Shown one piece after another: positions 1 through 64,000 of a DNA stretch of 64,000 bases. This DNA is from Ulva prolifera (taxonomy: Eukaryota; Chlorophyta; Ulvophyceae; Ulvales; Ulvaceae), in contig CM041202.1 of NCBI GenBank assembly GCA_023078555.1, positions 4,646,022 through 4,710,021 on the forward strand, given 5' to 3'. The notes below the pieces were generated by a model, which ran no database searches, was not told the origin of the DNA, and was given only the letters and a program-made list of their open reading frames with translations. How positions within the stretch are numbered: the first letter of the stretch is position 1; every line of letters begins with the position of its first letter. Position numbers and translations under genes: made by a program.

Positions 1-2
1 CG

Positions 3-1291
3 ACATCGGGGTTTGACTGCATCACCGTGTTTGTCGACCAATTTTCCAAGATGGTTCGCCTGATCCCCACTGTCAACACACTGGATGGGCCTGGTTTTGC
101 TCAACTGTTTTTCACACACATATACCCCCACTACGGTTTGCCTTTGGGGATTTGTAGTGACAGAGGAGCGCAATGGAACAATAAGTTCTTCAAAAGCATC
201 TGTTCGCACATGGGCATCGACTTGCGTCTCACGTTTTCATATCACCCTCGTGCAAATGGTCAAGTCGAGCGCCTCAATAGAGTCATTGAGGAAGCTCTGC
301 GCCATTTCGTCAACCCGGCACACGACGATTGGGACACGTTCCTCCCCCACGTCGAGTTCAGCATCAATAGCGCAAAGAACGCGAGCACCGGATGCACACC
401 ATTTCAGCTCAATCGCATAACACCCCCGCTGTCCCCCACAGCACTAGCATTTTCCCTCCCGGAATCACGTAAGTTGCATACATCTGTCTTGCACCGTATG
501 TACTGCCACTTGGCAAAACAAGCCTTGTCTGAAGCCAAACAGAGCATGTGGTCAGGCCCCCTCAACTCGAAACCGTCGCCACAATTTGCGGTGGGCAACC
601 GGTGTTGTTGTCAATATCTAAACTGGCACTGCATCATCCGTCGTTGCGCCGCAAGTTCACGGCGCGGTGGGTCGGTCCATGCACAATTTTGGAATTGGTG
701 GGCACACGTGCAGCCAAGCTGCAACTACCCGCCACTTTGCGTGCCCTGAAGATACACAATGTTTTTCACTTCTCTTGCCTGAAGCCGTACATAGACGCGC
801 ATTATCATGAATGTACCGCCGCGCCGCAACCTAACGCGAGTATGGATGCTGACAAGGTGTTTGAAGTTGAATCGGTCATAGATTACAGACGGACACACCG
901 CGCCACAGCGACAACAGCACGCGCGGGGCCGCACTACCTCGTCCGCTGGAAAGGGTACTCTGCGCAACACGATATGTGGCTCCCGGTCGGCGAATTGGGC
1001 AATTGTTTAGACAAAGTTGCCGGATACTTATTTCAACACGCGTCGTCCAAAGAACGCGACATCATGATAGACCAATTCCCGAAGCGTGCGCGCTTGCAGC
1101 TTACCCATTTGGTGCAGCGAGCACATCGCACAGCACACCGCGATACCAATACGTGCGAGTCTCCGTCGCGACCACCTCGGCTGCACACGAAGACGCGCCG
1201 GAAGTCACAACGAATTTCCAATATGCCTCCAAAACATGCAGCCGTTGCTCGCTTTCGCTATTGTAGCGCATGTGCGGCATACTTGCATTGA
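3..1291 (+). pseudogene. gypsy integrase core plus chromodomain, frameshifted
   Basis: This is the C-terminal part of a gypsy Pol polyprotein; integrase joins retroelement cDNA to the chromosome. The catalytic core is visible with its first acidic residue in VDQFSK (about codon 5), the second in SDRGAQW and the glutamate in GQVERLNR. The reading frame shifts by one base at about 600, just after the motif FAVGN. The next frame then carries the integrase C-terminal module (RWVGPCTILE, IHNVFHFSCLKPY). Around 845-1030 follows a chromodomain with YLVRWKGYS and W-L-P, which in chromoviruses is thought to steer integration to marked chromatin. The 5' end is cut by the window. Because of the frameshift this copy cannot make a full Pol unless the error is in the assembly. 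Confidence 0.85.
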
Positions 1292-2181
1292 GCTGCGCCC
1301 AGCGTCGGTTGCGGTAGGGGACGCCTGAATGTAATTGTTACGCTAACATGGGCATACCAGGGTCGCTAGGAGCGGGTATGACGCAGAACTTGCGACCGAG
1401 TTCTGCCCGCTCCGCCGCACACCTTTGTGTCGGTTCATATGATGCGTCAGTGTTGTGGCACGGCATTTCCTCTCTTTTCACCGATCCTCATGCATTCGTC
1501 ATGCACGGTTTAATAGACTGCCGCGATGCTTCCGCCGGCAGAAACAGGAGGTCAACACGTAGCACGTGTCAACACGCGTGTCGCATTTTTCAATGTGTGC
1601 ACAGGCCGTGCACGCCCGTCGTGGTCCCCATGAGCTACCGCAATATGACGGTTTTGTGCAGTGGCAGCACTGCCTACATTCGACAATGGCCATGCGTCCA
1701 CAGACACGCGGCCCTTTGAGTTGTTGAAGAATATCAAGCATCTGCTTCAAGAAGTGGGCCAAATGCCCATGTTTGGCGTCTCAATATCAGAGTTTCGGCG
1801 CCTTCTGCTTGAGGTCATCGACGCCAATGAAGCCGCCGACTCGGCCGCGGTTCGTAGGTCTACAGCTATTGCCAACCTGGTCAGCGTCACGGCCGCTTCA
1901 AAGGGCAGAGTCGTGGGAACATACCTTGAGGATATCATATTCGCATTTTATCAGACTTGATTTCCTGACAAATGTATCCTAACATCCTTGTAACCTGATT
2001 GCAAGGCAGACACGGTATTCGCTCCAGTTCCGTGGACCGGTTGCCGTCCCCACGTAGTGGGCCTTACCTTTGCGTTATGTTCCGGTGTACTCCTGTTGTG
2101 TCACTCACGTGTGCTTTTCCTCCGCGCCAGTTTGTCTGTGCTTCGCAATATGGAGCTTCGCTCCTTTGTTAAGGGGGGAAG
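1292..2181 (+). other. Untranslated tail of gypsy A with polypurine tract
   Basis: This stretch lies between the integrase stop and the 3' LTR. It holds only short open frames, the longest at 1661-1960, and none looks like a known domain. The tract AAGGGGGGAA at 2171-2180 directly precedes the LTR and is the expected priming site for plus-strand cDNA synthesis. The same tract occurs in the TRIM at 4941-4953. Confidence 0.6.
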
Positions 2182-3100
2182 TGTTGTGAGACGAACATCT
2201 CACACTGGCGCTCAGAAAATATCAGCCAAAAACATGTGTTGTCACTCGCTGACTCGGATGCATGCATGCTCGCTGACGCGACCCTTGCATGTCCAAGTAC
2301 AACCCACAATATACACTGCAAATGCGTGTCAGACAAATACATGAAGTTCGGGCAACACCGTTCATCACAATACGTTTGGTCGCAACTCGAACACTGCACC
2401 AGGCTCAAAGCATTCGGGGCAACCTTGAACGCTGCGACACGAACAGTCACGCGCTTGACGCGTCTACAGCCAGCATCAGCAGCGCACACCACGTCCATCA
2501 ACACAATAATCACGGACGATGACACCTATCTGTCCTCCTACCGAGATGCTGCACAACCAGCACTCGCACCGAGCCATCAGCGCCCCACGCGCCTGCAACC
2601 ATGCCACGCCACAGCGGGCTTAGGGTGCGTCCTACATGGGCGCATGCATACACCGCTGCTCACACATCCAGCGCGGGCACTCCGTAATATCAACGCAGCG
2701 CCTGCTCTGATGAATACCAACCACAACATGCAGATTTCCCTCGCATATTCGGGATCTCTGGTGGGTGCTCGCGATTGCGCGGCATCTCGGCGAGGCCAGC
2801 CAAGCAGGGGGTCGTCCTGGGCGCGTCACGGGTATTTATACCTGCGCTTGCTGGGTCTGGACACACATTTCTTCCGTCCAGATGGGGTGCCATCTATTTC
2901 TGCATACTGCTTACACGCTGTCGTAGCATATTGCCTATTTCCCGCTTGTTCCACTGTCGGCAAAGGTCTACGAACCGCGACGAAAGCCCATCACTGCGCT
3001 ACATCCGGAGGTAACAAGCCCCCACGGAGCTCCGCTCCTAGACACCGTAGCGCAGGCGCACGGCCGAAACTCCTGCATCAGCCGACCAGGGCAGCAACGA
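2182..3100 (+). repeat. 3' LTR of gypsy A
   Basis: It begins TGTTGTGAGA after the polypurine tract. It contains a TATA-like stretch (GTATTTATACC, 2830-2840) that is also present in the solo LTR on the other strand near 21731-21744, with matching flanks (for example CGGCGAGGCCAGC). An open frame of about 400 codons at 2236-3444 crosses the LTR and is treated as chance. The end is estimated from where the similarity to the solo LTR fades. Confidence 0.65.
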
Positions 3101-3119
3101 AGCCAGTTGTTCGAAGAAG

Positions 3120-3482
3120 ATGGCTGCGGAACGCTCAGGCGATATGCCACGATTGTCTAAACAGAAAGTTTGCGAACGCCAGCTTGAGTATCCATGGAGT
3201 GTGTATCAAGGCCCGGTCAATAAAGCTCACTGTTGGACCTGTTCTGTTCGTGAGTCTTGTAAGGGAAGCTCCAAAGGGAAACTATACAGGTTCAAGGACG
3301 GGAACGACTTCAGGAAGCATCAGAACTCACACAACCACACGTGCGCAGCCGAAGCACAGGTCCTTGCCGCTGGGCTCGAGAAGGCTCGTGATAATGCAAA
3401 GTATGAGCGCTACAAGATTACTCTTGATTCAAGCGCGCGTTTGATCATCGTCGTGGCGTTCATGGTAGCCAATGGCATCTGA
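3120..3482 (+). CDS. Zinc-finger exon of hAT/TTF type, unknown gene
   Basis: An open frame of 120 codons starts shortly after the estimated end of the gypsy A LTR. Residues about 23-73 read YPW, then C-x2-C (HCWTC), a basic stretch, and a histidine pair in FRKHQNSHNH. This layout is that of the C2H2-like finger (TTF/BED-like) found at the N-terminus of hAT transposases and of host genes derived from them. No hAT catalytic core was found downstream up to the TRIM at 4392, so this may be the first exon of a spliced gene, a broken transposon, or a domesticated remnant. The ATG at 3120 is the first one in frame. A splice donor was not assigned. Confidence 0.45.
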   Translation: MAAERSGDMPRLSKQKVCERQLEYPWSVYQGPVNKAHCWTCSVRESCKGSSKGKLYRFKDGNDFRKHQNSHNHTCAAEAQVLAAGLEKARDNAKYERYKITLDSSARLIIVVAFMVANGI

Positions 3483-4386
3483 AAATTGTTTTTGACACCC
3501 CCGATAGAACCTGAGGAGGTCGGCGGGCAACCCGATATCCAGCAGGGTGCTTTTCGGGGCCAGCCCGACAAAAACTGGGTATGGCTTCGGTTTACCCCGA
3601 CAAGAAAAAACCGGCTTGTAGAGCCCTGGCTGCGAAGTATGCGGCCCTACACCACATAAAAAACGGCGCCTCCGCGCAGCACAAGCTGCAGTAGACTCGA
3701 CATGATAATAACTTGCATTTGCGAAAGAGCCGCGAGAGTATACCACCTTGAACAAGCTACTCATAGTTCGGCGTTCCATACTGCACGAATATCGTCGATG
3801 CCAAGCAGGCAAGGTAAAGCGCAAACTTTGCGACAGCGAACCGCTTTGAAATGCAAAAAAGACGTTTGCAATCATGTTGCGACAGGGTACACGTTGGTCT
3901 CAGGACGAGAGGCGCTGGTAGCCATGTTGGCAAGCCAATGCCACGGACGTATCTGGCGGTAACGGTGTATTGCTGTAGTATCAAACTATCACCTCCTGAC
4001 TGTGATATGACCGTCCACAACACCACATAACACCAAAATCACGTGCCGACAAGCCATGGATATCTGTTCAGGGTGTTTTGAGGCCGATGGGCGCTGGTGC
4101 CTTTTGCCCAGCCATGCATGTGATTTCGACGCAAAAATGGGCGACTGCTCGAAAGTGTTGTGAATTTCTCCATTTGCCCTGACGAACAGGATGCCACCGA
4201 CACCCGAGTCAAAGGGGCAACACTGCAGGCAGGCAGACTGCAGCACCGATACACCAATTATAGTGCAGATACATAGCGAACGAAATCGGCTGAATCTCTA
4301 TCTGCTGTTTCGAACGCCTTTGGACTTGCATTGATAAGAAAGAGACAAGAATCGCACCCACCCCCCCTCGCCTTGTGCGTTCTTGG
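3483..4386. other. No gene recognised
   Basis: Between the zinc-finger exon and the TRIM I see only short open frames without recognisable motifs, and no long repeat shared with the rest of the window. Confidence 0.5.
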
Positions 4387-4391
4387 CAGGG

Positions 4392-4680
4392 TGTTGTGGG
4401 ATATCCATATCTGGGGATCCAAGAATATAGATGACATAATCAAGGGAGGAGTCATCTAACAAAGGACTCGTTGCTTCAGGTGAGCCCTAGTGGTTAGAGC
4501 ATGTCGTGTGTACTCTAGAGGTCACCGGTTCAATTCTTACTTTCATTTCTGCCGCGCGACTTTACGCGTTGGCAAGGTACGCTCCCCTCCACGTCGTCAT
4601 GCACAGTCAGCATGCTTACCAGCTCAGGCACGCGCATTAACCCCTGTGCACACTCGATGAGACTAACACGCGTCTTGACA
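4392..4680 (+). repeat. TRIM LTR 1 with tRNA-like core
   Basis: This 289-bp LTR runs TG...CA. At about 4480-4540 it contains a D-arm-like stretch (AGTGGTTAGAGCA) and a T-arm-like stretch (CACCGGTTCAATTCTT), which resemble the A and B boxes of RNA polymerase III genes. The anticodon arm does not fold, so this is not a working tRNA. Confidence 0.8.
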
Positions 4681-4953
4681 GGTATCGGTGAGCAGACTTC
4701 GTAATCTGCCTTACAGCTTCCATCTTCATTACACCTTCCGCTGTGTGAGCTCCTCCCGAGCGATCGCATCCCAGTCAGCATAGCTCTCGAGCTTAAGGGA
4801 GTCCCAATTATATGAGTTCGGTTATAGCGGGTTGGGCCCCCGTGGACTCGGGACGCGAAGAGAAGGTTCCAACATTCCATCAGGAGCATCGAAGATATCC
4901 CACAGTTATCAGATCTGGATCTCCCTACGCTCGATCCTCGTTAAGGGGGGAAG
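4681..4953 (+). other. TRIM internal segment 1 with primer site and polypurine tract
   Basis: The segment is 273 bp and non-coding. It starts with the primer-binding site GGTATCGGTGAGC and ends with the polypurine tract TTAAGGGGGGAAG. The second copy at 5243-5515 differs by only a few bases. Confidence 0.75.
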
Positions 4954-5242
4954 TGTTGTGGGATATCCATATCTGGGGATCCAAGAATATAGATGACATA
5001 ATCAAGGGAGGAGTCATCTAACAAAGGACTCGTTGCTTCAGGTGAGCCCCAGTGGTTAGAGCATGTCGTGTGTACTCTAGAGGTCACCGGTTCAATTCTT
5101 ACTTTCATTTCTGCCGCGCGACTTTATGCGTTGGCAAGGTACGCTCCCCTCCACGTCGTCATGCACAGTCAGCATGCTTACCAGCTCAGGCACGCGCATT
5201 AACCCCTGTGCACACTCGATGAGACTAACACGCGTCTTGACA
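4954..5242 (+). repeat. TRIM LTR 2
   Basis: This is a 289-bp copy of LTR 1 with a few substitutions. It is shared by both units of the tandem, as expected if the array arose by unequal recombination between LTRs. Confidence 0.8.
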
Positions 5243-5515
5243 GGTATCGATGAGCAGACTTCGTAATCTGCCTCACAGCTTCCATCTTCATTACACCTTC
5301 CGCTGTGTGAGCTCCTCCCGAGCGATCGCATCCCAGTCAGCATAGCTCTCGAGCTTAAGGGAGTCCCAGTTATATGAGTTCGGTTACAGCGGGTTGGGCC
5401 CCCGTGGACTCGGGACGCGAAGAGAAGGTTCCAACATTCCATCAGGAGCATCGAAGATATCCCACAGTTATCAGATCTGGATCTCCCTACGCTCGATCCT
5501 CGTTAAGGGGGGAAG
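5243..5515 (+). other. TRIM internal segment 2
   Basis: This second 273-bp internal segment has the same primer-binding site and polypurine tract and no open frame of note. Confidence 0.7.
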
Positions 5516-5803
5516 TGTTGTGGGATATCCATATCTGGGGATCCAAGAATATAGATGACATAATCAAGGGAGGAGTCATCTAACAAAGGACCCGTTGCTT
5601 CAGGTGAGCCCCAGTGGTAGAGCATGTCGTGTGTACTCATAAGGTCACCGGTTCAATTCTTACTTTCATTTCTGCCACGCGACTTTACGCGATGGCAAGG
5701 TACGCTCCCCTCTACGTCGTCATGCACAGTCAGCATGCTTACCAGCTCAGGCACGCGCATTAACCCCTGTGCACACTCGATGAGACTAACACGCGTCTTG
5801 ACA
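5516..5803 (+). repeat. TRIM LTR 3
   Basis: This 288-bp LTR lacks one T in the A-box-like stretch. It ends in CTTGACA and is followed by the right copy of the target duplication CAGGG (5804-5808). Confidence 0.8.
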
Positions 5804-5808
5804 CAGGG

Positions 5809-6632
5809 GAACCTGTAACAAACTAGGTGTTTGTTAGAGGTGCGAGCAGATCTCGCTGCACAGTTGAGTGCTTTGACTAGCTTTGACCTAGTTTCGACGG
5901 AATTCATGACAGAATCTGAACGGGGAACGGGACCCGCTGGTGTTGCAAGTCCATACAGGGGCGGTCTGCAAGCAGTAGGCATGTAATTCGTTACCAGCAG
6001 ACACAAAGGTGTGAACAAGTTGAGGCAACAGGCACCCAAACCACCTGATGGTAGTCCGCTATCCATGTAAAGCAGCCACATGCAGGCGCACAGTCACTAG
6101 AGAGGAAGACCCCGGAATGACTAATTGTGCGACAAACTTGCATATGGCGGCGCCCACCCGGGGCCTGGAAGAACCTTCCAGCGTGCGTCCCAAAAGCATT
6201 CTCACCAGCGACTACCATCAGCACTGTGTCGCAGTGTAGATTTACTCTGTTGCTGTGTAGTCCAGTGTATTGTGTGCATGGCATGCATGTGCATGCATAG
6301 GTCTGATTAGGTCTCCGCAGAGAGTCATGGCCGTTGGGTATTTGATTGCATATAGGTAGACTGTAGCAAGTAAACACTATCGTGTACCCCGAGCTCCCGC
6401 TGTCATGACAGGTGTGATATCCATTATAATTGTGATATCCTGAATGGTCACTCCCCACACTGTAATCGTGTTCACTGAGCTCCCGCTGTCATGACAGAAA
6501 GTAGTGTCAAAATGCGGATACAGTGGCATTCAGGAATTTCGGAGTAGTAAATAGACCTTTCCCGCGATTTCAGGAGCTTTCCGAGGAGCTAAATCTAGTT
6601 TTTTTTTAATTCCCGGTGGACGTGCTTGAGTA
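5809..6632. other. No gene; contains a duplicated palindrome motif
   Basis: Only short open frames occur here. The 20-mer GAGCTCCCGCTGTCATGACA appears twice, at 6391-6410 and 6477-6496. Each copy, with the next base, contains the perfect 12-bp palindrome CTGTCATGACAG. Before the gypsy B insertion this stretch was continuous with 12475 onward. Confidence 0.5.
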
Positions 6633-6637
6633 CTCAA

Positions 6638-6890
6638 TGAACTATCGGACATACAGTGGAACATACAGACACGAAGCTCGGGTTCTTGGGCTTCTTGAGT
6701 TACACGCGGAGGTCTAGGAATACACACCAGACATAGAGCACACGAGGAATAACTATAGCTCGGTACTAGCGGGCTCCCTGGGCAGGACAGGGCAGTACAC
6801 ACAGCACAGGCTACGTCTCCGGTGCAGACGGCACCCCGGTAGCCACATCAGCACAATGGCTACAGGAGACGTCTGATGTCAGACTGTTCA
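6638..6890 (-). repeat. 3' LTR of gypsy B copy 1
   Basis: This 253-bp LTR has the 5-bp inverted ends TGAAC/GTTCA and matches 12217-12469 with few differences. On the minus strand it is preceded by a purine-rich tract (complement of 6891-6904) that serves as the polypurine tract. Confidence 0.92.
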
Positions 6891-7362
6891 TCCTCTCCCC
6901 CTTGCGATAAGAGCTACGCTCGCTGAGTGTGCTATACAGAGGCGTATGTAGCATCACAGGCAGCGATGAGGGAGGGAGCAACATCATGATGCCTTGTGTG
7001 GAGCTCCTTCTCGGTGAGCCATAGGTCGTAGTGAGAATCCAGGTGCTTGAACCTGACGCGGTACTGGAAGCTTGGTCGTCCCTGAGCTGGAGGGCGACCT
7101 CGCGCACGAGCGCGCGCAACAAGGGTCTCTATGAGTCGGTTGGGGTCTCCGACCGGTATGAAATCATCTTATGCATGACGCAGTGGGGTGGAGGATGTCT
7201 GGACATAAGGTCTCAGCAGATCAGCGTTCACTAAGTCACTGGCATGGGGAAACTTTGAACCAAAATCAACAACATACACATACGGTCTGGGCATCGAGAC
7301 AATCCTAAAAGGTCCTACAAATCTTGGCTCGAACTTGGTGTGCAATGCATCACGGGGCAGAT
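6891..7362 (-). pseudogene. Integrase C-terminal end and chromodomain-like tail of gypsy B
   Basis: On the minus strand this continues the integrase after the inserted TRIM LTR. It carries RFVGPFRIV and LVNADLLRPYV, typical of the integrase C-terminal module. After a stop, a weak chromodomain-like stretch follows (YRVRFKHL, W-L-T-E-K-E-L), just before the polypurine tract. Copy 2 of the family (28.7-29.2 kb) shows the same order, which supports reading this as one former reading frame. Confidence 0.75.
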
Positions 7363-7534
7363 TGTTGTGGGATATCCATATCTGGGGATCCAAGAATATA
7401 GATGACATAATCAAGGGAGGAGTCGTCAAACAAATGACTCGTTGCTTCAGGTGAGCCCCAGTGGTTAGAGCATGTCGTGTGTACTCATGAGGTCACCGGT
7501 TCAATTCTTCGCGTCAATTCTTCGCGTCTTGACA
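7363..7534 (+). mobile_element. Solo TRIM LTR inserted in gypsy B integrase
   Basis: This 172-bp sequence starts TGTTGTGGGATATCC and ends CGTCTTGACA. It is flanked by the 5-bp direct repeat CAGAT (7358-7362 and 7535-7539). Compared with the LTRs at 4392-5803 it lacks an internal stretch of roughly 115 bp after the B-box-like motif. It interrupts the integrase frame exactly between two halves that are continuous in copy 2 of the family, so it is younger than gypsy B copy 1. Confidence 0.9.
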
Positions 7535-7539
7535 CAGAT

Positions 7540-8726
7540 GCTCAGTAGAAACAGAAACAAGATCACTAACTTTGAATGAAGGCAATCGAGAGGGGTGAGA
7601 GGTATGGCGCGCGTGTCGGCGCTCAGCATCTTCTTCGAGGGCAGTGTGGGCTCGCGATAACGCGTCGGCGTGGAATCGCCGGAATTCAGCGACAGCGGCA
7701 GCGTTGCCGGTCGCCGAGAACTTGGGGTCTTCTGAGGGTAGGTACAGGGCTTCAATTGACGATGGGTGGAATCCGTGGAGTAGATAGAACGGCGTAAAGT
7801 GGTGCGCCGAATTGGGCGTGTTATTGTAGGCGTAGACGAGGTGCGGCAGGGCTTGATCCCAAGCATGGGACTGCGACGGGGCTGCGCAATAGGCGCGTGT
7901 GACGATTTCCTTGTTGAAAGCTTCTGCCTGACCGTTCCCCCAGGGACGGTAGGCTGTGGTGAGGCGGTGTGACGTGCCTTGCATCCGTGAGAGAATGCGA
8001 AAGAACTCGTTGTCGATCCGGGGTCTCTATCCGAGACGATCACTTGGGGATCCCGAATCGGCAGTAGACGTGCTGGAAAAGGGCTTCTGCGAGCTAGATC
8101 TTCGAAATCTTCTGGCTGCACGGGACGGCGGTGGCGAACTTGGTTAGGCGATCGACGACATTGAGCAGGAAGTCGAATCCGGTCGATGTTGTTGGGAGCG
8201 GTCCGACAGAGTCGAGAACGATCTCCTGGAATGGGTGCTTCGGGATTGGGAAGGTCATCTGCGGTGCTGCGGGGCTGGTTGATGGTTTGACGAGTTGGCA
8301 TTGACGACACGAGCGGACGTAGTCGGCGACATCTTCGTGCATGCGCGGCCAGTAGTAGTGCCGGCGCAGATGCTGCGACATGCGCTGGACACCAGGATGG
8401 CCGGCGCCAGGGGCATCGTGTGCGTGTTTGAGCAGGGCTGCTTTGAGGTCTAGTGAGGCTGGGATGTAGAGGCGGTATGCTGCGTCGTCAACGAAGAAGA
8501 GGAGGTTGTTGATGACTGTAGGCTGGGTTGCTGCGGGTGGAAGTGTTGGGGTGGCTAGTGGTGTTCTGGGCTGCGAGGATCTGGGTAACGATTGGGTCGG
8601 CTGCGTAGGAGCTGCGCACTTGCTGGAGGAAGTCTGGGTCTGGGAGTGGTTGCGAGTTGAAGAGTGCGCATAGCACGACCTTGAGATCTGGACGGCGTGA
8701 CAGCGCGTCTGGCAACGTGTTCTCAC
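7540..8726 (-). pseudogene. gypsy B integrase, several frameshifts
   Basis: Minus-strand pieces in different frames together cover the integrase. The HHCC zinc-binding domain has H...H (HDAPGAGHPG) and C-x2-C (SCRQCQ) at about 8300-8430. The catalytic core has its first acidic residue in NVVDRL, the second in VSDRD and the glutamate in GNGQAEAFNKE at about 7910-7950. Frames change near 8555, near 8100 and again near 8020. It then reads without a break to the TRIM insertion at 7539. The residues of the D,D-35-E triad are still present, so decay is by indels and not by loss of the active site. Confidence 0.8.
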
Positions 8727-10956
8727 GGCCAGGTTTGTACTGGATGTCGAGATCGAACGACTGGAACAACTCAGTCCACCGCAACTGCCGCTGAGACAGC
8801 TTGGGCTGACGGCGGAAGAACTTCAACGTCACATGATCTGTGAGAACCTTGACGGTGTGCCTGGCGCCTGGGAGGTAGCGGCGCCAGCTGCGTACGGCGT
8901 GCACTATCGCCAGCAGCTCTTTCTCATGGACCGGGTAGTTTTTCTCGGCGGTGCCGAGTTTCCGCGAGAGGAAAGCCACCGGCTGTAAGCCGCGGCCATG
9001 GTCCTGCTGAAGCACGGCGCCCACAGCATAGTCGGACGCGTCGGTGCCCACAACGAATGGCTTCTCCACATCTGGATAGCAGAGGACGGGGGCCGCGCAC
9101 AAGGCGGCCTTCAGCTTTTGGAATGCAGTTGACTGGCGTGCACTCCAATGCCATGGAACTGATGCACTAAGCAAGTCAGTCAAAGGTGATGCAATCGTGC
9201 CATATTCAGCAATGAAGTGCCGATAGAACCCTGTGAGGCCGAGGAACTGACGCAAGGACTTCACATTAGTAGGCGTAGGCCACTGTGACACTGCGTCAAC
9301 CTTCGACGGGAGGACGCAAACACCTTCTGGACGAATCATGTGACCAAGGTACTCGACTGCTTCACGATATAAACTGCACTTCTGGGGTGGTGCATACAAC
9401 TTGTGCGAACGAAGACGGTTGAGCACTTCACGAACGTGGTCATGATGCTCTTCAACACTTTTGGAAAACACCAATATGTCATCCATGAAGATAACAACAA
9501 AGTCTAGCCCTTTGCGGACTGTGTTCATGAGCAAGGTGAACTGCGCGGGCGCATTAGCCAAGCCGAACGGCATGACCGTGAACTCGAATGCACCGAACGC
9601 TGTGACGAATGTCGTCTTGGGAATATCCGCAGGGTTCATGCGGATTTGGTGGAAGCCATCGGCAAGATCGAGTTTGCTGACAACTTTGTAGTCGCGCCGG
9701 CGCTCCAGGAGTTGCTTAATGCGCGGCATGGGGTATGCAAACTTGACGGTGTTGTGGTTGAGTGCACGATAGTCAATGCACATGCGGAGTTTTCCGTTCT
9801 TCTGGCGCTGAAACAAGACAGGTGATCCCCACGGGCTAAGCGAGGGGCGGATCCATCCTTGATCCGTGAGTCTGGTGAGTTGTTTGTTGACCTCTTCCAG
9901 CTCATCAACCGTGACACGGTACGGTTGCTGCGACACAGGCTCCGCGCCTGGCTTCAATGGGATCGAGTGCTCGAGAATGCGTCCATCGTCTAGTCGGCGG
10001 ACTGGCGGCAGCCCCGGTGGGCATTCGCGTACGACGTCAGCGTATTCTTTGCAAACTTCTTGTTCAAACTCAATGTATGAGGCGGGACGATCATCGTCAA
10101 ACATCTGCTCGGGGGCAAGACTGACGGATTCTTTGACATAACTTATGAAGTGTTCACATTCGTGTTTGGATTCATGACGAATGATGCGAGCCAGCTTGGC
10201 TCCAGAGACTACTTCCACGTGAGCTGTGGACATGCCTGGAAGCATGGGTTGCTGAGGCGTAGACTTAACGATTGCTGGTCCCGTGGCCTTTGGGACTACG
10301 ATCGAACGCTTGCGCGGCTCACCAACTATGCTATTCCGAGCGAGAAAATCCATTCCAAGAACAGCGTCTATGCCATCTAGGACTGGCAAGACTTGGAAAC
10401 GCTGCTTGAACGTTTGAGCGGCTAGCTTAACCGTGAGTGTCGAGGTGACACCTCTGAGCTCGACGGTCGAGCCATCTGCAAGTGGTGCATTGTGTGCACC
10501 GCGTCCGGCGCATGCAATTCCGACATCATCTATGAATGTGCCAGAGAGAAAGCTGGTGTCCGCTCCAGTGTCGACGAGCGCGCGGCAGGGGGCGCCGGCG
10601 ACCACTACATCAATTATGATGCACTTGTGCATTGTATTCTCGGGTACAGTTGCGTGCGACAGGTGACATGTCTGTGGCTCGTGGGCCACCGTGTGAGCTG
10701 TGGGTGAAGGCTCGTGGGCCATAGCAGGTTCGGGGCCCTGCTCAACAAGTACGTGGGCTGATTGCTGCGGCTCGGGGGCCGTGGTGCTTGTGGACGGTCG
10801 TGGATAAGAAACATGTGCCAGCTCGTGGGCTGTGTGTGTGTGTGTCAAGCGACGCTGGGCGCCGCCTTGCTGAAAATTTCCTTGCATGGGCTGCTGGGAC
10901 TGCGGACAAGCCTTGGCGCTGTGACCAGGTGACCAGGCTGGCGACAACGAAAACAT
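8488..10956 (-). CDS. gypsy B Pol: protease, reverse transcriptase, RNase H
   Basis: This 822-codon minus-strand frame starts inside the zinc-knuckle region of gag. Around residues 125-160 is a retropepsin with its aspartate in LVDTGADTSF. Reverse transcriptase follows (about 310-490) with SPWGSPVLF, KLDLADGFHQI and the catalytic box FMDDI, a variant of YxDD. RNase H follows with TDASDYAVGAVL, EKELLA and TDH (about 590-700), and the frame ends with the usual linker to integrase (PDALSRR). All catalytic positions are present. It is separated from gag by an 8-bp duplication at 10922-10937 and from integrase by a shift near 8555. The first ATG is probably not the true start, since gag and pol were likely one frame. 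Confidence 0.9.
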   Translation of the reverse strand: MFSLSPAWSPGHSAKACPQSQQPMQGNFQQGGAQRRLTHTHTAHELAHVSYPRPSTSTTAPEPQQSAHVLVEQGPEPAMAHEPSPTAHTVAHEPQTCHLSHATVPENTMHKCIIIDVVVAGAPCRALVDTGADTSFLSGTFIDDVGIACAGRGAHNAPLADGSTVELRGVTSTLTVKLAAQTFKQRFQVLPVLDGIDAVLGMDFLARNSIVGEPRKRSIVVPKATGPAIVKSTPQQPMLPGMSTAHVEVVSGAKLARIIRHESKHECEHFISYVKESVSLAPEQMFDDDRPASYIEFEQEVCKEYADVVRECPPGLPPVRRLDDGRILEHSIPLKPGAEPVSQQPYRVTVDELEEVNKQLTRLTDQGWIRPSLSPWGSPVLFQRQKNGKLRMCIDYRALNHNTVKFAYPMPRIKQLLERRRDYKVVSKLDLADGFHQIRMNPADIPKTTFVTAFGAFEFTVMPFGLANAPAQFTLLMNTVRKGLDFVVIFMDDILVFSKSVEEHHDHVREVLNRLRSHKLYAPPQKCSLYREAVEYLGHMIRPEGVCVLPSKVDAVSQWPTPTNVKSLRQFLGLTGFYRHFIAEYGTIASPLTDLLSASVPWHWSARQSTAFQKLKAALCAAPVLCYPDVEKPFVVGTDASDYAVGAVLQQDHGRGLQPVAFLSRKLGTAEKNYPVHEKELLAIVHAVRSWRRYLPGARHTVKVLTDHVTLKFFRRQPKLSQRQLRWTELFQSFDLDIQYKPGRENTLPDALSRRPDLKVVLCALFNSQPLPDPDFLQQVRSSYAADPIVTQILAAQNTTSHPNTSTRSNPAYSHQQPPLLR

Positions 10957-12181
10957 AAACCATTGTCAATGCATCGCTGCCGTTCTGCGTCAGGCAGACG
11001 GGCGAGACGCGGTTCTTCGACATAGTATGATGTGTCATACATCGGGGGTGCATAGGTGGGTGGCGCGAACTGCGGGGCAGGCGCTGCCAACTGTGCGGGT
11101 GCGGTAGCTGCTTGCAGCGGCGTAGGCGCAGCAGCGGTGTGAGGTGACGGTACTTGCATGGTGGCTGCATGCAGCTGCGGACGGGGCGCTACAGTACCAT
11201 ATTGCATAGTGGGAGGCATCATCATGTGATTGAACGATGGGCGTGCATGAAAGGGCGGACGTGGATTGAACTGCCCATGCGGCGGGCGCGGGTGGCTTCC
11301 ATGACGACCACCGCGGCCTGCTTGTGGTGGGCGCGGTTGTGGCTTCGGCGTGGTCGGTGTGCGAGTGGGAGCTTGAGCTCGCGAGGTGCGAACTGCCGTC
11401 ATGGCGTTGACAGCCGCGGCATACGCATCCGCCAGCGTCTGTGGGTTCTTTTCAGACATGGCTAAGCGAACTTGTGGATCGCGAATGATTTGACGAAGTA
11501 CTGCGATCTGGTCCACCTCGCGGGGCGGCTCATCAAGAGTCGACAACAGTTCATTCTTGCGGTTGTACTGTGCTTCGAGCGACTTGAGGTTTCATAGTGC
11601 GGAACATCAAAGAACGCATCACGAATGCCGGCCTGCGCCAGGCGACCGGACACATAGCGCTTCTTGAACGCGTCAACGAGGTCTTCGATCGTGTGACCTG
11701 GCGATGACTGCGTAAACTGGTCATACCACATAGACGCGGCTCCAGAGAACTTGCCGCTTACGGATACAGCAAGCTTGTGGCGATCAACGTGATCACCAAC
11801 ATAAACAAGCGCACTCTTGACACTGTACAAAAACTCACGGGCGGCATCGTAGCCTTCCCCGTTGAACTTTGCTACGTCGCGAATCCACTGTGGATTCAGC
11901 GGTGGTGCACTCGGCAAGGACGAATGTGCGGCAGGCACGGGGCTAGCCTCGTGCCGCGCGGAAGTGGACGCATCCAGGGCCGCTTGCAGAGCGGAAACCT
12001 GGGCAGACAGTTGTGCAATTTGCTCTTGCATGGCAGCGACATTTGGTTCAGCCATAGCTGTGGCTAGCACCTGGAGGAGTTCTTCGCGGTTGACGTTCAC
12101 CCGACCTGGCAACGTCGACGATGGATGGGCTTCGATGAAAGCGTGGAGCTTTTCGATTTCGGTGTCTAAACTGAGTGACAT
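10845..12181 (-). pseudogene. gypsy B Gag, frameshifted
   Basis: Gag is the structural protein that packs element RNA. The minus-strand start is at 12181, just after the primer-binding site. A helical N-terminus with coiled-coil character (residues about 35-75) leads into the capsid-like gag domain with REFLYSVKSALVYVG and W-Y-D-Q-F. One base is gained or lost near 11590, and the frame continues as LDEPPREVD onward. A proline- and arginine-rich linker follows. The zinc knuckle starts as CFRCRQPGH and is broken by a tandem duplication of TGACCAGG (10922-10937). Its last cysteine (GHSAKAC) is found in the pol frame. Confidence 0.85.
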
Positions 12182-12200
12182 ACAATGATTCAGGAACCTG

Positions 12201-12214
12201 GGTCACCTATACCA
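12201..12214 (-). promoter_or_regulatory. Primer-binding site of gypsy B
   Basis: On the minus strand, TGGTATAGGTGACC lies two bases inside the 5' LTR. It matches, with one change in the first 12 bases, the TGGTATCGGTGA found at the same place in copia D. A tRNA with the complementary 3' end, probably initiator methionine by analogy with plant elements, would prime cDNA synthesis. Confidence 0.65.
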
Positions 12215-12216
12215 GA

Positions 12217-12469
12217 TGAACTATCGGACATACAGTGGAACATACAGACACGGGGCTCGGGTTCTTGGGCTTCTTGAGTTACACGCGGAGGTCTAGGAAA
12301 ACACACCAGACATAGAGCACACGAGGAATAACTATAGCTCGGTACTGGCGGGCTCCCTGGGCAGGACAGGGCAGTACACACAGCACAGGCTACGTCTCCG
12401 GTGCAGACGGCACCCCGGTAGCCACATCAGCACAATGGCTACATGAGACGTCTGATGTCAGACTGTTCA
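12217..12469 (-). repeat. 5' LTR of gypsy B copy 1
   Basis: This 253-bp copy of the LTR at 6638-6890 has ends TGAAC/GTTCA and is followed by the right target duplication CTCAA. Confidence 0.92.
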
Positions 12470-12474
12470 CTCAA

Positions 12475-13849
12475 TCCCATATGTGGCGCTAGCCAAATTG
12501 ATTCAACGTGCTAAGACGCTGTGCGAGCTGTGCCTAGCTGGCACATTGCTGGACTGAAGATGGTATCTTACATGAAAAATGAATGTCGTCAAAGTGGCCA
12601 TTGAATCTTCAGAGAGCATTCGTCTTTCGAATGTGACTGCTATGTTTGAAAATCGAGAGAAATCAGATAAAGTCTCTAAGAAAGCAGTCACGTGTCATGA
12701 GACTCATGACTCGCGACACAAACGACGTGTGTCAAAAACACATGAGACCGGGCCAGTATATGCCACAGCACCAAATTGGTCGCGATATTCTACTGTACAA
12801 CAACATGTAACAAAGCTGCAACCTGTCAGCACGCACACTAGTCGACGAGCACTGCCACCCCACTACGACGACCTGTGGCACGACTGCCACCAACACTCCT
12901 CGATCAGTGCGCTCAAAAATGATCCACCGCCTCACACCGTTGTAGTGTCGTCATCTTTCCTATCGTAGTAGCTACACATTTTTCGATGTATCTCGCACTT
13001 CTTATGATATAGTATAATCATCAAAGCCATTGTCACCAGATAAAATGCGAGCGGGACATGACAGTGACGATCGCCGAGCGCATACGTGGAAGATCTACCC
13101 AGCATAACACGTAACAAAGTTTCATTGTCGCTATGCTGGGGGCAACGAAGCCAAATCAGTTTATGAAAATGCATATGTGCCATTCCTCCATGATGACGGT
13201 GTATCGGGTTGCGGCCAAGATATTGCACGCAGGAGTTCACTCGGTAGAGTGACATATATCACGTTCAATCTATCACGGCGATTGGGACCCCATCGATCCA
13301 GTTTCACCGCATTTGTGATGCAGCCTCATAAAAAAAATCAATTCCATACTTGACATCACAAACCCCCGTGACACCGCTCAACTTCACCTGAATTTGCCAC
13401 AACTTGCGGCTAGCAAGCACTTGTCCAATGTCCAATACTCAACTCAGGTAACAAAAGGTCTCGTCAAAATGCCACAAATTCGCACGGAATCAAAACCTAC
13501 CTCGCACGGAATCAAAACCTGCCCTGTCGCCAAATGCACCAAAGCCACGCAAGTGCAGACGCCGACATGAACATGCATCTCCATCTGAACATGCATGCAG
13601 AGCACAGACCTTGGAATTTTCAGCAGGACCACGTAATTCAGACACACGATCTACAATTTAGGCACATCCACAATATAAGTTGCTCTGAGATGCCCACTGC
13701 TTACGTAGGTACAAGACACTGCTTACCTGAGTACAACTCACGTGTACTGCGTTCTCAGTTCGGCCATTCCGGATGCACCGCGGAATGGAAGATACTCCAG
13801 ACACATGCAATGGCAGAGACACCACGCATGGCCAAGTAAACCCATTCCC
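12475..13849. other. No gene recognised
   Basis: This is AT-richer spacer between gypsy B and the 3' end of the kinase gene. Open frames are short and have no motifs. A near-duplicate of CTCGCACGGAATCAAAACCT occurs around 13481-13520 (CGCACGGAATCAAAACCT twice). Confidence 0.5.
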
Positions 13850-16800
13850 CTAGGGCTTGCGCAAAGCCCCTGCAACACCCCCACCAGTGCGGCCACTTCC
13901 TTCTGTGAAACTCGATGGTGGTAACACATCAAACATCCACTGCTGGTTCACGTGGACACTGGCCGCACCATGTTTCCCATGAACATCCTTGAGGCAGCGC
14001 TCAGGTGCACGGCCACCACCGCCAGAAGGTCCCATTACGCCCGCCAGTTTCTCCAATTCGGCACCATCTGTGACGTCCAGCCTCTTGCGAAGATCTGTAT
14101 CTCTGTGCAACCCACTCTTGCTGAGCATACTCAAGATCGTCTGAGATACATTAAGATCTGGCTTCGACACCTTGGCACTGCGTGCCCCAGCAGGCCGCTG
14201 AGTGATTGGCGGCGCTGCACTTACCTGCTTCACCAAGGAGGCAGGGGCCGCAAATCCTGCCTTGTAGCTGCCTTTCGTCACGCGCCGAAGTGATGCATTG
14301 CGCATTAACTGCGAACCATCTGGGGTTCCATTGAGGCATTCGTTCAGGTCCTCTAACACCGTCACCACATCATCGATGTTGGGCCTGAACACAAGAGAAC
14401 AGGTCACATGATCGGTCACGACTTCACAATCTATTAGTTAGTGCTGGCACCATCCTGATGGTGTGACCACAACTTAGCACGCATGGGATCTCATACAAGA
14501 ACACAGCAGACGATCAGACACGTTCCTCTTTTCGTAGTTGTCAGACAGGCACGCCAGGGAGACAACAACGTAGGAGAATGGTGCATCTTCTCGGTGACGC
14601 AGGTCGAAGCGGGGAAAAGAGTTATTGTTGACTAAATGACCATTGTCGGCAGCATACGGCGGCATGCCGTGGAACATCTCCCAAAGCAGCACTCCAAAGC
14701 TGTACATGTCCGATGCCTTTGACAAGTACCCCTTTCCTTGCACTTCCTGCAATTACAACCTGTTGAATGTCACCAGTTTCGTACTTCGGGGTTGTATACA
14801 GTGATCTTGCAGCCAAAGACATGAGAGTCATTACGCTCTATGTGGCTCTGGAAATAATGAACAAACCCATGACAGCACACATGTTCCACATGAGCTGGCA
14901 CATGCGAACGAACGACGCCTTCAGAGTAGCATGACTCACAACATCAACACTGATACCAGGATCTCACACCGGAGCAAAGTAAAAGGGAGTTCCAATACGC
15001 ATGTTCGACATGTGTGACTTGTTCCTGTCCATCTGGAATGACAACCCAAAGTCCGTAAGCTTTGCGATATAAGGGAAGCTTGGTGGAGAGGGGGTGTCAC
15101 TCTGAGTTCGCACAGCCTCCGGAACAGTTGTAAGCATGATATTCTGAGGCTTCAAATCACCATGGATTATCTCAGAATGGTGCAAGTGCTGCACCCCGCG
15201 CGCAATATCAAGGGCACAGCGGACAATGACTGCCTGCACTCCGTTCATACCTTCAAAAGGCTGCCATCAAGGATACTGCAAGTCTGATTGGTATGCAACG
15301 GATCATGTGCCAAGGAAGAGCATATTCTGCAGTGAACTTACTCGGGACCAGCAAGGCCGCACCTGATCAGGAACGTTGCCAGGGTGCATTCGCTCTCGCG
15401 ACAACCAATCATACAAAGTTCCACTGTCACAGTACTCTTGCAAAAGAAACAGCTGGTAGCTAGGAGTGAACTCGCCCGTGAATTGGAGGGCTCCGCCGCC
15501 ACCGCCGCTGGTAGCAGTGCCAGTTGGAACACTGACATCCTCCAGCATGCGGACGTTCGCACGATATGTAGCTACCAGATTTGGATGTGCAATCCGCAGA
15601 GCGAGCATTGCCTCCCGCAAAACTGGATCGCTCTGAATATCGCCAGACGCCTGAAATAGAACAGTCTTGATCGCAACCTGGATGTTCTTCCAAACACCGC
15701 GGTACACGACCCCAAATGCACCCCGACCGATCTCAGCTTGCACTGACACGGGTGTACGCTCATCTGCTGCATGTAGAACGCTGCGAAGTTGACGCTGGAT
15801 GGACTTTGCATTCTGCTGTGTTTCATCAGCATCAAGTACAGTCAAAGGCTGAGGCGGATTGCGGCTTGGAGGGTCCGCCTGCAGTCAACTGGAGTAAAAG
15901 ATCCCTCATGCATATGTACCGCACTTGAAAACATGCATATCAATCAGCGGACCACACTAAGCTCCGAAGACTGGAAAGCCTCGGACCAGCTGCATGTTGG
16001 ATACAATGTCATGCTTGCGAAAAATGCTGTAATTCTGACAAAGGTGCGCATGCTCGTACCACGCCACTTGGAGGCTTATCTCCAGATCCTGCTGTATTTG
16101 CTAGGAGGTCCATTTCCAACATTTTGTACTGCATTTTCACCTTCTGAAGTTCTGCCTGTTCGTTTTTGCTGCGCTCGCGATGATGCTCCAACTCCTGCTC
16201 ATAATTGCCAATCTGCATCTGCATCTCTTCTTCTTTATGGCGATTGAGGCGCTGGAAGCGTCGATGGCGCCACAGAACAAACAGTGCAAGCGAAAGCAGC
16301 GTGACAAGAGCGACTGATGATGCGATCAGCGGCACAGTCACATCACGACTGACCCCAGCAGTGGATCCACCACCATCTGTGCCAGCCTCTTCAGATGGCT
16401 CCAGAGCATGGCATGTGATGAACTCAAGATTGTCGATCGTGTCGTAACCAAGGTCTTCGATGGCCTGCTGAGTGTAAAGAATGTTGCATTGCCGCTTTGT
16501 GCAACACCACATGTGGTAGATGTTGGGATTGTATCCATTACATGACTTGAGAACCAGCATACTGCACACACACACAAACGCAGAAGTTGGAGCCATCGGC
16601 CTTCAGAACCGATACGAAATCCAGGCAATCTGTGAAGATCAGCATACCTGTTGGTGAAGCAAAACCGTGCAGAACGGCCTAAATCGAAGAAATCCATGAA
16701 TCCCGACTCGTAAATCTCTTCATATGTCACGTTGGCGAGAAGTAGCGTCACATTGGAAAAGTTCAGAGTTACGCCTGGTGGGGACTCACGAGAATCGACA

Positions 16801-18194
16801 CGAAATTTCCAGCCGGCGTGAAATGGAGAATACACTGTAGGTATACGCTTGGGCTGCTTCGTAGAAAGTGTGTCCAGTACCGACTCGCCCCTCAGTGCCA
16901 CGCCCGGGAACTCGATAATCGGAGTTACCATGGCTTGGTCTGGAGGTATCAACGGCTGCAACAGAGCGCTACACGTTCATATCGGAGGCTTAAGGGTTGG
17001 CTAATCACAGTGTGCGGGAGGAGTGACCTAGGCATTCACACTCAGACGACACGCCACGTTGAAAAGCGCTAAAGGAATATGTTTTGATGCGCCGCGGGGG
17101 GCACATGAAACTGTTGCAGAATGAAACATCGATCACTGAGTCGTGTCTGCTTGAGCGTCCACGATGCAAGCAAATATGTTGCCTTCCGCTCCCTCGACCC
17201 CACGTTATGGGGCAACAAGATCTCTTCGTGCTGTGCGATCATCCTTGCAGTTGAATGTAGTAAAAACAAATTCTGAATGATCGGCGCCAAGAATTCGTCA
17301 ACGTACGTCACAGGTTCCCGTCACACGGCTCCTCGTGAAGAAAACCCATCCAACGGGGACTGGCTGAAGAAAACAGGTCCGCAATCGACATTGAGCGCAG
17401 GTGAATTAACGCAGCAGCATCCGTTGCCACTTCCCGGTTTATGCAAAGCTCGAGGCAGTTGCGTGACCACTAGTAAGGAGCATGTATGCGGCTGTCGCTG
17501 CTCGCGTTGTACGGTCACACCGACGCCAGATAGCCATGAATCTATCTCTTCTAAAAGCTGATCGTTGCAAAAGCTAAGCAGCGCCGCGGTATTCTCAATG
17601 CAGGCATGCGCCTGACCGCAGAAAGGCGCAAACGCACAGGAACTCAGCTGGGGTGTCCAGGCATCAGTGGTTAAGGACATAAAAATCACAAATCACATTA
17701 CATGTACACTGTTAATTGGTACCAATGTCGACATCATAGCTGACGTTCCCAAGATGAACCTCCGAACCGTGGTGACGTGATGAACGTACCATTTCAGCAG
17801 AGATCGTCTCATTGAGCTGCCTGACTTGTTCAGGACCGAGGAAATATGTTCCGTACGAGACACTTTCAGAGCTGGTTGCGGATATGTTGATGGCTCCATT
17901 CAGCTGTGTCTCCGGAACGTTATACTCCACTTCAGCGGTCAAATTGCCAGGAAGGTTTGAAAAATCCGCTACACGGATGCCAGTGGCGACGTCGTCCTGA
18001 AGTAGTCGCCGCGTCACCGCTGCACTCGGAAAGAACTGACCGAACGCCCTGGCATCAACGGCCAGCAAGCCAACACACAGAAGCGTGACGAAGTTAAGGA
18101 TTGAGTCCATTGCCACAGATAGCAGTTGGGAAAGACCACCACTAACATATGAGAAAAGCCTGCAGCAAAGGGCAGACCTACTCGCGCCATTCAC
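13850..18194 (-). CDS. Receptor-like protein kinase, tyrosine-kinase-like group, multi-exon
   Basis: Minus-strand exons read as one protein. Exon 1 (18194 or the internal ATG at 18111, to about 17715) has a signal peptide core ([15 protein letters not shown]) and N-glycosylation sites. Around 16960-16660 and 16560-16020 come an extracellular stretch with [10 protein letters not shown], a cysteine-rich part (WCCTKRQC), a membrane segment ([15 protein letters not shown]) and a coiled coil. The kinase spans 15880-14300: glycine loop [11 protein letters not shown], lysine in VAIK, catalytic loop [11 protein letters not shown], then APE split by an intron (15000/14752), [10 protein letters not shown], and the R-P-N of subdomain XI. 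A low-complexity tail ends at 13850. Introns have plausible GT/AG ends (for example CAACAG|GTATGC near 16650 and GTTCAG| near 14400). HGD replaces HRD in the catalytic loop. It probably relays an extracellular signal; the ligand is unknown. Exons around 17689-17069 are uncertain. Confidence 0.8.
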
Positions 18195-21071
18195 TCATAG
18201 CGTACACATCGAACAATGCGAATGACTCTTCGTCACGCTGTGTGTTGTTGCTCTACTGGCCGTGCAGGAAGCCCAGAATTTGGCCTCAGAATACCGCTCG
18301 CAGCAGTTGACTGCAGTTGTCGGCGTCTTACGCATGCAGCCACACTGCAGGGCCCTGACGCGTATGGTCGTTAGTCATGCATGGCCTTGCAACATTTATG
18401 TTGACGCGTCCAGTCGCAACCTCCGTAGGCCTCCCTATCGGAACCATCGTAACATCGCGATGCATCATCACTGCGACAGAGCTCGTACTCTACAAACCGC
18501 GCAGGCAACAAGTCGAAGGCAGCGCCTGTGCCGTGGCTGCAATCGCCAACCAGCGATGAGCCGATCACAGGAATACGTAGCTACACAATTGATTGCAGCG
18601 AGGCTCCTGTGTTGTGTTACAAGGACAAAGCAAGCGAAGCAGGTAGCACCGCAAGCAAGAAGCAGGGGAAACGCACACCACGCAGCAAGCCACACGAAGC
18701 GCACACCAAAACACCCACGCTACGGCAGCACCCGCGCCGGACACAGCGACACGGCCACACAACCACACACACGCCCATGCCCACACGCCCATCCCCACCC
18801 GAACCCCGCCCAACAGCAAGGCGCACGAGCCCCGGAAGCACAAGCAGCCAAGGCCGCCCAGCAAACAAACAGCGAGACCGCAACAACCTCCTGTGTTGTG
18901 TCAACTGCCGAGGGCTTTGCCTTCTCAGCTTAAAGGCTGCATGTCCGCGGCGGTGCCAGCTGCAGTGCTCCACAGGGCCTTTTCTGGTTGGCGGGATTCC
19001 CGCTGATCAATTCGAGCGGTACTTCATCGCTGAGGGACAGCTGCCAGCGAGATGCGCTCGCTGTCTCCAGATGTTACTGGCTCTCACAGCTCAATTTTAG
19101 TGGCGAAAACAGTCGGTTTCTCCAAGTTTTGCCTGTATTTCCAGAAAGCACTACCAAGTCTATGGGACAACCGCCGGCCTGTAGAGCACTGGTCCGTTGC
19201 CCGCCGCAACACTGTCCACTGCAATAGAGGTGCACAAAGCTTTGAGGAAAACTCAATGCAAGTCGACATCCGCAGAGCAACATGACTCGAGTCTTGCTCT
19301 GATGATGTCGTTGACATCATGAATGGTGTCCGCCGGTGGCAACGTCTTGGTCTCCAGGTAATTGAGCTGATTGTTGGGCCACATTTGCAATGCCAGGTGT
19401 TCACTGTCAATGCCCAATCGCGAACAGACTCTACAATCTTCAGCATGCTTGGCCATGACACGAGTGGATAGCGATCTGACTCCACTGCGGGAATTCACAG
19501 ACTTGCACTGCTGGTTCACGTCGACAGAGCTCGATCAGTTCTTCGGCTGGCCTGATCTGGCCGCTCCTGGACATGATTTATCTACGGTTGCTTGTATGAT
19601 GGTCTTGTTGATGCCTCTGTCTGGACTCTGGCCTGGGAGCCGCAAATCACTGTCTGGAGTGATTGTCCACTTTCATGGCACTTCCGTAGAAGAAAGCCAG
19701 GCTGCTCCGAAAGAGCTACAAGGCGGAGCCAAGTGGCCCGTGATCAGTAGGTATGGAGGACAAAAGCAGAATTTGTGATCGGCAGGGGAGTTGTGCCAGG
19801 CCCAGCCTGTGCAATCGTCCATCTCGCCCATGACTAGTTTGCTGTGCTGTTGCCACGTTGAACAGTGCTACGGACATCAATGGCATGGACACTAGCGATG
19901 CAAAAAACCCTGTGTTGTGGTTTTTCAAAACAGCAAGCGGGAAGTTGAGAAATCACCACAATCAACAGCAATGAATGCGACACTGCATCTCACCAAGTGA
20001 CAGATACTTATATGGTGAGACAAACCAATCATTCGGTGTATTCACCTACATCCCATGCTGTCCGTTTGATCCCCATTGTGCTACTACCGAGCGCTGCCGG
20101 CTGATAAGCAGGGTGCCCTTTCAGATGCAATTACTGCGGGCTTTTATCACTGCCAACAGTACCCTGCACCCAGCCCAATCCTTCCGTCAACGAAGAATCG
20201 GGCATGCATGTGTATACACACAGCGCAATGCGCGGCGGCAGTGAATCTTTGATACGTGCTGTGTCGTGTCTGCAGACTAATTCGTTCCAGCAGTACCTTT
20301 GTAGCTGCGCGGCTCGTTATGACTGGAATTATTGCCTCTCACAATGAACTTATCTGCTAAAAATGTGATCATACACGCGGCAGATGTAGCAAATTTTATT
20401 TCATCGGACTTGTAAGGAGTAGAAAGTACATGTTGCTGGGCCCAGCTGCCCCCATATTATTCTTACCCGCACGGTGTGCCCTCGCCACCCGCGCTGGCTT
20501 GGGTTCTCAACGGAAGTCAGCAGCACGAGCAGTAAAGCAGCAGCAGAAACACGGGAAACCTTTGTCTACCATATTGTGGACTAGGGTTGCCTTTGCTGCC
20601 GGAAACTCCAACCAATCGGTGTTGCCATGGCTGTAGCAGGCTTCCGATCGGACTGTTGCTCGTCGATCCGTCGTTTCTCGCATAAAAGTCGAAAACATAC
20701 ACCTTACTGATCTCTTTTTCATCTTTTAGGCTGGTCGTACGTTCGAGCCGGTTGGCTTGCGTGATGTGACCACACCACAAATCTCATCTCACGCTGATGA
20801 GTCGACGCGAGTAGAGAATGAAATCAGTTGCAGATTGTGGCACTGTTTGTGGCAGATATACGGTGGGCTCAGCATGTACCTGCGAGTGGCTTGTCCTTAA
20901 CACTTACACCAGCAGACCGCTGCAGCAGCGACAATCACAACATTTCTGCTAAACAATTTAAATAATAATAGCTTACAGTCTATAAAGGTTTCGTCGCTGG
21001 CCTTTGTAGGCTTTTGTGGGATCACTGCCATGCTTCCCATGATTGCAACAAAATGTACAAGTCATTGGGAT
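18195..21071. other. Intergenic, no gene recognised
   Basis: Upstream of the kinase start lies a C/A-rich low-complexity tract (about 18620-18880) whose open frames on both strands are compositional. Beyond it are only short frames with no motif. The kinase promoter should lie just above 18194, but no TATA box or other element could be assigned. Confidence 0.5.
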
Positions 21072-21215
21072 GGTTGAGCGGCATAAATGAAATTAAGAAT
21101 TGAACCGGTGACCTTCAGTGTACACACGACATGCTCTAATCTCTGGGGCTCACTTGAAGCAACGAGTCCTTTATCGCCTATGTTCTTAGATCCCTATATA
21201 TAGATATCTGACAAC
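21072..21215 (-). repeat. Degenerate TRIM LTR fragment
   Basis: On the minus strand this reads GATATCTATATATAGGGATC near its start, followed by the TRIM's GGACTCGTTGCTTCA, the A-box-like GAGATTAGAGCATGTCGTG and the B-box-like CACCGGTTCAATTCTTA. The second half of the LTR is missing. Divergence from the TRIM at 4392 is clearly higher than among the three tandem LTRs, so this is an old copy. Confidence 0.7.
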
Positions 21216-21521
21216 CTTAAAGCCTTGAAGGTGCGACCGCAGTTGCACCCTTTCCCCGATTCCATGGATGACCGGCAAAGCTTTGGGAGTCGAGTACTGG
21301 TTGTGACAGATGCGGCGGCTCAACGCGAATTCCGTCATACGTCCAGACGGTCACGTGACGGAGTTGTTGTTACGTGCACAATTCACCCCCGGATCTTACT
21401 CGGGCTTAACATCTAGACGCCTTGACCGGTTTGCAATAAGAGATCAGTACACAGCCGTCCTTTTCCACAAATTGTCACGTACATGAGTCATTTTATGCGT
21501 GCATCAGCACCGGCCACCTAG

Positions 21522-22321
21522 TGTTGATACCTATTGGTCTGGTCTTGGGTAACAGACCTCGATGGCAGTAAGAAGAAGCAGTGATGGGTCAAGATTGCCG
21601 CAGCACGAGGGCTGTATAGGCACAAACAGAGCAGGGGTACACTCACACGCAGGGATTGCGACGTGCAGTGCAGAAATGGATGGCGCCCAAACCAGACTAC
21701 TGTAAAGCGTGTCTGGTCCCAGCAAGCGCTCGGTATAAATACCGGGGTGTGTGCGCCCAGGTCAATCCCCCTGTCAAAGCTGGCCTCGCCGAATCGTGCC
21801 GCATAATTGCCACACTGATCCCAGATCCCGCATAAGCGCGGGAGATCTTAAATTGTGGCTCACAGAGCCTGAGATGAGTGTAAGCAAGGCTGCGCACGTA
21901 ATTCGTGGGCAGCTCTGGGTGGCTGTACAGATATTATCGTGCATGCCAACCCCGGAGCCCGCCGGGCGGACCATGTGTAACGGCGGTAATGCACACATTA
22001 AGACGTAATATGTGCAGTAACGATTCGGCTAGCCGCATAAAGCCATAATAAGCCTATGACGGGATACATTGTGCCGGGAGAAGGCTGTACACAGTGCTGA
22101 TGCAATGTGCACGTAAGGCAGGTGGACGCGTGCGGTCACACGTGGCGAGTGCAGGCACGTAAGCCCACTGAGCGTTCGTGTGATCACACTGTGTACAACT
22201 CGATCGGTAATTCAAAAGCTATGCGTGTGCGACCGTCCACATGGCTGGACAAGTCGCTACGCATATAAGAAAAGGTGTTAATTGTGCCAGCATGCGCTAG
22301 TGTGAGAGATATCTCACAACA
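21522..22321 (-). mobile_element. Solo LTR of gypsy A (800 bp)
   Basis: On the minus strand it starts TGTTGTGAGATATCTC and ends TATCAACA. It is flanked by the direct repeat CCTAG (21517-21521 and 22322-22326). It shares blocks with the LTR at 2182: a CACACT start region, the TATA-like palindrome GGTATTTATACC, and GCGCTTGCTGGGAC. Such a solo LTR arises by recombination between the two LTRs of a full element. Confidence 0.85.
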
Positions 22322-22326
22322 CCTAG

Positions 22327-22950
22327 TGTCGGCGCTACGATGGCACGTTTGCGAGGGGACCGAATCAACAACGGAACATAATAATCAATCTTGCTACAGT
22401 GGACACAAACCCGGTACACATTGCTCCATTGCCGGGCACGGTGCATTACTCAATTCTCATCCTATCTCCGAAACCCAAGTTTGACGTACACAATGAAATT
22501 GCGGTGGAGATGCCCAACTTCCGTGCATCACATCCACGCCGTGCACATACCACGACGCATAAAAACATGCATATTCGTCAGGGCGCTTGCTAAAGAGGCC
22601 TCGGGTTGGATAGTGCATGGGCAGCTTGGCTTTTAACGGGCGACCGGCCGTTGCTAGCAAGCACTAAACAGCAACCAGAGCCACAATAAGTAAAGTTCTA
22701 AGCGATGGTCGACTGGCTGAATTTAATTTTGCGATCGCTGAGCAAGCTATAAGATCTTGCGCGAATTACAATTTTCCTCGCTGCGCTTGCGAGAGGGGAT
22801 GTCATAATTAGCTTTCATCGCTCAAGTCGCACTTGAAGTATTGATTTCATCGCGATCTATTAAGAACACTGATCGGCACATGTAAACACAACTAAGCACA
22901 ACTAGGCACAACTAAGCATAGCTCGGTAATTGGACAGCGTCCAGCATTAT
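22327..22950. other. No gene recognised
   Basis: This is the spacer between the solo LTR and the first recognisable gag codons of gypsy B copy 2. No 5' LTR of family B is visible, so the copy is 5'-truncated somewhere here. Around 22886-22920 there is a short repeat of CACAACTAAG/CACAACTAGG. Confidence 0.5.
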
Positions 22951-23980
22951 TATTCTCATGCATGTCTTGGCTCACAGTATACCGCAACATCTATGCACCT
23001 GCGGGCGTTGATGCGCACAAGCTTGCTGTGTCGCTTACGAACAAACTTATAGGTCCAGCATCCGTGTGGTGCGAGCAATGCTCTGCCACCAAGCCGAACC
23101 ACACACTAAACGAGTTCATTGAGGATTTCAGATCGCGCTTTGTTGGTGGGCGCAAAGCCCAAGCTGCCCTGCGCGAATCCTTGTATGACGTGAGCAAGTA
23201 CACCCGGGTCATTTGACGTGAGCAAGTACACCGGGTCATTTGACGACCAGTACCGTCGTATGAGTGAGTTGCTGTCGAATCTTGAAGACCCTTCCAAGGA
23301 GGTCGACAAGATCTCTGTTGAAATGATACGCGCTTCCACTGACAAACTCGAGCAGGACCGTGCCGGTCCGGCAACGCTCGACGACGCCTACGCGGCTGCG
23401 GTAAACGCACTGACCGTTGTCCGCAGTTCACGCGGCGTAGCTCCTGGGCGTGGCAACATACCAACCAGACCACCAGGCCGTGGCAATGGCCATGGTCGGC
23501 AACCTCATCTTGGCCGTGGTGCGCTTGGTCGTCACCAGCGCCCATTTGGTAGCTACAACGCTCGCCTTGCATTCAACTTGCACCCCGCCCGACCTTTAAA
23601 TACATGCATGGCTCACCGTACCAGCCAAATGTCATGCATAGCTCTCCTCCTCACTTGCATGCAACTTCAACTGCCATAGCTGATACTGCCATGGTTGCAC
23701 GACGGACTGCGGTGCCACTTTACATGCACCTTGTCGTTGCACCTACAGAGCAGCAGTTTTATGTCGAAGAACCGTGCATCGTGCGGTTTGACACAGCTGA
23801 GCGTTAGCGTTGCATGGAACGGAATCTGTGCTTTCAATGTCGTCGACCGGGGCATTGTCCCAGCGAGTTCCCCAGCTTCCCACTTGGGTCATCCACGCAT
23901 TATGCAATTTTTTGTAACAGTGGCGCCCATCGCCGCTGAGCATGGCCTCCGCGCCCATCTAGACTGTGTCATGTGATTCT
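22951..23980 (+). pseudogene. gypsy B copy 2 Gag remnant
   Basis: Frames at 22962-23216 and 23218-23679 carry the gag core (HKLAVSLTNKLIGPASVW; FRSRFVGGRKAQ) and then the arginine- and proline-rich linker. A 27/28-bp tandem duplication at 23188-23241 breaks the frame between them. The zinc knuckle CFQCRRPGHCP is found near 23830, after an in-frame stop. Confidence 0.8.
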
Positions 23981-24027
23981 CGCCCTGTGCACCCGATGAC
24001 AAACCCCCGGGCTGCTTGTACCGGCTT

Positions 24028-24383
24028 TCAGAAACGGTATCTTATTGCAGGTCAGACGCGCAGTCTTATACATGGCATGTCAGGGCAGCCAGTGTTCCGT
24101 ACCTGCTGCGCACAGAGTTAGAACCGAGGAACGCTAAAGGGAGATACTAGCATCGTAAAACAGTAGAGAGAAAATTTACACAGTGTGCACATCCATCACA
24201 GTGTGCACATCCATATATGCACACCTACACGTCAAGATTACGGCGGGAGATCCACGCCAGGATCTCCCTTGCTACACCGGGACAATCGCGCTGGCGGCTT
24301 ACCTCCGCACTGGATCCGCAGATCGATCGTGCATGGGTGCACCTGTCACCACACTGCTGCCCGAAGGCTCATGCATTGTGACA
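24028..24383 (-). mobile_element. Solo LTR of copia D family, old
   Basis: It aligns over its length with the copia LTRs at 49385 and 56060, including TACGGCGGGA, the ATGGGTGCACCTGTCACC block and the shared end GCATTGTGACA. It is flanked by the 5-bp direct repeat CCGGC (24023-24027 and 24384-24388). Relative to the full copia LTRs it carries many substitutions and a small duplication of the CACAGTGTGCACATCCAT block. The family has therefore been active over a long time. Confidence 0.85.
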
Positions 24384-24388
24384 CCGGC

Positions 24389-24840
24389 GCATGTGTCGGG
24401 CATGGCCCCTGCGCCCACATCAGTCATGTCAAGCAGCCAGAAATTGCTCCCGTGGTCCACATTTTATAAACGAGAACCTATTATGTGTGCATTAGGAGGT
24501 TAGTAGTGCCTATACCTGGAGAGCCGCCAGGTCGTACGAAAGGTCACTACACAGATCAGGGAGTATACTGCACTGGATGCAAGACAGTGCAGGAACCTAT
24601 GGAAGATGTAAGAGAAAGGTTACTTCAGACTTGGACGCATACGACTATATGCGACCATTCGTGCATGTCTACCGTGGCCCAATGACAATGGCCCGGGGCG
24701 AGCCGCTCACGGAGCGCCCCAAGTATGCTCATGCATACTATCCTAACATAACACGGGTTGGGCCCTGGCCACCATACCCATGCGCAGACTTGCGCGTCAT
24801 TCATTGCAGGTGTACCTAGACACTGATTTATGACACCACG
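24389..24840 (+). other. Gag-protease spacer of gypsy B copy 2, diverged
   Basis: This corresponds in position to the linker between zinc knuckle and protease in copy 1, but it is longer. Only short frames occur here. A further small insertion is possible and could not be delimited. Confidence 0.4.
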
Positions 24841-27130
24841 AGCCGCGTGCATGTCGCCTGTCGCATGCAAATGTACCATATCCAACAGTACACGGATGCA
24901 TCATCATTGATGCAGCCGTTGCAGGCGCCTGCAGAGCACTAGTCGACACAACTGCTGACACATGTTTCCTTGCCAACAACTGCGCTGATGAAGTAGGCAT
25001 TGCATGTGGTGCCCGCGGTGCTCAATCTGCCACACTGGCAAACGGCTCAATTGTTGAGATGAAAGAAGCCACCACAACCTTCGCGGTGAAACTTGCATCT
25101 CGTCATTTGAAACAGAAGTTGCAGGTGCTCCCAACCCTGGATGGTATGGATGCCGTTCTAGGCATGTATTTCTTGGCTGCGCATGACATTGTTGTCGATC
25201 CGCGTTGTCATTCTGTCGTCGTGCCCTCCCCAAAAGAGCGAATCATTGTCAAGTCTGCGTCGCAGCAGCCTTTTTCCCATCCATGTCCACAAAACAGGTA
25301 AAAGTTGTGACTGGCGCGAAGCTGAGCCAGATGAATCGCCACGAATCCAAGCACGAGTGTGAGCATTTCATAGCTTACGTCAAAGAGTCCATCAGCAATG
25401 CACCTGAGCAAGTGTTCGATGACGATCGCCCTGCCGCGTTTGCTGAATTTTAAACTGGAGTCTGCAAAGAACACGCGGACGTCAGGTGTAATGTTCCACC
25501 AGGCCTGCTGCCAGTCCGCCGGGTGGATGATGGCCGTATCCGTGAACATAGCATCCCGTTGAAACCCGGAGCACAACCCGTCTTGCAACAGCCGCATCGC
25601 ATGAGTCCCGACGAACTCGAAGAGGTCGACCGAACGTTGACTCGACTAGCGGAACAGCAATGGATACGCCCGTCGCTGAGCCCCTGAGGCTCGCCAGTCT
25701 TGTTTCAACGCAAGAAAATGGCAAAGCTGCGCATGTGTATCGGCTGCCGTGCGCTGAATCACAACACTGTGAAGTTTGCATATCCCATGTTGCGCATCGA
25801 GCAGCTACTCGAGCGTCTGCGCGACTACAAGGTGGCCAGCAAGATCGATATTGCTGACCGTCTCCACCAAATTCGAATGAACCAATGACATTCCCAGGAC
25901 GACATTAGTCACACAATTTGGTGCATTTGGATTCAAGTTCATGCCGGTCAGCTTGGCTAATGCACCGCGTAGTTCATGCTCCTGATGAGCTCGGTCATGA
26001 AAGGTGTATACTTTGTTGCCGTGTTCATGAAAGATATCCTAGTGTTCTCGAAAAGTCTCGACGAGCATCACGGTCATGTCCATGAGGTGCTCAATTGGCT
26101 CCGGTATCATAAGCTGCATACGCCACCAACAAAGTGCAGTCTCTATCACGAAACCGTCGAGTATGTGGGGCACATGATCATCCCAGATGGTGTGTATGTC
26201 CTTCCGTCGAAGGTCAATGTTGTGCAGTCCTGGCCCGCGCCAAAGGACATCAAAACTGTTGTGATGGCCAAATCTGTCTGCTCGGCAGCACACATATTCC
26301 AGATATGCAGGCACCGATTGTGGATACATGTGTATGTATCTCAGGCTAGTGCCCTTCTAAAATGAGTCAGCCAAAAGTATCCCAAAGAATACCTCAGAGT
26401 GCAAGCCTGTACCACGTCAGAGCTGTGCACATGAGCTGCATGCATACAGCTACATGTGCATAATTCCACATGCCCATAAAGTGCCACCAGCATTCCTCAG
26501 CATGTATAATCTCACATACCTATCCCATGTGTCATGCCACCTTATGCCTTAGCCTTTTGGCAGTGCGAAGTGCCAGCGCAGTGCGTGCCCCATCATGCAT
26601 GCGTCGCATGCATACGGCGCCTTCCTCCAGCAAGATCATGGCCGCGGCTTGCAGCCGGTGGCCTACCTCTCGTGAAAGCTCTCCACCGCAAGGAGGAACT
26701 ACGATGTCCACGAAAAAGAGCTGCTGGCGATAGTCCACGCCGTATGCAACAAGCGCCATCACCTTCACGGCGCCAAACACACGGCCAAGGTTCTCACATA
26801 CCATGTCACACTCTTGTTCTGCCACCGGCAGCCCAAGATCTCCCAGCGATAGATGTGTTGGACGGAGCTATTTCCGCCCTTCGACTTGGACATCCACTAC
26901 AAGCCTAGCCGTTAGAAAGTCGTGCCGGACGCGCTTTCCCGCCAACCAGACCTCAAAGTTTTGCTGTACACCATGTTCAACTTCGAACCTTTCCCATACC
27001 CAAACTTCCTCCAACATGTGCGCAACGCCTTTTTAGCAGATCCAATTGCAATCCCAACAATCCCAACAATCCTCTAGCAACACCAACCCCAACCCAGCCT
27101 ATCGCGATATCAATAATCTCCTCTTGTTTG
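24841..27130 (+). pseudogene. gypsy B copy 2 protease, reverse transcriptase, RNase H remnants
   Basis: The protease region reads with the catalytic aspartate followed by T-T-A in place of the usual T-G-A (about 24945-24960), and continues as LQVLPTLDGMDAVLGM. Reverse transcriptase blocks are recognisable at 25650-26230: RMCIGCRALNHNTVKFAYPM, KIDIADRLHQIRMN and FMKDILVFSKS, where the DD box has changed to KD. RNase H blocks lie at 26640-26970 in shifting frames. With the protease and polymerase motifs both damaged, it encodes no working enzyme. Confidence 0.8.
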
Positions 27131-27157
27131 TTGACTCACAAGCCTATGTCGTGGCCT

Positions 27158-27800
27158 AGCTGTGTAACTGCGCCTTGCTCATTGGTAGCATTGCTCTAGC
27201 CAGCGCAGCTGCGCATAAATGCACTCACGTTACGTGCATACGTCGGCACATGCATGCATGCACGATTGTGCGCTCAGCCGTGCCATCAGCTCTGATGCAC
27301 GCTTGTCTCTGCACTGTTTGGTGTAGTTGCAGTGCTCATAAGCCTTCTCATCCTTGAGGATGGTCGGCCGATTGGGCTGAGAACGAAATTAAAATACTAT
27401 CAACTACATCGGGATGAACGGACTCTATGTTGCGATGCGCTGAGCAAACAGTGAAAAACAGGCAGTGCTCCGAGTGGTGAGCATGCATGGAGAAGCAAAG
27501 GCGTCGGTGCGGAGCACTTGTGAAAGGGAGTGTAATATAGTGCACTCAGATTAATCAAGATATCAGGTAACCAGATTCAAGTTCAAGTCAAGTGCCAAGT
27601 CAAGATCAAACAAGATGGCGTTCTCATAGGTACGTTAGGGCATTGTATTAGCACTTAAGGGTGTATCAACTCTCATGATGCAACTTAGTTCAGCTTACTC
27701 CCTATTACTTGAGCTCATAAGCTTGTGTTGTCTAGGCCACTCACATGCCTAGCTGCCTGGGAACCATCCTGGTTTAGGGCCTTTGTACGATCATGACACC
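27158..27800. other. Probable small insertion within gypsy B copy 2
   Basis: Compared with copy 1, the link between RNase H and integrase is interrupted here by about 0.6 kb of unrelated sequence. GCCTAGCTG occurs at both 27156-27164 and 27748-27756, but the right copy is about 50 bp short of where integrase similarity resumes. The boundaries and type of insertion stay open. Confidence 0.4.
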
Positions 27801-28915
27801 TATACATCCCCGACTCCATCGAACTAAAAGCCACCCTCCTTCAAGATGCGCACGATGCTCCATGCTCCGGCCACTCTGGCATCGCCCGCATATCTCAACA
27901 ACTCCGCCGCCACTATTACTGGCTCCGCATGAACGATGACATTGCAGCCTGCGTTCGTTCATGCCTACGTTCGCCCATGTGAGTGCCAGCTCATCAAACC
28001 AGCATCTACCCAGCCGCTCCCCTAGGACCTTTCCGAACCTTTCCAACCCCGAAGCATCCATTTCAAGAAGCTGCACTCGAATTCGTTGGCCCACTCCCGA
28101 CCACATCAAATGGCCAAGATTTCCTCGTCAACGTCAAAGACCGCCTCACGAAGTTTGCCATTGCCATTCCATGCAACCAAAAGATTTCGAAGACCTAGCC
28201 AGCTGAAGCCCTCTTTCAGCACGTGTGTTGCCGGTTCGGGACCCCCCAGGTCCCGAATCGACAATGAGTTCGTCCGCATATAAGGTACTGCTCTTCGCCT
28301 CACCACCGCCTACCGTCCGCGGGGGAACTGTCAGGCAGAAGCCTTCAACAAGGAGATCATTAACAAACCGCGCGCCCACTGCAAAGATCCGTCGCAGTCC
28401 ACCTTTGGGATCAAGCCCTTCCTCACCTAGTCCACGCTTACAACAACACGCCGCACTCGGTGTATCACTACTCCCCGTTCTTCTTAGTCCATGAATTCCA
28501 TCCGTTGTCTCTAGAAGCCCTATTCCTACCGTCCCAACACCCGCCATTCTCGACCTCCAGCAATGTTTCGGCCGTTTCTGAATTCCGGCGATTCCACGCA
28601 AATGCGCTATCGCGAGCCCATGTCGCCTTAGAAGAAGATGCTGAGCGCCGCCATGCGCGATCAACCCCAAAACCCTCTCGATTGCCTACCTTTCAAGCCG
28701 TACTTGTATTAACTGAGCACTTGCCACGTGATGTGTTGCATATCAAGTTTTAACCTAGATTCTTATGACCCTTCAAGATTGTTTCTATGCACATACCTTA
28801 TGTCTTTGTGGCTGATTTTGGTGCTGAGTTCCCGCATACTAGTAATCTAGTGAATGCCAACATGCTGCGATCTCATGTGCAGGCGTCTACAACCCCACTG
28901 CGACATGCATAAGAT
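27800..28915 (+). pseudogene. gypsy B copy 2 integrase remnant
   Basis: The zinc-binding domain (HDAPCSGHSG, QQLRRHYYW), the catalytic-core start (DRLTKFAIAIPC) and the later core and C-terminal parts (FHPLSLEALFLPSQ, LPRDVLHIKF) line up with copy 1 in several frames. The piece that in copy 1 is split by the TRIM LTR is continuous here, which confirms that insertion. Confidence 0.8.
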
Positions 28916-29214
28916 GATTATCCCACGGTCGAAGATCCCAACCGGTCTGTAGAGACTCTTGTGTCGCGCATGTGCGCGCGCATGTGCGCGCGCCTGTGCG
29001 CGCGTGGGCACCCGCCTGCCCAAGGACAACCCAGCTTCCATTACCACATCCGATTCAAAGATCTGGTGTCCCACTAAAATTTCTGACTCATTGAGAAGGA
29101 GCTCCTCATGCAGATCCAGATTCGTCTCCTTCCCTCATCGACGCCTACGATGCTCGACACCCAGTCTAGTCGGCATGTTTAGCGAGCTCTACTCATAGCG
29201 CAAGGGGGAGAGGA

Positions 29215-29498
29215 TGAACTATATGCCATCGTGAAGGTTCCGGTAGCCACTATCTATGTATGGCTACCCGGATGCAACGTGCGCCGGAGCCTAGCTTTAT
29301 GCAGTAGTATTGCCTTGGGGTGCCGCCCAATACATGGGCTACAGTCCTGCCTCAGTGTTGTTGTCTTGTACATGTGTTGGTCCCCGAATCCCGCGTGTAA
29401 CTAATGAAGTCTGAAGACTCTGTACCCATGTCGATATTCCCGCGTCTCTAAAGGTCTGTCTCTGCGTAATTCCGTCCTGCTAGCTCAACGATAGTCCA
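29215..29498 (+). repeat. 3' LTR of gypsy B copy 2
   Basis: It follows the polypurine tract CAAGGGGGAGAGGA (29201-29214) and starts TGAACTATATG. It shares scattered blocks with the copy 1 LTR read on the minus strand (GTAGCCA...GGCTACC, CCGCGTGTAACT, ending CGATAGTCCA). Divergence is high, in line with the decay of the coding part. Confidence 0.7.
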
Positions 29499-29539
29499 AA
29501 CGTTGATGATGATTGGATGAAGCGACCATGTGCAACATC

Positions 29540-29774
29540 TGTTATGTTATTCCGTCCTTGACTTAGTGAGATTATGACCTATTGAGGTATCAAGGGTTTC
29601 AGAAGTTGAAGAGACTGGTATATTTTTGTGTTTGAACTACAGCCCTCATTCTTGAGTCTTAAAATGCACATGTACTGTCTAACAGCTTCAGACTTTACTT
29701 GTAACACTCTTCTCCCTTTTGTTACAGCCCTCTGAACTGTCCCTCTGAGCCTAACTGCTCCAACTTACATATCA
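29540..29774 (+). repeat. 5' LTR of gypsy C
   Basis: This 235-bp LTR runs TGTTATGTTATTCCG...TACATATCA. The same sequence recurs at 63604-63813 with a deletion of about 25 bp around the stretch ACTACAGCCCTCATTCTTGA. Confidence 0.9.
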
Positions 29775-29776
29775 AT

Positions 29777-29790
29777 TGGTATCGATGAGA
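29777..29790 (+). promoter_or_regulatory. Primer-binding site of gypsy C
   Basis: TGGTATCGATGAG lies two bases inside the 5' LTR. It shares TGGTATCG with the primer sites of copia D and the TRIM. Confidence 0.6.
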
Positions 29791-29922
29791 AACATAAACA
29801 ATGACGGTTCAGGATCCCAAGGGCATTCAGACATCCCTCAGTCCCATTCCCATATTCAGACAGACTCGCATGTTCCGCTTATTATGATTAGCCCTGTGAT
29901 TAATCCAGAGCTGTAGGAGCAG

Positions 29923-30441
29923 ATGCAGTTGATTCTCGCGCAGCAGCAGTCGTCCACGCAGCACCGCAAGCGGGACACTGCGCACAATCAAGACGATGAC
30001 GCCATCGTGATCGGTCCGCGTCATGACCACCACATGCGGATGCCATTCAAGCCGCCCATTCATCCGAACGTCTATTCCGTGCTGGACCCTGAAGGCAAGC
30101 GTGCTATACAAGCAATCAAGCACGCCTACAGGAAGTATCATCATGATTATGTTGATCAGATGCTGCCGTACGCAATGATCGGTGGCGAGACTGAATTCGC
30201 GCAAGCCGAGGACCATGAACCCCGGTTGGGGTTCGTCCCGCCATGCATGGCGATCAGCTTCGACGAAACGATTTCTGCACTGATCATGAAGACTGTTCAC
30301 CGGGAGTCTGTGCGCCACGACTTTCATGTCATGCGCAATCGTCAGGTTGAGAAGTACATCAAGTGGCCACCCCAACCCCTAGGTGAGCCATTAAGTCCTT
30401 TGAGGTTTTCGATGTTGTATTGTCCCGTTTCGGGGGCATAG
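29923..30441 (+). CDS. Possible gypsy C Gag N-terminal part
   Basis: This frame of 172 codons lies directly after the leader of gypsy C. It contains a histidine-rich segment (DHHMRMPFKPP) and a helical stretch (DPEGKRAIQAIKHAYRKYHH), with no zinc knuckle. Position and strand make gag the natural call, but no diagnostic motif was seen. A possible splice donor, CCTAG|GTGAGC, lies at 30384. An acceptor-like stretch, TTTGTGCAG, lies at 45911 just before the protease, so the gag may be spliced or simply broken. The recombinase element at 30500 lies 59 bp downstream of the stop. Confidence 0.45.
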   Translation: MQLILAQQQSSTQHRKRDTAHNQDDDAIVIGPRHDHHMRMPFKPPIHPNVYSVLDPEGKRAIQAIKHAYRKYHHDYVDQMLPYAMIGGETEFAQAEDHEPRLGFVPPCMAISFDETISALIMKTVHRESVRHDFHVMRNRQVEKYIKWPPQPLGEPLSPLRFSMLYCPVSGA

Positions 30442-30711
30442 GGAGTTGTGACCAGGCACCATGCTCCCAAGCCTGGCTCTTTTGCATGTATGTATGTAGG
30501 CTGTCTTACTTGCCCGCTCGGCCGCCGCGGGCAGCGGGGCCCCGCTATCTCGTAGCCCCTTAGCCCCTTACCCCCAGCCGACGCACACCGACGCACACCG
30601 GGCCACCGCGACACCGACGTACGGCCAGAGGTACACCTCTCTTACCTCTCTCTTACCTCTCTGGTGGTCTGCGTGGCCCTGTGTGTGTCGCTTGCAGATC
30701 ACTGGCTCCGG

Positions 30712-31036
30712 TCACGCTCCACGTAATCGCACGTTCCACGTAACCTCACAGCATCGTACGACGACGTCGCGTGGCGCACCGGCGGAATATATGTATGTCT
30801 CTGTTTCTGTTGAAACGCCATCTCTGAACGTTGTCGTCGGGCTGCTGTTGGATGGGTGGGTGGATGGGTGGGAGGGTTGGCAGCTGTGCGGGCATTCCCA
30901 CCACTGGACCCACAGTCTGGCCTTCATCTTGACCTCCAGCCTCCAGCGAACCATCCTGTCGGACGGCTGGAGCAATTGCTCGAGGAAGAAGCCGTCTCGG
31001 CGTGTTGACTGTCGTCATACTGCACTCCGGCTGCAA
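30712..31036 (-). CDS. Conserved terminal exon of the recombinase element, copy 1
   Basis: On the minus strand the frame starting TTVNTPRRL and ending with DDNVQRW and F-R-R-C-A-T-R-R has a counterpart at the same place in copy 2 (VNTPRPL ... HVQRYLTTRD ... FHRCAARR, 48460-48780). The start and end motifs are kept while the middle differs in length and sequence. Such a pattern argues for a real coding exon near the left end of the element. Which gene it belongs to, and its function, are unknown. The frame is arginine-rich and could be the tail of a DNA-binding protein. Confidence 0.4.
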
Positions 31037-31546
31037 TGCCGTTGCGTACAGCGCGGCATGATCCTAGCACATGCAAGGCACGTGAATTCTTATGGTGTGT
31101 ACAAGAAAACTGCAAGGCGATTTGTGGGTTCGCTGCACGTCTTGAATGCTTGTTGATGCTCGTCGATCTTTTGGCGCACCCACACGTCAAGGCATTCCCA
31201 AAAAAGCGCGATAGAATAGCATGCAGCGCAGGTTCCAGATGTGCTGGTGAGCAATGTCCTTTCCATCGGGACCAGGGACACAACGTGTCGCTGCAGACGG
31301 CAGAGCATACAACGTGGCTAAGGGGAGCTTGTGCGATTCTCAGCCGATCGCCTCGTCGGCAGTAACGCGACCTGTAGTGCCAAATCCTGGATGTATCGGT
31401 GTCGAAGGTAACCAGCAGGTGTCAGGTGTGGTCTCAATCTAGCCTGCACGTGTAGCACAAGATCACATCACATTGTCCGTAAGCCCTTAACACATACCGC
31501 TGCCACACATGGCAATATCCCGTGAAACAGTAGGATCAGATCAGAA

Positions 31547-31616
31547 GTGCGTGTAGCTCAGTGGAAGAGCGCTGGCTTCAAGCCAAGAGGCCCGTGTTCA
31601 ACTCACGGCACGTACA
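31547..31616 (+). tRNA. tRNA-like gene with a shortened anticodon loop (pseudogene)
   Basis: The acceptor stem GTGCGTG/CACGTAC pairs over 7 bp with one G-U. The D arm GCTC-AGTGGAA-GAGC is perfect, and so is the T arm CCGTG-TTCAACT-CACGG. Box A (TAGCTCAGTGG) and box B (GTTCAACTC) are good. Between the anticodon stems TGGC and GCCA only five bases (TTCAA) remain, two short of a normal loop, so no anticodon can be assigned. It sits 52 bp before the 126-bp satellite, inside the recombinase element. Confidence 0.6.
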
Positions 31617-31668
31617 GTTTCCAATGCCAGGCTCCCTGCCCACCAGCATCCCTGCCCACCAGCATCCC

Positions 31669-34600
31669 AGCACTGCTTGCCACTTGTAACTGCACATGCC
31701 CCTCTGCCGTGTATGTGTGTGTGATGCCACATGGGGCTGACACTCACAACTGCTGTTGAGTTGTTGGTTGTGTGCAGCAGCTGTGAAGCATTCCAGCACT
31801 GCTTGCCACTTGTAGCTGCACATGCCCCTCTGCTGTGTATGTATGTGTGATGCCACATGGGGCTGACACTCACAACTGCTGTTGAGTTGGTTGTGTGCAG
31901 CAGCTTTGAAGCATTCCAGCACTGCTTGCCACTTGTAACTGCACATGCCCCTCTGCCGTGTATGTGTGTGTGATGCCACATGGGGCTGACACTCACAACT
32001 GCTGTTGAGTTGTTGGTTGTGTGCAGCAGCTGTGAAGCATTCCAGCACTGCTTGCCACTTGTAGCTGCACATGCCCCTCTGCTGTGTATGTATGTGTGAT
32101 GCCACATGGGGCTGGCTGACACTCACAACTGCTGTTGGGTTGTTGGTTGTGTGCAGCAGCTTTGAAGCATTCCAGCACTGCTTGCCACTTGTAGCTGCAC
32201 ATGCCCCTCTGCTGTGTATGTGTGTGTGATGCCACATGGGGCTGACACTCACAACTGCTGTTGAGTTGGTTGTGTGCAGCAGCTGTGAAGCATTCCAGCA
32301 CTGCTTGCCACTTGTAGCTGCACATGCCCCTCTGCTGTGTATGTGTGTGTGATGCCACATGGGGCTGGCTGACACTCACAACTGCTGTTGGGTTGTTGGT
32401 TGTGTGCAGCAGCTGTGAAGCATTCCAGCACTGCTTGCCACTTGTAGCTGCACATGCCCCTCTGCTGTGTATGTGTGTGTGATGCCACATGGGGCTGACA
32501 CTCACAACTGCTGTTGAGTTGGTTGTGTGCAGCAGCTTTGAAGCATTCCAGCACTGCTTGCCACTTGTAGCTGCACATGCCCCTCTGCTGTGTATGTGTG
32601 TGTGATGCCACATGGGGCTGGCTGACACTCACAGCTGCTGTTGGGTTGTTGGTTGTGTGCAGCAGCTGTGAAGCATTCCAGCACTGCTTGCCACTTGTAG
32701 CTGCACATGCCCCTCTGCTGTGTATGTGTGTGTGATGCCACATGGGGCTGGCTGACACTCACAACTGCTGTTGGGTTGTTGGTTGTGTGCAGCAGCTGTG
32801 AAGCATTCCAGCACTGCTTGCCACTTGTAGCTGCACATGCCCCTCTGCTGTGTATGTGTGTGTGATGCCACATGGGGCTGACACTCACAACTGCTGTTGG
32901 GTTGTTGGTTGTGTGCAGCAGCTGTGAAGCATTCCAGCACTGCTTGCCACTTGTAGCTGCACATGCCCCTCTGCTGTGTATGTGTGTGTGATGCCACATG
33001 GGGCTGACACTCACAACTGCTGTTGAGTTGTTGGTTGTGTGCAGCAGCTGTGAAGCATTCCAGCACTGCTTGCCACTTGTAGCTGCACATGCCCCTCTGC
33101 TGTGTATGTGTGTGTGATGCCACATGGGGCTGGCTGACACTCACAACTTCTGTTGGGTTGTTGGTTGTGTGCAGCAGCTGTGAAGCATTCCAGCACTGCT
33201 TGCCACTTGTAGCTGCACATGCCCCTCTGCTGTGTATGTGTGTGTGATGCCACATGGGGCTGACACTCACAACTGCTGTTGAGTTGGTTGTGTGCAGCAG
33301 CTGTGAAGCATTCCAGCACTGCTTGCCACTTGTAGCTGCACATGCCCCTCTGCTGTGTATGTGTGTGTGATGCCACATGGGGCTGACACTCACAACTGCT
33401 GTTGAGTTGGTTGTGTGCAGCAGCTGTGAAGCATTCCAGCACTGCTTGCCACTTGTAGCTGCACATGCCCCTCTGCTGTGTATGTGTGTGTGATGCCACA
33501 TGGGGCTGGCTGACACTCACAACTGCTGTTGGGTTGTTGGTTGTGTGCAGCAGCTGTGAAGCATTCCAGCACTGCTTGCCACTTGTAGCTGCACATGCCC
33601 CTCTGCTGTGTATGTGTGTGTGATGCCACATGGGGCTGACACTCACAACTGCTGTTGGGTTGTTGGTTGTGTGCAGCAGCTGTGAAGCATTCCAGCACTG
33701 CTTGCCACTTGTAGCTGCACATGCCCCTCTGCTGTGTATGTGTGTGTGATGCCACATGGGGCTGACACTCACAACTGCTGTTGAGTTGTTGGTTGTGTGC
33801 AGCAGCTGTGAAGCATTCCAGCACTGCTTGCCACTTGTAGCTGCACATGCCCCTCTGCTGTGTATGTGTGTGTGATGCCACATGGGGCTGGCTGACACTC
33901 ACAACTTCTGTTGGGTTGTTGGTTGTGTGCAGCAGCTGTGAAGCATTCCAGCACTGCTTGCCACTTGTAGCTGCACATGCCCCTCTGCTGTGTATGTGTG
34001 TGTGATGCCACATGGGGCTGACACTCACAACTGCTGTTGAGTTGGTTGTGTGCAGCAGCTGTGAAGCATTCCAGCACTGCTTGCCACTTGTAGCTGCACA
34101 TGCCCCTCTGCTGTGTATGTGTGTGTGATGCCACATGGGGCTGACACTCACAACTGCTGTTGAGTTGGTTGTGTGCAGCAGCTGTGAAGCATTCCAGCAC
34201 TGCTTGCCACTTGTAGCTGCACATGCCCCTCTGCTGTGTATGTGTGTGTGATGCCACATGGGGCTGGCTGACACTCACAACTGCTGTTGGGTTGTTGGTT
34301 GTGTGCAGCAGCTGTGAAGCATTCCAGCACTGCTTGCCACTTGTAGCTGCACATGCCCCTCTGCTGTGTATGTGTGTGTGATGCCACATGGGGCTGACAC
34401 TCACAACTGCTGTTGAGTTGGTTGTGTGCAGCAGCTTTGAAGCATTCCAGCACTGCTTGCCACTTGTAGCTGCACATGCCCCTCTGCTGTGTATGTGTGT
34501 GTGATGCCACATGGGGCTGGCTGACACTCACAGCTGCTGTTGGGTTGTTGGTTGTGTGCAGCAGCTGTGAAGCATTCCAGCACTGCTTGCCACTTGTAGC

Positions 34601-35227
34601 TGCACATGCCCCTCTGCTGTGTATGTGTGTGTGATGCCACATGGGGCTGGCTGACACTCACAACTGCTGTTGGGTTGTTGGTTGTGTGCAGCAGCTGTGA
34701 AGCATTCCAGCACTGCTTGCCACTTGTAGCTGCACATGCCCCTCTGCTGTGTATGTGTGTGTGATGCCACATGGGGCTGACACTCACAACTGCTGTTGGG
34801 TTGTTGGTTGTGTGCAGCAGCTGTGAAGCATTCCAGCACTGCTTGCCACTTGTAGCTGCACATGCCCCTCTGCTGTGTATGTGTGTGTGATGCCACATGG
34901 GGCTGACACTCACAACTGCTGTTGAGTTGTTGGTTGTGTGCAGCAGCTGTGAAGCATTCCAGCACTGCTTGCCACTTGTAGCTGCACATGCCCCTCTGCT
35001 GTGTATGTGTGTGTGATGCCACATGGGGCTGGCTGACACTCACAACTTCTGTTGGGTTGTTGGTTGTGTGCAGCAGCTGTGAAGCATTCCAGCACTGCTT
35101 GCCACTTGTAGCTGCACATGCCCCTCTGCTGTGTATGTGTGTGTGATGCCACATGGGGCTGACACTCACAACTGCTGTTGAGTTGGTTGTGTGCAGCAGC
35201 TTTGAAGCATTCCAGCACTGCTTGCCA
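31669..35227. repeat. 126-bp satellite array, about 28 units, with higher-order structure
   Basis: The unit contains GCACTGCTTGCCACTTGTAG and GATGCCACATGGGGCTGACA. Three length classes alternate: 123 bp (GAGTTGGTTG), 126 bp (GAGTTGTTGGTTG) and 130 bp (an extra GGCT). Long blocks recur: the order of variants repeats with an offset of 758 bp (about six units) and again with an offset of 1899 bp (about fifteen units). Minus-strand frames of up to 295 codons run through it because most units are multiples of three. The 130-bp units shift the frame repeatedly, so these are not taken as genes. Confidence 0.95.
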
Positions 35228-35638
35228 ACAGCTCGGGCATTATGAGGGCAGGTCTGCACATCAGACCGTGTGGCCCTGCTGGCAGCAGGCTAATGCTTAC
35301 GTTTCTAGCACATCTTCTCGTGAAGAAGCCGTCACAGTGCAGTAACAATATGCACATGTGTGTGGACCGCATCCAGGGACTCAATTGCACATTATTGTCA
35401 AGTGCTACCAAGAGTATTTGATCAGCGAAATTTTGATCAGCAATGAACACGCATCGGGGGGGGGGGGGTTCGAATTACAATGTGGGCAAATGCTTCTCAA
35501 CTATCGGCAAAGTTGCAACATAGACGCCGTGCCTGTGGGAATCTCTATCCTATATTGTACATATCCCACACAAACAGCAAAGGCGCCTATATTGCCCGCC
35601 CTTAGAATCACAACAACACTCCAGCTCAGTTGGGTACT
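35228..35638. other. Spacer with a run of 13 G
   Basis: No gene is recognisable between the satellite and the next exons. A G13 homopolymer lies at 35456-35468 and may be of uncertain length. Confidence 0.5.
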
Positions 35639-38091
35639 CTACTCAATTCGTGGGCGTTTGCATGGCTCATGCTGGGTAACTTCTTCTGCCGATTTGCATT
35701 CTACTCTGTTCATGCTCTCCATCAAGACGATTAGGAGTTTGACCGTGGGGCTGTCTTCTCCAGGTGCGGCATGATCACAAACTCTCTTGAGCGCCGCTGC
35801 CTCCTCGATGAGTTTGCAGTGTTTGAGAAAGTAGTGCATTATCTGGCACCTGCACACATCAACCTATTGATATATCATTCACCTCTGACCTGCGATGATG
35901 ACTGTAGCATTTGTATGGCACACACATCACAGACGTGCATGATTCACATGAACAACACAATCCCATGTATGTGATCACACTTGATGGTATCTGTACCTCA
36001 CGGTCCCAACGTCCCGTTCACATGGCGGTGCAACCGATTCACGCAATGACAGTAGCTTGAGGTCAATCAGACACGCGCATGAGCGTGCATACGCTTCGCT
36101 TCCATATTTGGGTGCTTGTTGCCCTGAGAACACCTGCAAAATTGAATGGCCTGATACAGAGCTTTGGATCATTGCTTATACAGAGCAGACAGACAGCTCG
36201 TCACACACCTTGGTGATCCCGCCATGCAAAGCCACGGCAGCAAAAAGGTCGGTGAACAAAACGACGCGACTGTTTGCAGCATCCTCTGATTGGCTGCAGC
36301 TCTGCCCGCCAGGAGGATTTGGCTTCTTCCACGTATACTTCATGCTCTCTTTGCCATACCTGAATCGGATGGGCTTGTCGCCATCTTGCTTTGCCTTGAG
36401 CAACTCTGCCTTCAAATGACCAATCGTCCAATCATGATTGCTGATACCTGTGCCGATCTCATGACTCGCAGAGTCTACCAGGGTTTTTAAACGTGCTGAC
36501 GTTGTTGCGTTGTTTATGGCGGACGTGAGAGAATTAAGCCGATCGCTGCTGGTCGGTGAGCGCTCTGAACACAACACATCCGTAACACAATCGGGCGTCC
36601 ACGAACATCCTGAACAAATAACAAAGAACGTATCGCATTCTGGCAATCTCACCTTGGCACTGGAAAGGAGCCGGCTCCAAAGGATGAGTGCAGGAGTGAT
36701 CCACTGCACCTGGCATATGCATGGACAAAGCCCGATCAGACATTGCAAGCACTGCAGCAGTCACGTCGTGACCTTGGAAGTTGAAACATGATGAGGCCGG
36801 AGTAGGTGTCGAAGCAGGTGCAATGCTAAGATCCAATGGTGCAGCAGCAGTATTAGGTGTAGCTGCATCCGGCCCGAGCTGTTGCGACTCAGCTGTGACG
36901 TGACCCTGAGCCAGCTCTGGCTCTGCCATGTTGCAAGCAGCTTGTGTCTGAGTGTCGATTTGCCTGTCTCCGGATTCATCCATAGGCCAGCACTCTTGCT
37001 GCGATGGTACATTCTCCATATTGCACAGCATTGCGGATTCGTCTTGGGTGTGATGTTCCTCAATGTCTCCAGCATCCTCGCATACTGCCTCGTTCATGAC
37101 AGCAGGATGTTCTGTGGACTCAGCTCGCTCACCAACTCTCGGCTGACAATACCTTTCATTGGGGACTCGGGCCTGGACAGTCAGGCCATCTACCTGCATG
37201 CCGCGGTCGTGATGCAGGTATCAACTGCGTCGCCTACTTCACCAGCATAAAGATTATCGGTAAACAAGTGCACACTTGGGCTTCTAGGGTCATGTGCGAC
37301 CGATTGTTCTTGCGCGATGTAGCACAGTAGTAGATGAACCTCCGTATAGCGGTCTTGTCACATTGCGCATTGTCTTCAGCCAGGATTCCTGAAATCCAGC
37401 GTGCAAGGCTGATAGTACCTTTGATACTTGACAAATTAGCTGCCAAATAATGTTGGGGAAGTGGAAGTCTTGCAACCGGGACACCTGTCCCCTTTGTTGT
37501 GATGCTCATGTACGGCAGGTTCAGGCTCATGAGCACTCTCATTGCAGAAATCTCCAGGATCAGAACGCGCAATTGTTTCAAACAATGAGCGGTGTCAAAT
37601 GTGGACCGCGGAACGGACTCCACTGCACAGGGCGCAACCTGCAAAGCAACACATGCCACACATGAGCCACGTGCAGAATTTTAGCTGTACAGCACATGCA
37701 TGTTGTATTGTGAAATACAAACAGGCCATCACAGCGATCATGCAGGGCGACGGTATACCTGCGATGCTTGTACCAGCACGGCGTCAGCACGTAGTGCTTG
37801 TGCTACCTGGTCAGATCTACCTGTATGAGCAACCTTCTTGCACACCTCATCGATGAACCTCCCGAAGTGTTTCCCACCAACCTTGAAGTCGCCAAGCCCC
37901 AACGGTCCGTATTTGTCTTCCTTGTAGGTGTAGCCTTGCAGAACCGCTGTCACAGCATGGTCGATCTGCATATGGAAGATGTCGTGGCTGCAAGAAGCAA
38001 CACTGTAAACAGTGGCAAGGACGCCCACCTTCACACTAGAGCATCGATAGCCCCATTGATCCAGACTTTTCAACACACTGATTGGCATCAT
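35639..38091 (-). CDS. Second multi-exon gene of the element, function unknown (copy 1 only)
   Basis: Minus-strand frames at about 38091-37760, 37610-37260, 37200-36760, 36640-36180 and 35857-35640 are separated by short gaps typical of the neighbouring introns. They include LGLGDFKVGGKHFGRFIDEV, a proline- and threonine-rich acidic stretch (36800-37150), a basic tryptophan-containing stretch (PIRFRYGKESMKYTWKK) and a basic C-terminal end (CKRPRIE) that could be a nuclear localisation signal. No family was recognised. It lies just downstream of the recombinase stop on the same strand, so it could also be further exons of the same transcription unit. Copy 2 has no counterpart between 49324 and its left end apart from the terminal exon. 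Confidence 0.4.
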
Positions 38092-38190
38092 GTCGTGGCG
38101 AATCTGATCTCGGGGTGGTGGAGGCTCCGTCCCGGCGATCGCTATTAAGCCTGAACAGTTATCACTGTTACAGCTAGTGGAAAGTGCGCA

Positions 38191-41100
38191 TCAGGTGCTA
38201 TAGCATGCCAAGGTGGTCGGCATGCCTTGTTGCTGGCGATGATGATGCTCGAGTGTGTTGTTGATGTTGTTGATTTTCTGCACTGTGGCAGAATCCACAG
38301 TCCGACCTTCGCTCAACTTCACAACCATGTTCTCAATCCCCTCCAGACGTAAGTCTGTTGCTGCACAGTTGCCTTCAGTGGATGCTGCAAGGTTCCTCAC
38401 TGCAGTGAGCACATGTTGCAACTGGCAACGAACTGCTAAACTGCTCCACTCCTACAAAACAAAGACCATATGTTGAAGTTGTTGCGGGCATTGCCGCTGT
38501 TGATAGGCAAGGCATAACATCAGCGCAATAACACCTGCATGCGCCGGTCTGATTGCAACAATAAAGAACCTTCATCCTGAGCCACGACGGCTTGAGCCAG
38601 CATCTCATGTTGTGTTTCACATGTTCTCATATTCATCATAACACTTTCTGCCATGCACCTCACCATGGGAGACTCAGCCCTCTGACAAATCGCCTGAATA
38701 CAAACACGGAGAGGTCGATTGCATGTATCAAGTTGATGTGTGTTGATGCCATCGGAATGGCCCGCGTCTGACACTTCAGCCGTGGTGCCGCCAGGTATGT
38801 CAATAGCATCAGTCAGGGCACTTAGTACATGCAATTGGTGTATGCAACCGAAATGCCATGTGGCCAGCGTTGTTTTGCACCGCATCATGCCAAGCAGGCC
38901 TTTGATGACCCCTTCTCCACAGCACCATGCATGTGTATGCGAAGATCTGATGCTTGGTGTCAAGCAGCATCATGAAGGACACACCATCGTGCTTTGATGA
39001 AGTTCAATGAGACGTGCTTTGTTGCGCTCGATCATCACCTGCATCGTCACTTGCGAATCGTCGTCGTGCTCTGTCGCCAATAAGTGCCTCCGTGCGACCT
39101 GTAACATCATCACGTGACTTGCACGAAACATGCGATCATGCTCATTGATTTTCCCGGCAACTTTTCGTTTACTGGGGGCGCACCTGCGACTCTCGTGCTC
39201 GTAAACGCTTGGTTTCCAGCCGCGCGACATGTGCAGCGGGATCCATCACCTCGTCCGGAACCCTTTGATCCATCAGAAACGTTGCACCGATTGCCTCTGC
39301 TCTGTTAATTATGTAGCTTGGAGGTTCAAATGGTGGCATCTCGTGCCCTGTCATGTGCAGCCGCTTGCATTCGTCCTCGTGATCATTGGAGAGGCGGTAA
39401 ACCTGATCACAGAGCAAGTGTGAATATTCGATTTGAGCTACAGGCAATTCATCACTGAGAGCCACGCGGACACAGACTGCTCAATGAAGCGGAGAAGCAT
39501 GTATTCAATGGTGCCCACCTGCCACTGGAGATCCTCCCATTTCCCCCACAGGTCATCATCGAATAAGGCTCGATTTTCATCAAAATACAAAGGATGATCA
39601 TAAAACAACCAGTGTTCTCGGTACATTCTTAACAAGATGGGTAGCGCCTGGAGGGACCATTCGATCAGAGCCATGCAGCACGAGCAAGCCAAAAGTCGAA
39701 TGAGGTAAGCAGACCTGCGCCAGAACAATGGCAAGGAAGCATAGAACATCGATGAACTTCTCCAGATTGTTGTCTCCTTGGGCGGCAAGACGGGCTTGCA
39801 CCTATATATAGAGTTATACCTGCTATTACCATGTATGATGTGTTGACTGTAAACCATTTGCATCAAGGTGACATCAATGTGAGTCGCACCTCCTTTGTTT
39901 CCACCCACTTTTTGGCTTTCACGATGTCAAGCTGGTTGCCGTCGTTCAGCTGGATCACTGTTGTGTACATCATGGCCTTGATCGCATCTGGAGGCACGAG
40001 GATCCCATGCTTGGGCAGGTAATGTTTTGGCGATTGCCAGTCATGCGTCCAGCACAAGGTGCTTGATGAAGGGGTTGTGTTGTAAGTGTGCCCCAAAGTG
40101 GTCTGGTTCCACTTGCCCGCCCGTGCAGCATCCATCTCACTCCCTCTGCATGATACGCATTCATGAATGGTCTACGTGCTAAAACAGTGATCATCATTCC
40201 TGCCTTTAGGGTGGCAGTCCACTCATGTTCAACAACAGGTTCATGAGACACACCCCTTCTCCACAATCTCCTCTGCCCCATCGCGCCGATTTGTGTGCTG
40301 CTTCTTGGGCAAGCTTCGGCCGAAACACACCTTTTGCATTGTCCGAATCCGTGTATCCATAACGTTTGTGGGGTTGTTGCTGTCTGGGTCGAATGGTGGC
40401 TCCGGGAAACGGCATGTCACCAGCCGAGCTTGCATCCTACACGCACTTGATGTTGTTAAGAGATCTCCACAAGTCGCAACAAACATTCGGGACTCCAGGA
40501 TGCTTTACCATGAATTGCTGTCAGCCACACTCTCGGGCAATGGCTGACCGTCTCCAACAACCAGGCGTTTGAGCATATGAATTGATAAATGCACCAACGG
40601 ACACAACAAGAATTCGTGGCCATAGGTTGTAGCTCGACAGTCGGCATGCTTCCCCTCCTTGTTTGTCTTGGCGCCATGGATCGCAAAAACAACCATGGGC
40701 ATGATGCATGGTCGCACATAGTGATTGATGTATGGAAACATCATCCCGATCTTGAAGTCACGAAACTCTTTGCCCCTGCCTAGCGTTGGCTTTAACATGC
40801 TCTGCTGCCTCCTACATAACAGGTGAATTTTTAAAGTGCTTCGTTGACTCCTGTTCTCCATATCGAGTCGGAGTATGTAGATGTGTTATCATGAGCTCCA
40901 AAAGGCACACACATCCAAAACACATACCCAGTTGATTCATTCCCAAGCTGGTCTTTCAAACTTGGACCACACTGGTATGCCTTCTTCACTTGAACACCTG
41001 ACGTGGCTCGATTCTCACGATTCTTTATGCCAAGCTGCCACAATATCATGATGCTCTCTTTTTTCTCTCGCAGGGTTGGTAGGTACAGGCAAGTATTTTT

Positions 41101-43854
41101 TGTGACGGCGAATGGGTCCCTGAGGCAGTGTCCGCATTCAATGGCTGTTGCATGGATACTGGGGCTGACAACTTACAACTGACGCACCGAGCTGCATCAA
41201 TCTCTTTGCTGAGCGACTGAGCGTGGTTTTTGTAAGCAGCAGTGCTTCTGAATGCCTTGGAAGGGAACTTGTGTCCATAAATCAATTCCCATTGCTTTGT
41301 CAAGTGAACAATGCCATTGGTAATGTTGTTGAAGAACGACAGGGACCCCTGCATACCATGCATACATCTGAGATTGCATGATGTCCAACATAGCCATGTG
41401 CTATCAAACAATTGTTGAGGCTCGTGCTACATGGGGTGAGGCATGAAAAAAAACAGGGCTTTCTCGAGAAGTACCGATGTGAAAGCACTGCTTTGAATGT
41501 AAACGCCGAAGCAGATGCCATCTGTCAATGTCAAAGGCTCGTATAATGTTGTGGCCACTCCGAGCCGCTTGAGCTCCCCCAGATACCTCAAAGTTGGCCA
41601 ATCCGTCCAATGTACTTTCCGGAGCATGCTGCTTGTGCGATCGAGGGCATGAATCTCGTCCAGCGTTTTCCGACCCAGCGAGCCAACGGATACTGCAGAC
41701 AATGGATGCTATCAACATGAAAGGCACAAAGCGTGCTTGCCACAGGAGCTTAGTTGACATACTTTTGTACTGTTCATCATTAGTGAGCTTATCGTATATG
41801 CTCATGAAGACGGAATGGATCCGGGCATGCCATGCAGTGCGACTCTCTTTCATTAACGCCAACAAACTCTTTGCAGGTTCCTCCGCAAGAGCGTCGAGGA
41901 AGCTCTTTGAGCGAGGCTCCTCGCCAAGAACTACAGCTACTTGAGCGCATGCCTCACACACTTGGTCCAGAGGTAGGTCCAATTCCTCCACATTCACCAT
42001 GGGACCAGAGAGGTCGCCATATTGGTCAGTAAATTGTAAAAGCAAGATGGCCCATGCCCCTGTACTGTGCGGAGACAGCCCAAGTTGCAACCATTTCAAG
42101 GCTGCACATCAACATTATGTCACAACTCTCGAGATCACTGTAACACTGTCACACCCAATATTGTAATGAAATGCAATTTAAATTGCAATTTCATACCTGT
42201 TGTTGCCCTGCCCCAAAGCTGATACTGAAAAAACTGCACAAACAACAAGGTCTCTATGGCAGCAGCACCGATGCGTATACTCTCAGATGGAACATCTCCC
42301 ACGTGTGAAGGGGGCTGTTGTGCCTTCACCAAGCACCCAGCCATCCACGCCAGGGAATCAAGGACTGCATACCAAAGCATTGTGATACATGGGCAGATAC
42401 CTAAACATAGACACTTGTCAGTAGCATTCTACCCAAGGGGAATCAGACCATCTTGACAATAATCAGCTTGGTATGCCAATGCCTCTTGGAAGACTGAGTT
42501 GCGCTTCTGAACAAAGTGTCTCCCATTAACAGTCGCCACACTAGAAGCCTGATGACGCTGCAAGAGCACATGTATCTCCCCATTCAAGAACTTCGGCAGC
42601 AGTTTCTCATCAGCGCTTTCATCGACCTTTGCTTTCAGATTCTGCAAATGTTCATGCGATTGACCATGTTGAGGTCAGCAATGAACAATGATGATGCTAT
42701 CTGCTATCTTGTGGCAGGCTGTGCTTTGCGACCAGTCTATGCACAGGCGTACCGGTGCTCGAAATGCTCGCCAAAACGCTGCTTGTATGTCAGGCAAGTG
42801 CTTGTTTGATGAGTCATCAAATGCGATATTTAGCATCTGCTCCATGTGAGCCTCCACATCGGAGGGAGTGACATTCAACATTATAGCCATTCCATCCTTG
42901 ACATCCTGGTTCGCAAGGAATCTTTTGCGCAACGTTTCAGCATCCTTTCCAGCTTGTGTGGCAGCGCGATTCAAAGCCAGCCCATGATCGCGCATCCTCT
43001 TCACCTCTCCCATCCAAGATGTCAGTATCTGTGGCTGCGGAACCGGCATCAACATGAAATCTTCCTGCAACATGAGAGCCAGTTCACCTTGAATGTATAC
43101 GTCACAATTACACATTATGGGACCGAGATTACCTTGCCATCATCTTTGATCAGTGCCACCTTCTGCCAAACATTGGGGTGTGTAATGGACAACCAAACCA
43201 TCAACTCGGAAATCACCTTGCTGTACTTATTAATCTTGTTGTCACCAGTTTCTTGTGAGGGTGACATCGCTGAGGCGGTATCTTTGGCGATGGCCATCAG
43301 GTTCTCACGAACTGTGGTTGTGCCCGTGTCTTTGTGGCTGCACATACAACACATTAGCCAACAAGAACAATCACAATGACACAATCATGCAAAACACACA
43401 AGCTCAATTGTATGCACAAGCACGGAGCTCACGCTGCAATCTTTGCATCAAGCCACTTCTCTTCCACATGGACGCCCAAGTATGATGCTGCAAACTGAAC
43501 TATCTCATAGTCCAGATCACCGCCAACAAGCTTACCCTTGATGATCTGATGTAATGCACTCTTCAGAGAGAGATATAAGGCCTTCGGGCGAACGTTTTCT
43601 ACACACCGCCTATGTTGAGCACGACCTGATCATTTCACATACAAAATGGAACAGTTTGAAAACGACGCATCACGCGCACCATCCCGAAGCCTGTCCATCA
43701 ACTGGTTCAGGTTATCCCGCTCGTCTTGCTGTCGCTGTTCATTGCTGCATGTCACATCATAGTCAGCTGTCGCTGCACTTGCTACCGCGTGGCATTCGGG
43801 CCTTTCAAATTCTGGCTCGCTCTGTTCGCCAGACAGCGCCGGGACACAGTCCAT
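38191..43854 (-). CDS. Crypton/Ndc10-like tyrosine recombinase, multi-exon, copy 1
   Basis: About twenty minus-strand exons, each matched by an exon of copy 2, read from an acidic start (43854) to a stop at 38191. The first roughly 3 kb encode conserved blocks without known domain, for example HKDTGTTTVRENLMAI, EDFMLMPVPQPQ and RKRFLANQDVKDGMA. The C-terminal half carries the recombinase: arginine in GKEFRDFKIG (about 40770), HGAKTNKEGKHADCR followed by LLCPLVHLSIH, then HTNRRDGAEE (HxxR, about 40290), AGKWNQ and the tyrosine in GHTYNT (about 40080), and HYLPKHGILVPP. This order and spacing is that of the Ndc10_II/Crypton family, which cuts DNA through a tyrosine. Coiled-coil-like exons follow (38.2-39.5 kb). 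I saw no stop inside the catalytic exons. Introns are short. The protein would act in the nucleus on the ends of its own element (inference). Confidence 0.7.
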
Positions 43855-44169
43855 ACGACCTGAAAAAGCACTACATAGCGGCTCTCAACGGCTTGCTTGC
43901 TGTTCAGAGCCAATTCAAGAACGCGTTGCGGAAGCTGTCACAAAAAGCCCACTGTGCGCTGAACGGCACGCGCACCACATACAAACGCAGTGAGAAGACA
44001 GATAACAATATGCATAGATGATTTGCGCTGCGTATAGGCTTTCATGATCACTGCAGTGCTCCGTCTGGCTGCCACCAGGCTAAGGCTGCCTTAGCCCTGA
44101 CCCTCGATATCTCAATCCTCCCCGCACTACCCGTAGCCCCTTACCGGGTAGTCAATGTGTATGCTCTAG

Positions 44170-45650
44170 GTAATGTCAACTTTTTTCTTTGCTCTCTTTT
44201 GTCGATCGATTCGTGTGTCATGTTGGTCCATGTTAGCGCGGCGCGCACAGAAGGTTCTGGAAGCCATGTCTGCACACAAACTTCATCTTGCACAAGCCTG
44301 AGGCCGGACTCGAACCGGCGTCAACTGTAATGGACACTGAACACTCGACCACTCCGTTGCCATGCTCTGTTGCTAGTAGGCATTAGGTATTAAGTTGTAT
44401 ACAACACACAATTGATGCTGCTTCGCTCTCCATATCTCTCCCCCGAGATCCTATTCTCACATTTGTAACCGTCTGCTATGCAAGCTGCTGTCGGCTTATT
44501 CAGCAACCAGTTGTAGGCTGCATCATTGCTGAACGCTGATGGATATTCTAGAACATCCTCAGTGTCAAGACCACGAGCTACGACGGCCTCTACGTTGTAC
44601 ATCAACGGTAGAAAATCCCTAGAAAATTTGGCTCTTTGATGCTTCTCGATGATGGCCATGAGCCGCTGGCCCTGTGGGTCCATCGTCGACATGTTTCAGT
44701 ACAACTTTGCAAGGTTTGTGACAGTCCGGTGACACACTCTAACACGATTCACCGAGTTGTGTTTGCTCGTTTGCTTATCTCATTCATTGACCATTCATCG
44801 CTTGTTCTTCTCGACGGTCTGAACAACGGGCGACATGCTAGCATGGAGCACGCGCGCGGCTCGAATCGATCGCGCGAAATGCGCCACGAAAGTTCGGTTT
44901 CGCGGTAATGTGGACCTTTACGTTATAGTTTTGGCACTTGCTCGCCTTTAGGATCACGCGTAGCTGCCATTAGCTGACGCGCACCCTGTCGGGTTTACGG
45001 TTTACTAAGGGGAGTCGGACGCCCTAGGAAGATTCAGGGTCTGGCTAGGCCGCCTGTTTCTCGCGTATGCCACGTGCTTGTTCGCATTGTCGCCAATCAG
45101 TCCTGGCCTGGTTGTCCATGATATGATGCATGAGCAAGATATCAGAGTCCCGTCACATTGTAGTTATCTCGGGTTTCGCTCACGTTTGATTTTCCTATGT
45201 GCACATTCGCACATCACGCGTGAGTAGGGTTCAAGCCCATGAACCCCGCGGCAATTCGAGTTCAGCCGCGATACCTGGAATATTCTAGTTGCACGACACT
45301 ATGGGTGAACATCAGTGCGTTCAAGGGCCATTTGCAGGTGGCAGCCTTGTCCTAATCATATACATTCCAGTCCCCGAGTGATTCATTCATTGCATTCTGT
45401 CAACGTGTACACCCTACGGTCAGTCTCCGCGCCAGTGCGTGCACAGACCGTCTCTCGCCTCTGCTAGCCGCCATGTCCGTTCGAACAAATTCACGGTCAT
45501 GATTTCACAGCCTTTTAACCCTCCGGAAGCTCCGGACCCAGCTTGGCCAAGGTACCGGCATTGGAGTGCATTCGGGTCGTTGACGTTATCGATTAAGGCG
45601 GCGCCGCTTCGTGCGCCAGCCCATTTGCTACGCGTTTCTTTTGTCAGCTT
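44170..45650 (+). other. Gypsy C internal sequence between insertion 1 and protease, no clear gene
   Basis: This should hold the rest of gag, but no capsid or zinc-knuckle motif was found. A minus-strand frame at 44390-44692 (with KHQRAKFSRDFLPLMYNVEA) has no recognised family. On the minus strand near 44290-44370 lies a tRNA-like 3' half with a perfect T arm (GCCGG-TTCGAGT-CCGGC), but no matching acceptor 5' strand. Confidence 0.4.
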
Positions 45651-45890
45651 GCAATTAGCTGTAAGAAGGCCACCCGCCTTCAAGGGATTTCCAGCTCGAA
45701 CCGCTTCGGCGCAGAGCTTAACAGCCACCAGCTTGGCTATAAGGCCACCCGTCTTGAAGGGTATTCCAGCTCGTACCGCTTCGGCGCAGAGCCTATTCCG
45801 GCTCTCACCACTTGGGTGCAGAGCTTATTCCAGCTCGTACCGCTTCGGCGCAGAGCGTATTCACTCTTAACGCTTAGGCGCAGAGTTTCT
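45651..45890 (+). repeat. Short tandem repeat before the gypsy C protease
   Basis: The motif CAGCTCGTACCGCTTCGGCG followed by CAGAGC recurs, with variants, near 45692, 45770, 45802, 45834 and partly 45865. The spacing is about 32 bp in the last units. The first two units are separated by a longer block containing GGCCACCCG. Confidence 0.75.
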
Positions 45891-45906
45891 TTCATTTTCT
45901 CTGTTT

Positions 45907-47453
45907 GTGCAGCTGATGGGCCGTAAAAAGCCTTGTTTCGTAGCACGCAAACGGGAACCAGCAATTCCGCGCCCAGAATGGGCGCCGCTGGACCCACAGG
46001 ATGATGACCTTTTGGCCTATAAGCCGTCCTTCAGGACAGCAGCATCCTTTGGTACTCGCCTCCTCACTTTCGAATGCACTGTTGCCGGTGCATACGGCCT
46101 AGCTTTGGTTGATTCCGGGGCTTCTGCCTCATTCACTTCATCTGCTTATGCTAAATCTCATGGTGTAAGTGTTCTTGCACGGGATATTCCTCCCGCGCGC
46201 CTGGCTGACGATTCAACACCAAGTGTAGACGGTGTTACACGAGAGGTAAGGTCGCGAATAGGCCCTCTGGCCGTGAAGCAACGTTTTCTGGTGTTAGATA
46301 TGCCTGATTATGATGTCATTTTGGGCTTGGATTTTCTGTCTAAGCATGAACCACAATTGCGCTGGCGCAAACGCTGCATGTTGGTTCATATCAGTGGTGA
46401 ACAACGTTGCATCAAGACCTTTAAGGCCCCTGCATCCCCTGGCATGTGCTGTGATAAAATCGAGCTGTGCAACATTGATACCTTCGCTAATACGCTTGCG
46501 TCAAATGGTGACATTGATCCAGCGCAAGCGTGTGCAGGCGTTGTACTGCCAGAGCAACAGCTCTGCGACCCAGATTTGCCATCAGGCAAAGGAGCTGACC
46601 ATCCCAAGGCTGACCATTGTTGCAGGAATTTGCAGATTTTCTTGAGGCAACGATCCCTGAAGGTCTCCCGCCTATTCGCTACGCCAGTGATGGCTATGTT
46701 ATTGGGCACACCATCGACACCGCGCCCACGGCAAAGCCGTACGCGCGCAACCCGCATCCTTTCACAGAAGATGAAGATGCTGAAATTAAGAGGTACATTT
46801 CCACCTTCCTCGAGAATGGATGGATCGAACCCAGCCTGTCCCCTTGGGCTGTACCCGTGTTATTCGTGCATAAGAAACCTGACCCAGTCACAGGCAAGCG
46901 CTCCTGGCGCATGCGCATTTCATATGTGGCACTCAATGCAAAGGTGCTTAATCGCATTGCTTATGGACTGCCTCGCATCTCTGAATTGCTTGCATGCCTG
47001 TTGAAAGCGAAGTTTTTCTCTAAACTCGACCTGTCGGACGGATTCCATCAAGTCCAGGTCGGAGATGCAGATATATCCAAAACTGCTTTCACTGCTCCAT
47101 ACGGCAAATATGAATTCATCGTTTTGCCGATGGGTCTGTGTTGTGCACCTAGCACATTCCAATGCTTGATAGATGAGACGTTTCGCGAAAATGTTGCGCT
47201 ACTAAGTGGCTGCACTGTTCCGGTTGCGACGTTCATTGCAATCTATCCTGATGATATTTGTATCTTTTCTGTTTCCGAAAAGGAACATTTGATACACCTT
47301 CGCGCTGTTCTGCAATGTCTTAGAGAAGATCATTTATTTGTCAAGCCTTCCAAATGCGAATGGCTGCAGACTACCATTGAGTTCATAGGGCATCTGGTTG
47401 ATGGCTCAGGCCAATTTGTCAATCCCCAGCGTGCTGCAGCATTGCAGCAATAA
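45907..47453 (+). pseudogene. gypsy C protease and reverse transcriptase, one frameshift
   Basis: The first frame carries a retropepsin: ALVDSGASASF (about residue 65) and the later YDVILGLDFL block. Near 46620 the frame shifts by one. The second frame then runs to a stop at 47453 with the complete palm and fingers of reverse transcriptase: SPWAVPVLFVHKK, KLDLSDGFHQV, LPMGLCCAPSTFQ, the catalytic box YPDDI, and FVKPSKCEWL. One shift apart, both domains keep their catalytic residues. Upstream, the polypyrimidine tract and CAG at 45891-45911 look like a splice acceptor, which would fit a spliced gag-pol mRNA. Confidence 0.85.
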
Positions 47454-48376
47454 CCTGTCCCGCAGGACTTGCTACCACTCGCTACAAGGAACATTCGGTC
47501 TCTGACGAGACTACATCGCAGATTATGCGCGCATTCTTGCGCTGCTCATCAATTTGTTACGCAGCGATGTTCCCTAGCGATGGTGGGAGGACGTTGAAGT
47601 AGCTGCTTTTTGCAAAACTGAAGGCCAGCATTCTTGCTGCGCCTGTATTAGCAAGGCCAGATCCCGAATCCCCTTTCCATATACTTTCCGATGCTAGTGA
47701 TTACGCTGTAGGTTCCTCATTGGAGCAGGACACACTCACTGGTCGACGAGCAGTTGCCTTTTCCTCGCATACGTTGGCTGATCGCGAACGCAGGTACCCA
47801 GTGCACGAGCGTGAGCTGTTAGCTGTTGTGTTGGCACTTTGCTTATGGCATCACTATTTGTATGGCTCGGAATTTACAATTACTTGCAGCACTGACCATC
47901 GGCCTCTGCAACACTTCATGTCGCAAGCTAACTTGTCTCCTCGACAGGTCAGATGGCAGCAATTTCTGTAAGAGTTCAATCTGTCGGTTGAATACGTTCC
48001 CGGCTCTGTCAACTCATTTGCTGACGGTTTGTCTAGGCGCGACGACCTGCGTCTTATGCTGGTCGCTTCTTGTGTGCCATAAGACATCGTCCTGTCTGAA
48101 GTTAGAGGGATTGCACACCACCAAGGAAGGTAAGCGCATCATTGCAAGAGCGCGTTCTCCCCGCTACAAAGACTTCAGCTTCAAACACGGATTGGTTTAC
48201 TTTCGTCCGTCGAGGGGCGCATCGACTGTTTGTCCCATTCTTCCGCAACCTGCGTGCCAAATTGCTCCACGATTACCATGACATTGATATAGGTGGTCAT
48301 TTTGGATATGCTAAGACTTATCATGCTCTGACCCAACATTTCTATTGGCCTGATATGTCAGCTGCCGTCCAGGAGT
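47454..48376 (+). pseudogene. gypsy C RNase H and integrase zinc domain, interrupted
   Basis: After a stop and a frame change the RNase H follows: SDASDYAVGSSL and RYPVHERELLAVVLAL, and its tether SPRQVRWQQFL up to about 47970. A further frame carries the start of integrase, LLHDYHDIDIGGHFGYAKTY (first two zinc ligands) and FYWPDM. The coding sequence is cut at 48376 by the left end of the second recombinase element. It resumes at 62118 with the second pair of zinc ligands, C-P-I-C-Q. Confidence 0.85.
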
Positions 48377-48445
48377 GCTATCTTACTTGCCCGACTCGCG
48401 CGTGGCGGGCGTCGGGCTCCCGTTATCCCGTAGGCCCTTAGCCCC

Positions 48446-48868
48446 TTAGCCCTCCAGCCCTGGCCGAAAACATCCGCAGCGTCGCGCGGCGCACCGGTGG
48501 AAGAGATACAGGTCTCTGGTGGTGAGGTAGCGCTGGACGTGCTCTTCGATGTCGTCGGCGGTCGTCCGGCCAGGCCTCGCCGCACCGTCGTAGAACCTCT
48601 GCCCAGGGCTGCTACCAGCCAATGCTCCACCCCCTCCAGATCGATGCCCAGTCGGACGTCCATCTACACCATTGTGGCTGTTGACTAGGTTTTGGGCGGC
48701 GTTTGAGGGATGGAGCGGTCTCGGCGTGTTGACTTCGTACAAAACCAACGCTCGCTCGCTGCGTCCATAACCCACGCGGTCCGATAGGCTGCTATCGTTC
48801 AATAGAACCCCTGCTGATGCAAAGTGCAATCCGCTATGTGGTCGTTTCCGATAATTCCAGACATGCAC
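48446..48868 (-). CDS. Conserved terminal exon of the recombinase element, copy 2
   Basis: The minus-strand frame contains VNTPRPLHPS, a glycine-rich centre, ADDIEEHVQRYLTTRDLYLF and HRCAARRCGCF. It has the same order of motifs as the frame at 30712-31036 in copy 1. The middle is different in the two copies. The function is unknown. Confidence 0.4.
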   Translation of the reverse strand: MHVWNYRKRPHSGLHFASAGVLLNDSSLSDRVGYGRSERALVLYEVNTPRPLHPSNAAQNLVNSHNGVDGRPTGHRSGGGGALAGSSPGQRFYDGAARPGRTTADDIEEHVQRYLTTRDLYLFHRCAARRCGCFRPGLEG

Positions 48869-48998
48869 TTTTCGACAAACTCACAGGTTTCTACTGAGTA
48901 AACTGTGGCGTAGGGGGCCATGCCGGATACGCACCGTTGCCATCTTTGCATTCACTGCGGGAAAGGCACGCGCACGACGGCAGCGCACCATAAATAAC

Positions 48999-49277
48999 TG
49001 CATCAACTATTGCATTCTGGGTAGGGCAAACAGAGCAGCACAGAGCAGCACACATCCAGTGCAACAGCATCAACTGTTGCATTCTGGACAGAACAACGGA
49101 GCAGCACACATCCAGTGCAACAGCATCAACTGTTGCATTCTGGACAGAACAACACAGCAGCACACATCCAGTGCAACAGCATCAACAGTTGCATTCGGGA
49201 CAGAACAACAGAGCAGCACACATCCAGTGCAACAGCATCAACTGTTGCATTCTGGACAGGGCAACAGAGCAGCACCC
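48999..49277. repeat. 56-bp minisatellite with internal hairpin
   Basis: Units start at 49061, 49117, 49173 and 49229 with an exact period of 56 bp; a diverged unit precedes and a partial one follows. Each begins with GCAACAGCATCAACTGTTGC, a 7-bp stem with a 6-base loop (one unit has a changed stem base). It lies between the stop of the recombinase gene and the left end of the element, in the same relative place as the large satellite of copy 1. Confidence 0.9.
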
Positions 49278-49384
49278 CTATACCTTGATCTAGTCACAAG
49301 CGATCATCAACGAATAGCTGATGCTACAGGTTATCATACGTTGCATGAGTGGCAGCCACACCTTCTTGCTGCCGATGATGATGT

Positions 49385-49733
49385 TGTCATAAAAGCTATC
49401 ATACGTGCAGGTCAGGACGCGCAGTCCTTGTTCAGGTCAGGTCAGGACAGCCAACATCTCATACCTGCTGCGCACAGAGGTAGAACCGAGAGATGTTGAA
49501 GGGAAGTGCTAGTACCGGGAAACAGTAAAGAGAATGGTTACAGATCTCAGTGTGCACGAGCTTATATGCACACTGAACAGTCACAGCTACGGCGGGAAAA
49601 CCCTCGCGGGATCTCTCTCACTACATCGAGACAATCTCGGCTGGCGGCTTACCCCTGCACTAGATCCGCGGATCGTTCGTGCATGGGTGCACCTGTCACC
49701 ACACTGCTGCCCGCAGGCTCATGCATTGTGACA
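49385..49733 (-). repeat. 3' LTR of copia D
   Basis: This 349-bp LTR runs TGTCA...TGACA on the plus strand and contains the TATA-like stretch CTTATATGCACA at 49560-49571. Its minus-strand neighbour TATGGGGGAG (49734-49743) is the polypurine tract. Confidence 0.92.
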
Positions 49734-49750
49734 CTCCCCCATAAACCCTG

Positions 49751-50807
49751 CTAAGTCTCCACTAGCTGGAGTTTATTACGAACTTCTTGCAAGGCAGGTC
49801 CGGGCAGCACTTTAGTAAACACATCCGCTAACTGATCAACAGTGCCTACCCATGCTACCTTAAGTTCGTCCATCTGGACATATTCCCGCACTCGCAAGTG
49901 CCGCACACGAATGTGCTTGGATCTGTCAGTGGACACAGCATTAACAGCCAATATGTTGGCACTCTTATTGTCACCCCACAGAGTCGGCTTATGTGGGACG
50001 AGTTTCAAATCGAGAAGCAACTGCTTCACCCACATCAACTCGTTGGCTGTTGCACTCATCGCAATGAGTTCAGCCTCTGTTGTATCCCCAGCCACTATAC
50101 TCTGCTTCTTCGAACGCCAGAGAACACAGTTCCCATACACCCGAATAACCATACCAGACACGCTTTTCAGATCAGCAGAGTTCGCAAAATCTGCATCCGA
50201 ATAAGCCTCTAACAAACACCCGTGTCCCTCAGAGCCTATAAATTTTATTCCTAAATTCTTTGTGGACTGCAGGTATCTCAGAACATGTTGCACGGCAGAC
50301 CAATGTTCCTTTAGACTACTAGACATGTGCCGGGCCAGGGCATGTGCCACATAGCTCAGGTCAGGTCGTGTCACTCCTGCAATATACTGGATGCTTCCTA
50401 CAACACTCATGAACCTGGAATGCTCAGCAGCACTGGCTTTTTCCAGGTCAGGATGCTCTTTCGCACTCCTTAGTTGTTGCCGCGGCACTAAGGGAGTGGG
50501 AGACTTGCGACAGTCAGACATATTGTACTTTTCAAGCAAGTTTCGAATTTTGTTTCGTTGTGTCATGATGATTGTTTTGGCCTTGCGATCACGCATGATC
50601 TCTGTGCCAAGTGCCCATGCAAGTTCACCTAAATCTCTGCCCTCAAATTTTGTGAGAATGATGTCGACAAGTTCTTGTAACCCCGCAGAGCTACTAAATA
50701 TGAACAAGTCATCGACCCATAAGAAAATAAAGCAGCGACCAGATGTTCTGACATACAGTCCGGGATCACTTTGTGCGCACACAAATCCCATCTCAGCTTT
50801 TTTAACC
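49751..50807 (-). CDS. copia D Pol, end of reverse transcriptase and RNase H
   Basis: This minus-strand part of Pol lies downstream of the inverted duplication. It contains GFVCAQSDPGLYV, the catalytic box W-V-D-D-L, the thumb region, and RNase H with AYSDADFANS, SKKQSIVAGDTTEAELIA and LWGDNKSA. It ends with ADVFTKVLPGP and a stop at 49751. These are the normal C-terminal parts of a copia Pol. In the intact ancestor it was continuous with the frame ending near 51246. Confidence 0.9.
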
Positions 50808-51245
50808 CCTGAGCTATGTGGCACATGCCCTGGCCCGGCACATGTCTAGTAGTCTAAAGGAACATTGGTCTGCCGTGCAACATGTTCTGAGATACCTGCA
50901 GTCCACAAAGAATTTAGGAATAAAATTTATAGGCTCTGAGGGACACGGGTGTTTGTTAGAGGCTTATTCGGATGCAGATTTTGCGAACTCTGCTGATCTG
51001 AAAAGCGTGTCTGGTATGGTTATTCGGGTGTATGGGAACTGTGTTCTCTGGCGTTCGAAGAAGCAGAGTATAGTGGCTGGGGATACAACAGAGGCTGAAC
51101 TCATTGCGATGAGTGCAACAGCCAACGAGTTGATGTGGGTGAAGCAGTTGCTTCTCGATTTGAAACTCGTCCCACATAAGCCGACTCTGTGGGGTGACAA
51201 TAAGAGTGCCAACATATTGGCTGTTAATGCTGTGTCCACTGACAG
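49923..51245. repeat. 438-bp inverted duplication inside copia D
   Basis: Sequence 49923-50360 (RNase H region) is repeated in inverted orientation at 50808-51245, with a 447-bp spacer. I saw no difference between the arms. The inverted copy sits exactly between two codons of the reverse transcriptase, with no sign of loss at the site, so it is an added segment. The plus-strand open frame 50818-51339 is only the RNase H read in the inverted arm. Confidence 0.92.
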
Positions 51246-54200
51246 CCCTTTATTAAAGCTTTATGCCACTCGCGAGCAGCTTGCTTCAGGCCATACAGGG
51301 TTTTATGCAATCTCCAGACACGTGCTGTCCCGTCAGTGAAGAACGGGGGCTGTTCAACGAACACTTCTTCTTCTAGCTCGCCATTCAGAAAAGCGCACTG
51401 AATGTCTATGTGCCTAATCTCTAAGTCTTCCTGAGCAGCAACTGACAGCAACACACGCAGTGTCGCATAACTACCGACAGGAGACCAAGTCTCAAAAAAG
51501 TCTACACCTTCTACCTGAGAAAAACCACGAGCTACATATCGTGCCTTATACCGCTGAACCTCGCCAGCAGGCCCACGCTTGATCTTGAGCACCCATTTGC
51601 CCGAGATAGCCCGTTTGCCCGCAGGGAGATAGCACAACCCGAAGGTTCCGTGCTCACCCAGTGCATCTACCTCCTCCTGCATGGCACGCAGCCATGCATC
51701 CCTGTCAGCACTCGCGAGCGCTTCCTTCAAAGAAGGCATATCAGGGTCGGAGGCCTTCTGCTTCCTGGCGGCAGCTGCTCTGCGCGACCCACGACGCTGA
51801 GCATTCTGCTGCTCACCAGACTCCACATGCTGAGGCTTCAGGCCTGCACAGGACACTCCACAGTCAGCCGCGGCTGATGTGTCCTGATCGCAAGCTGAAG
51901 CATCCATAGCAACTACAACTGTTTCACTACTAGCAATGTCAGAGCCCGCAGGCTCATGCATTTGTACAGCTGCTACATCCGCAGCCAATGGAACAAGGCG
52001 TCTGCGTACAAGAGGATTGATTTTAATACGAGGTAAGGCAGCTGGAATGGCCCTCACCTCGTCAGGCAAATCAACCCCAACCGCGGCTGAGGGGTCCGGA
52101 TCCTCTCCCCCTAATTCGGACCCGGTCTCCACCTCATCTGGCTCATCCTCCCAGAAGGGCCTCGGCGCCTCAGCTCCTCGCAAGGGCTGAGCAACTGCCC
52201 CCGCGCCAGATGCTGAGGCCGCTGCCGAATTACTCCCAGAGCGGACCCGCTGAGCCTCCAGATTCTGATGAGCCGCAGCTCTTTCATCATCTGAGACGGT
52301 GTAGTCCATGCGCTGTTCGTCATCGTCGTCATAAATGCCAGGACTGTCATCATCGGACGGATCCTCCATGTCGTCATCAGACGCACTGACAGACATTCGA
52401 ATGGGGAGCGCAACTTCTACACCAGGGTCGTGCAACACAGCATTGCGCGTAACAACATACCGCGCGGTGCGAGAGGGCGTGGCGACAGGATGATACACTT
52501 CGCCGGGAACACGAGGGGGAGCAGGGACGGCAGGTTGAGCAGCAGCTCTGGACATTGCACGCGTGCGATGCAAAGCTGTTCTGGCTATTTCCGGCGTTGC
52601 CCTAGCAGGGTCACGTCGGATAATCTCCGCAGAGGAGCCAGCTCCAAATCGTGGAGAGTACGCAGTAGGATCAGGGTCAGGGTTGTCCTGCCGGAATGTC
52701 ATTTCCATGACAGGAACCCTACCATGGCCAGGGGGGGTGTGAAGCTGGTCACGCAGACGGCGCAACACTCCCCCATCATACGTGTGCTCTGCCGCGAAAG
52801 GAGGCACATCTGCGTCAGTCACACGCTCACCCTCATCGTCCCCCTCGAAAGCAACCGTATAGGAGTTCGCAAACTCCTCAGGTTCCCTCTTGTCCACAAC
52901 GGCGGACGCATCGTACTTGCGTACGTGCCGGATCATCTGATCCGCAGTGCACATCACCTGACGCACAACAAAAACCCTACCCCCAGGAACGTCCTGGGCG
53001 TACACACGCTGCATGCTGGGGCCCAACCCAGCCCCGACCCAGTATGCAGGCACACCCCGCGGGGACAACTTCCGCAGCTTGTCATCCCTAGGGTATGCAT
53101 ACACTTCAACCCCCCATGGACGCTGCTGCCGCAGCAGATCTTGGAACACCTCAACGGAGGTGTCTCGGAAAAAGGCCATATAAGGAATGATATCCTTATC
53201 ACAAGACCGCACCAAAAACTCATCTAATTCTGTTGTCGCAAGCAACTTGTACTTGCGTTTCTCCTCATCCCTCAACTTATCGCGCTCGGCCTTTTTCATA
53301 CGCTTACCCTTCCCCAGGCTCTTTTCAGCTTCGTCAACGTCCGCAGACGCATTGACAGCATGCTGAGCTTTCAGGCCCTTGAGGATGCTCGCCAGTTTGT
53401 CATGGTACAATGCCGATGATGGCGTGAGGTTGTGACCATGGACAACGCTGGCGAGGCATTCTATCCACAGGAACAGAGGCAGGCCGCTCGCGAGCAGCAC
53501 AGCACGGAGTGACTCAAAGGCCACTCCGATCCTCCTCTCGATCATGCCATTACAGCGATGAGCGGCTGTGGGGGTCAAGCGGTGAGTGATGCCACGACGC
53601 TGGAGGTAGAGCTTTAAGGCCGCGACCATAAACTCTCCCCCTTTGTCGGTGTGTAGGATGCGCACACCCGGTTCACCTGGCTTCACCACATTCACCCGAA
53701 TGCGTTCGATAATATAAGAGATCATGGCCGCAGCCTCACTCTTTTTGCGCAGACCTACCACGAAAGTATAACGGGTAAAGGCACACATCACAAACAAAAC
53801 ATATTTCACACCACCAATTCCTACTGGAGAGACAGGACCAGCTAAATCGGCGTGCAGTTGCTCACCAGGCCACTTGGCCTGGCCCATGAGCTCACGATCA
53901 TTTGCAGAGAACTTGCCCGCAGGCACTTTGCCAATTCTGCAGCCGTGACACCGATTCCCCAGTGGCTCGGAATCGACATCCAAATTCAAAAGACCATAAA
54001 ATTCACTGTTGGATTGCATGCGCTTGAGAACCCAATTAGACTGGTGAAAAGACAAGTGTGCTAGAAAAGCAGGCGCCAGCAAGTATGCATCATGCGGGAC
54101 CTCAGCTCCCCCAGCATTGGGTCGCTGCAGGTCAATGGCCGCGACCGCCACATGATGCCACTGCTGTTGATCCTCAACAACTGAGGTCGGACTGCTCTGG

Positions 54201-55753
54201 TTAGACCAGACTACCCCCCTATTGACAGGCGCACCGACGAGAATGGGTTTCGTATCTACCGCCATTTTAAAGGCAAAAACAGGATGACCGTCTACATCTA
54301 GTTCCTGAAATTTGACGTTATCCTCTACGCCGGTAGCCATATCACCCAGACCAGGGACATATAATACATTCCTACGCGTGTCTAGGAACATTTGCTCTGA
54401 TCTAAGACCCATCGTGCTGAGCAAGTTGTACGGACATTCAGGTGCATAGTAAACACCAGGGATTTCCACATCCAGTGGGTGCGTGTTCCCATGCTTGTCC
54501 ACATAAGCACCCAGGTTCACCTGAATGGTTCCCCTACCCATGATAGAAAGCTGCCCTGGTCCCGCGAGATTGGCAACTTTCTGACACGGGCCGTACTCAG
54601 TGAACATTTCCCGATTTCCTACTATATGCATGTCCGACCCACTATCAACAATGATGTTCCACGGCATGGACGCGTCCGGCTGTGGATACTTGGCAGGCAT
54701 TTCAATAGTGCAAACATCTCTGGCCGCAGCCTGTTTGCGTTGGGGGCAGTTCGCACGCAAATGTCCCTTCTTCTTGCAGAAGAAACAGGTCCTGGTCTCC
54801 TCGCGAGGAGCCTGGCCAGCTGCGAGAGCAGCGACCACAGGGCCGTCACCACGGTGCTGCTTGCGCCAGCCATGGCCTGGTTTGCCCGCGGGCGCCCCAG
54901 ACCTAGCCTGCAGCGACCGCTGTTGTTTGAGCAAATCGGCATGCTCAGTCAAACGGGCTATTATCACATGAGGGGAGGAGTGTTGAACTTCGCCGCGCAC
55001 AGCGTTGAACTCTTCCCCCACCTCTAACAGTTTCAATCGAAGCCATCGCTGGCCCACATCGGCACCTAGTGCCTCCAGTTGAGTGTACACACTCATCACC
55101 TCACCACAATATGTCGCGACATCTTTATTGTGTTGTGACAAAGAATTGAACCGACTCCACAGTCTGTGGATCTCGGCTTCAGTGCTAGGTCTGTACTTGG
55201 CAGTCAAGTAAGACCATGCTTCACACAAATGTGACATGCGATAGACAGTCGTCCTATCCGCGTCAGGCAAAGACATTAGGACCTGTGTCCTCGCCCTAGC
55301 ATGAACACGCTGTTCGTCCGCAGACGGTGCGTGCTGCAACAAATGATCTAACTCGAACTGACCTAACCACAAAAAGACTTTCTGTTCGTACGCAACGAAA
55401 CTTTCAGTCTTGTAATTCCAATCAGGCAATTTCCCTTTAGTCAAATCAGGTTCGCTACGTCCGTGAGATGCGCGCAGCGCCTCGGTTAACGTCTCGAGTG
55501 ATATGAGTGACTCAGCGTGACCAAGATCGTCCACAGCATGAGAGGAAAAAGGCACCTGTTGACTGCTCTGCCCAGTGTGGGAAGAGGGTCGTGGCCGGAC
55601 AATTCGGCCGCCCCGGAGCAACATACCCGCAGGCTGTTCTCCGTCAGGGAGCTGCTGGTCAGCGTCCCTGTCGACGAGAGGCTGCTGGTCAGCATCGTCA
55701 CGCCTCTCTTCGCGAAGAGAGTTGGCGTTGGAGTTTGCGTTCGAGAGAGACAT
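51246..55753 (-). CDS. copia D Gag-Pol polyprotein, main part
   Basis: About 1,500 codons run without a stop. The N-terminal gag core (residues about 100-260: GKLPDWNYKTESFVAYEQKV, MSHLCEAWSYLTAKYRPSTE) is followed by the zinc knuckle CFFCKKKGHLRANC near residue 325. A retropepsin with IIVDSGSDMHIVGN lies near 370. Integrase (about 580-800) has the zinc ligands H...H...CHGC and the catalytic residues in HADLAG, HTDKGGEF and GMIERR. A long acidic linker follows. Reverse transcriptase starts (WVLKIKRG, YKARYVARGFSQ, FETWSPV, DIQCAFLNGELEEEV, LHKTLYGLKQ) and stops at the inverted duplication. The ATG at 55753 follows a 300-bp leader. Apart from the duplication the element looks recently functional. 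Confidence 0.92.
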
Positions 55754-56045
55754 CCTGCATCAGGACAGATGGTTGTTTGTCGCGCGCAGCAACTAACCAG
55801 TGGGATTGCTCGCAAGCAAACAGGTTGAGAAAACAAGCGAACGCGTTCGCTCTTCTCAGCGCTGATCATTAAAACAAGCTTCTCGAATTGTGTCTAACAA
55901 CAATATGCTACGAGAGAGCTAAATGATTCCTGCGCTTTTGACCGCAGTCTGAGCGCCGGCGGAACAGTGGAATGCCCGCCGTGTCTGCGCGCAGACATTG
56001 GCCGACGGCTTTCCTGAACAAGACCATAAACAGACATAACGCTAA

Positions 56046-56059
56046 CATCACCGATACCA
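56046..56059 (-). promoter_or_regulatory. Primer-binding site of copia D
   Basis: On the minus strand TGGTATCGGTGATG abuts the 5' LTR. The first 12 bases agree with the TRIM site and, with one change, with that of gypsy B. Confidence 0.75.
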
Positions 56060-56408
56060 AGTCATAAAAGCTATCATACGTGCAGGTCAGGACGCGCAGT
56101 CCTTGTTCAGGTCAGGTCAGGACAGCCAACATCTCATACCTGCTGCGCACAGAGGTAGAACCGAGAGATGTTGAAGGGAAGTGCTAGTACCGGGAAACAG
56201 TAAAGAGAATGGTTACAGATCTCAGTGTGCACGAGCTTATATGCACACTGAACAGTCACAGCTACGGCGGGAAAACCCTCGCGGGATCTCTCTCACTACA
56301 TCGAGACAATCTCGGCTGGCGGCTTACCCCTGCACTAGATCCGCGGATCGTTCGTGCATGGGTGCACCTGTCACCACACTGCTGCCCGCAGGCTCATGCA
56401 TTGTGACA
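56060..56408 (-). repeat. 5' LTR of copia D
   Basis: This 349-bp LTR appears identical to 49385-49733 except for its outermost base at the primer-site side (56060). It is followed on the plus strand by the target duplication GATGT. Confidence 0.92.
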
Positions 56409-59400
56409 GATGTTCGATCGCATTGCTCATCTTGTAGATCGTTTGCAGTGTTGGATCATCCACACCTCCAACTGCTTCCAGTTTCATAATCATGTTCTCA
56501 ATTCCTTGCAGTCGGATGTCCATGGCCACGCTGTCACTGTGATTGCTTGCTGCGAGCTTGCCTACTGACATGATCACCTGGTGTAGACGTTTTTCGACTG
56601 TGAGGCCGCTCCATTCCTACACTAAGACACACATTGCTATATTTCGCTACAAATCACATCCCAGCATTGCGACAACATCAGAACATCATCACCTGCAAGC
56701 GCCGGTCTTGTTGTAGCAGCATCGACCCCTGGTTTTCTGCGATCACCGTCTGAGCAAGTGAAGCAAGCTGCGTTTGGGCAGTCCTCAAGTTCAACATGGT
56801 CCCTTCAGCCTGGGCTCGGGCGACAGGGTCGTCCGAAGCTTGTACAAAGGCCTGCGAAGAGAATGCAGATGGCTGTCATTCCATGCACTTGATCTGAACG
56901 GTATATGAGCAAGCACGAACGAGTAGTGGCATGCAAGCAGCACACCGTCAGGCTTTGATGCACCGTTTCAAGGGCCGTTCGACTCCGATATAGCATGGCC
57001 TCTGCTGATTCATCTTCCTGCGGTGGTGCGCGTTGCCTGAACAAGACCTGCAGTTCCAATTCCAATCTATAGTTACATGCATCTTGCATGAATGCCAATA
57101 CAACGACATGAATGGTGGCAGCAAGCATGTGTACTTGAATGGGTTCAACAAGCAATGCTTGTGCTAAGATTGGGGTTCAAGCCGCACCTCAGCCTCCAAT
57201 GCCTGCTTTTTCCGGTTGAATCTCCTTGCAACTGCGGCTGCAGGGTCCATCACCTCTTCTGGAATCTGTTGATCTGTGATGAAAGTGGCACCGATTGCTT
57301 TTGCTCTTCTGACCACACTGCTCGGTGGCACGAACGCTGGGAGCTCATGCCATGTCATCTGCAACCTCTTGCACTCGTCCTCATGCGCGAACAAGAGGCA
57401 GAACACCTGCACATCAATATGAAGTGTCACCAATCACAGCTTGCATGCGGTAACCGCTTCCGAGGGCGTGTCACAAGTTGACCAGCAACAACAGAGATTC
57501 AGACATTCGTACATCCCACTGAAGGTCTGCCCACGGTGTCCACTGGTCATCATGCAGCGTGTATCGATCCAAATCATCGAATAACGGGTGGTCATCAAAC
57601 AACCAATGATCGGGGTATAGAATCTTCAGTATAGGTAAAACCTGTATCAGTCAAAAATCAAGACAACATGGAGTCATTCGAGACGGCCACTAGCCACAGC
57701 TGCGAGGACCACATACTTGCGCCGATACATTGGCAAGAAAGTCCAAGACCTCCAAAAACTTCTCGAGGGAGTTGCCCTCTTGGGTGGCTAACTTCTCTTG
57801 TACCTGCACACTCATTGTCTAAGGCTTTTTTTGCGACAGCGATGAAGGAAACAAGATGAGCTGCACATGCACATGGATAAGCATGCGCACCTCTTTGCTT
57901 TTCACCCATTCCATTGCCTGCTTGATGTTGAGCGTGGTTCCATCAGTCAGCTCGATCACTTTAGTGAAAACTTTAGCCTTGATTGCAGCCGGGGCAACCA
58001 GATATCCGTGCTTTGGTAAGAAATGCTTCGTTGATTCGTAACCGTGTGTCAAGCACACGGTGCTCGTCGATGGGAATGTATTGTAGGACTGGCTCAAGGT
58101 GGTCTGATTCCACTTCCCAGCATGTGCAGCATCTGCCTCACTCCCACTGCACCAATGATCAACAAATCACATTCAGCAAAGGATCGCGGACGCAGCAGGC
58201 ATGTTCTCTTCCACATACCCTCGCTCAACAATCTCCTCTGCTCCATCACGCCGGTTTGTGTGCTGTTTTTTTGGTAAGTTGCGACCGAAGCATGTCTTCT
58301 GCATATTGCGGATCCGATTGTCCATAGCAGATGATGGATTCTTCAAGTCGGGATCAAATGGGGGTTCTGGATATTGGTGGGTAGCGAGCGGAGCTTGCAT
58401 CCTGCATATGAATAGGGTGACGGTCATCTTGTGAACAAGTTTCACGGAAGTGTGAATGTTTGTGAATGCGATTGAGGTTGCCTACCAAGATGTAGTTTCA
58501 GCTACCGACTCTGGCAGCGGCTGCCCATTGCCAAGGAACAGGCGACAGGCTACGTGTATAGCCAAATGCAGCAGTGGGCATCGCAGAAGCTCATTGCCAT
58601 ATGTAACAGCTCGACAATCTGCATGCTTGCCCTCCTTGTTCGCCTTTGCACCATGGATCGCAAAAATCAACATGGGCATCACCGTAGGCAATGAATAATA
58701 GTTGGTATATGTGAAGATATGTCCGATTGGAAGGTCTCTGAATTCCTTGCCCCTGAGCAACATGACTCTCATCATGTATTGTTGCCGCCTGCACACTAGC
58801 AGTGATTGAGCCATGAGGAAACACAGTGCACTGACCTTGCTCTCCACTATCCCTACACGAGATGATCTGTGTTCGCACCCTATAGATTCCAGGGCAAGTC
58901 GGGCGAGAAGGGTCGAAGGAGAAAACACTGCCTTCTGAACTTGAACAGGGCAATTACCTCTCTTACTTTGATCTTTTATGCCCAACTCAAATAATATCAT
59001 CGCTTGCTCAAGCTTCTCTCGGAAAGTGGCCAAGTACAAGCACGACTTTTTGGTAACGCTTGCTGGATCCCTGATTCATATTGCAAAGATTTTGATGTTG
59101 AGGAGTGTGCAGTGATTGTCACCGTGACTAAACATGTTGAGCACTGTACTTGACTGAAGCATGGAACGCACCGACCAGCATCGATCTGTTTGGCGAGAGA
59201 GGGCCAGAATTTTTTGAATGCCGCTGTGCCTCTGAAGTCACCAACTGGAAAATGGCCTCCATACATTGTTTCCACCTGTTTACCCCAATGCGCAATTCCA
59301 TTGGCCATGTTCTGGTAGAATGAAAGTGATCCCTGCACGCAACCGCACACTGCTGGCACAATCACATGATGCACACAACACTTGGAGGTCCATCAACATG

Positions 59401-62115
59401 GACATTACCGATGAGAAGCCATTGCTTTGGATTGCTTGGCTGAAACAGACGCCTCCAGACAGTAACATCGCTTCAAACCCAAGGTTCGCAACATTGCCGC
59501 GCTTGAGCTCGCCAAGATATCGCAGTGTGGGCATGTCACTCCATTGAACACCCCGTAACATGTTGCTGGCATCATTTAATTCACGTATATCCTTCAGAGT
59601 TTCAGGATCCAGAGATCCCACTGACACTGCAATGCGGTGCTGGTCAGAGGCTGTATGCGATGACATCATCTCATGCAATTTACTCCAGGCAACCTGGAAA
59701 ACAAATGAATCGCACCTTTGTATTTTTCACCGCTTGAGAACTTCTCGTAAATACTCATGAATTTGTCTTCAATCTTCTGGCAAAATGTCTCTCGGCACTC
59801 CCTCAGCGATGCCAACATATCTTGGATCATGTCTGTGTGAAGAGCTTCCAAAAAGCTGTGAATGCTTGGTTGTGCACCAAGCTGTTCAGCCACTTGATCA
59901 GATGCTTGGCACACCTCGTCAAGAGGCAACTTTTCCAACTTTTCTGTACTTGTAACATCCACTTGAACATCTCCACACTCATCAATAAACTGGTTGAGCA
60001 AGATTGCCCAAGCCCCTGTGGTGTGTGGTGACAAGCCCAGATCTAGCCATTTCTGACCTGCACAACAAGTCAATGTCACACATCAAGAGACATAAGAGGC
60101 TGAGCATGATCACAAACATTGACAATAAGGTAGTCAGGTACCTGCGCGGGCTGTGCCCCATAGATGATACTGGAAAAATTGTACAAACAGCAAAGTGTGC
60201 AATGCCTTGGCGGCAATGCACACGTCTTCGGACGGCATGGCCCCCGTCTCTGAACTTGGAACTTGTGCCTTGTGCAAACAGGCGGCCATCCATGCTAGCG
60301 CATCAAGGACTGCAAACAGCTGCTTTGTGAGTGTTCCAGCTTGATGCTGATTGAACATTGAATGTTGCTTGGACAATCATACATATACAAGTTGAAGCGT
60401 GGACCTTACAGTGAGAGGATGTCTTACCGTCCTGAGAAAAGTCGGCCTGATATGCCAATGCTTCGGGGAACACAGATCGCACTTTCTGCACAATTGCTTT
60501 CCGACGGACCATGGCTATCTTGGACGGCTGGTGGCGTTGCAGCAACACATGTAATTCACCTCTGAGCAGTCTTGGTAGCAGCCTGTCCTCGTCCGGTTCA
60601 TTGTTGTCAGCATTTATATTCTGCAAACATGTTAAATGTAGTCTTGATGAGTATTATTGCTATGTATCTGGAAAAAAGTCATAACCACGGTTGTTGAACC
60701 CACCGGTGCACGACATGCACTCCAGAAGGCAGCCACCAGGCCCTCCTGGTTAGTGGCTGCTGAGTCATCTAATGCAACGCTCAACATCTTCTTCATGCGG
60801 TCCTCAGTGTCACCGAGTGCGACCTTGAGGACAACCGCCATCCCATTCTTTATGTTGGCATCAGCAAGGAACCTCTTGCGCAGGCATTCGCTGTCTTTGG
60901 CACCTGCCGTTGCAGCATGCTTCAGATCCACAGCATGATCCCTTAGCTTTTTGACTGAACCGATGTAGGTTGTCAACAGCTGAGGCTGCGGCACTGGCAC
61001 CACCATAAAATCTTCCTGCAGCAGAGTGTCATCATTGACCATCAGCACATAGCACACACAGAACATGCACATAGACTAGGGTCAGCTTGATGTTACCTCG
61101 CCATCGTCCCTGACCAGTGTGACTGATTTCCATGCATCCGGGTGTTGGATGGACAGATACACCATCATCTCTGAAATGACCTTGCTGTATTTCATGAGTT
61201 TGTTATCAGCAGTGTGCTTGTCTGTGTCGAACACTATCGAGGCCACATCATTGACTATAGACATTAGGTTGTCACGAACGCTGGTTGTTCCTGTATCTTT
61301 GTGGCTGCACACAAACAAAGATGACTGAAATTCAATTGGTAGCGGAACCACAGACATGGAGCACAGCGAAGGTGAGGAGCTCACTGAAATTTTGGCGTCG
61401 AGCCATTCAACCTCGATGTGAATGCCCAAATACATAGCTGCAAACTGAATGAGATAATGGTTCATCCCACCACTATCGAGATTGCCTTTCAAAATGTGAA
61501 GTGCTGTGTCCTTCAAAGAAATGTATAGAGGCTTGTATCGAGGCTTCCCTGCATATCAAACACCAGTGGCCACTCCGTGAGGTGCAAAGAGATTTGCAGC
61601 AATTGACAGAGGCCGCAATCGTGCACACCTGCGAGCCTATCCTCCAGTCGCATAAGATAATGCATCTCGTTGTCACCCTCATTGCCAGCCTCGCTACACG
61701 GAAATTCACCTTCAGTTGCGTCTGCATCCGATTCAAAACCGGGAAATTCAAAATCCGGCCACCATTCGTCGCCGGGTACAGCGTCATCCAGCTCCATGAC
61801 AACTCAAATAATAAGAAATCTGGATTGAGTGCTATAGCATATTGAATTCGCTTTATTCGACGACGCCGAGTGGGAGCACGAGGACAGACACACTAAAAAA
61901 AACTCACACGGGCCCAGAAAAACACGGCAAACATTAGCCAACATCATGCAGATGCAATAATTAACTCATTACCAAGCATACTGTGCTGCAAGAGTGGCTC
62001 CCGCGTTCACTTTGGTGGCAACCAAGCTAAGCTTAGCTTAGCATCGAACCCCGTTATATAGGGCCCGCCCGACCCGCCCGAACCCCCTTCATCGGGCAGC
62101 TAAGGGGTATGCTCT

Positions 62116-63411
62116 GTACATACGCAGGTGCCCCATCTGCCAGCGGAGCAAGTCGATGCCTCAGCCCACCCCCGAGCTGCACCCTCAGCCCATTCCCCGG
62201 CGACCATTCGGCTGGATTACCCTTGACCGAGTATCCGGTCTTCCAAAATCCAAGTGCGGTAATGATGGCTACCTCGCCATCCTAGATCGTTTCACGAAGT
62301 GGTCTATTGCCTTACCATGCACCAAGCACATGAGCACTCAGCAGTTCATTGATTTGCTGTATAACAAAGCGTTCTCATGGGTAGGTCTGCCTGATTGCAA
62401 TCTGGGCGACCGTGACTCGCGATTGACAGCTATTCGCATGAAGCGTGTTACGCACGCTATAGCTGTGAAGCTATTCATTCCACTGCATACCGTCCTCAAA
62501 CGGATGGTCTGACTGAGAATATTCATCGTAAATTCTTGTTTATGTTGCGTGCATTCGTGTCCAAGCATTAAGAAGACTCGGAAGAGCTTGTTACTTCCCT
62601 CTTGTATGCATACCACAACACTCTGCATAGTGCAACAGGTTTTCACCCCTCATCGACTCAAACTTGTATGGTCTCCTAGAGAATTGCGCGATTCGATGTC
62701 TGTTTCGCGTGAGTGTCATGAAGTTGGCGCTCGGCTTCGACAGCGTGGCAGTATGCTGCGCCAGGGGCTACGCTTTATAGAGCATTCCAGACAAATGAGT
62801 GTTGTCCACCAAACATCGCTACTTGTGATCGCGTTTCAGGTTGGTGATACTGTGAAGATTGCTTCTTCATTCCTGAGAGTGCGCTGCGTTGATACGCAGG
62901 TTCGCAAGTGCTTCCACGTTTCGTGGGACCATTCTCTGTCACTGAAGTAGTCGGACCAAATGCTTATCGCATCCAGCTTCCAGATACCTATTCAGGCATT
63001 CACATTATGATCAATGTTCAGTGTTTGCGTTCCTACTGTGTGGACTCAGATCGGGAATTTGATCCTGATGTTCCGCCAATTGAACTGCATCTTGTCTTCA
63101 ATCCTTTGGTACAGGTGCTGGACAGGCGACGGCATGGCCGCACCCCGGCTGACTTACAGTCATTGCTGGACATCCCTGCGAGGTATCTCGTGGTAAGCAA
63201 AGATGGTTCTACTCTGTGGCTGCCGCAGTCTGTACTGCTGGCGCCAGAAGATCAGCAATTAATAAAGAAGTATAAGAAGTTCCCCAGGATTTCTGAGATA
63301 TCTTGCTACCCGGTGTCTTTCTACATTTCTGAAGCTACAGCGGAGCATAAAGTGGACTCTGATGATGAAGTCGACCTACTGCTGCTCCAGGAGCTCGACC
63401 GTAGATCATAG
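62116..63411 (+). pseudogene. gypsy C integrase core and C-terminal domain
   Basis: Directly after the right end of the recombinase element the zinc ligands C-P-I-C-Q-R-S-K appear, followed by the catalytic core: LAILDRFTKWSIALPC (first acidic residue) and GDRDSRLTAI (second), 62260-62440. Frames then shift near 62450-62500. The part with the glutamate is degraded. The C-terminal module is clean from 62908 to 63411: RFVGPFSVTEVVGPNAYRIQ, then a chromodomain-like stretch with YLVVSKDGSTLWLPQSVLL near residue 90. It ends at 63411 with an acidic tail. Confidence 0.8.
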
Positions 63412-63593
63412 CAAGATTTATTCCTTCAGGCTATGTTTTGCCTAAGAAGATGACCTCCGTCGTTTTGCTTAATAACGTCTGGACGAAGACCTTAGGACCC
63501 TTTTGAAAGAAGATCTTGAAGATTCATTTGAGCTAGCATGACGCTGTGCTATTGCCTTGTTACCCCAGTGGATCACTGTGAGTCTGCGGACTT

Positions 63594-63603
63594 CAGGGGG
63601 AGT
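63594..63603 (+). promoter_or_regulatory. Polypurine tract of gypsy C
   Basis: AGGGGGAGTA directly precedes the 3' LTR and is the expected primer for plus-strand synthesis. Confidence 0.7.
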
Positions 63604-63813
63604 AGTTATGTTATTCCGTCCTTGACTGAGATTATGACCTATTGAGGTATCAAGGGTTTCAGAAGTTGAAGAGACTGGTATATTTTTGTGTTTGAAGTCT
63701 CAATGCACATGTACTGTCTCACAGCTTCGGACTTTACTTGTAACACTCTTCTCCCTTTTGTTACAACCCTCTGAACTGTCCCTCTGAGCGTAACTGCTCC
63801 AATTTACATATCA
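63604..63813 (+). repeat. 3' LTR of gypsy C
   Basis: This 210-bp LTR matches 29540-29774 apart from a deletion of about 25 bp, a 4-bp gap near its start and a few substitutions. The target duplication ACATC follows at 63814-63818. Confidence 0.9.
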
Positions 63814-63818
63814 ACATC

Positions 63819-64000
63819 CGTCTAGTCCACTCTGCCACCTAAAAATTGAGAATGCTCACCTCTCACAACTGGTAGGACATGTGATGTGTGTATGTCGCTC
63901 TCAATTGCACCTGCCATCAAGGTCCTGGGGAACCACTGTGAACACCAAACTGAATCGGAAAACAACAACATGGTCAACACATTGACATGACTGGGGTAGT
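63819..64000. other. Flanking sequence, nothing recognised
   Basis: This is short non-coding sequence after gypsy C. It should be continuous with 29500-29534 in a chromosome lacking the insertion. Confidence 0.5.

Follow-up and report, generated by a model that had tools for sequence, protein, structure and literature searches.

The 64,000-nucleotide stretch of DNA analysed here (the window) very probably contains an autonomous Crypton-like DNA transposon that moves by means of an Ndc10/Crypton-type tyrosine recombinase. Its A-type locus is a mobile element of 13.7 kb with sharp ends. We conclude that this locus and a related B-type locus are mobile because both families show sharply defined ends, copies that are nearly identical, and empty sites, which bears out the transposon status suggested by an earlier, sequence-only reading of this DNA. 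The recombinase is the single gene found in element A, and no cargo was seen. Coordinates are collected in table 1.

Table 1. Features of the A-type and B-type elements in the window
Feature	Position	Strand	Remarks
Whole A-type element	30498..44170	-	13,673 bp; two ends common to the C7 copy, which has other flanks
130-bp tandem array	31661..35227	-	28 copies; 3' part of element A
Recombinase gene A	35639..43854	-	26-exon, sequence-based model, 1,894 aa; exon layout of B and C; single terminal stop
A exons 1-6	43854-43680, 43598-43433, 43337-43133, 43064-42753, 42641-42449, 42364-42197	-	
A exons 7-12	42101-41763, 41692-41475, 41348-41188, 41119-40928, 40811-40509, 40436-40254	-	
A exons 13-18	40145-39890, 39801-39715, 39647-39519, 39402-39184, 39098-38985, 38693-38535	-	
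A exons 19-26	38451-38226, 38150-38029, 37965-37759, 37638-37276, 37193-36710, 36564-36209, 36133-35997, 35849-35639	-	
Exon 11	40509..40811	-	Box I R722 (40777-40775); K758 (40669-40667) in GAKTNKEG; CPL block
Exon 12	40254..40436	-	H858 (40297-40295) xx R861 (40288-40286); aligned to Cre HxxR
Exon 13	39890..40145	-	W884 (40111-40109), Y893 (40084-40082); aligned to Cre W and Y
Intron 19 of A	38151..38225	-	75 nt; contains the stop at 38191; GT donor at the matching phase-1 place in B and C
B-type element, 5' part	56409..62120	-	Paralogous gene; 19 exons visible, from 61797 to a point beyond 56409
B-type element, 3' part	48374..49385	-	3' end ...GTAAGATAGCAC-T
56-bp array	49040-49275		Intron 19 of the B gene
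Copia-type LTR retrotransposon	49386..56408	-	Inside B, no part of the element; LTRs 100% identical; copia gag and pol domains

Structure of the recombinase gene

The sequence-only reading described a minus-strand, multi-exon gene with many introns at 38191-43854, and this gene and all of the blocks named there are present. The proposed start, the ATG at 43854, stands. The proposed end at 38191 probably does not, given that this stop would lie within intron 19 and that the frame probably goes on beyond it, as judged by splicing the sequence, through seven further exons to 35639. A short isoform of 1,279 aa that ends at the intron-19 stop is possible. We could fix the splice model because paralogue B of the window (56371-61797) has the 19-exon layout of A, with 13 of the 19 exons exactly equal in length. 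All introns of A are GT-AG with the sole exception of intron 19 (GC-AG). The two loci had previously been regarded as two copies; their proteins are 54% identical, and they represent two distinct families. Between A and B, pS is 0.75, with synonymous sites saturated, and pN is 0.29, which indicates that the frame is under selection and excludes chance.

We consider it unlikely that the region holds two adjacent genes, that is, a 1,279-aa recombinase followed by a separate protein of ~600 aa, instead of a single gene of 1,894 aa. Such an arrangement would accord with the stop at 38191, which closes the first frame, with the GC donor of intron 19 in A, and with the position of the tandem array of B at the intron-19 place. 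Against a second gene in the downstream exons, the phase-1 junction of intron 19 proved to be common to A, B, and C. Furthermore, the phases all fit through exon 26, C has no ATG at the position where A and B carry one, and both parts are found together in A (three loci), in B (the C8 copy), and in C. Thus, we favor a single gene.

Catalytic residues and profile matches

At least five recombinase subfamilies (A-E) are encoded in this one genome. Residues R722, K758, H858, R861, W884, and Y893 are invariant in all five, as is N760, and the most distant of them has only 25-26% identity to A. The invariance of R, K, HxxR, W, and Y supports the assignment to the Ndc10_II/Crypton tyrosine recombinases that had been made from the sequence alone, with two adjustments to its details. 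The arginine block GKEFRDFKIG exists, and the arginine that is kept throughout the subfamilies is R722 of GRGKE rather than that of FRDF. Similarly, a tyrosine and YLPK are present as described; conservation falls on Y893 (TYNTT), and paralogue B has F and C has V in place of the YLPK tyrosine. The nucleophile is thus probably Y893 and not the YLPK tyrosine. The spacing R-23-W-9-Y, which is also that of Cre, is found in A, B, and C, and the W-to-Y distance is 10 in D and E.

A match to Pfam NDC10_II spanning R, HxxR, and Y had been suggested as a check. The curated cut-off of 26.3 bits is exceeded, with nearly the whole profile covered, by paralogue B (3.3e-11, 43.2 bits) and by paralogue C (6.6e-14, 52.1 bits), whereas the A gene, with 24.5 bits as core and 20.1 bits as whole protein, falls below it. 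Subfamily D matches weakly, with 12.3 bits, and E has no match. When a profile of the family was compared with the PDB, the best match was Cre of phage P1, an enzyme of about 343 aa as against the 1,894 aa modelled here; HxxR, W, and Y are in register in this alignment, the E-value of which (0.056) is by itself non-significant. The match to Kluyveromyces lactis Ndc10 is likewise weak and non-significant (E=0.58-0.81). Domain II of Ndc10/Cbf2, the yeast CBF3 centromere protein (PDB 3sqi, 3t79, 6p7w), belongs to the same Pfam family, and Ndc10 is domesticated and has lost the catalytic site (PMC3212892), which is kept in the element described here.

Neither the full-length A/B profile nor the C-terminal extension had any hit in the PDB. 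The CryptonF domain GCR1_C is absent, with NDC10_II as the only match in the first 1,279 aa of A (Pfam up to E=10) and none in the extension. A search of the N-terminal 710 aa of A against Pfam returned just DUF883 at E=1.8, far under the cut-off. There was no Pfam match to DUF3504, the profile of the CryptonA-type recombinase, or to DUF3435 (PF11917), that of the Starship captain. PHROGs and NCBIfam gave no useful match, and the 48 pattern matches in viral contigs included no relatives. An AlphaFold2 model of a read-through of B exons 10-15, in which introns and stops were treated as residues and the alignment consisted of five rows, all from the window, had a mean pLDDT of 36.2 and a pTM of 0.21, values too low for a fold comparison.

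Ends, copies, and empty sites

Element A begins with CCT-AGAGCATACACATTGAC and ends with ...GGGCAAGTAAGACAG-CCT, so that CCT stands on either side. Both ends recur in the C7 copy (L031/L046), and the 5' and 3' ends are also found at C2 (L032, L060). There are three copies of A in the genome, with 99.3-99.9% identity to the window copy, equal ends, and differing flanks. The B family, whose 5' end is TGTAC-AGAGCATACCCC, comprises at least five insertions, among them ones on C6, C7, and C8; its copies (L034, L035/L036, L037, L033/L048) are 98.6-99.4% identical to window B, again with equal ends and differing flanks. In the uninterrupted B copies, 56409 is joined straight to 49385.

Empty-site checks covered A on C7, on C2, and in the window and B on C8 and in the window. 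The empty sites of four insertions show that only a core of 2-3 bp (CCT or YAC) is repeated. Where the C7 copy of A is concerned, the join is crossed, with CCT present once, at 28 of 31 places in the genome; for the C2 copy the empty site is seen at 11 of 16 places. The empty site of the B copy on C8 is preserved in three uninterrupted retrotransposon copies. Joining the flanks of window B yields an open frame in which an integrase zinc-binding domain (PF17921, 4.6e-21) spans the join. The support for window A is weak: the join is crossed by just 12-15 nt in four of eight places, and its own left flank already crosses by 7 nt through chance.

These data bear on whether A could be non-autonomous and depend for its movement on a different enzyme, such as that of a DDE transposase, a Helitron-type Rep, or a DIRS-type retroelement. 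We regard this as highly improbable, even with the recombinase as the sole gene found and its activity predicted from sequence. As tyrosine recombinases predict, duplication does not exceed 2-3 bp at the tested sites and terminal inverted repeats are lacking at the termini (two copies of A and three of B with both ends), the longest inverted match being a subterminal one of 9 bp in B. Moreover, Pfam matched neither a reverse transcriptase nor a DDE transposase in the predicted protein of A and five scanned ORFs of the 3' remainder (five of 11 listed, the longer ones outside the array); the RT-RNase H that lies beside the recombinase in DIRS and Ngaro elements was thus also without an RT match there. 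Finally, gene and ends are conserved jointly in A and B. Least probable of all is domestication, in which a Crypton recombinase would have become a host gene for DNA binding only, like Ndc10, Gcr1, or ZMYM2: the numerous introns, very long extra regions, and purifying selection between A and B resemble those of a host gene, but the loci are near-identical and multicopy with sharp ends and empty sites, and the full catalytic set is kept, whereas the domesticated DUF3504 copies described in PMC3212892 are without most of it.

Proposed mechanism and relationship to known elements

For the autonomous transposon that we favor, we propose that the enzyme, probably a tetramer, would join both element ends through the short core to form a circle. 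The circle junction would read GTAAGAYAG-core-AGAGCATAC and, for A, GTAAGACAG-CCT-AGAGCATAC. For Cryptons, too, a circular excised intermediate is a proposal. The circle would then recombine with a target that carries the matching 3-bp core, CCT for A and YAC for B, and integration would proceed without target duplication past the core. Y893 would act as the nucleophile, with R722, K758, H858, R861, and W884 as putative helpers. Probable roles of the long N-terminal region and of the C-terminal extension of ~600 aa are binding to the ends or target, or regulation of the enzyme.

As a rule, Cryptons are compact and have few introns, whereas the element described here measures 13.7 kb and its 26 exons encode a protein of 1,894 aa. 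It shares with CryptonF/S/A/I (Kojima and Jurka 2011, PMC3212892) an R-H-R-Y recombinase, the lack of inverted repeats, low copy number, and similarity to NDC10_II; with fungal and stramenopile Cryptons, short direct repeats at the ends; and with CryptonS, a conserved C-terminal region and the absence of GCR1_C. Crypton terminal direct repeats are reported to be 4-6 bp in fungi and oomycetes and to be missing in animal Cryptons (PMC3212892), and the core of 2-3 bp is shorter than the former. Table 1 of that paper gives fungi, animals, and stramenopiles as hosts, and a green-type host is absent from that table. The host is called green-type on account of its light-harvesting genes, whose PDB matches carry chlorophyll a-b names; these would also fit an alga with secondary green plastids. 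None of the three contig ends that were read shows a telomere motif. Starships, as characterized in PMC12134995, likewise have a recombinase gene near the 5' end and tyrosine recombinase mobility, but are 15-700 kb in size; the element here has a single gene and no match to DUF3435.

We tentatively raise the possibility, which we hold to be somewhat doubtful, that these elements form a separate green-lineage superfamily, sister to all described Crypton groups, with a multi-domain recombinase of ~1,900 aa, a spliceosome-dependent, host-like gene of 26 exons, and extra domains for end binding and target choice. The element adds a green-type host and presents a very long, very intron-rich recombinase gene that combines the whole catalytic set with a record of recent movement. 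The natural ends, cores, and empty sites of two families make the target choice of eukaryotic tyrosine recombinase transposons directly testable, and the extra domains offer new ground for learning what such a recombinase needs beyond its catalytic core.

A family of probable tyrosine recombinases

The gene of element A, a 13.7-kb mobile element, and that of its paralogue B share one exon layout, with 13 of 19 exons equal in length and 54% identity between the proteins, so that the comparison of copies proposed in the sequence-only reading gives the same structure twice. That reading had placed a many-exon gene on the minus strand, which holds; its end at 38191 is probably wrong. Shortly upstream of that stop there is a phase 1 GT donor in B (copies L034 and L037) and in C (copy L039), a further subfamily, and a GC donor at the corresponding junction in A, with a downstream acceptor in A, B (L034) and C. 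Splicing this junction and six further introns yields one frame with a single stop, and it is probable from these splice signals that the A gene extends to 35639. The visible end of the B gene in the window abuts an inserted LTR element, and uninterrupted B copies go on like A, with a 56-bp array within the intron that follows exon 19. The C-terminal extension is conserved among A, B (the copy on contig C8) and C and has no match in Pfam or PDB. In the window copy of B the exon-2 donor at 61386 is non-canonical and three other compared B copies read otherwise, and thus the window copy looks degraded.

Exons 11-13 gave 36 exon-level matches in the genome, which group as A, B, C (a 47% relative) and two groups near 28%, D and E. 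Spliced cores of one member per subfamily were aligned over 332 columns, 29 of which are invariant. The invariant set includes N760 together with R722, K758, H858, R861, W884 and Y893, the latter six forming the predicted catalytic set. The R-to-W spacing is 23 in all five subfamilies, and the W-to-Y spacing is 10 in D and E and 9 in the other three; in Cre and XerD these spacings are 23 and 9. The suggested Pfam NDC10_II check succeeds for B (43.2 bits) and C (52.1) at the cut-off of 26.3 bits, but not for the gene originally described, A (24.5); D scores 12.3, and the profile has no match to the E core. When a five-subfamily profile was compared with 177,635 PDB sequences, the top match was Cre (E=0.056), followed by Kluyveromyces lactis Ndc10 (E=0.58-0.81). 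The Cre match is by itself not significant; what counts is that HxxR, W and Y are in register on both sides.

Features of the window
Feature	Positions	Strand	Remarks
Element A	30498-44170	-	likeness among copies ends at 44170 and 30498; flanks beyond differ
A gene, first frame	43854-38191	-	19 exons, 1,279 aa
A gene, probable full frame	43854-35639	-	26 exons, 1,894 aa
Array within A	31661-35227		130-bp unit x28, 95%
Element B	56409-62120, 48374-49385		in two parts
B gene	61797-56371	-	19-exon layout as in A
Copia-type LTR retrotransposon	49386-56408		inside B; 348-bp LTRs, 100% identical
Gypsy-type LTR retrotransposon	45871-48373 and from 62121 on		split by B; protease, RT, RNase H, integrase zinc-binding domain
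Related bodies	6817-10684, 24836-29289		opposite orientation, ~70-75% alike; resemble RT region 46614-47450; probably retrotransposons

Copies, ends and empty sites

In the main stretches compared with the window, the C7 copy of A (L031/L046) is 99.9% identical and lacks a counterpart of window bases 42410-44001, and the C2 copy (L032) is 99.3% identical and interrupted by another repeat inside the 130-bp array. Copies of B, counted like all copies here as a lower bound, lie in the window and on C7, C8, C6 and C1; where they share sequence with the window copy, their identity to it is 98.6-99.4%. The B-type locus on C1 is duplicated together with its 5' flank (C1:8810001-8847400; L035 and L036, ~27.6 kb apart, 99.9% identity over 9.5 kb compared). 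Some 29 kb separate the 5' end from the matching 3' end, and therefore the locus contains much besides the element. A fragment on C1 (L038) is 91% identical, and further matches to element ends occur at C2:8935748 and other places.

A and B have in common the 5' end AGAGCATAC and the 3' end GGGCAAGTAAGA(C/T)A. CCT flanks A at both ends in all three copies; the five B 5' ends read TGTAC (three), TGCAC and CACAC, and CAC stands at each of the six B 3' ends read. Subfamilies D (L040, L044) and E (L041, L042, L045) are likewise repeated with common 5' ends, E beginning directly at GTAC.

For A, flanks were joined with a single CCT and compared with the genome. The join of the C7 copy is spanned by 28 of 31 places (two of the remaining three being the copy's own flanks), the best five covering 140/140 bases at 96-99%, and that of the C2 copy by 11 of 16. 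The window copy gives a weak result: of eight places, four extend 12-15 nt beyond the join, and the flank of the copy itself extends 7 nt beyond it. At the B insertion on C8 the junctions read TGTAC|AGAGC and GATAGC|AC-GCAGACG, and the uninterrupted sequence, taken from three retrotransposon copies, is ...CT-TGTAC-GCAGACG, so that the doubled bases are AC only. On C1, relatives ~85% alike agree by eye with an empty site. Joining the flanks of window B yields an open frame, ...VQEYIRRCPICQRSK..., in which the integrase zinc-binding domain PF17921 (4.6e-21) crosses the join; the host retrotransposon is frame-shifted farther upstream.

The nest and its host

The window is a three-level nest, a copia-type element inside B and B inside a gypsy-type element. 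The C6 copy of B (L033/L048) is interrupted at a different place by an element related to the copia-type one, 81-89% alike. The genome comprises 88.9 Mb in 44 contigs, with 38 exon-level matches to the light-harvesting family PF00504. The best PDB matches of one such gene are chains named chlorophyll a-b binding protein (top, LHCI-2, entry 9vfj), and we read the host antenna proteins as green-type from these chain names, which carry no organisms.

Mechanism and relation to Cryptons

At the level of sequence, the enzyme gene, catalytic set, ends, movement and clean insertion sites of the element are established. The ends would be joined across the 3-bp core to give a circle, which would recombine with a matching core at the target, with Y893 as the likely nucleophile. 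The arms GTAAG and CATAC flanking the core show by eye a weak inverted match, such as recombinase arms would have.

Excerpts of Kojima and Jurka (2011; PMC3212892) describe Cryptons from fungi, animals and stramenopiles. According to these excerpts, CryptonF carries GCR1_C, CryptonS has a conserved C-terminal region, animal Cryptons are without a C-terminal domain, and some oomycete Cryptons have an extra peptidase gene; direct repeats are 4-6 bp in fungi and oomycetes, with none found in animals. An excerpt of PMC4157794 reports Kangaroo, a tyrosine-recombinase retroelement, from Volvox. No report of a green-algal or plant Crypton was found in literature listings and excerpts, among them those of that source and of PMC12134995, PMC12220804, PMC3627910, PMC5963040 and PMC11630846. 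The element has the Crypton family features that were tested and is set apart from CryptonF by its domain content; judged from its sequence, its putative mode of action works like that of a Crypton.
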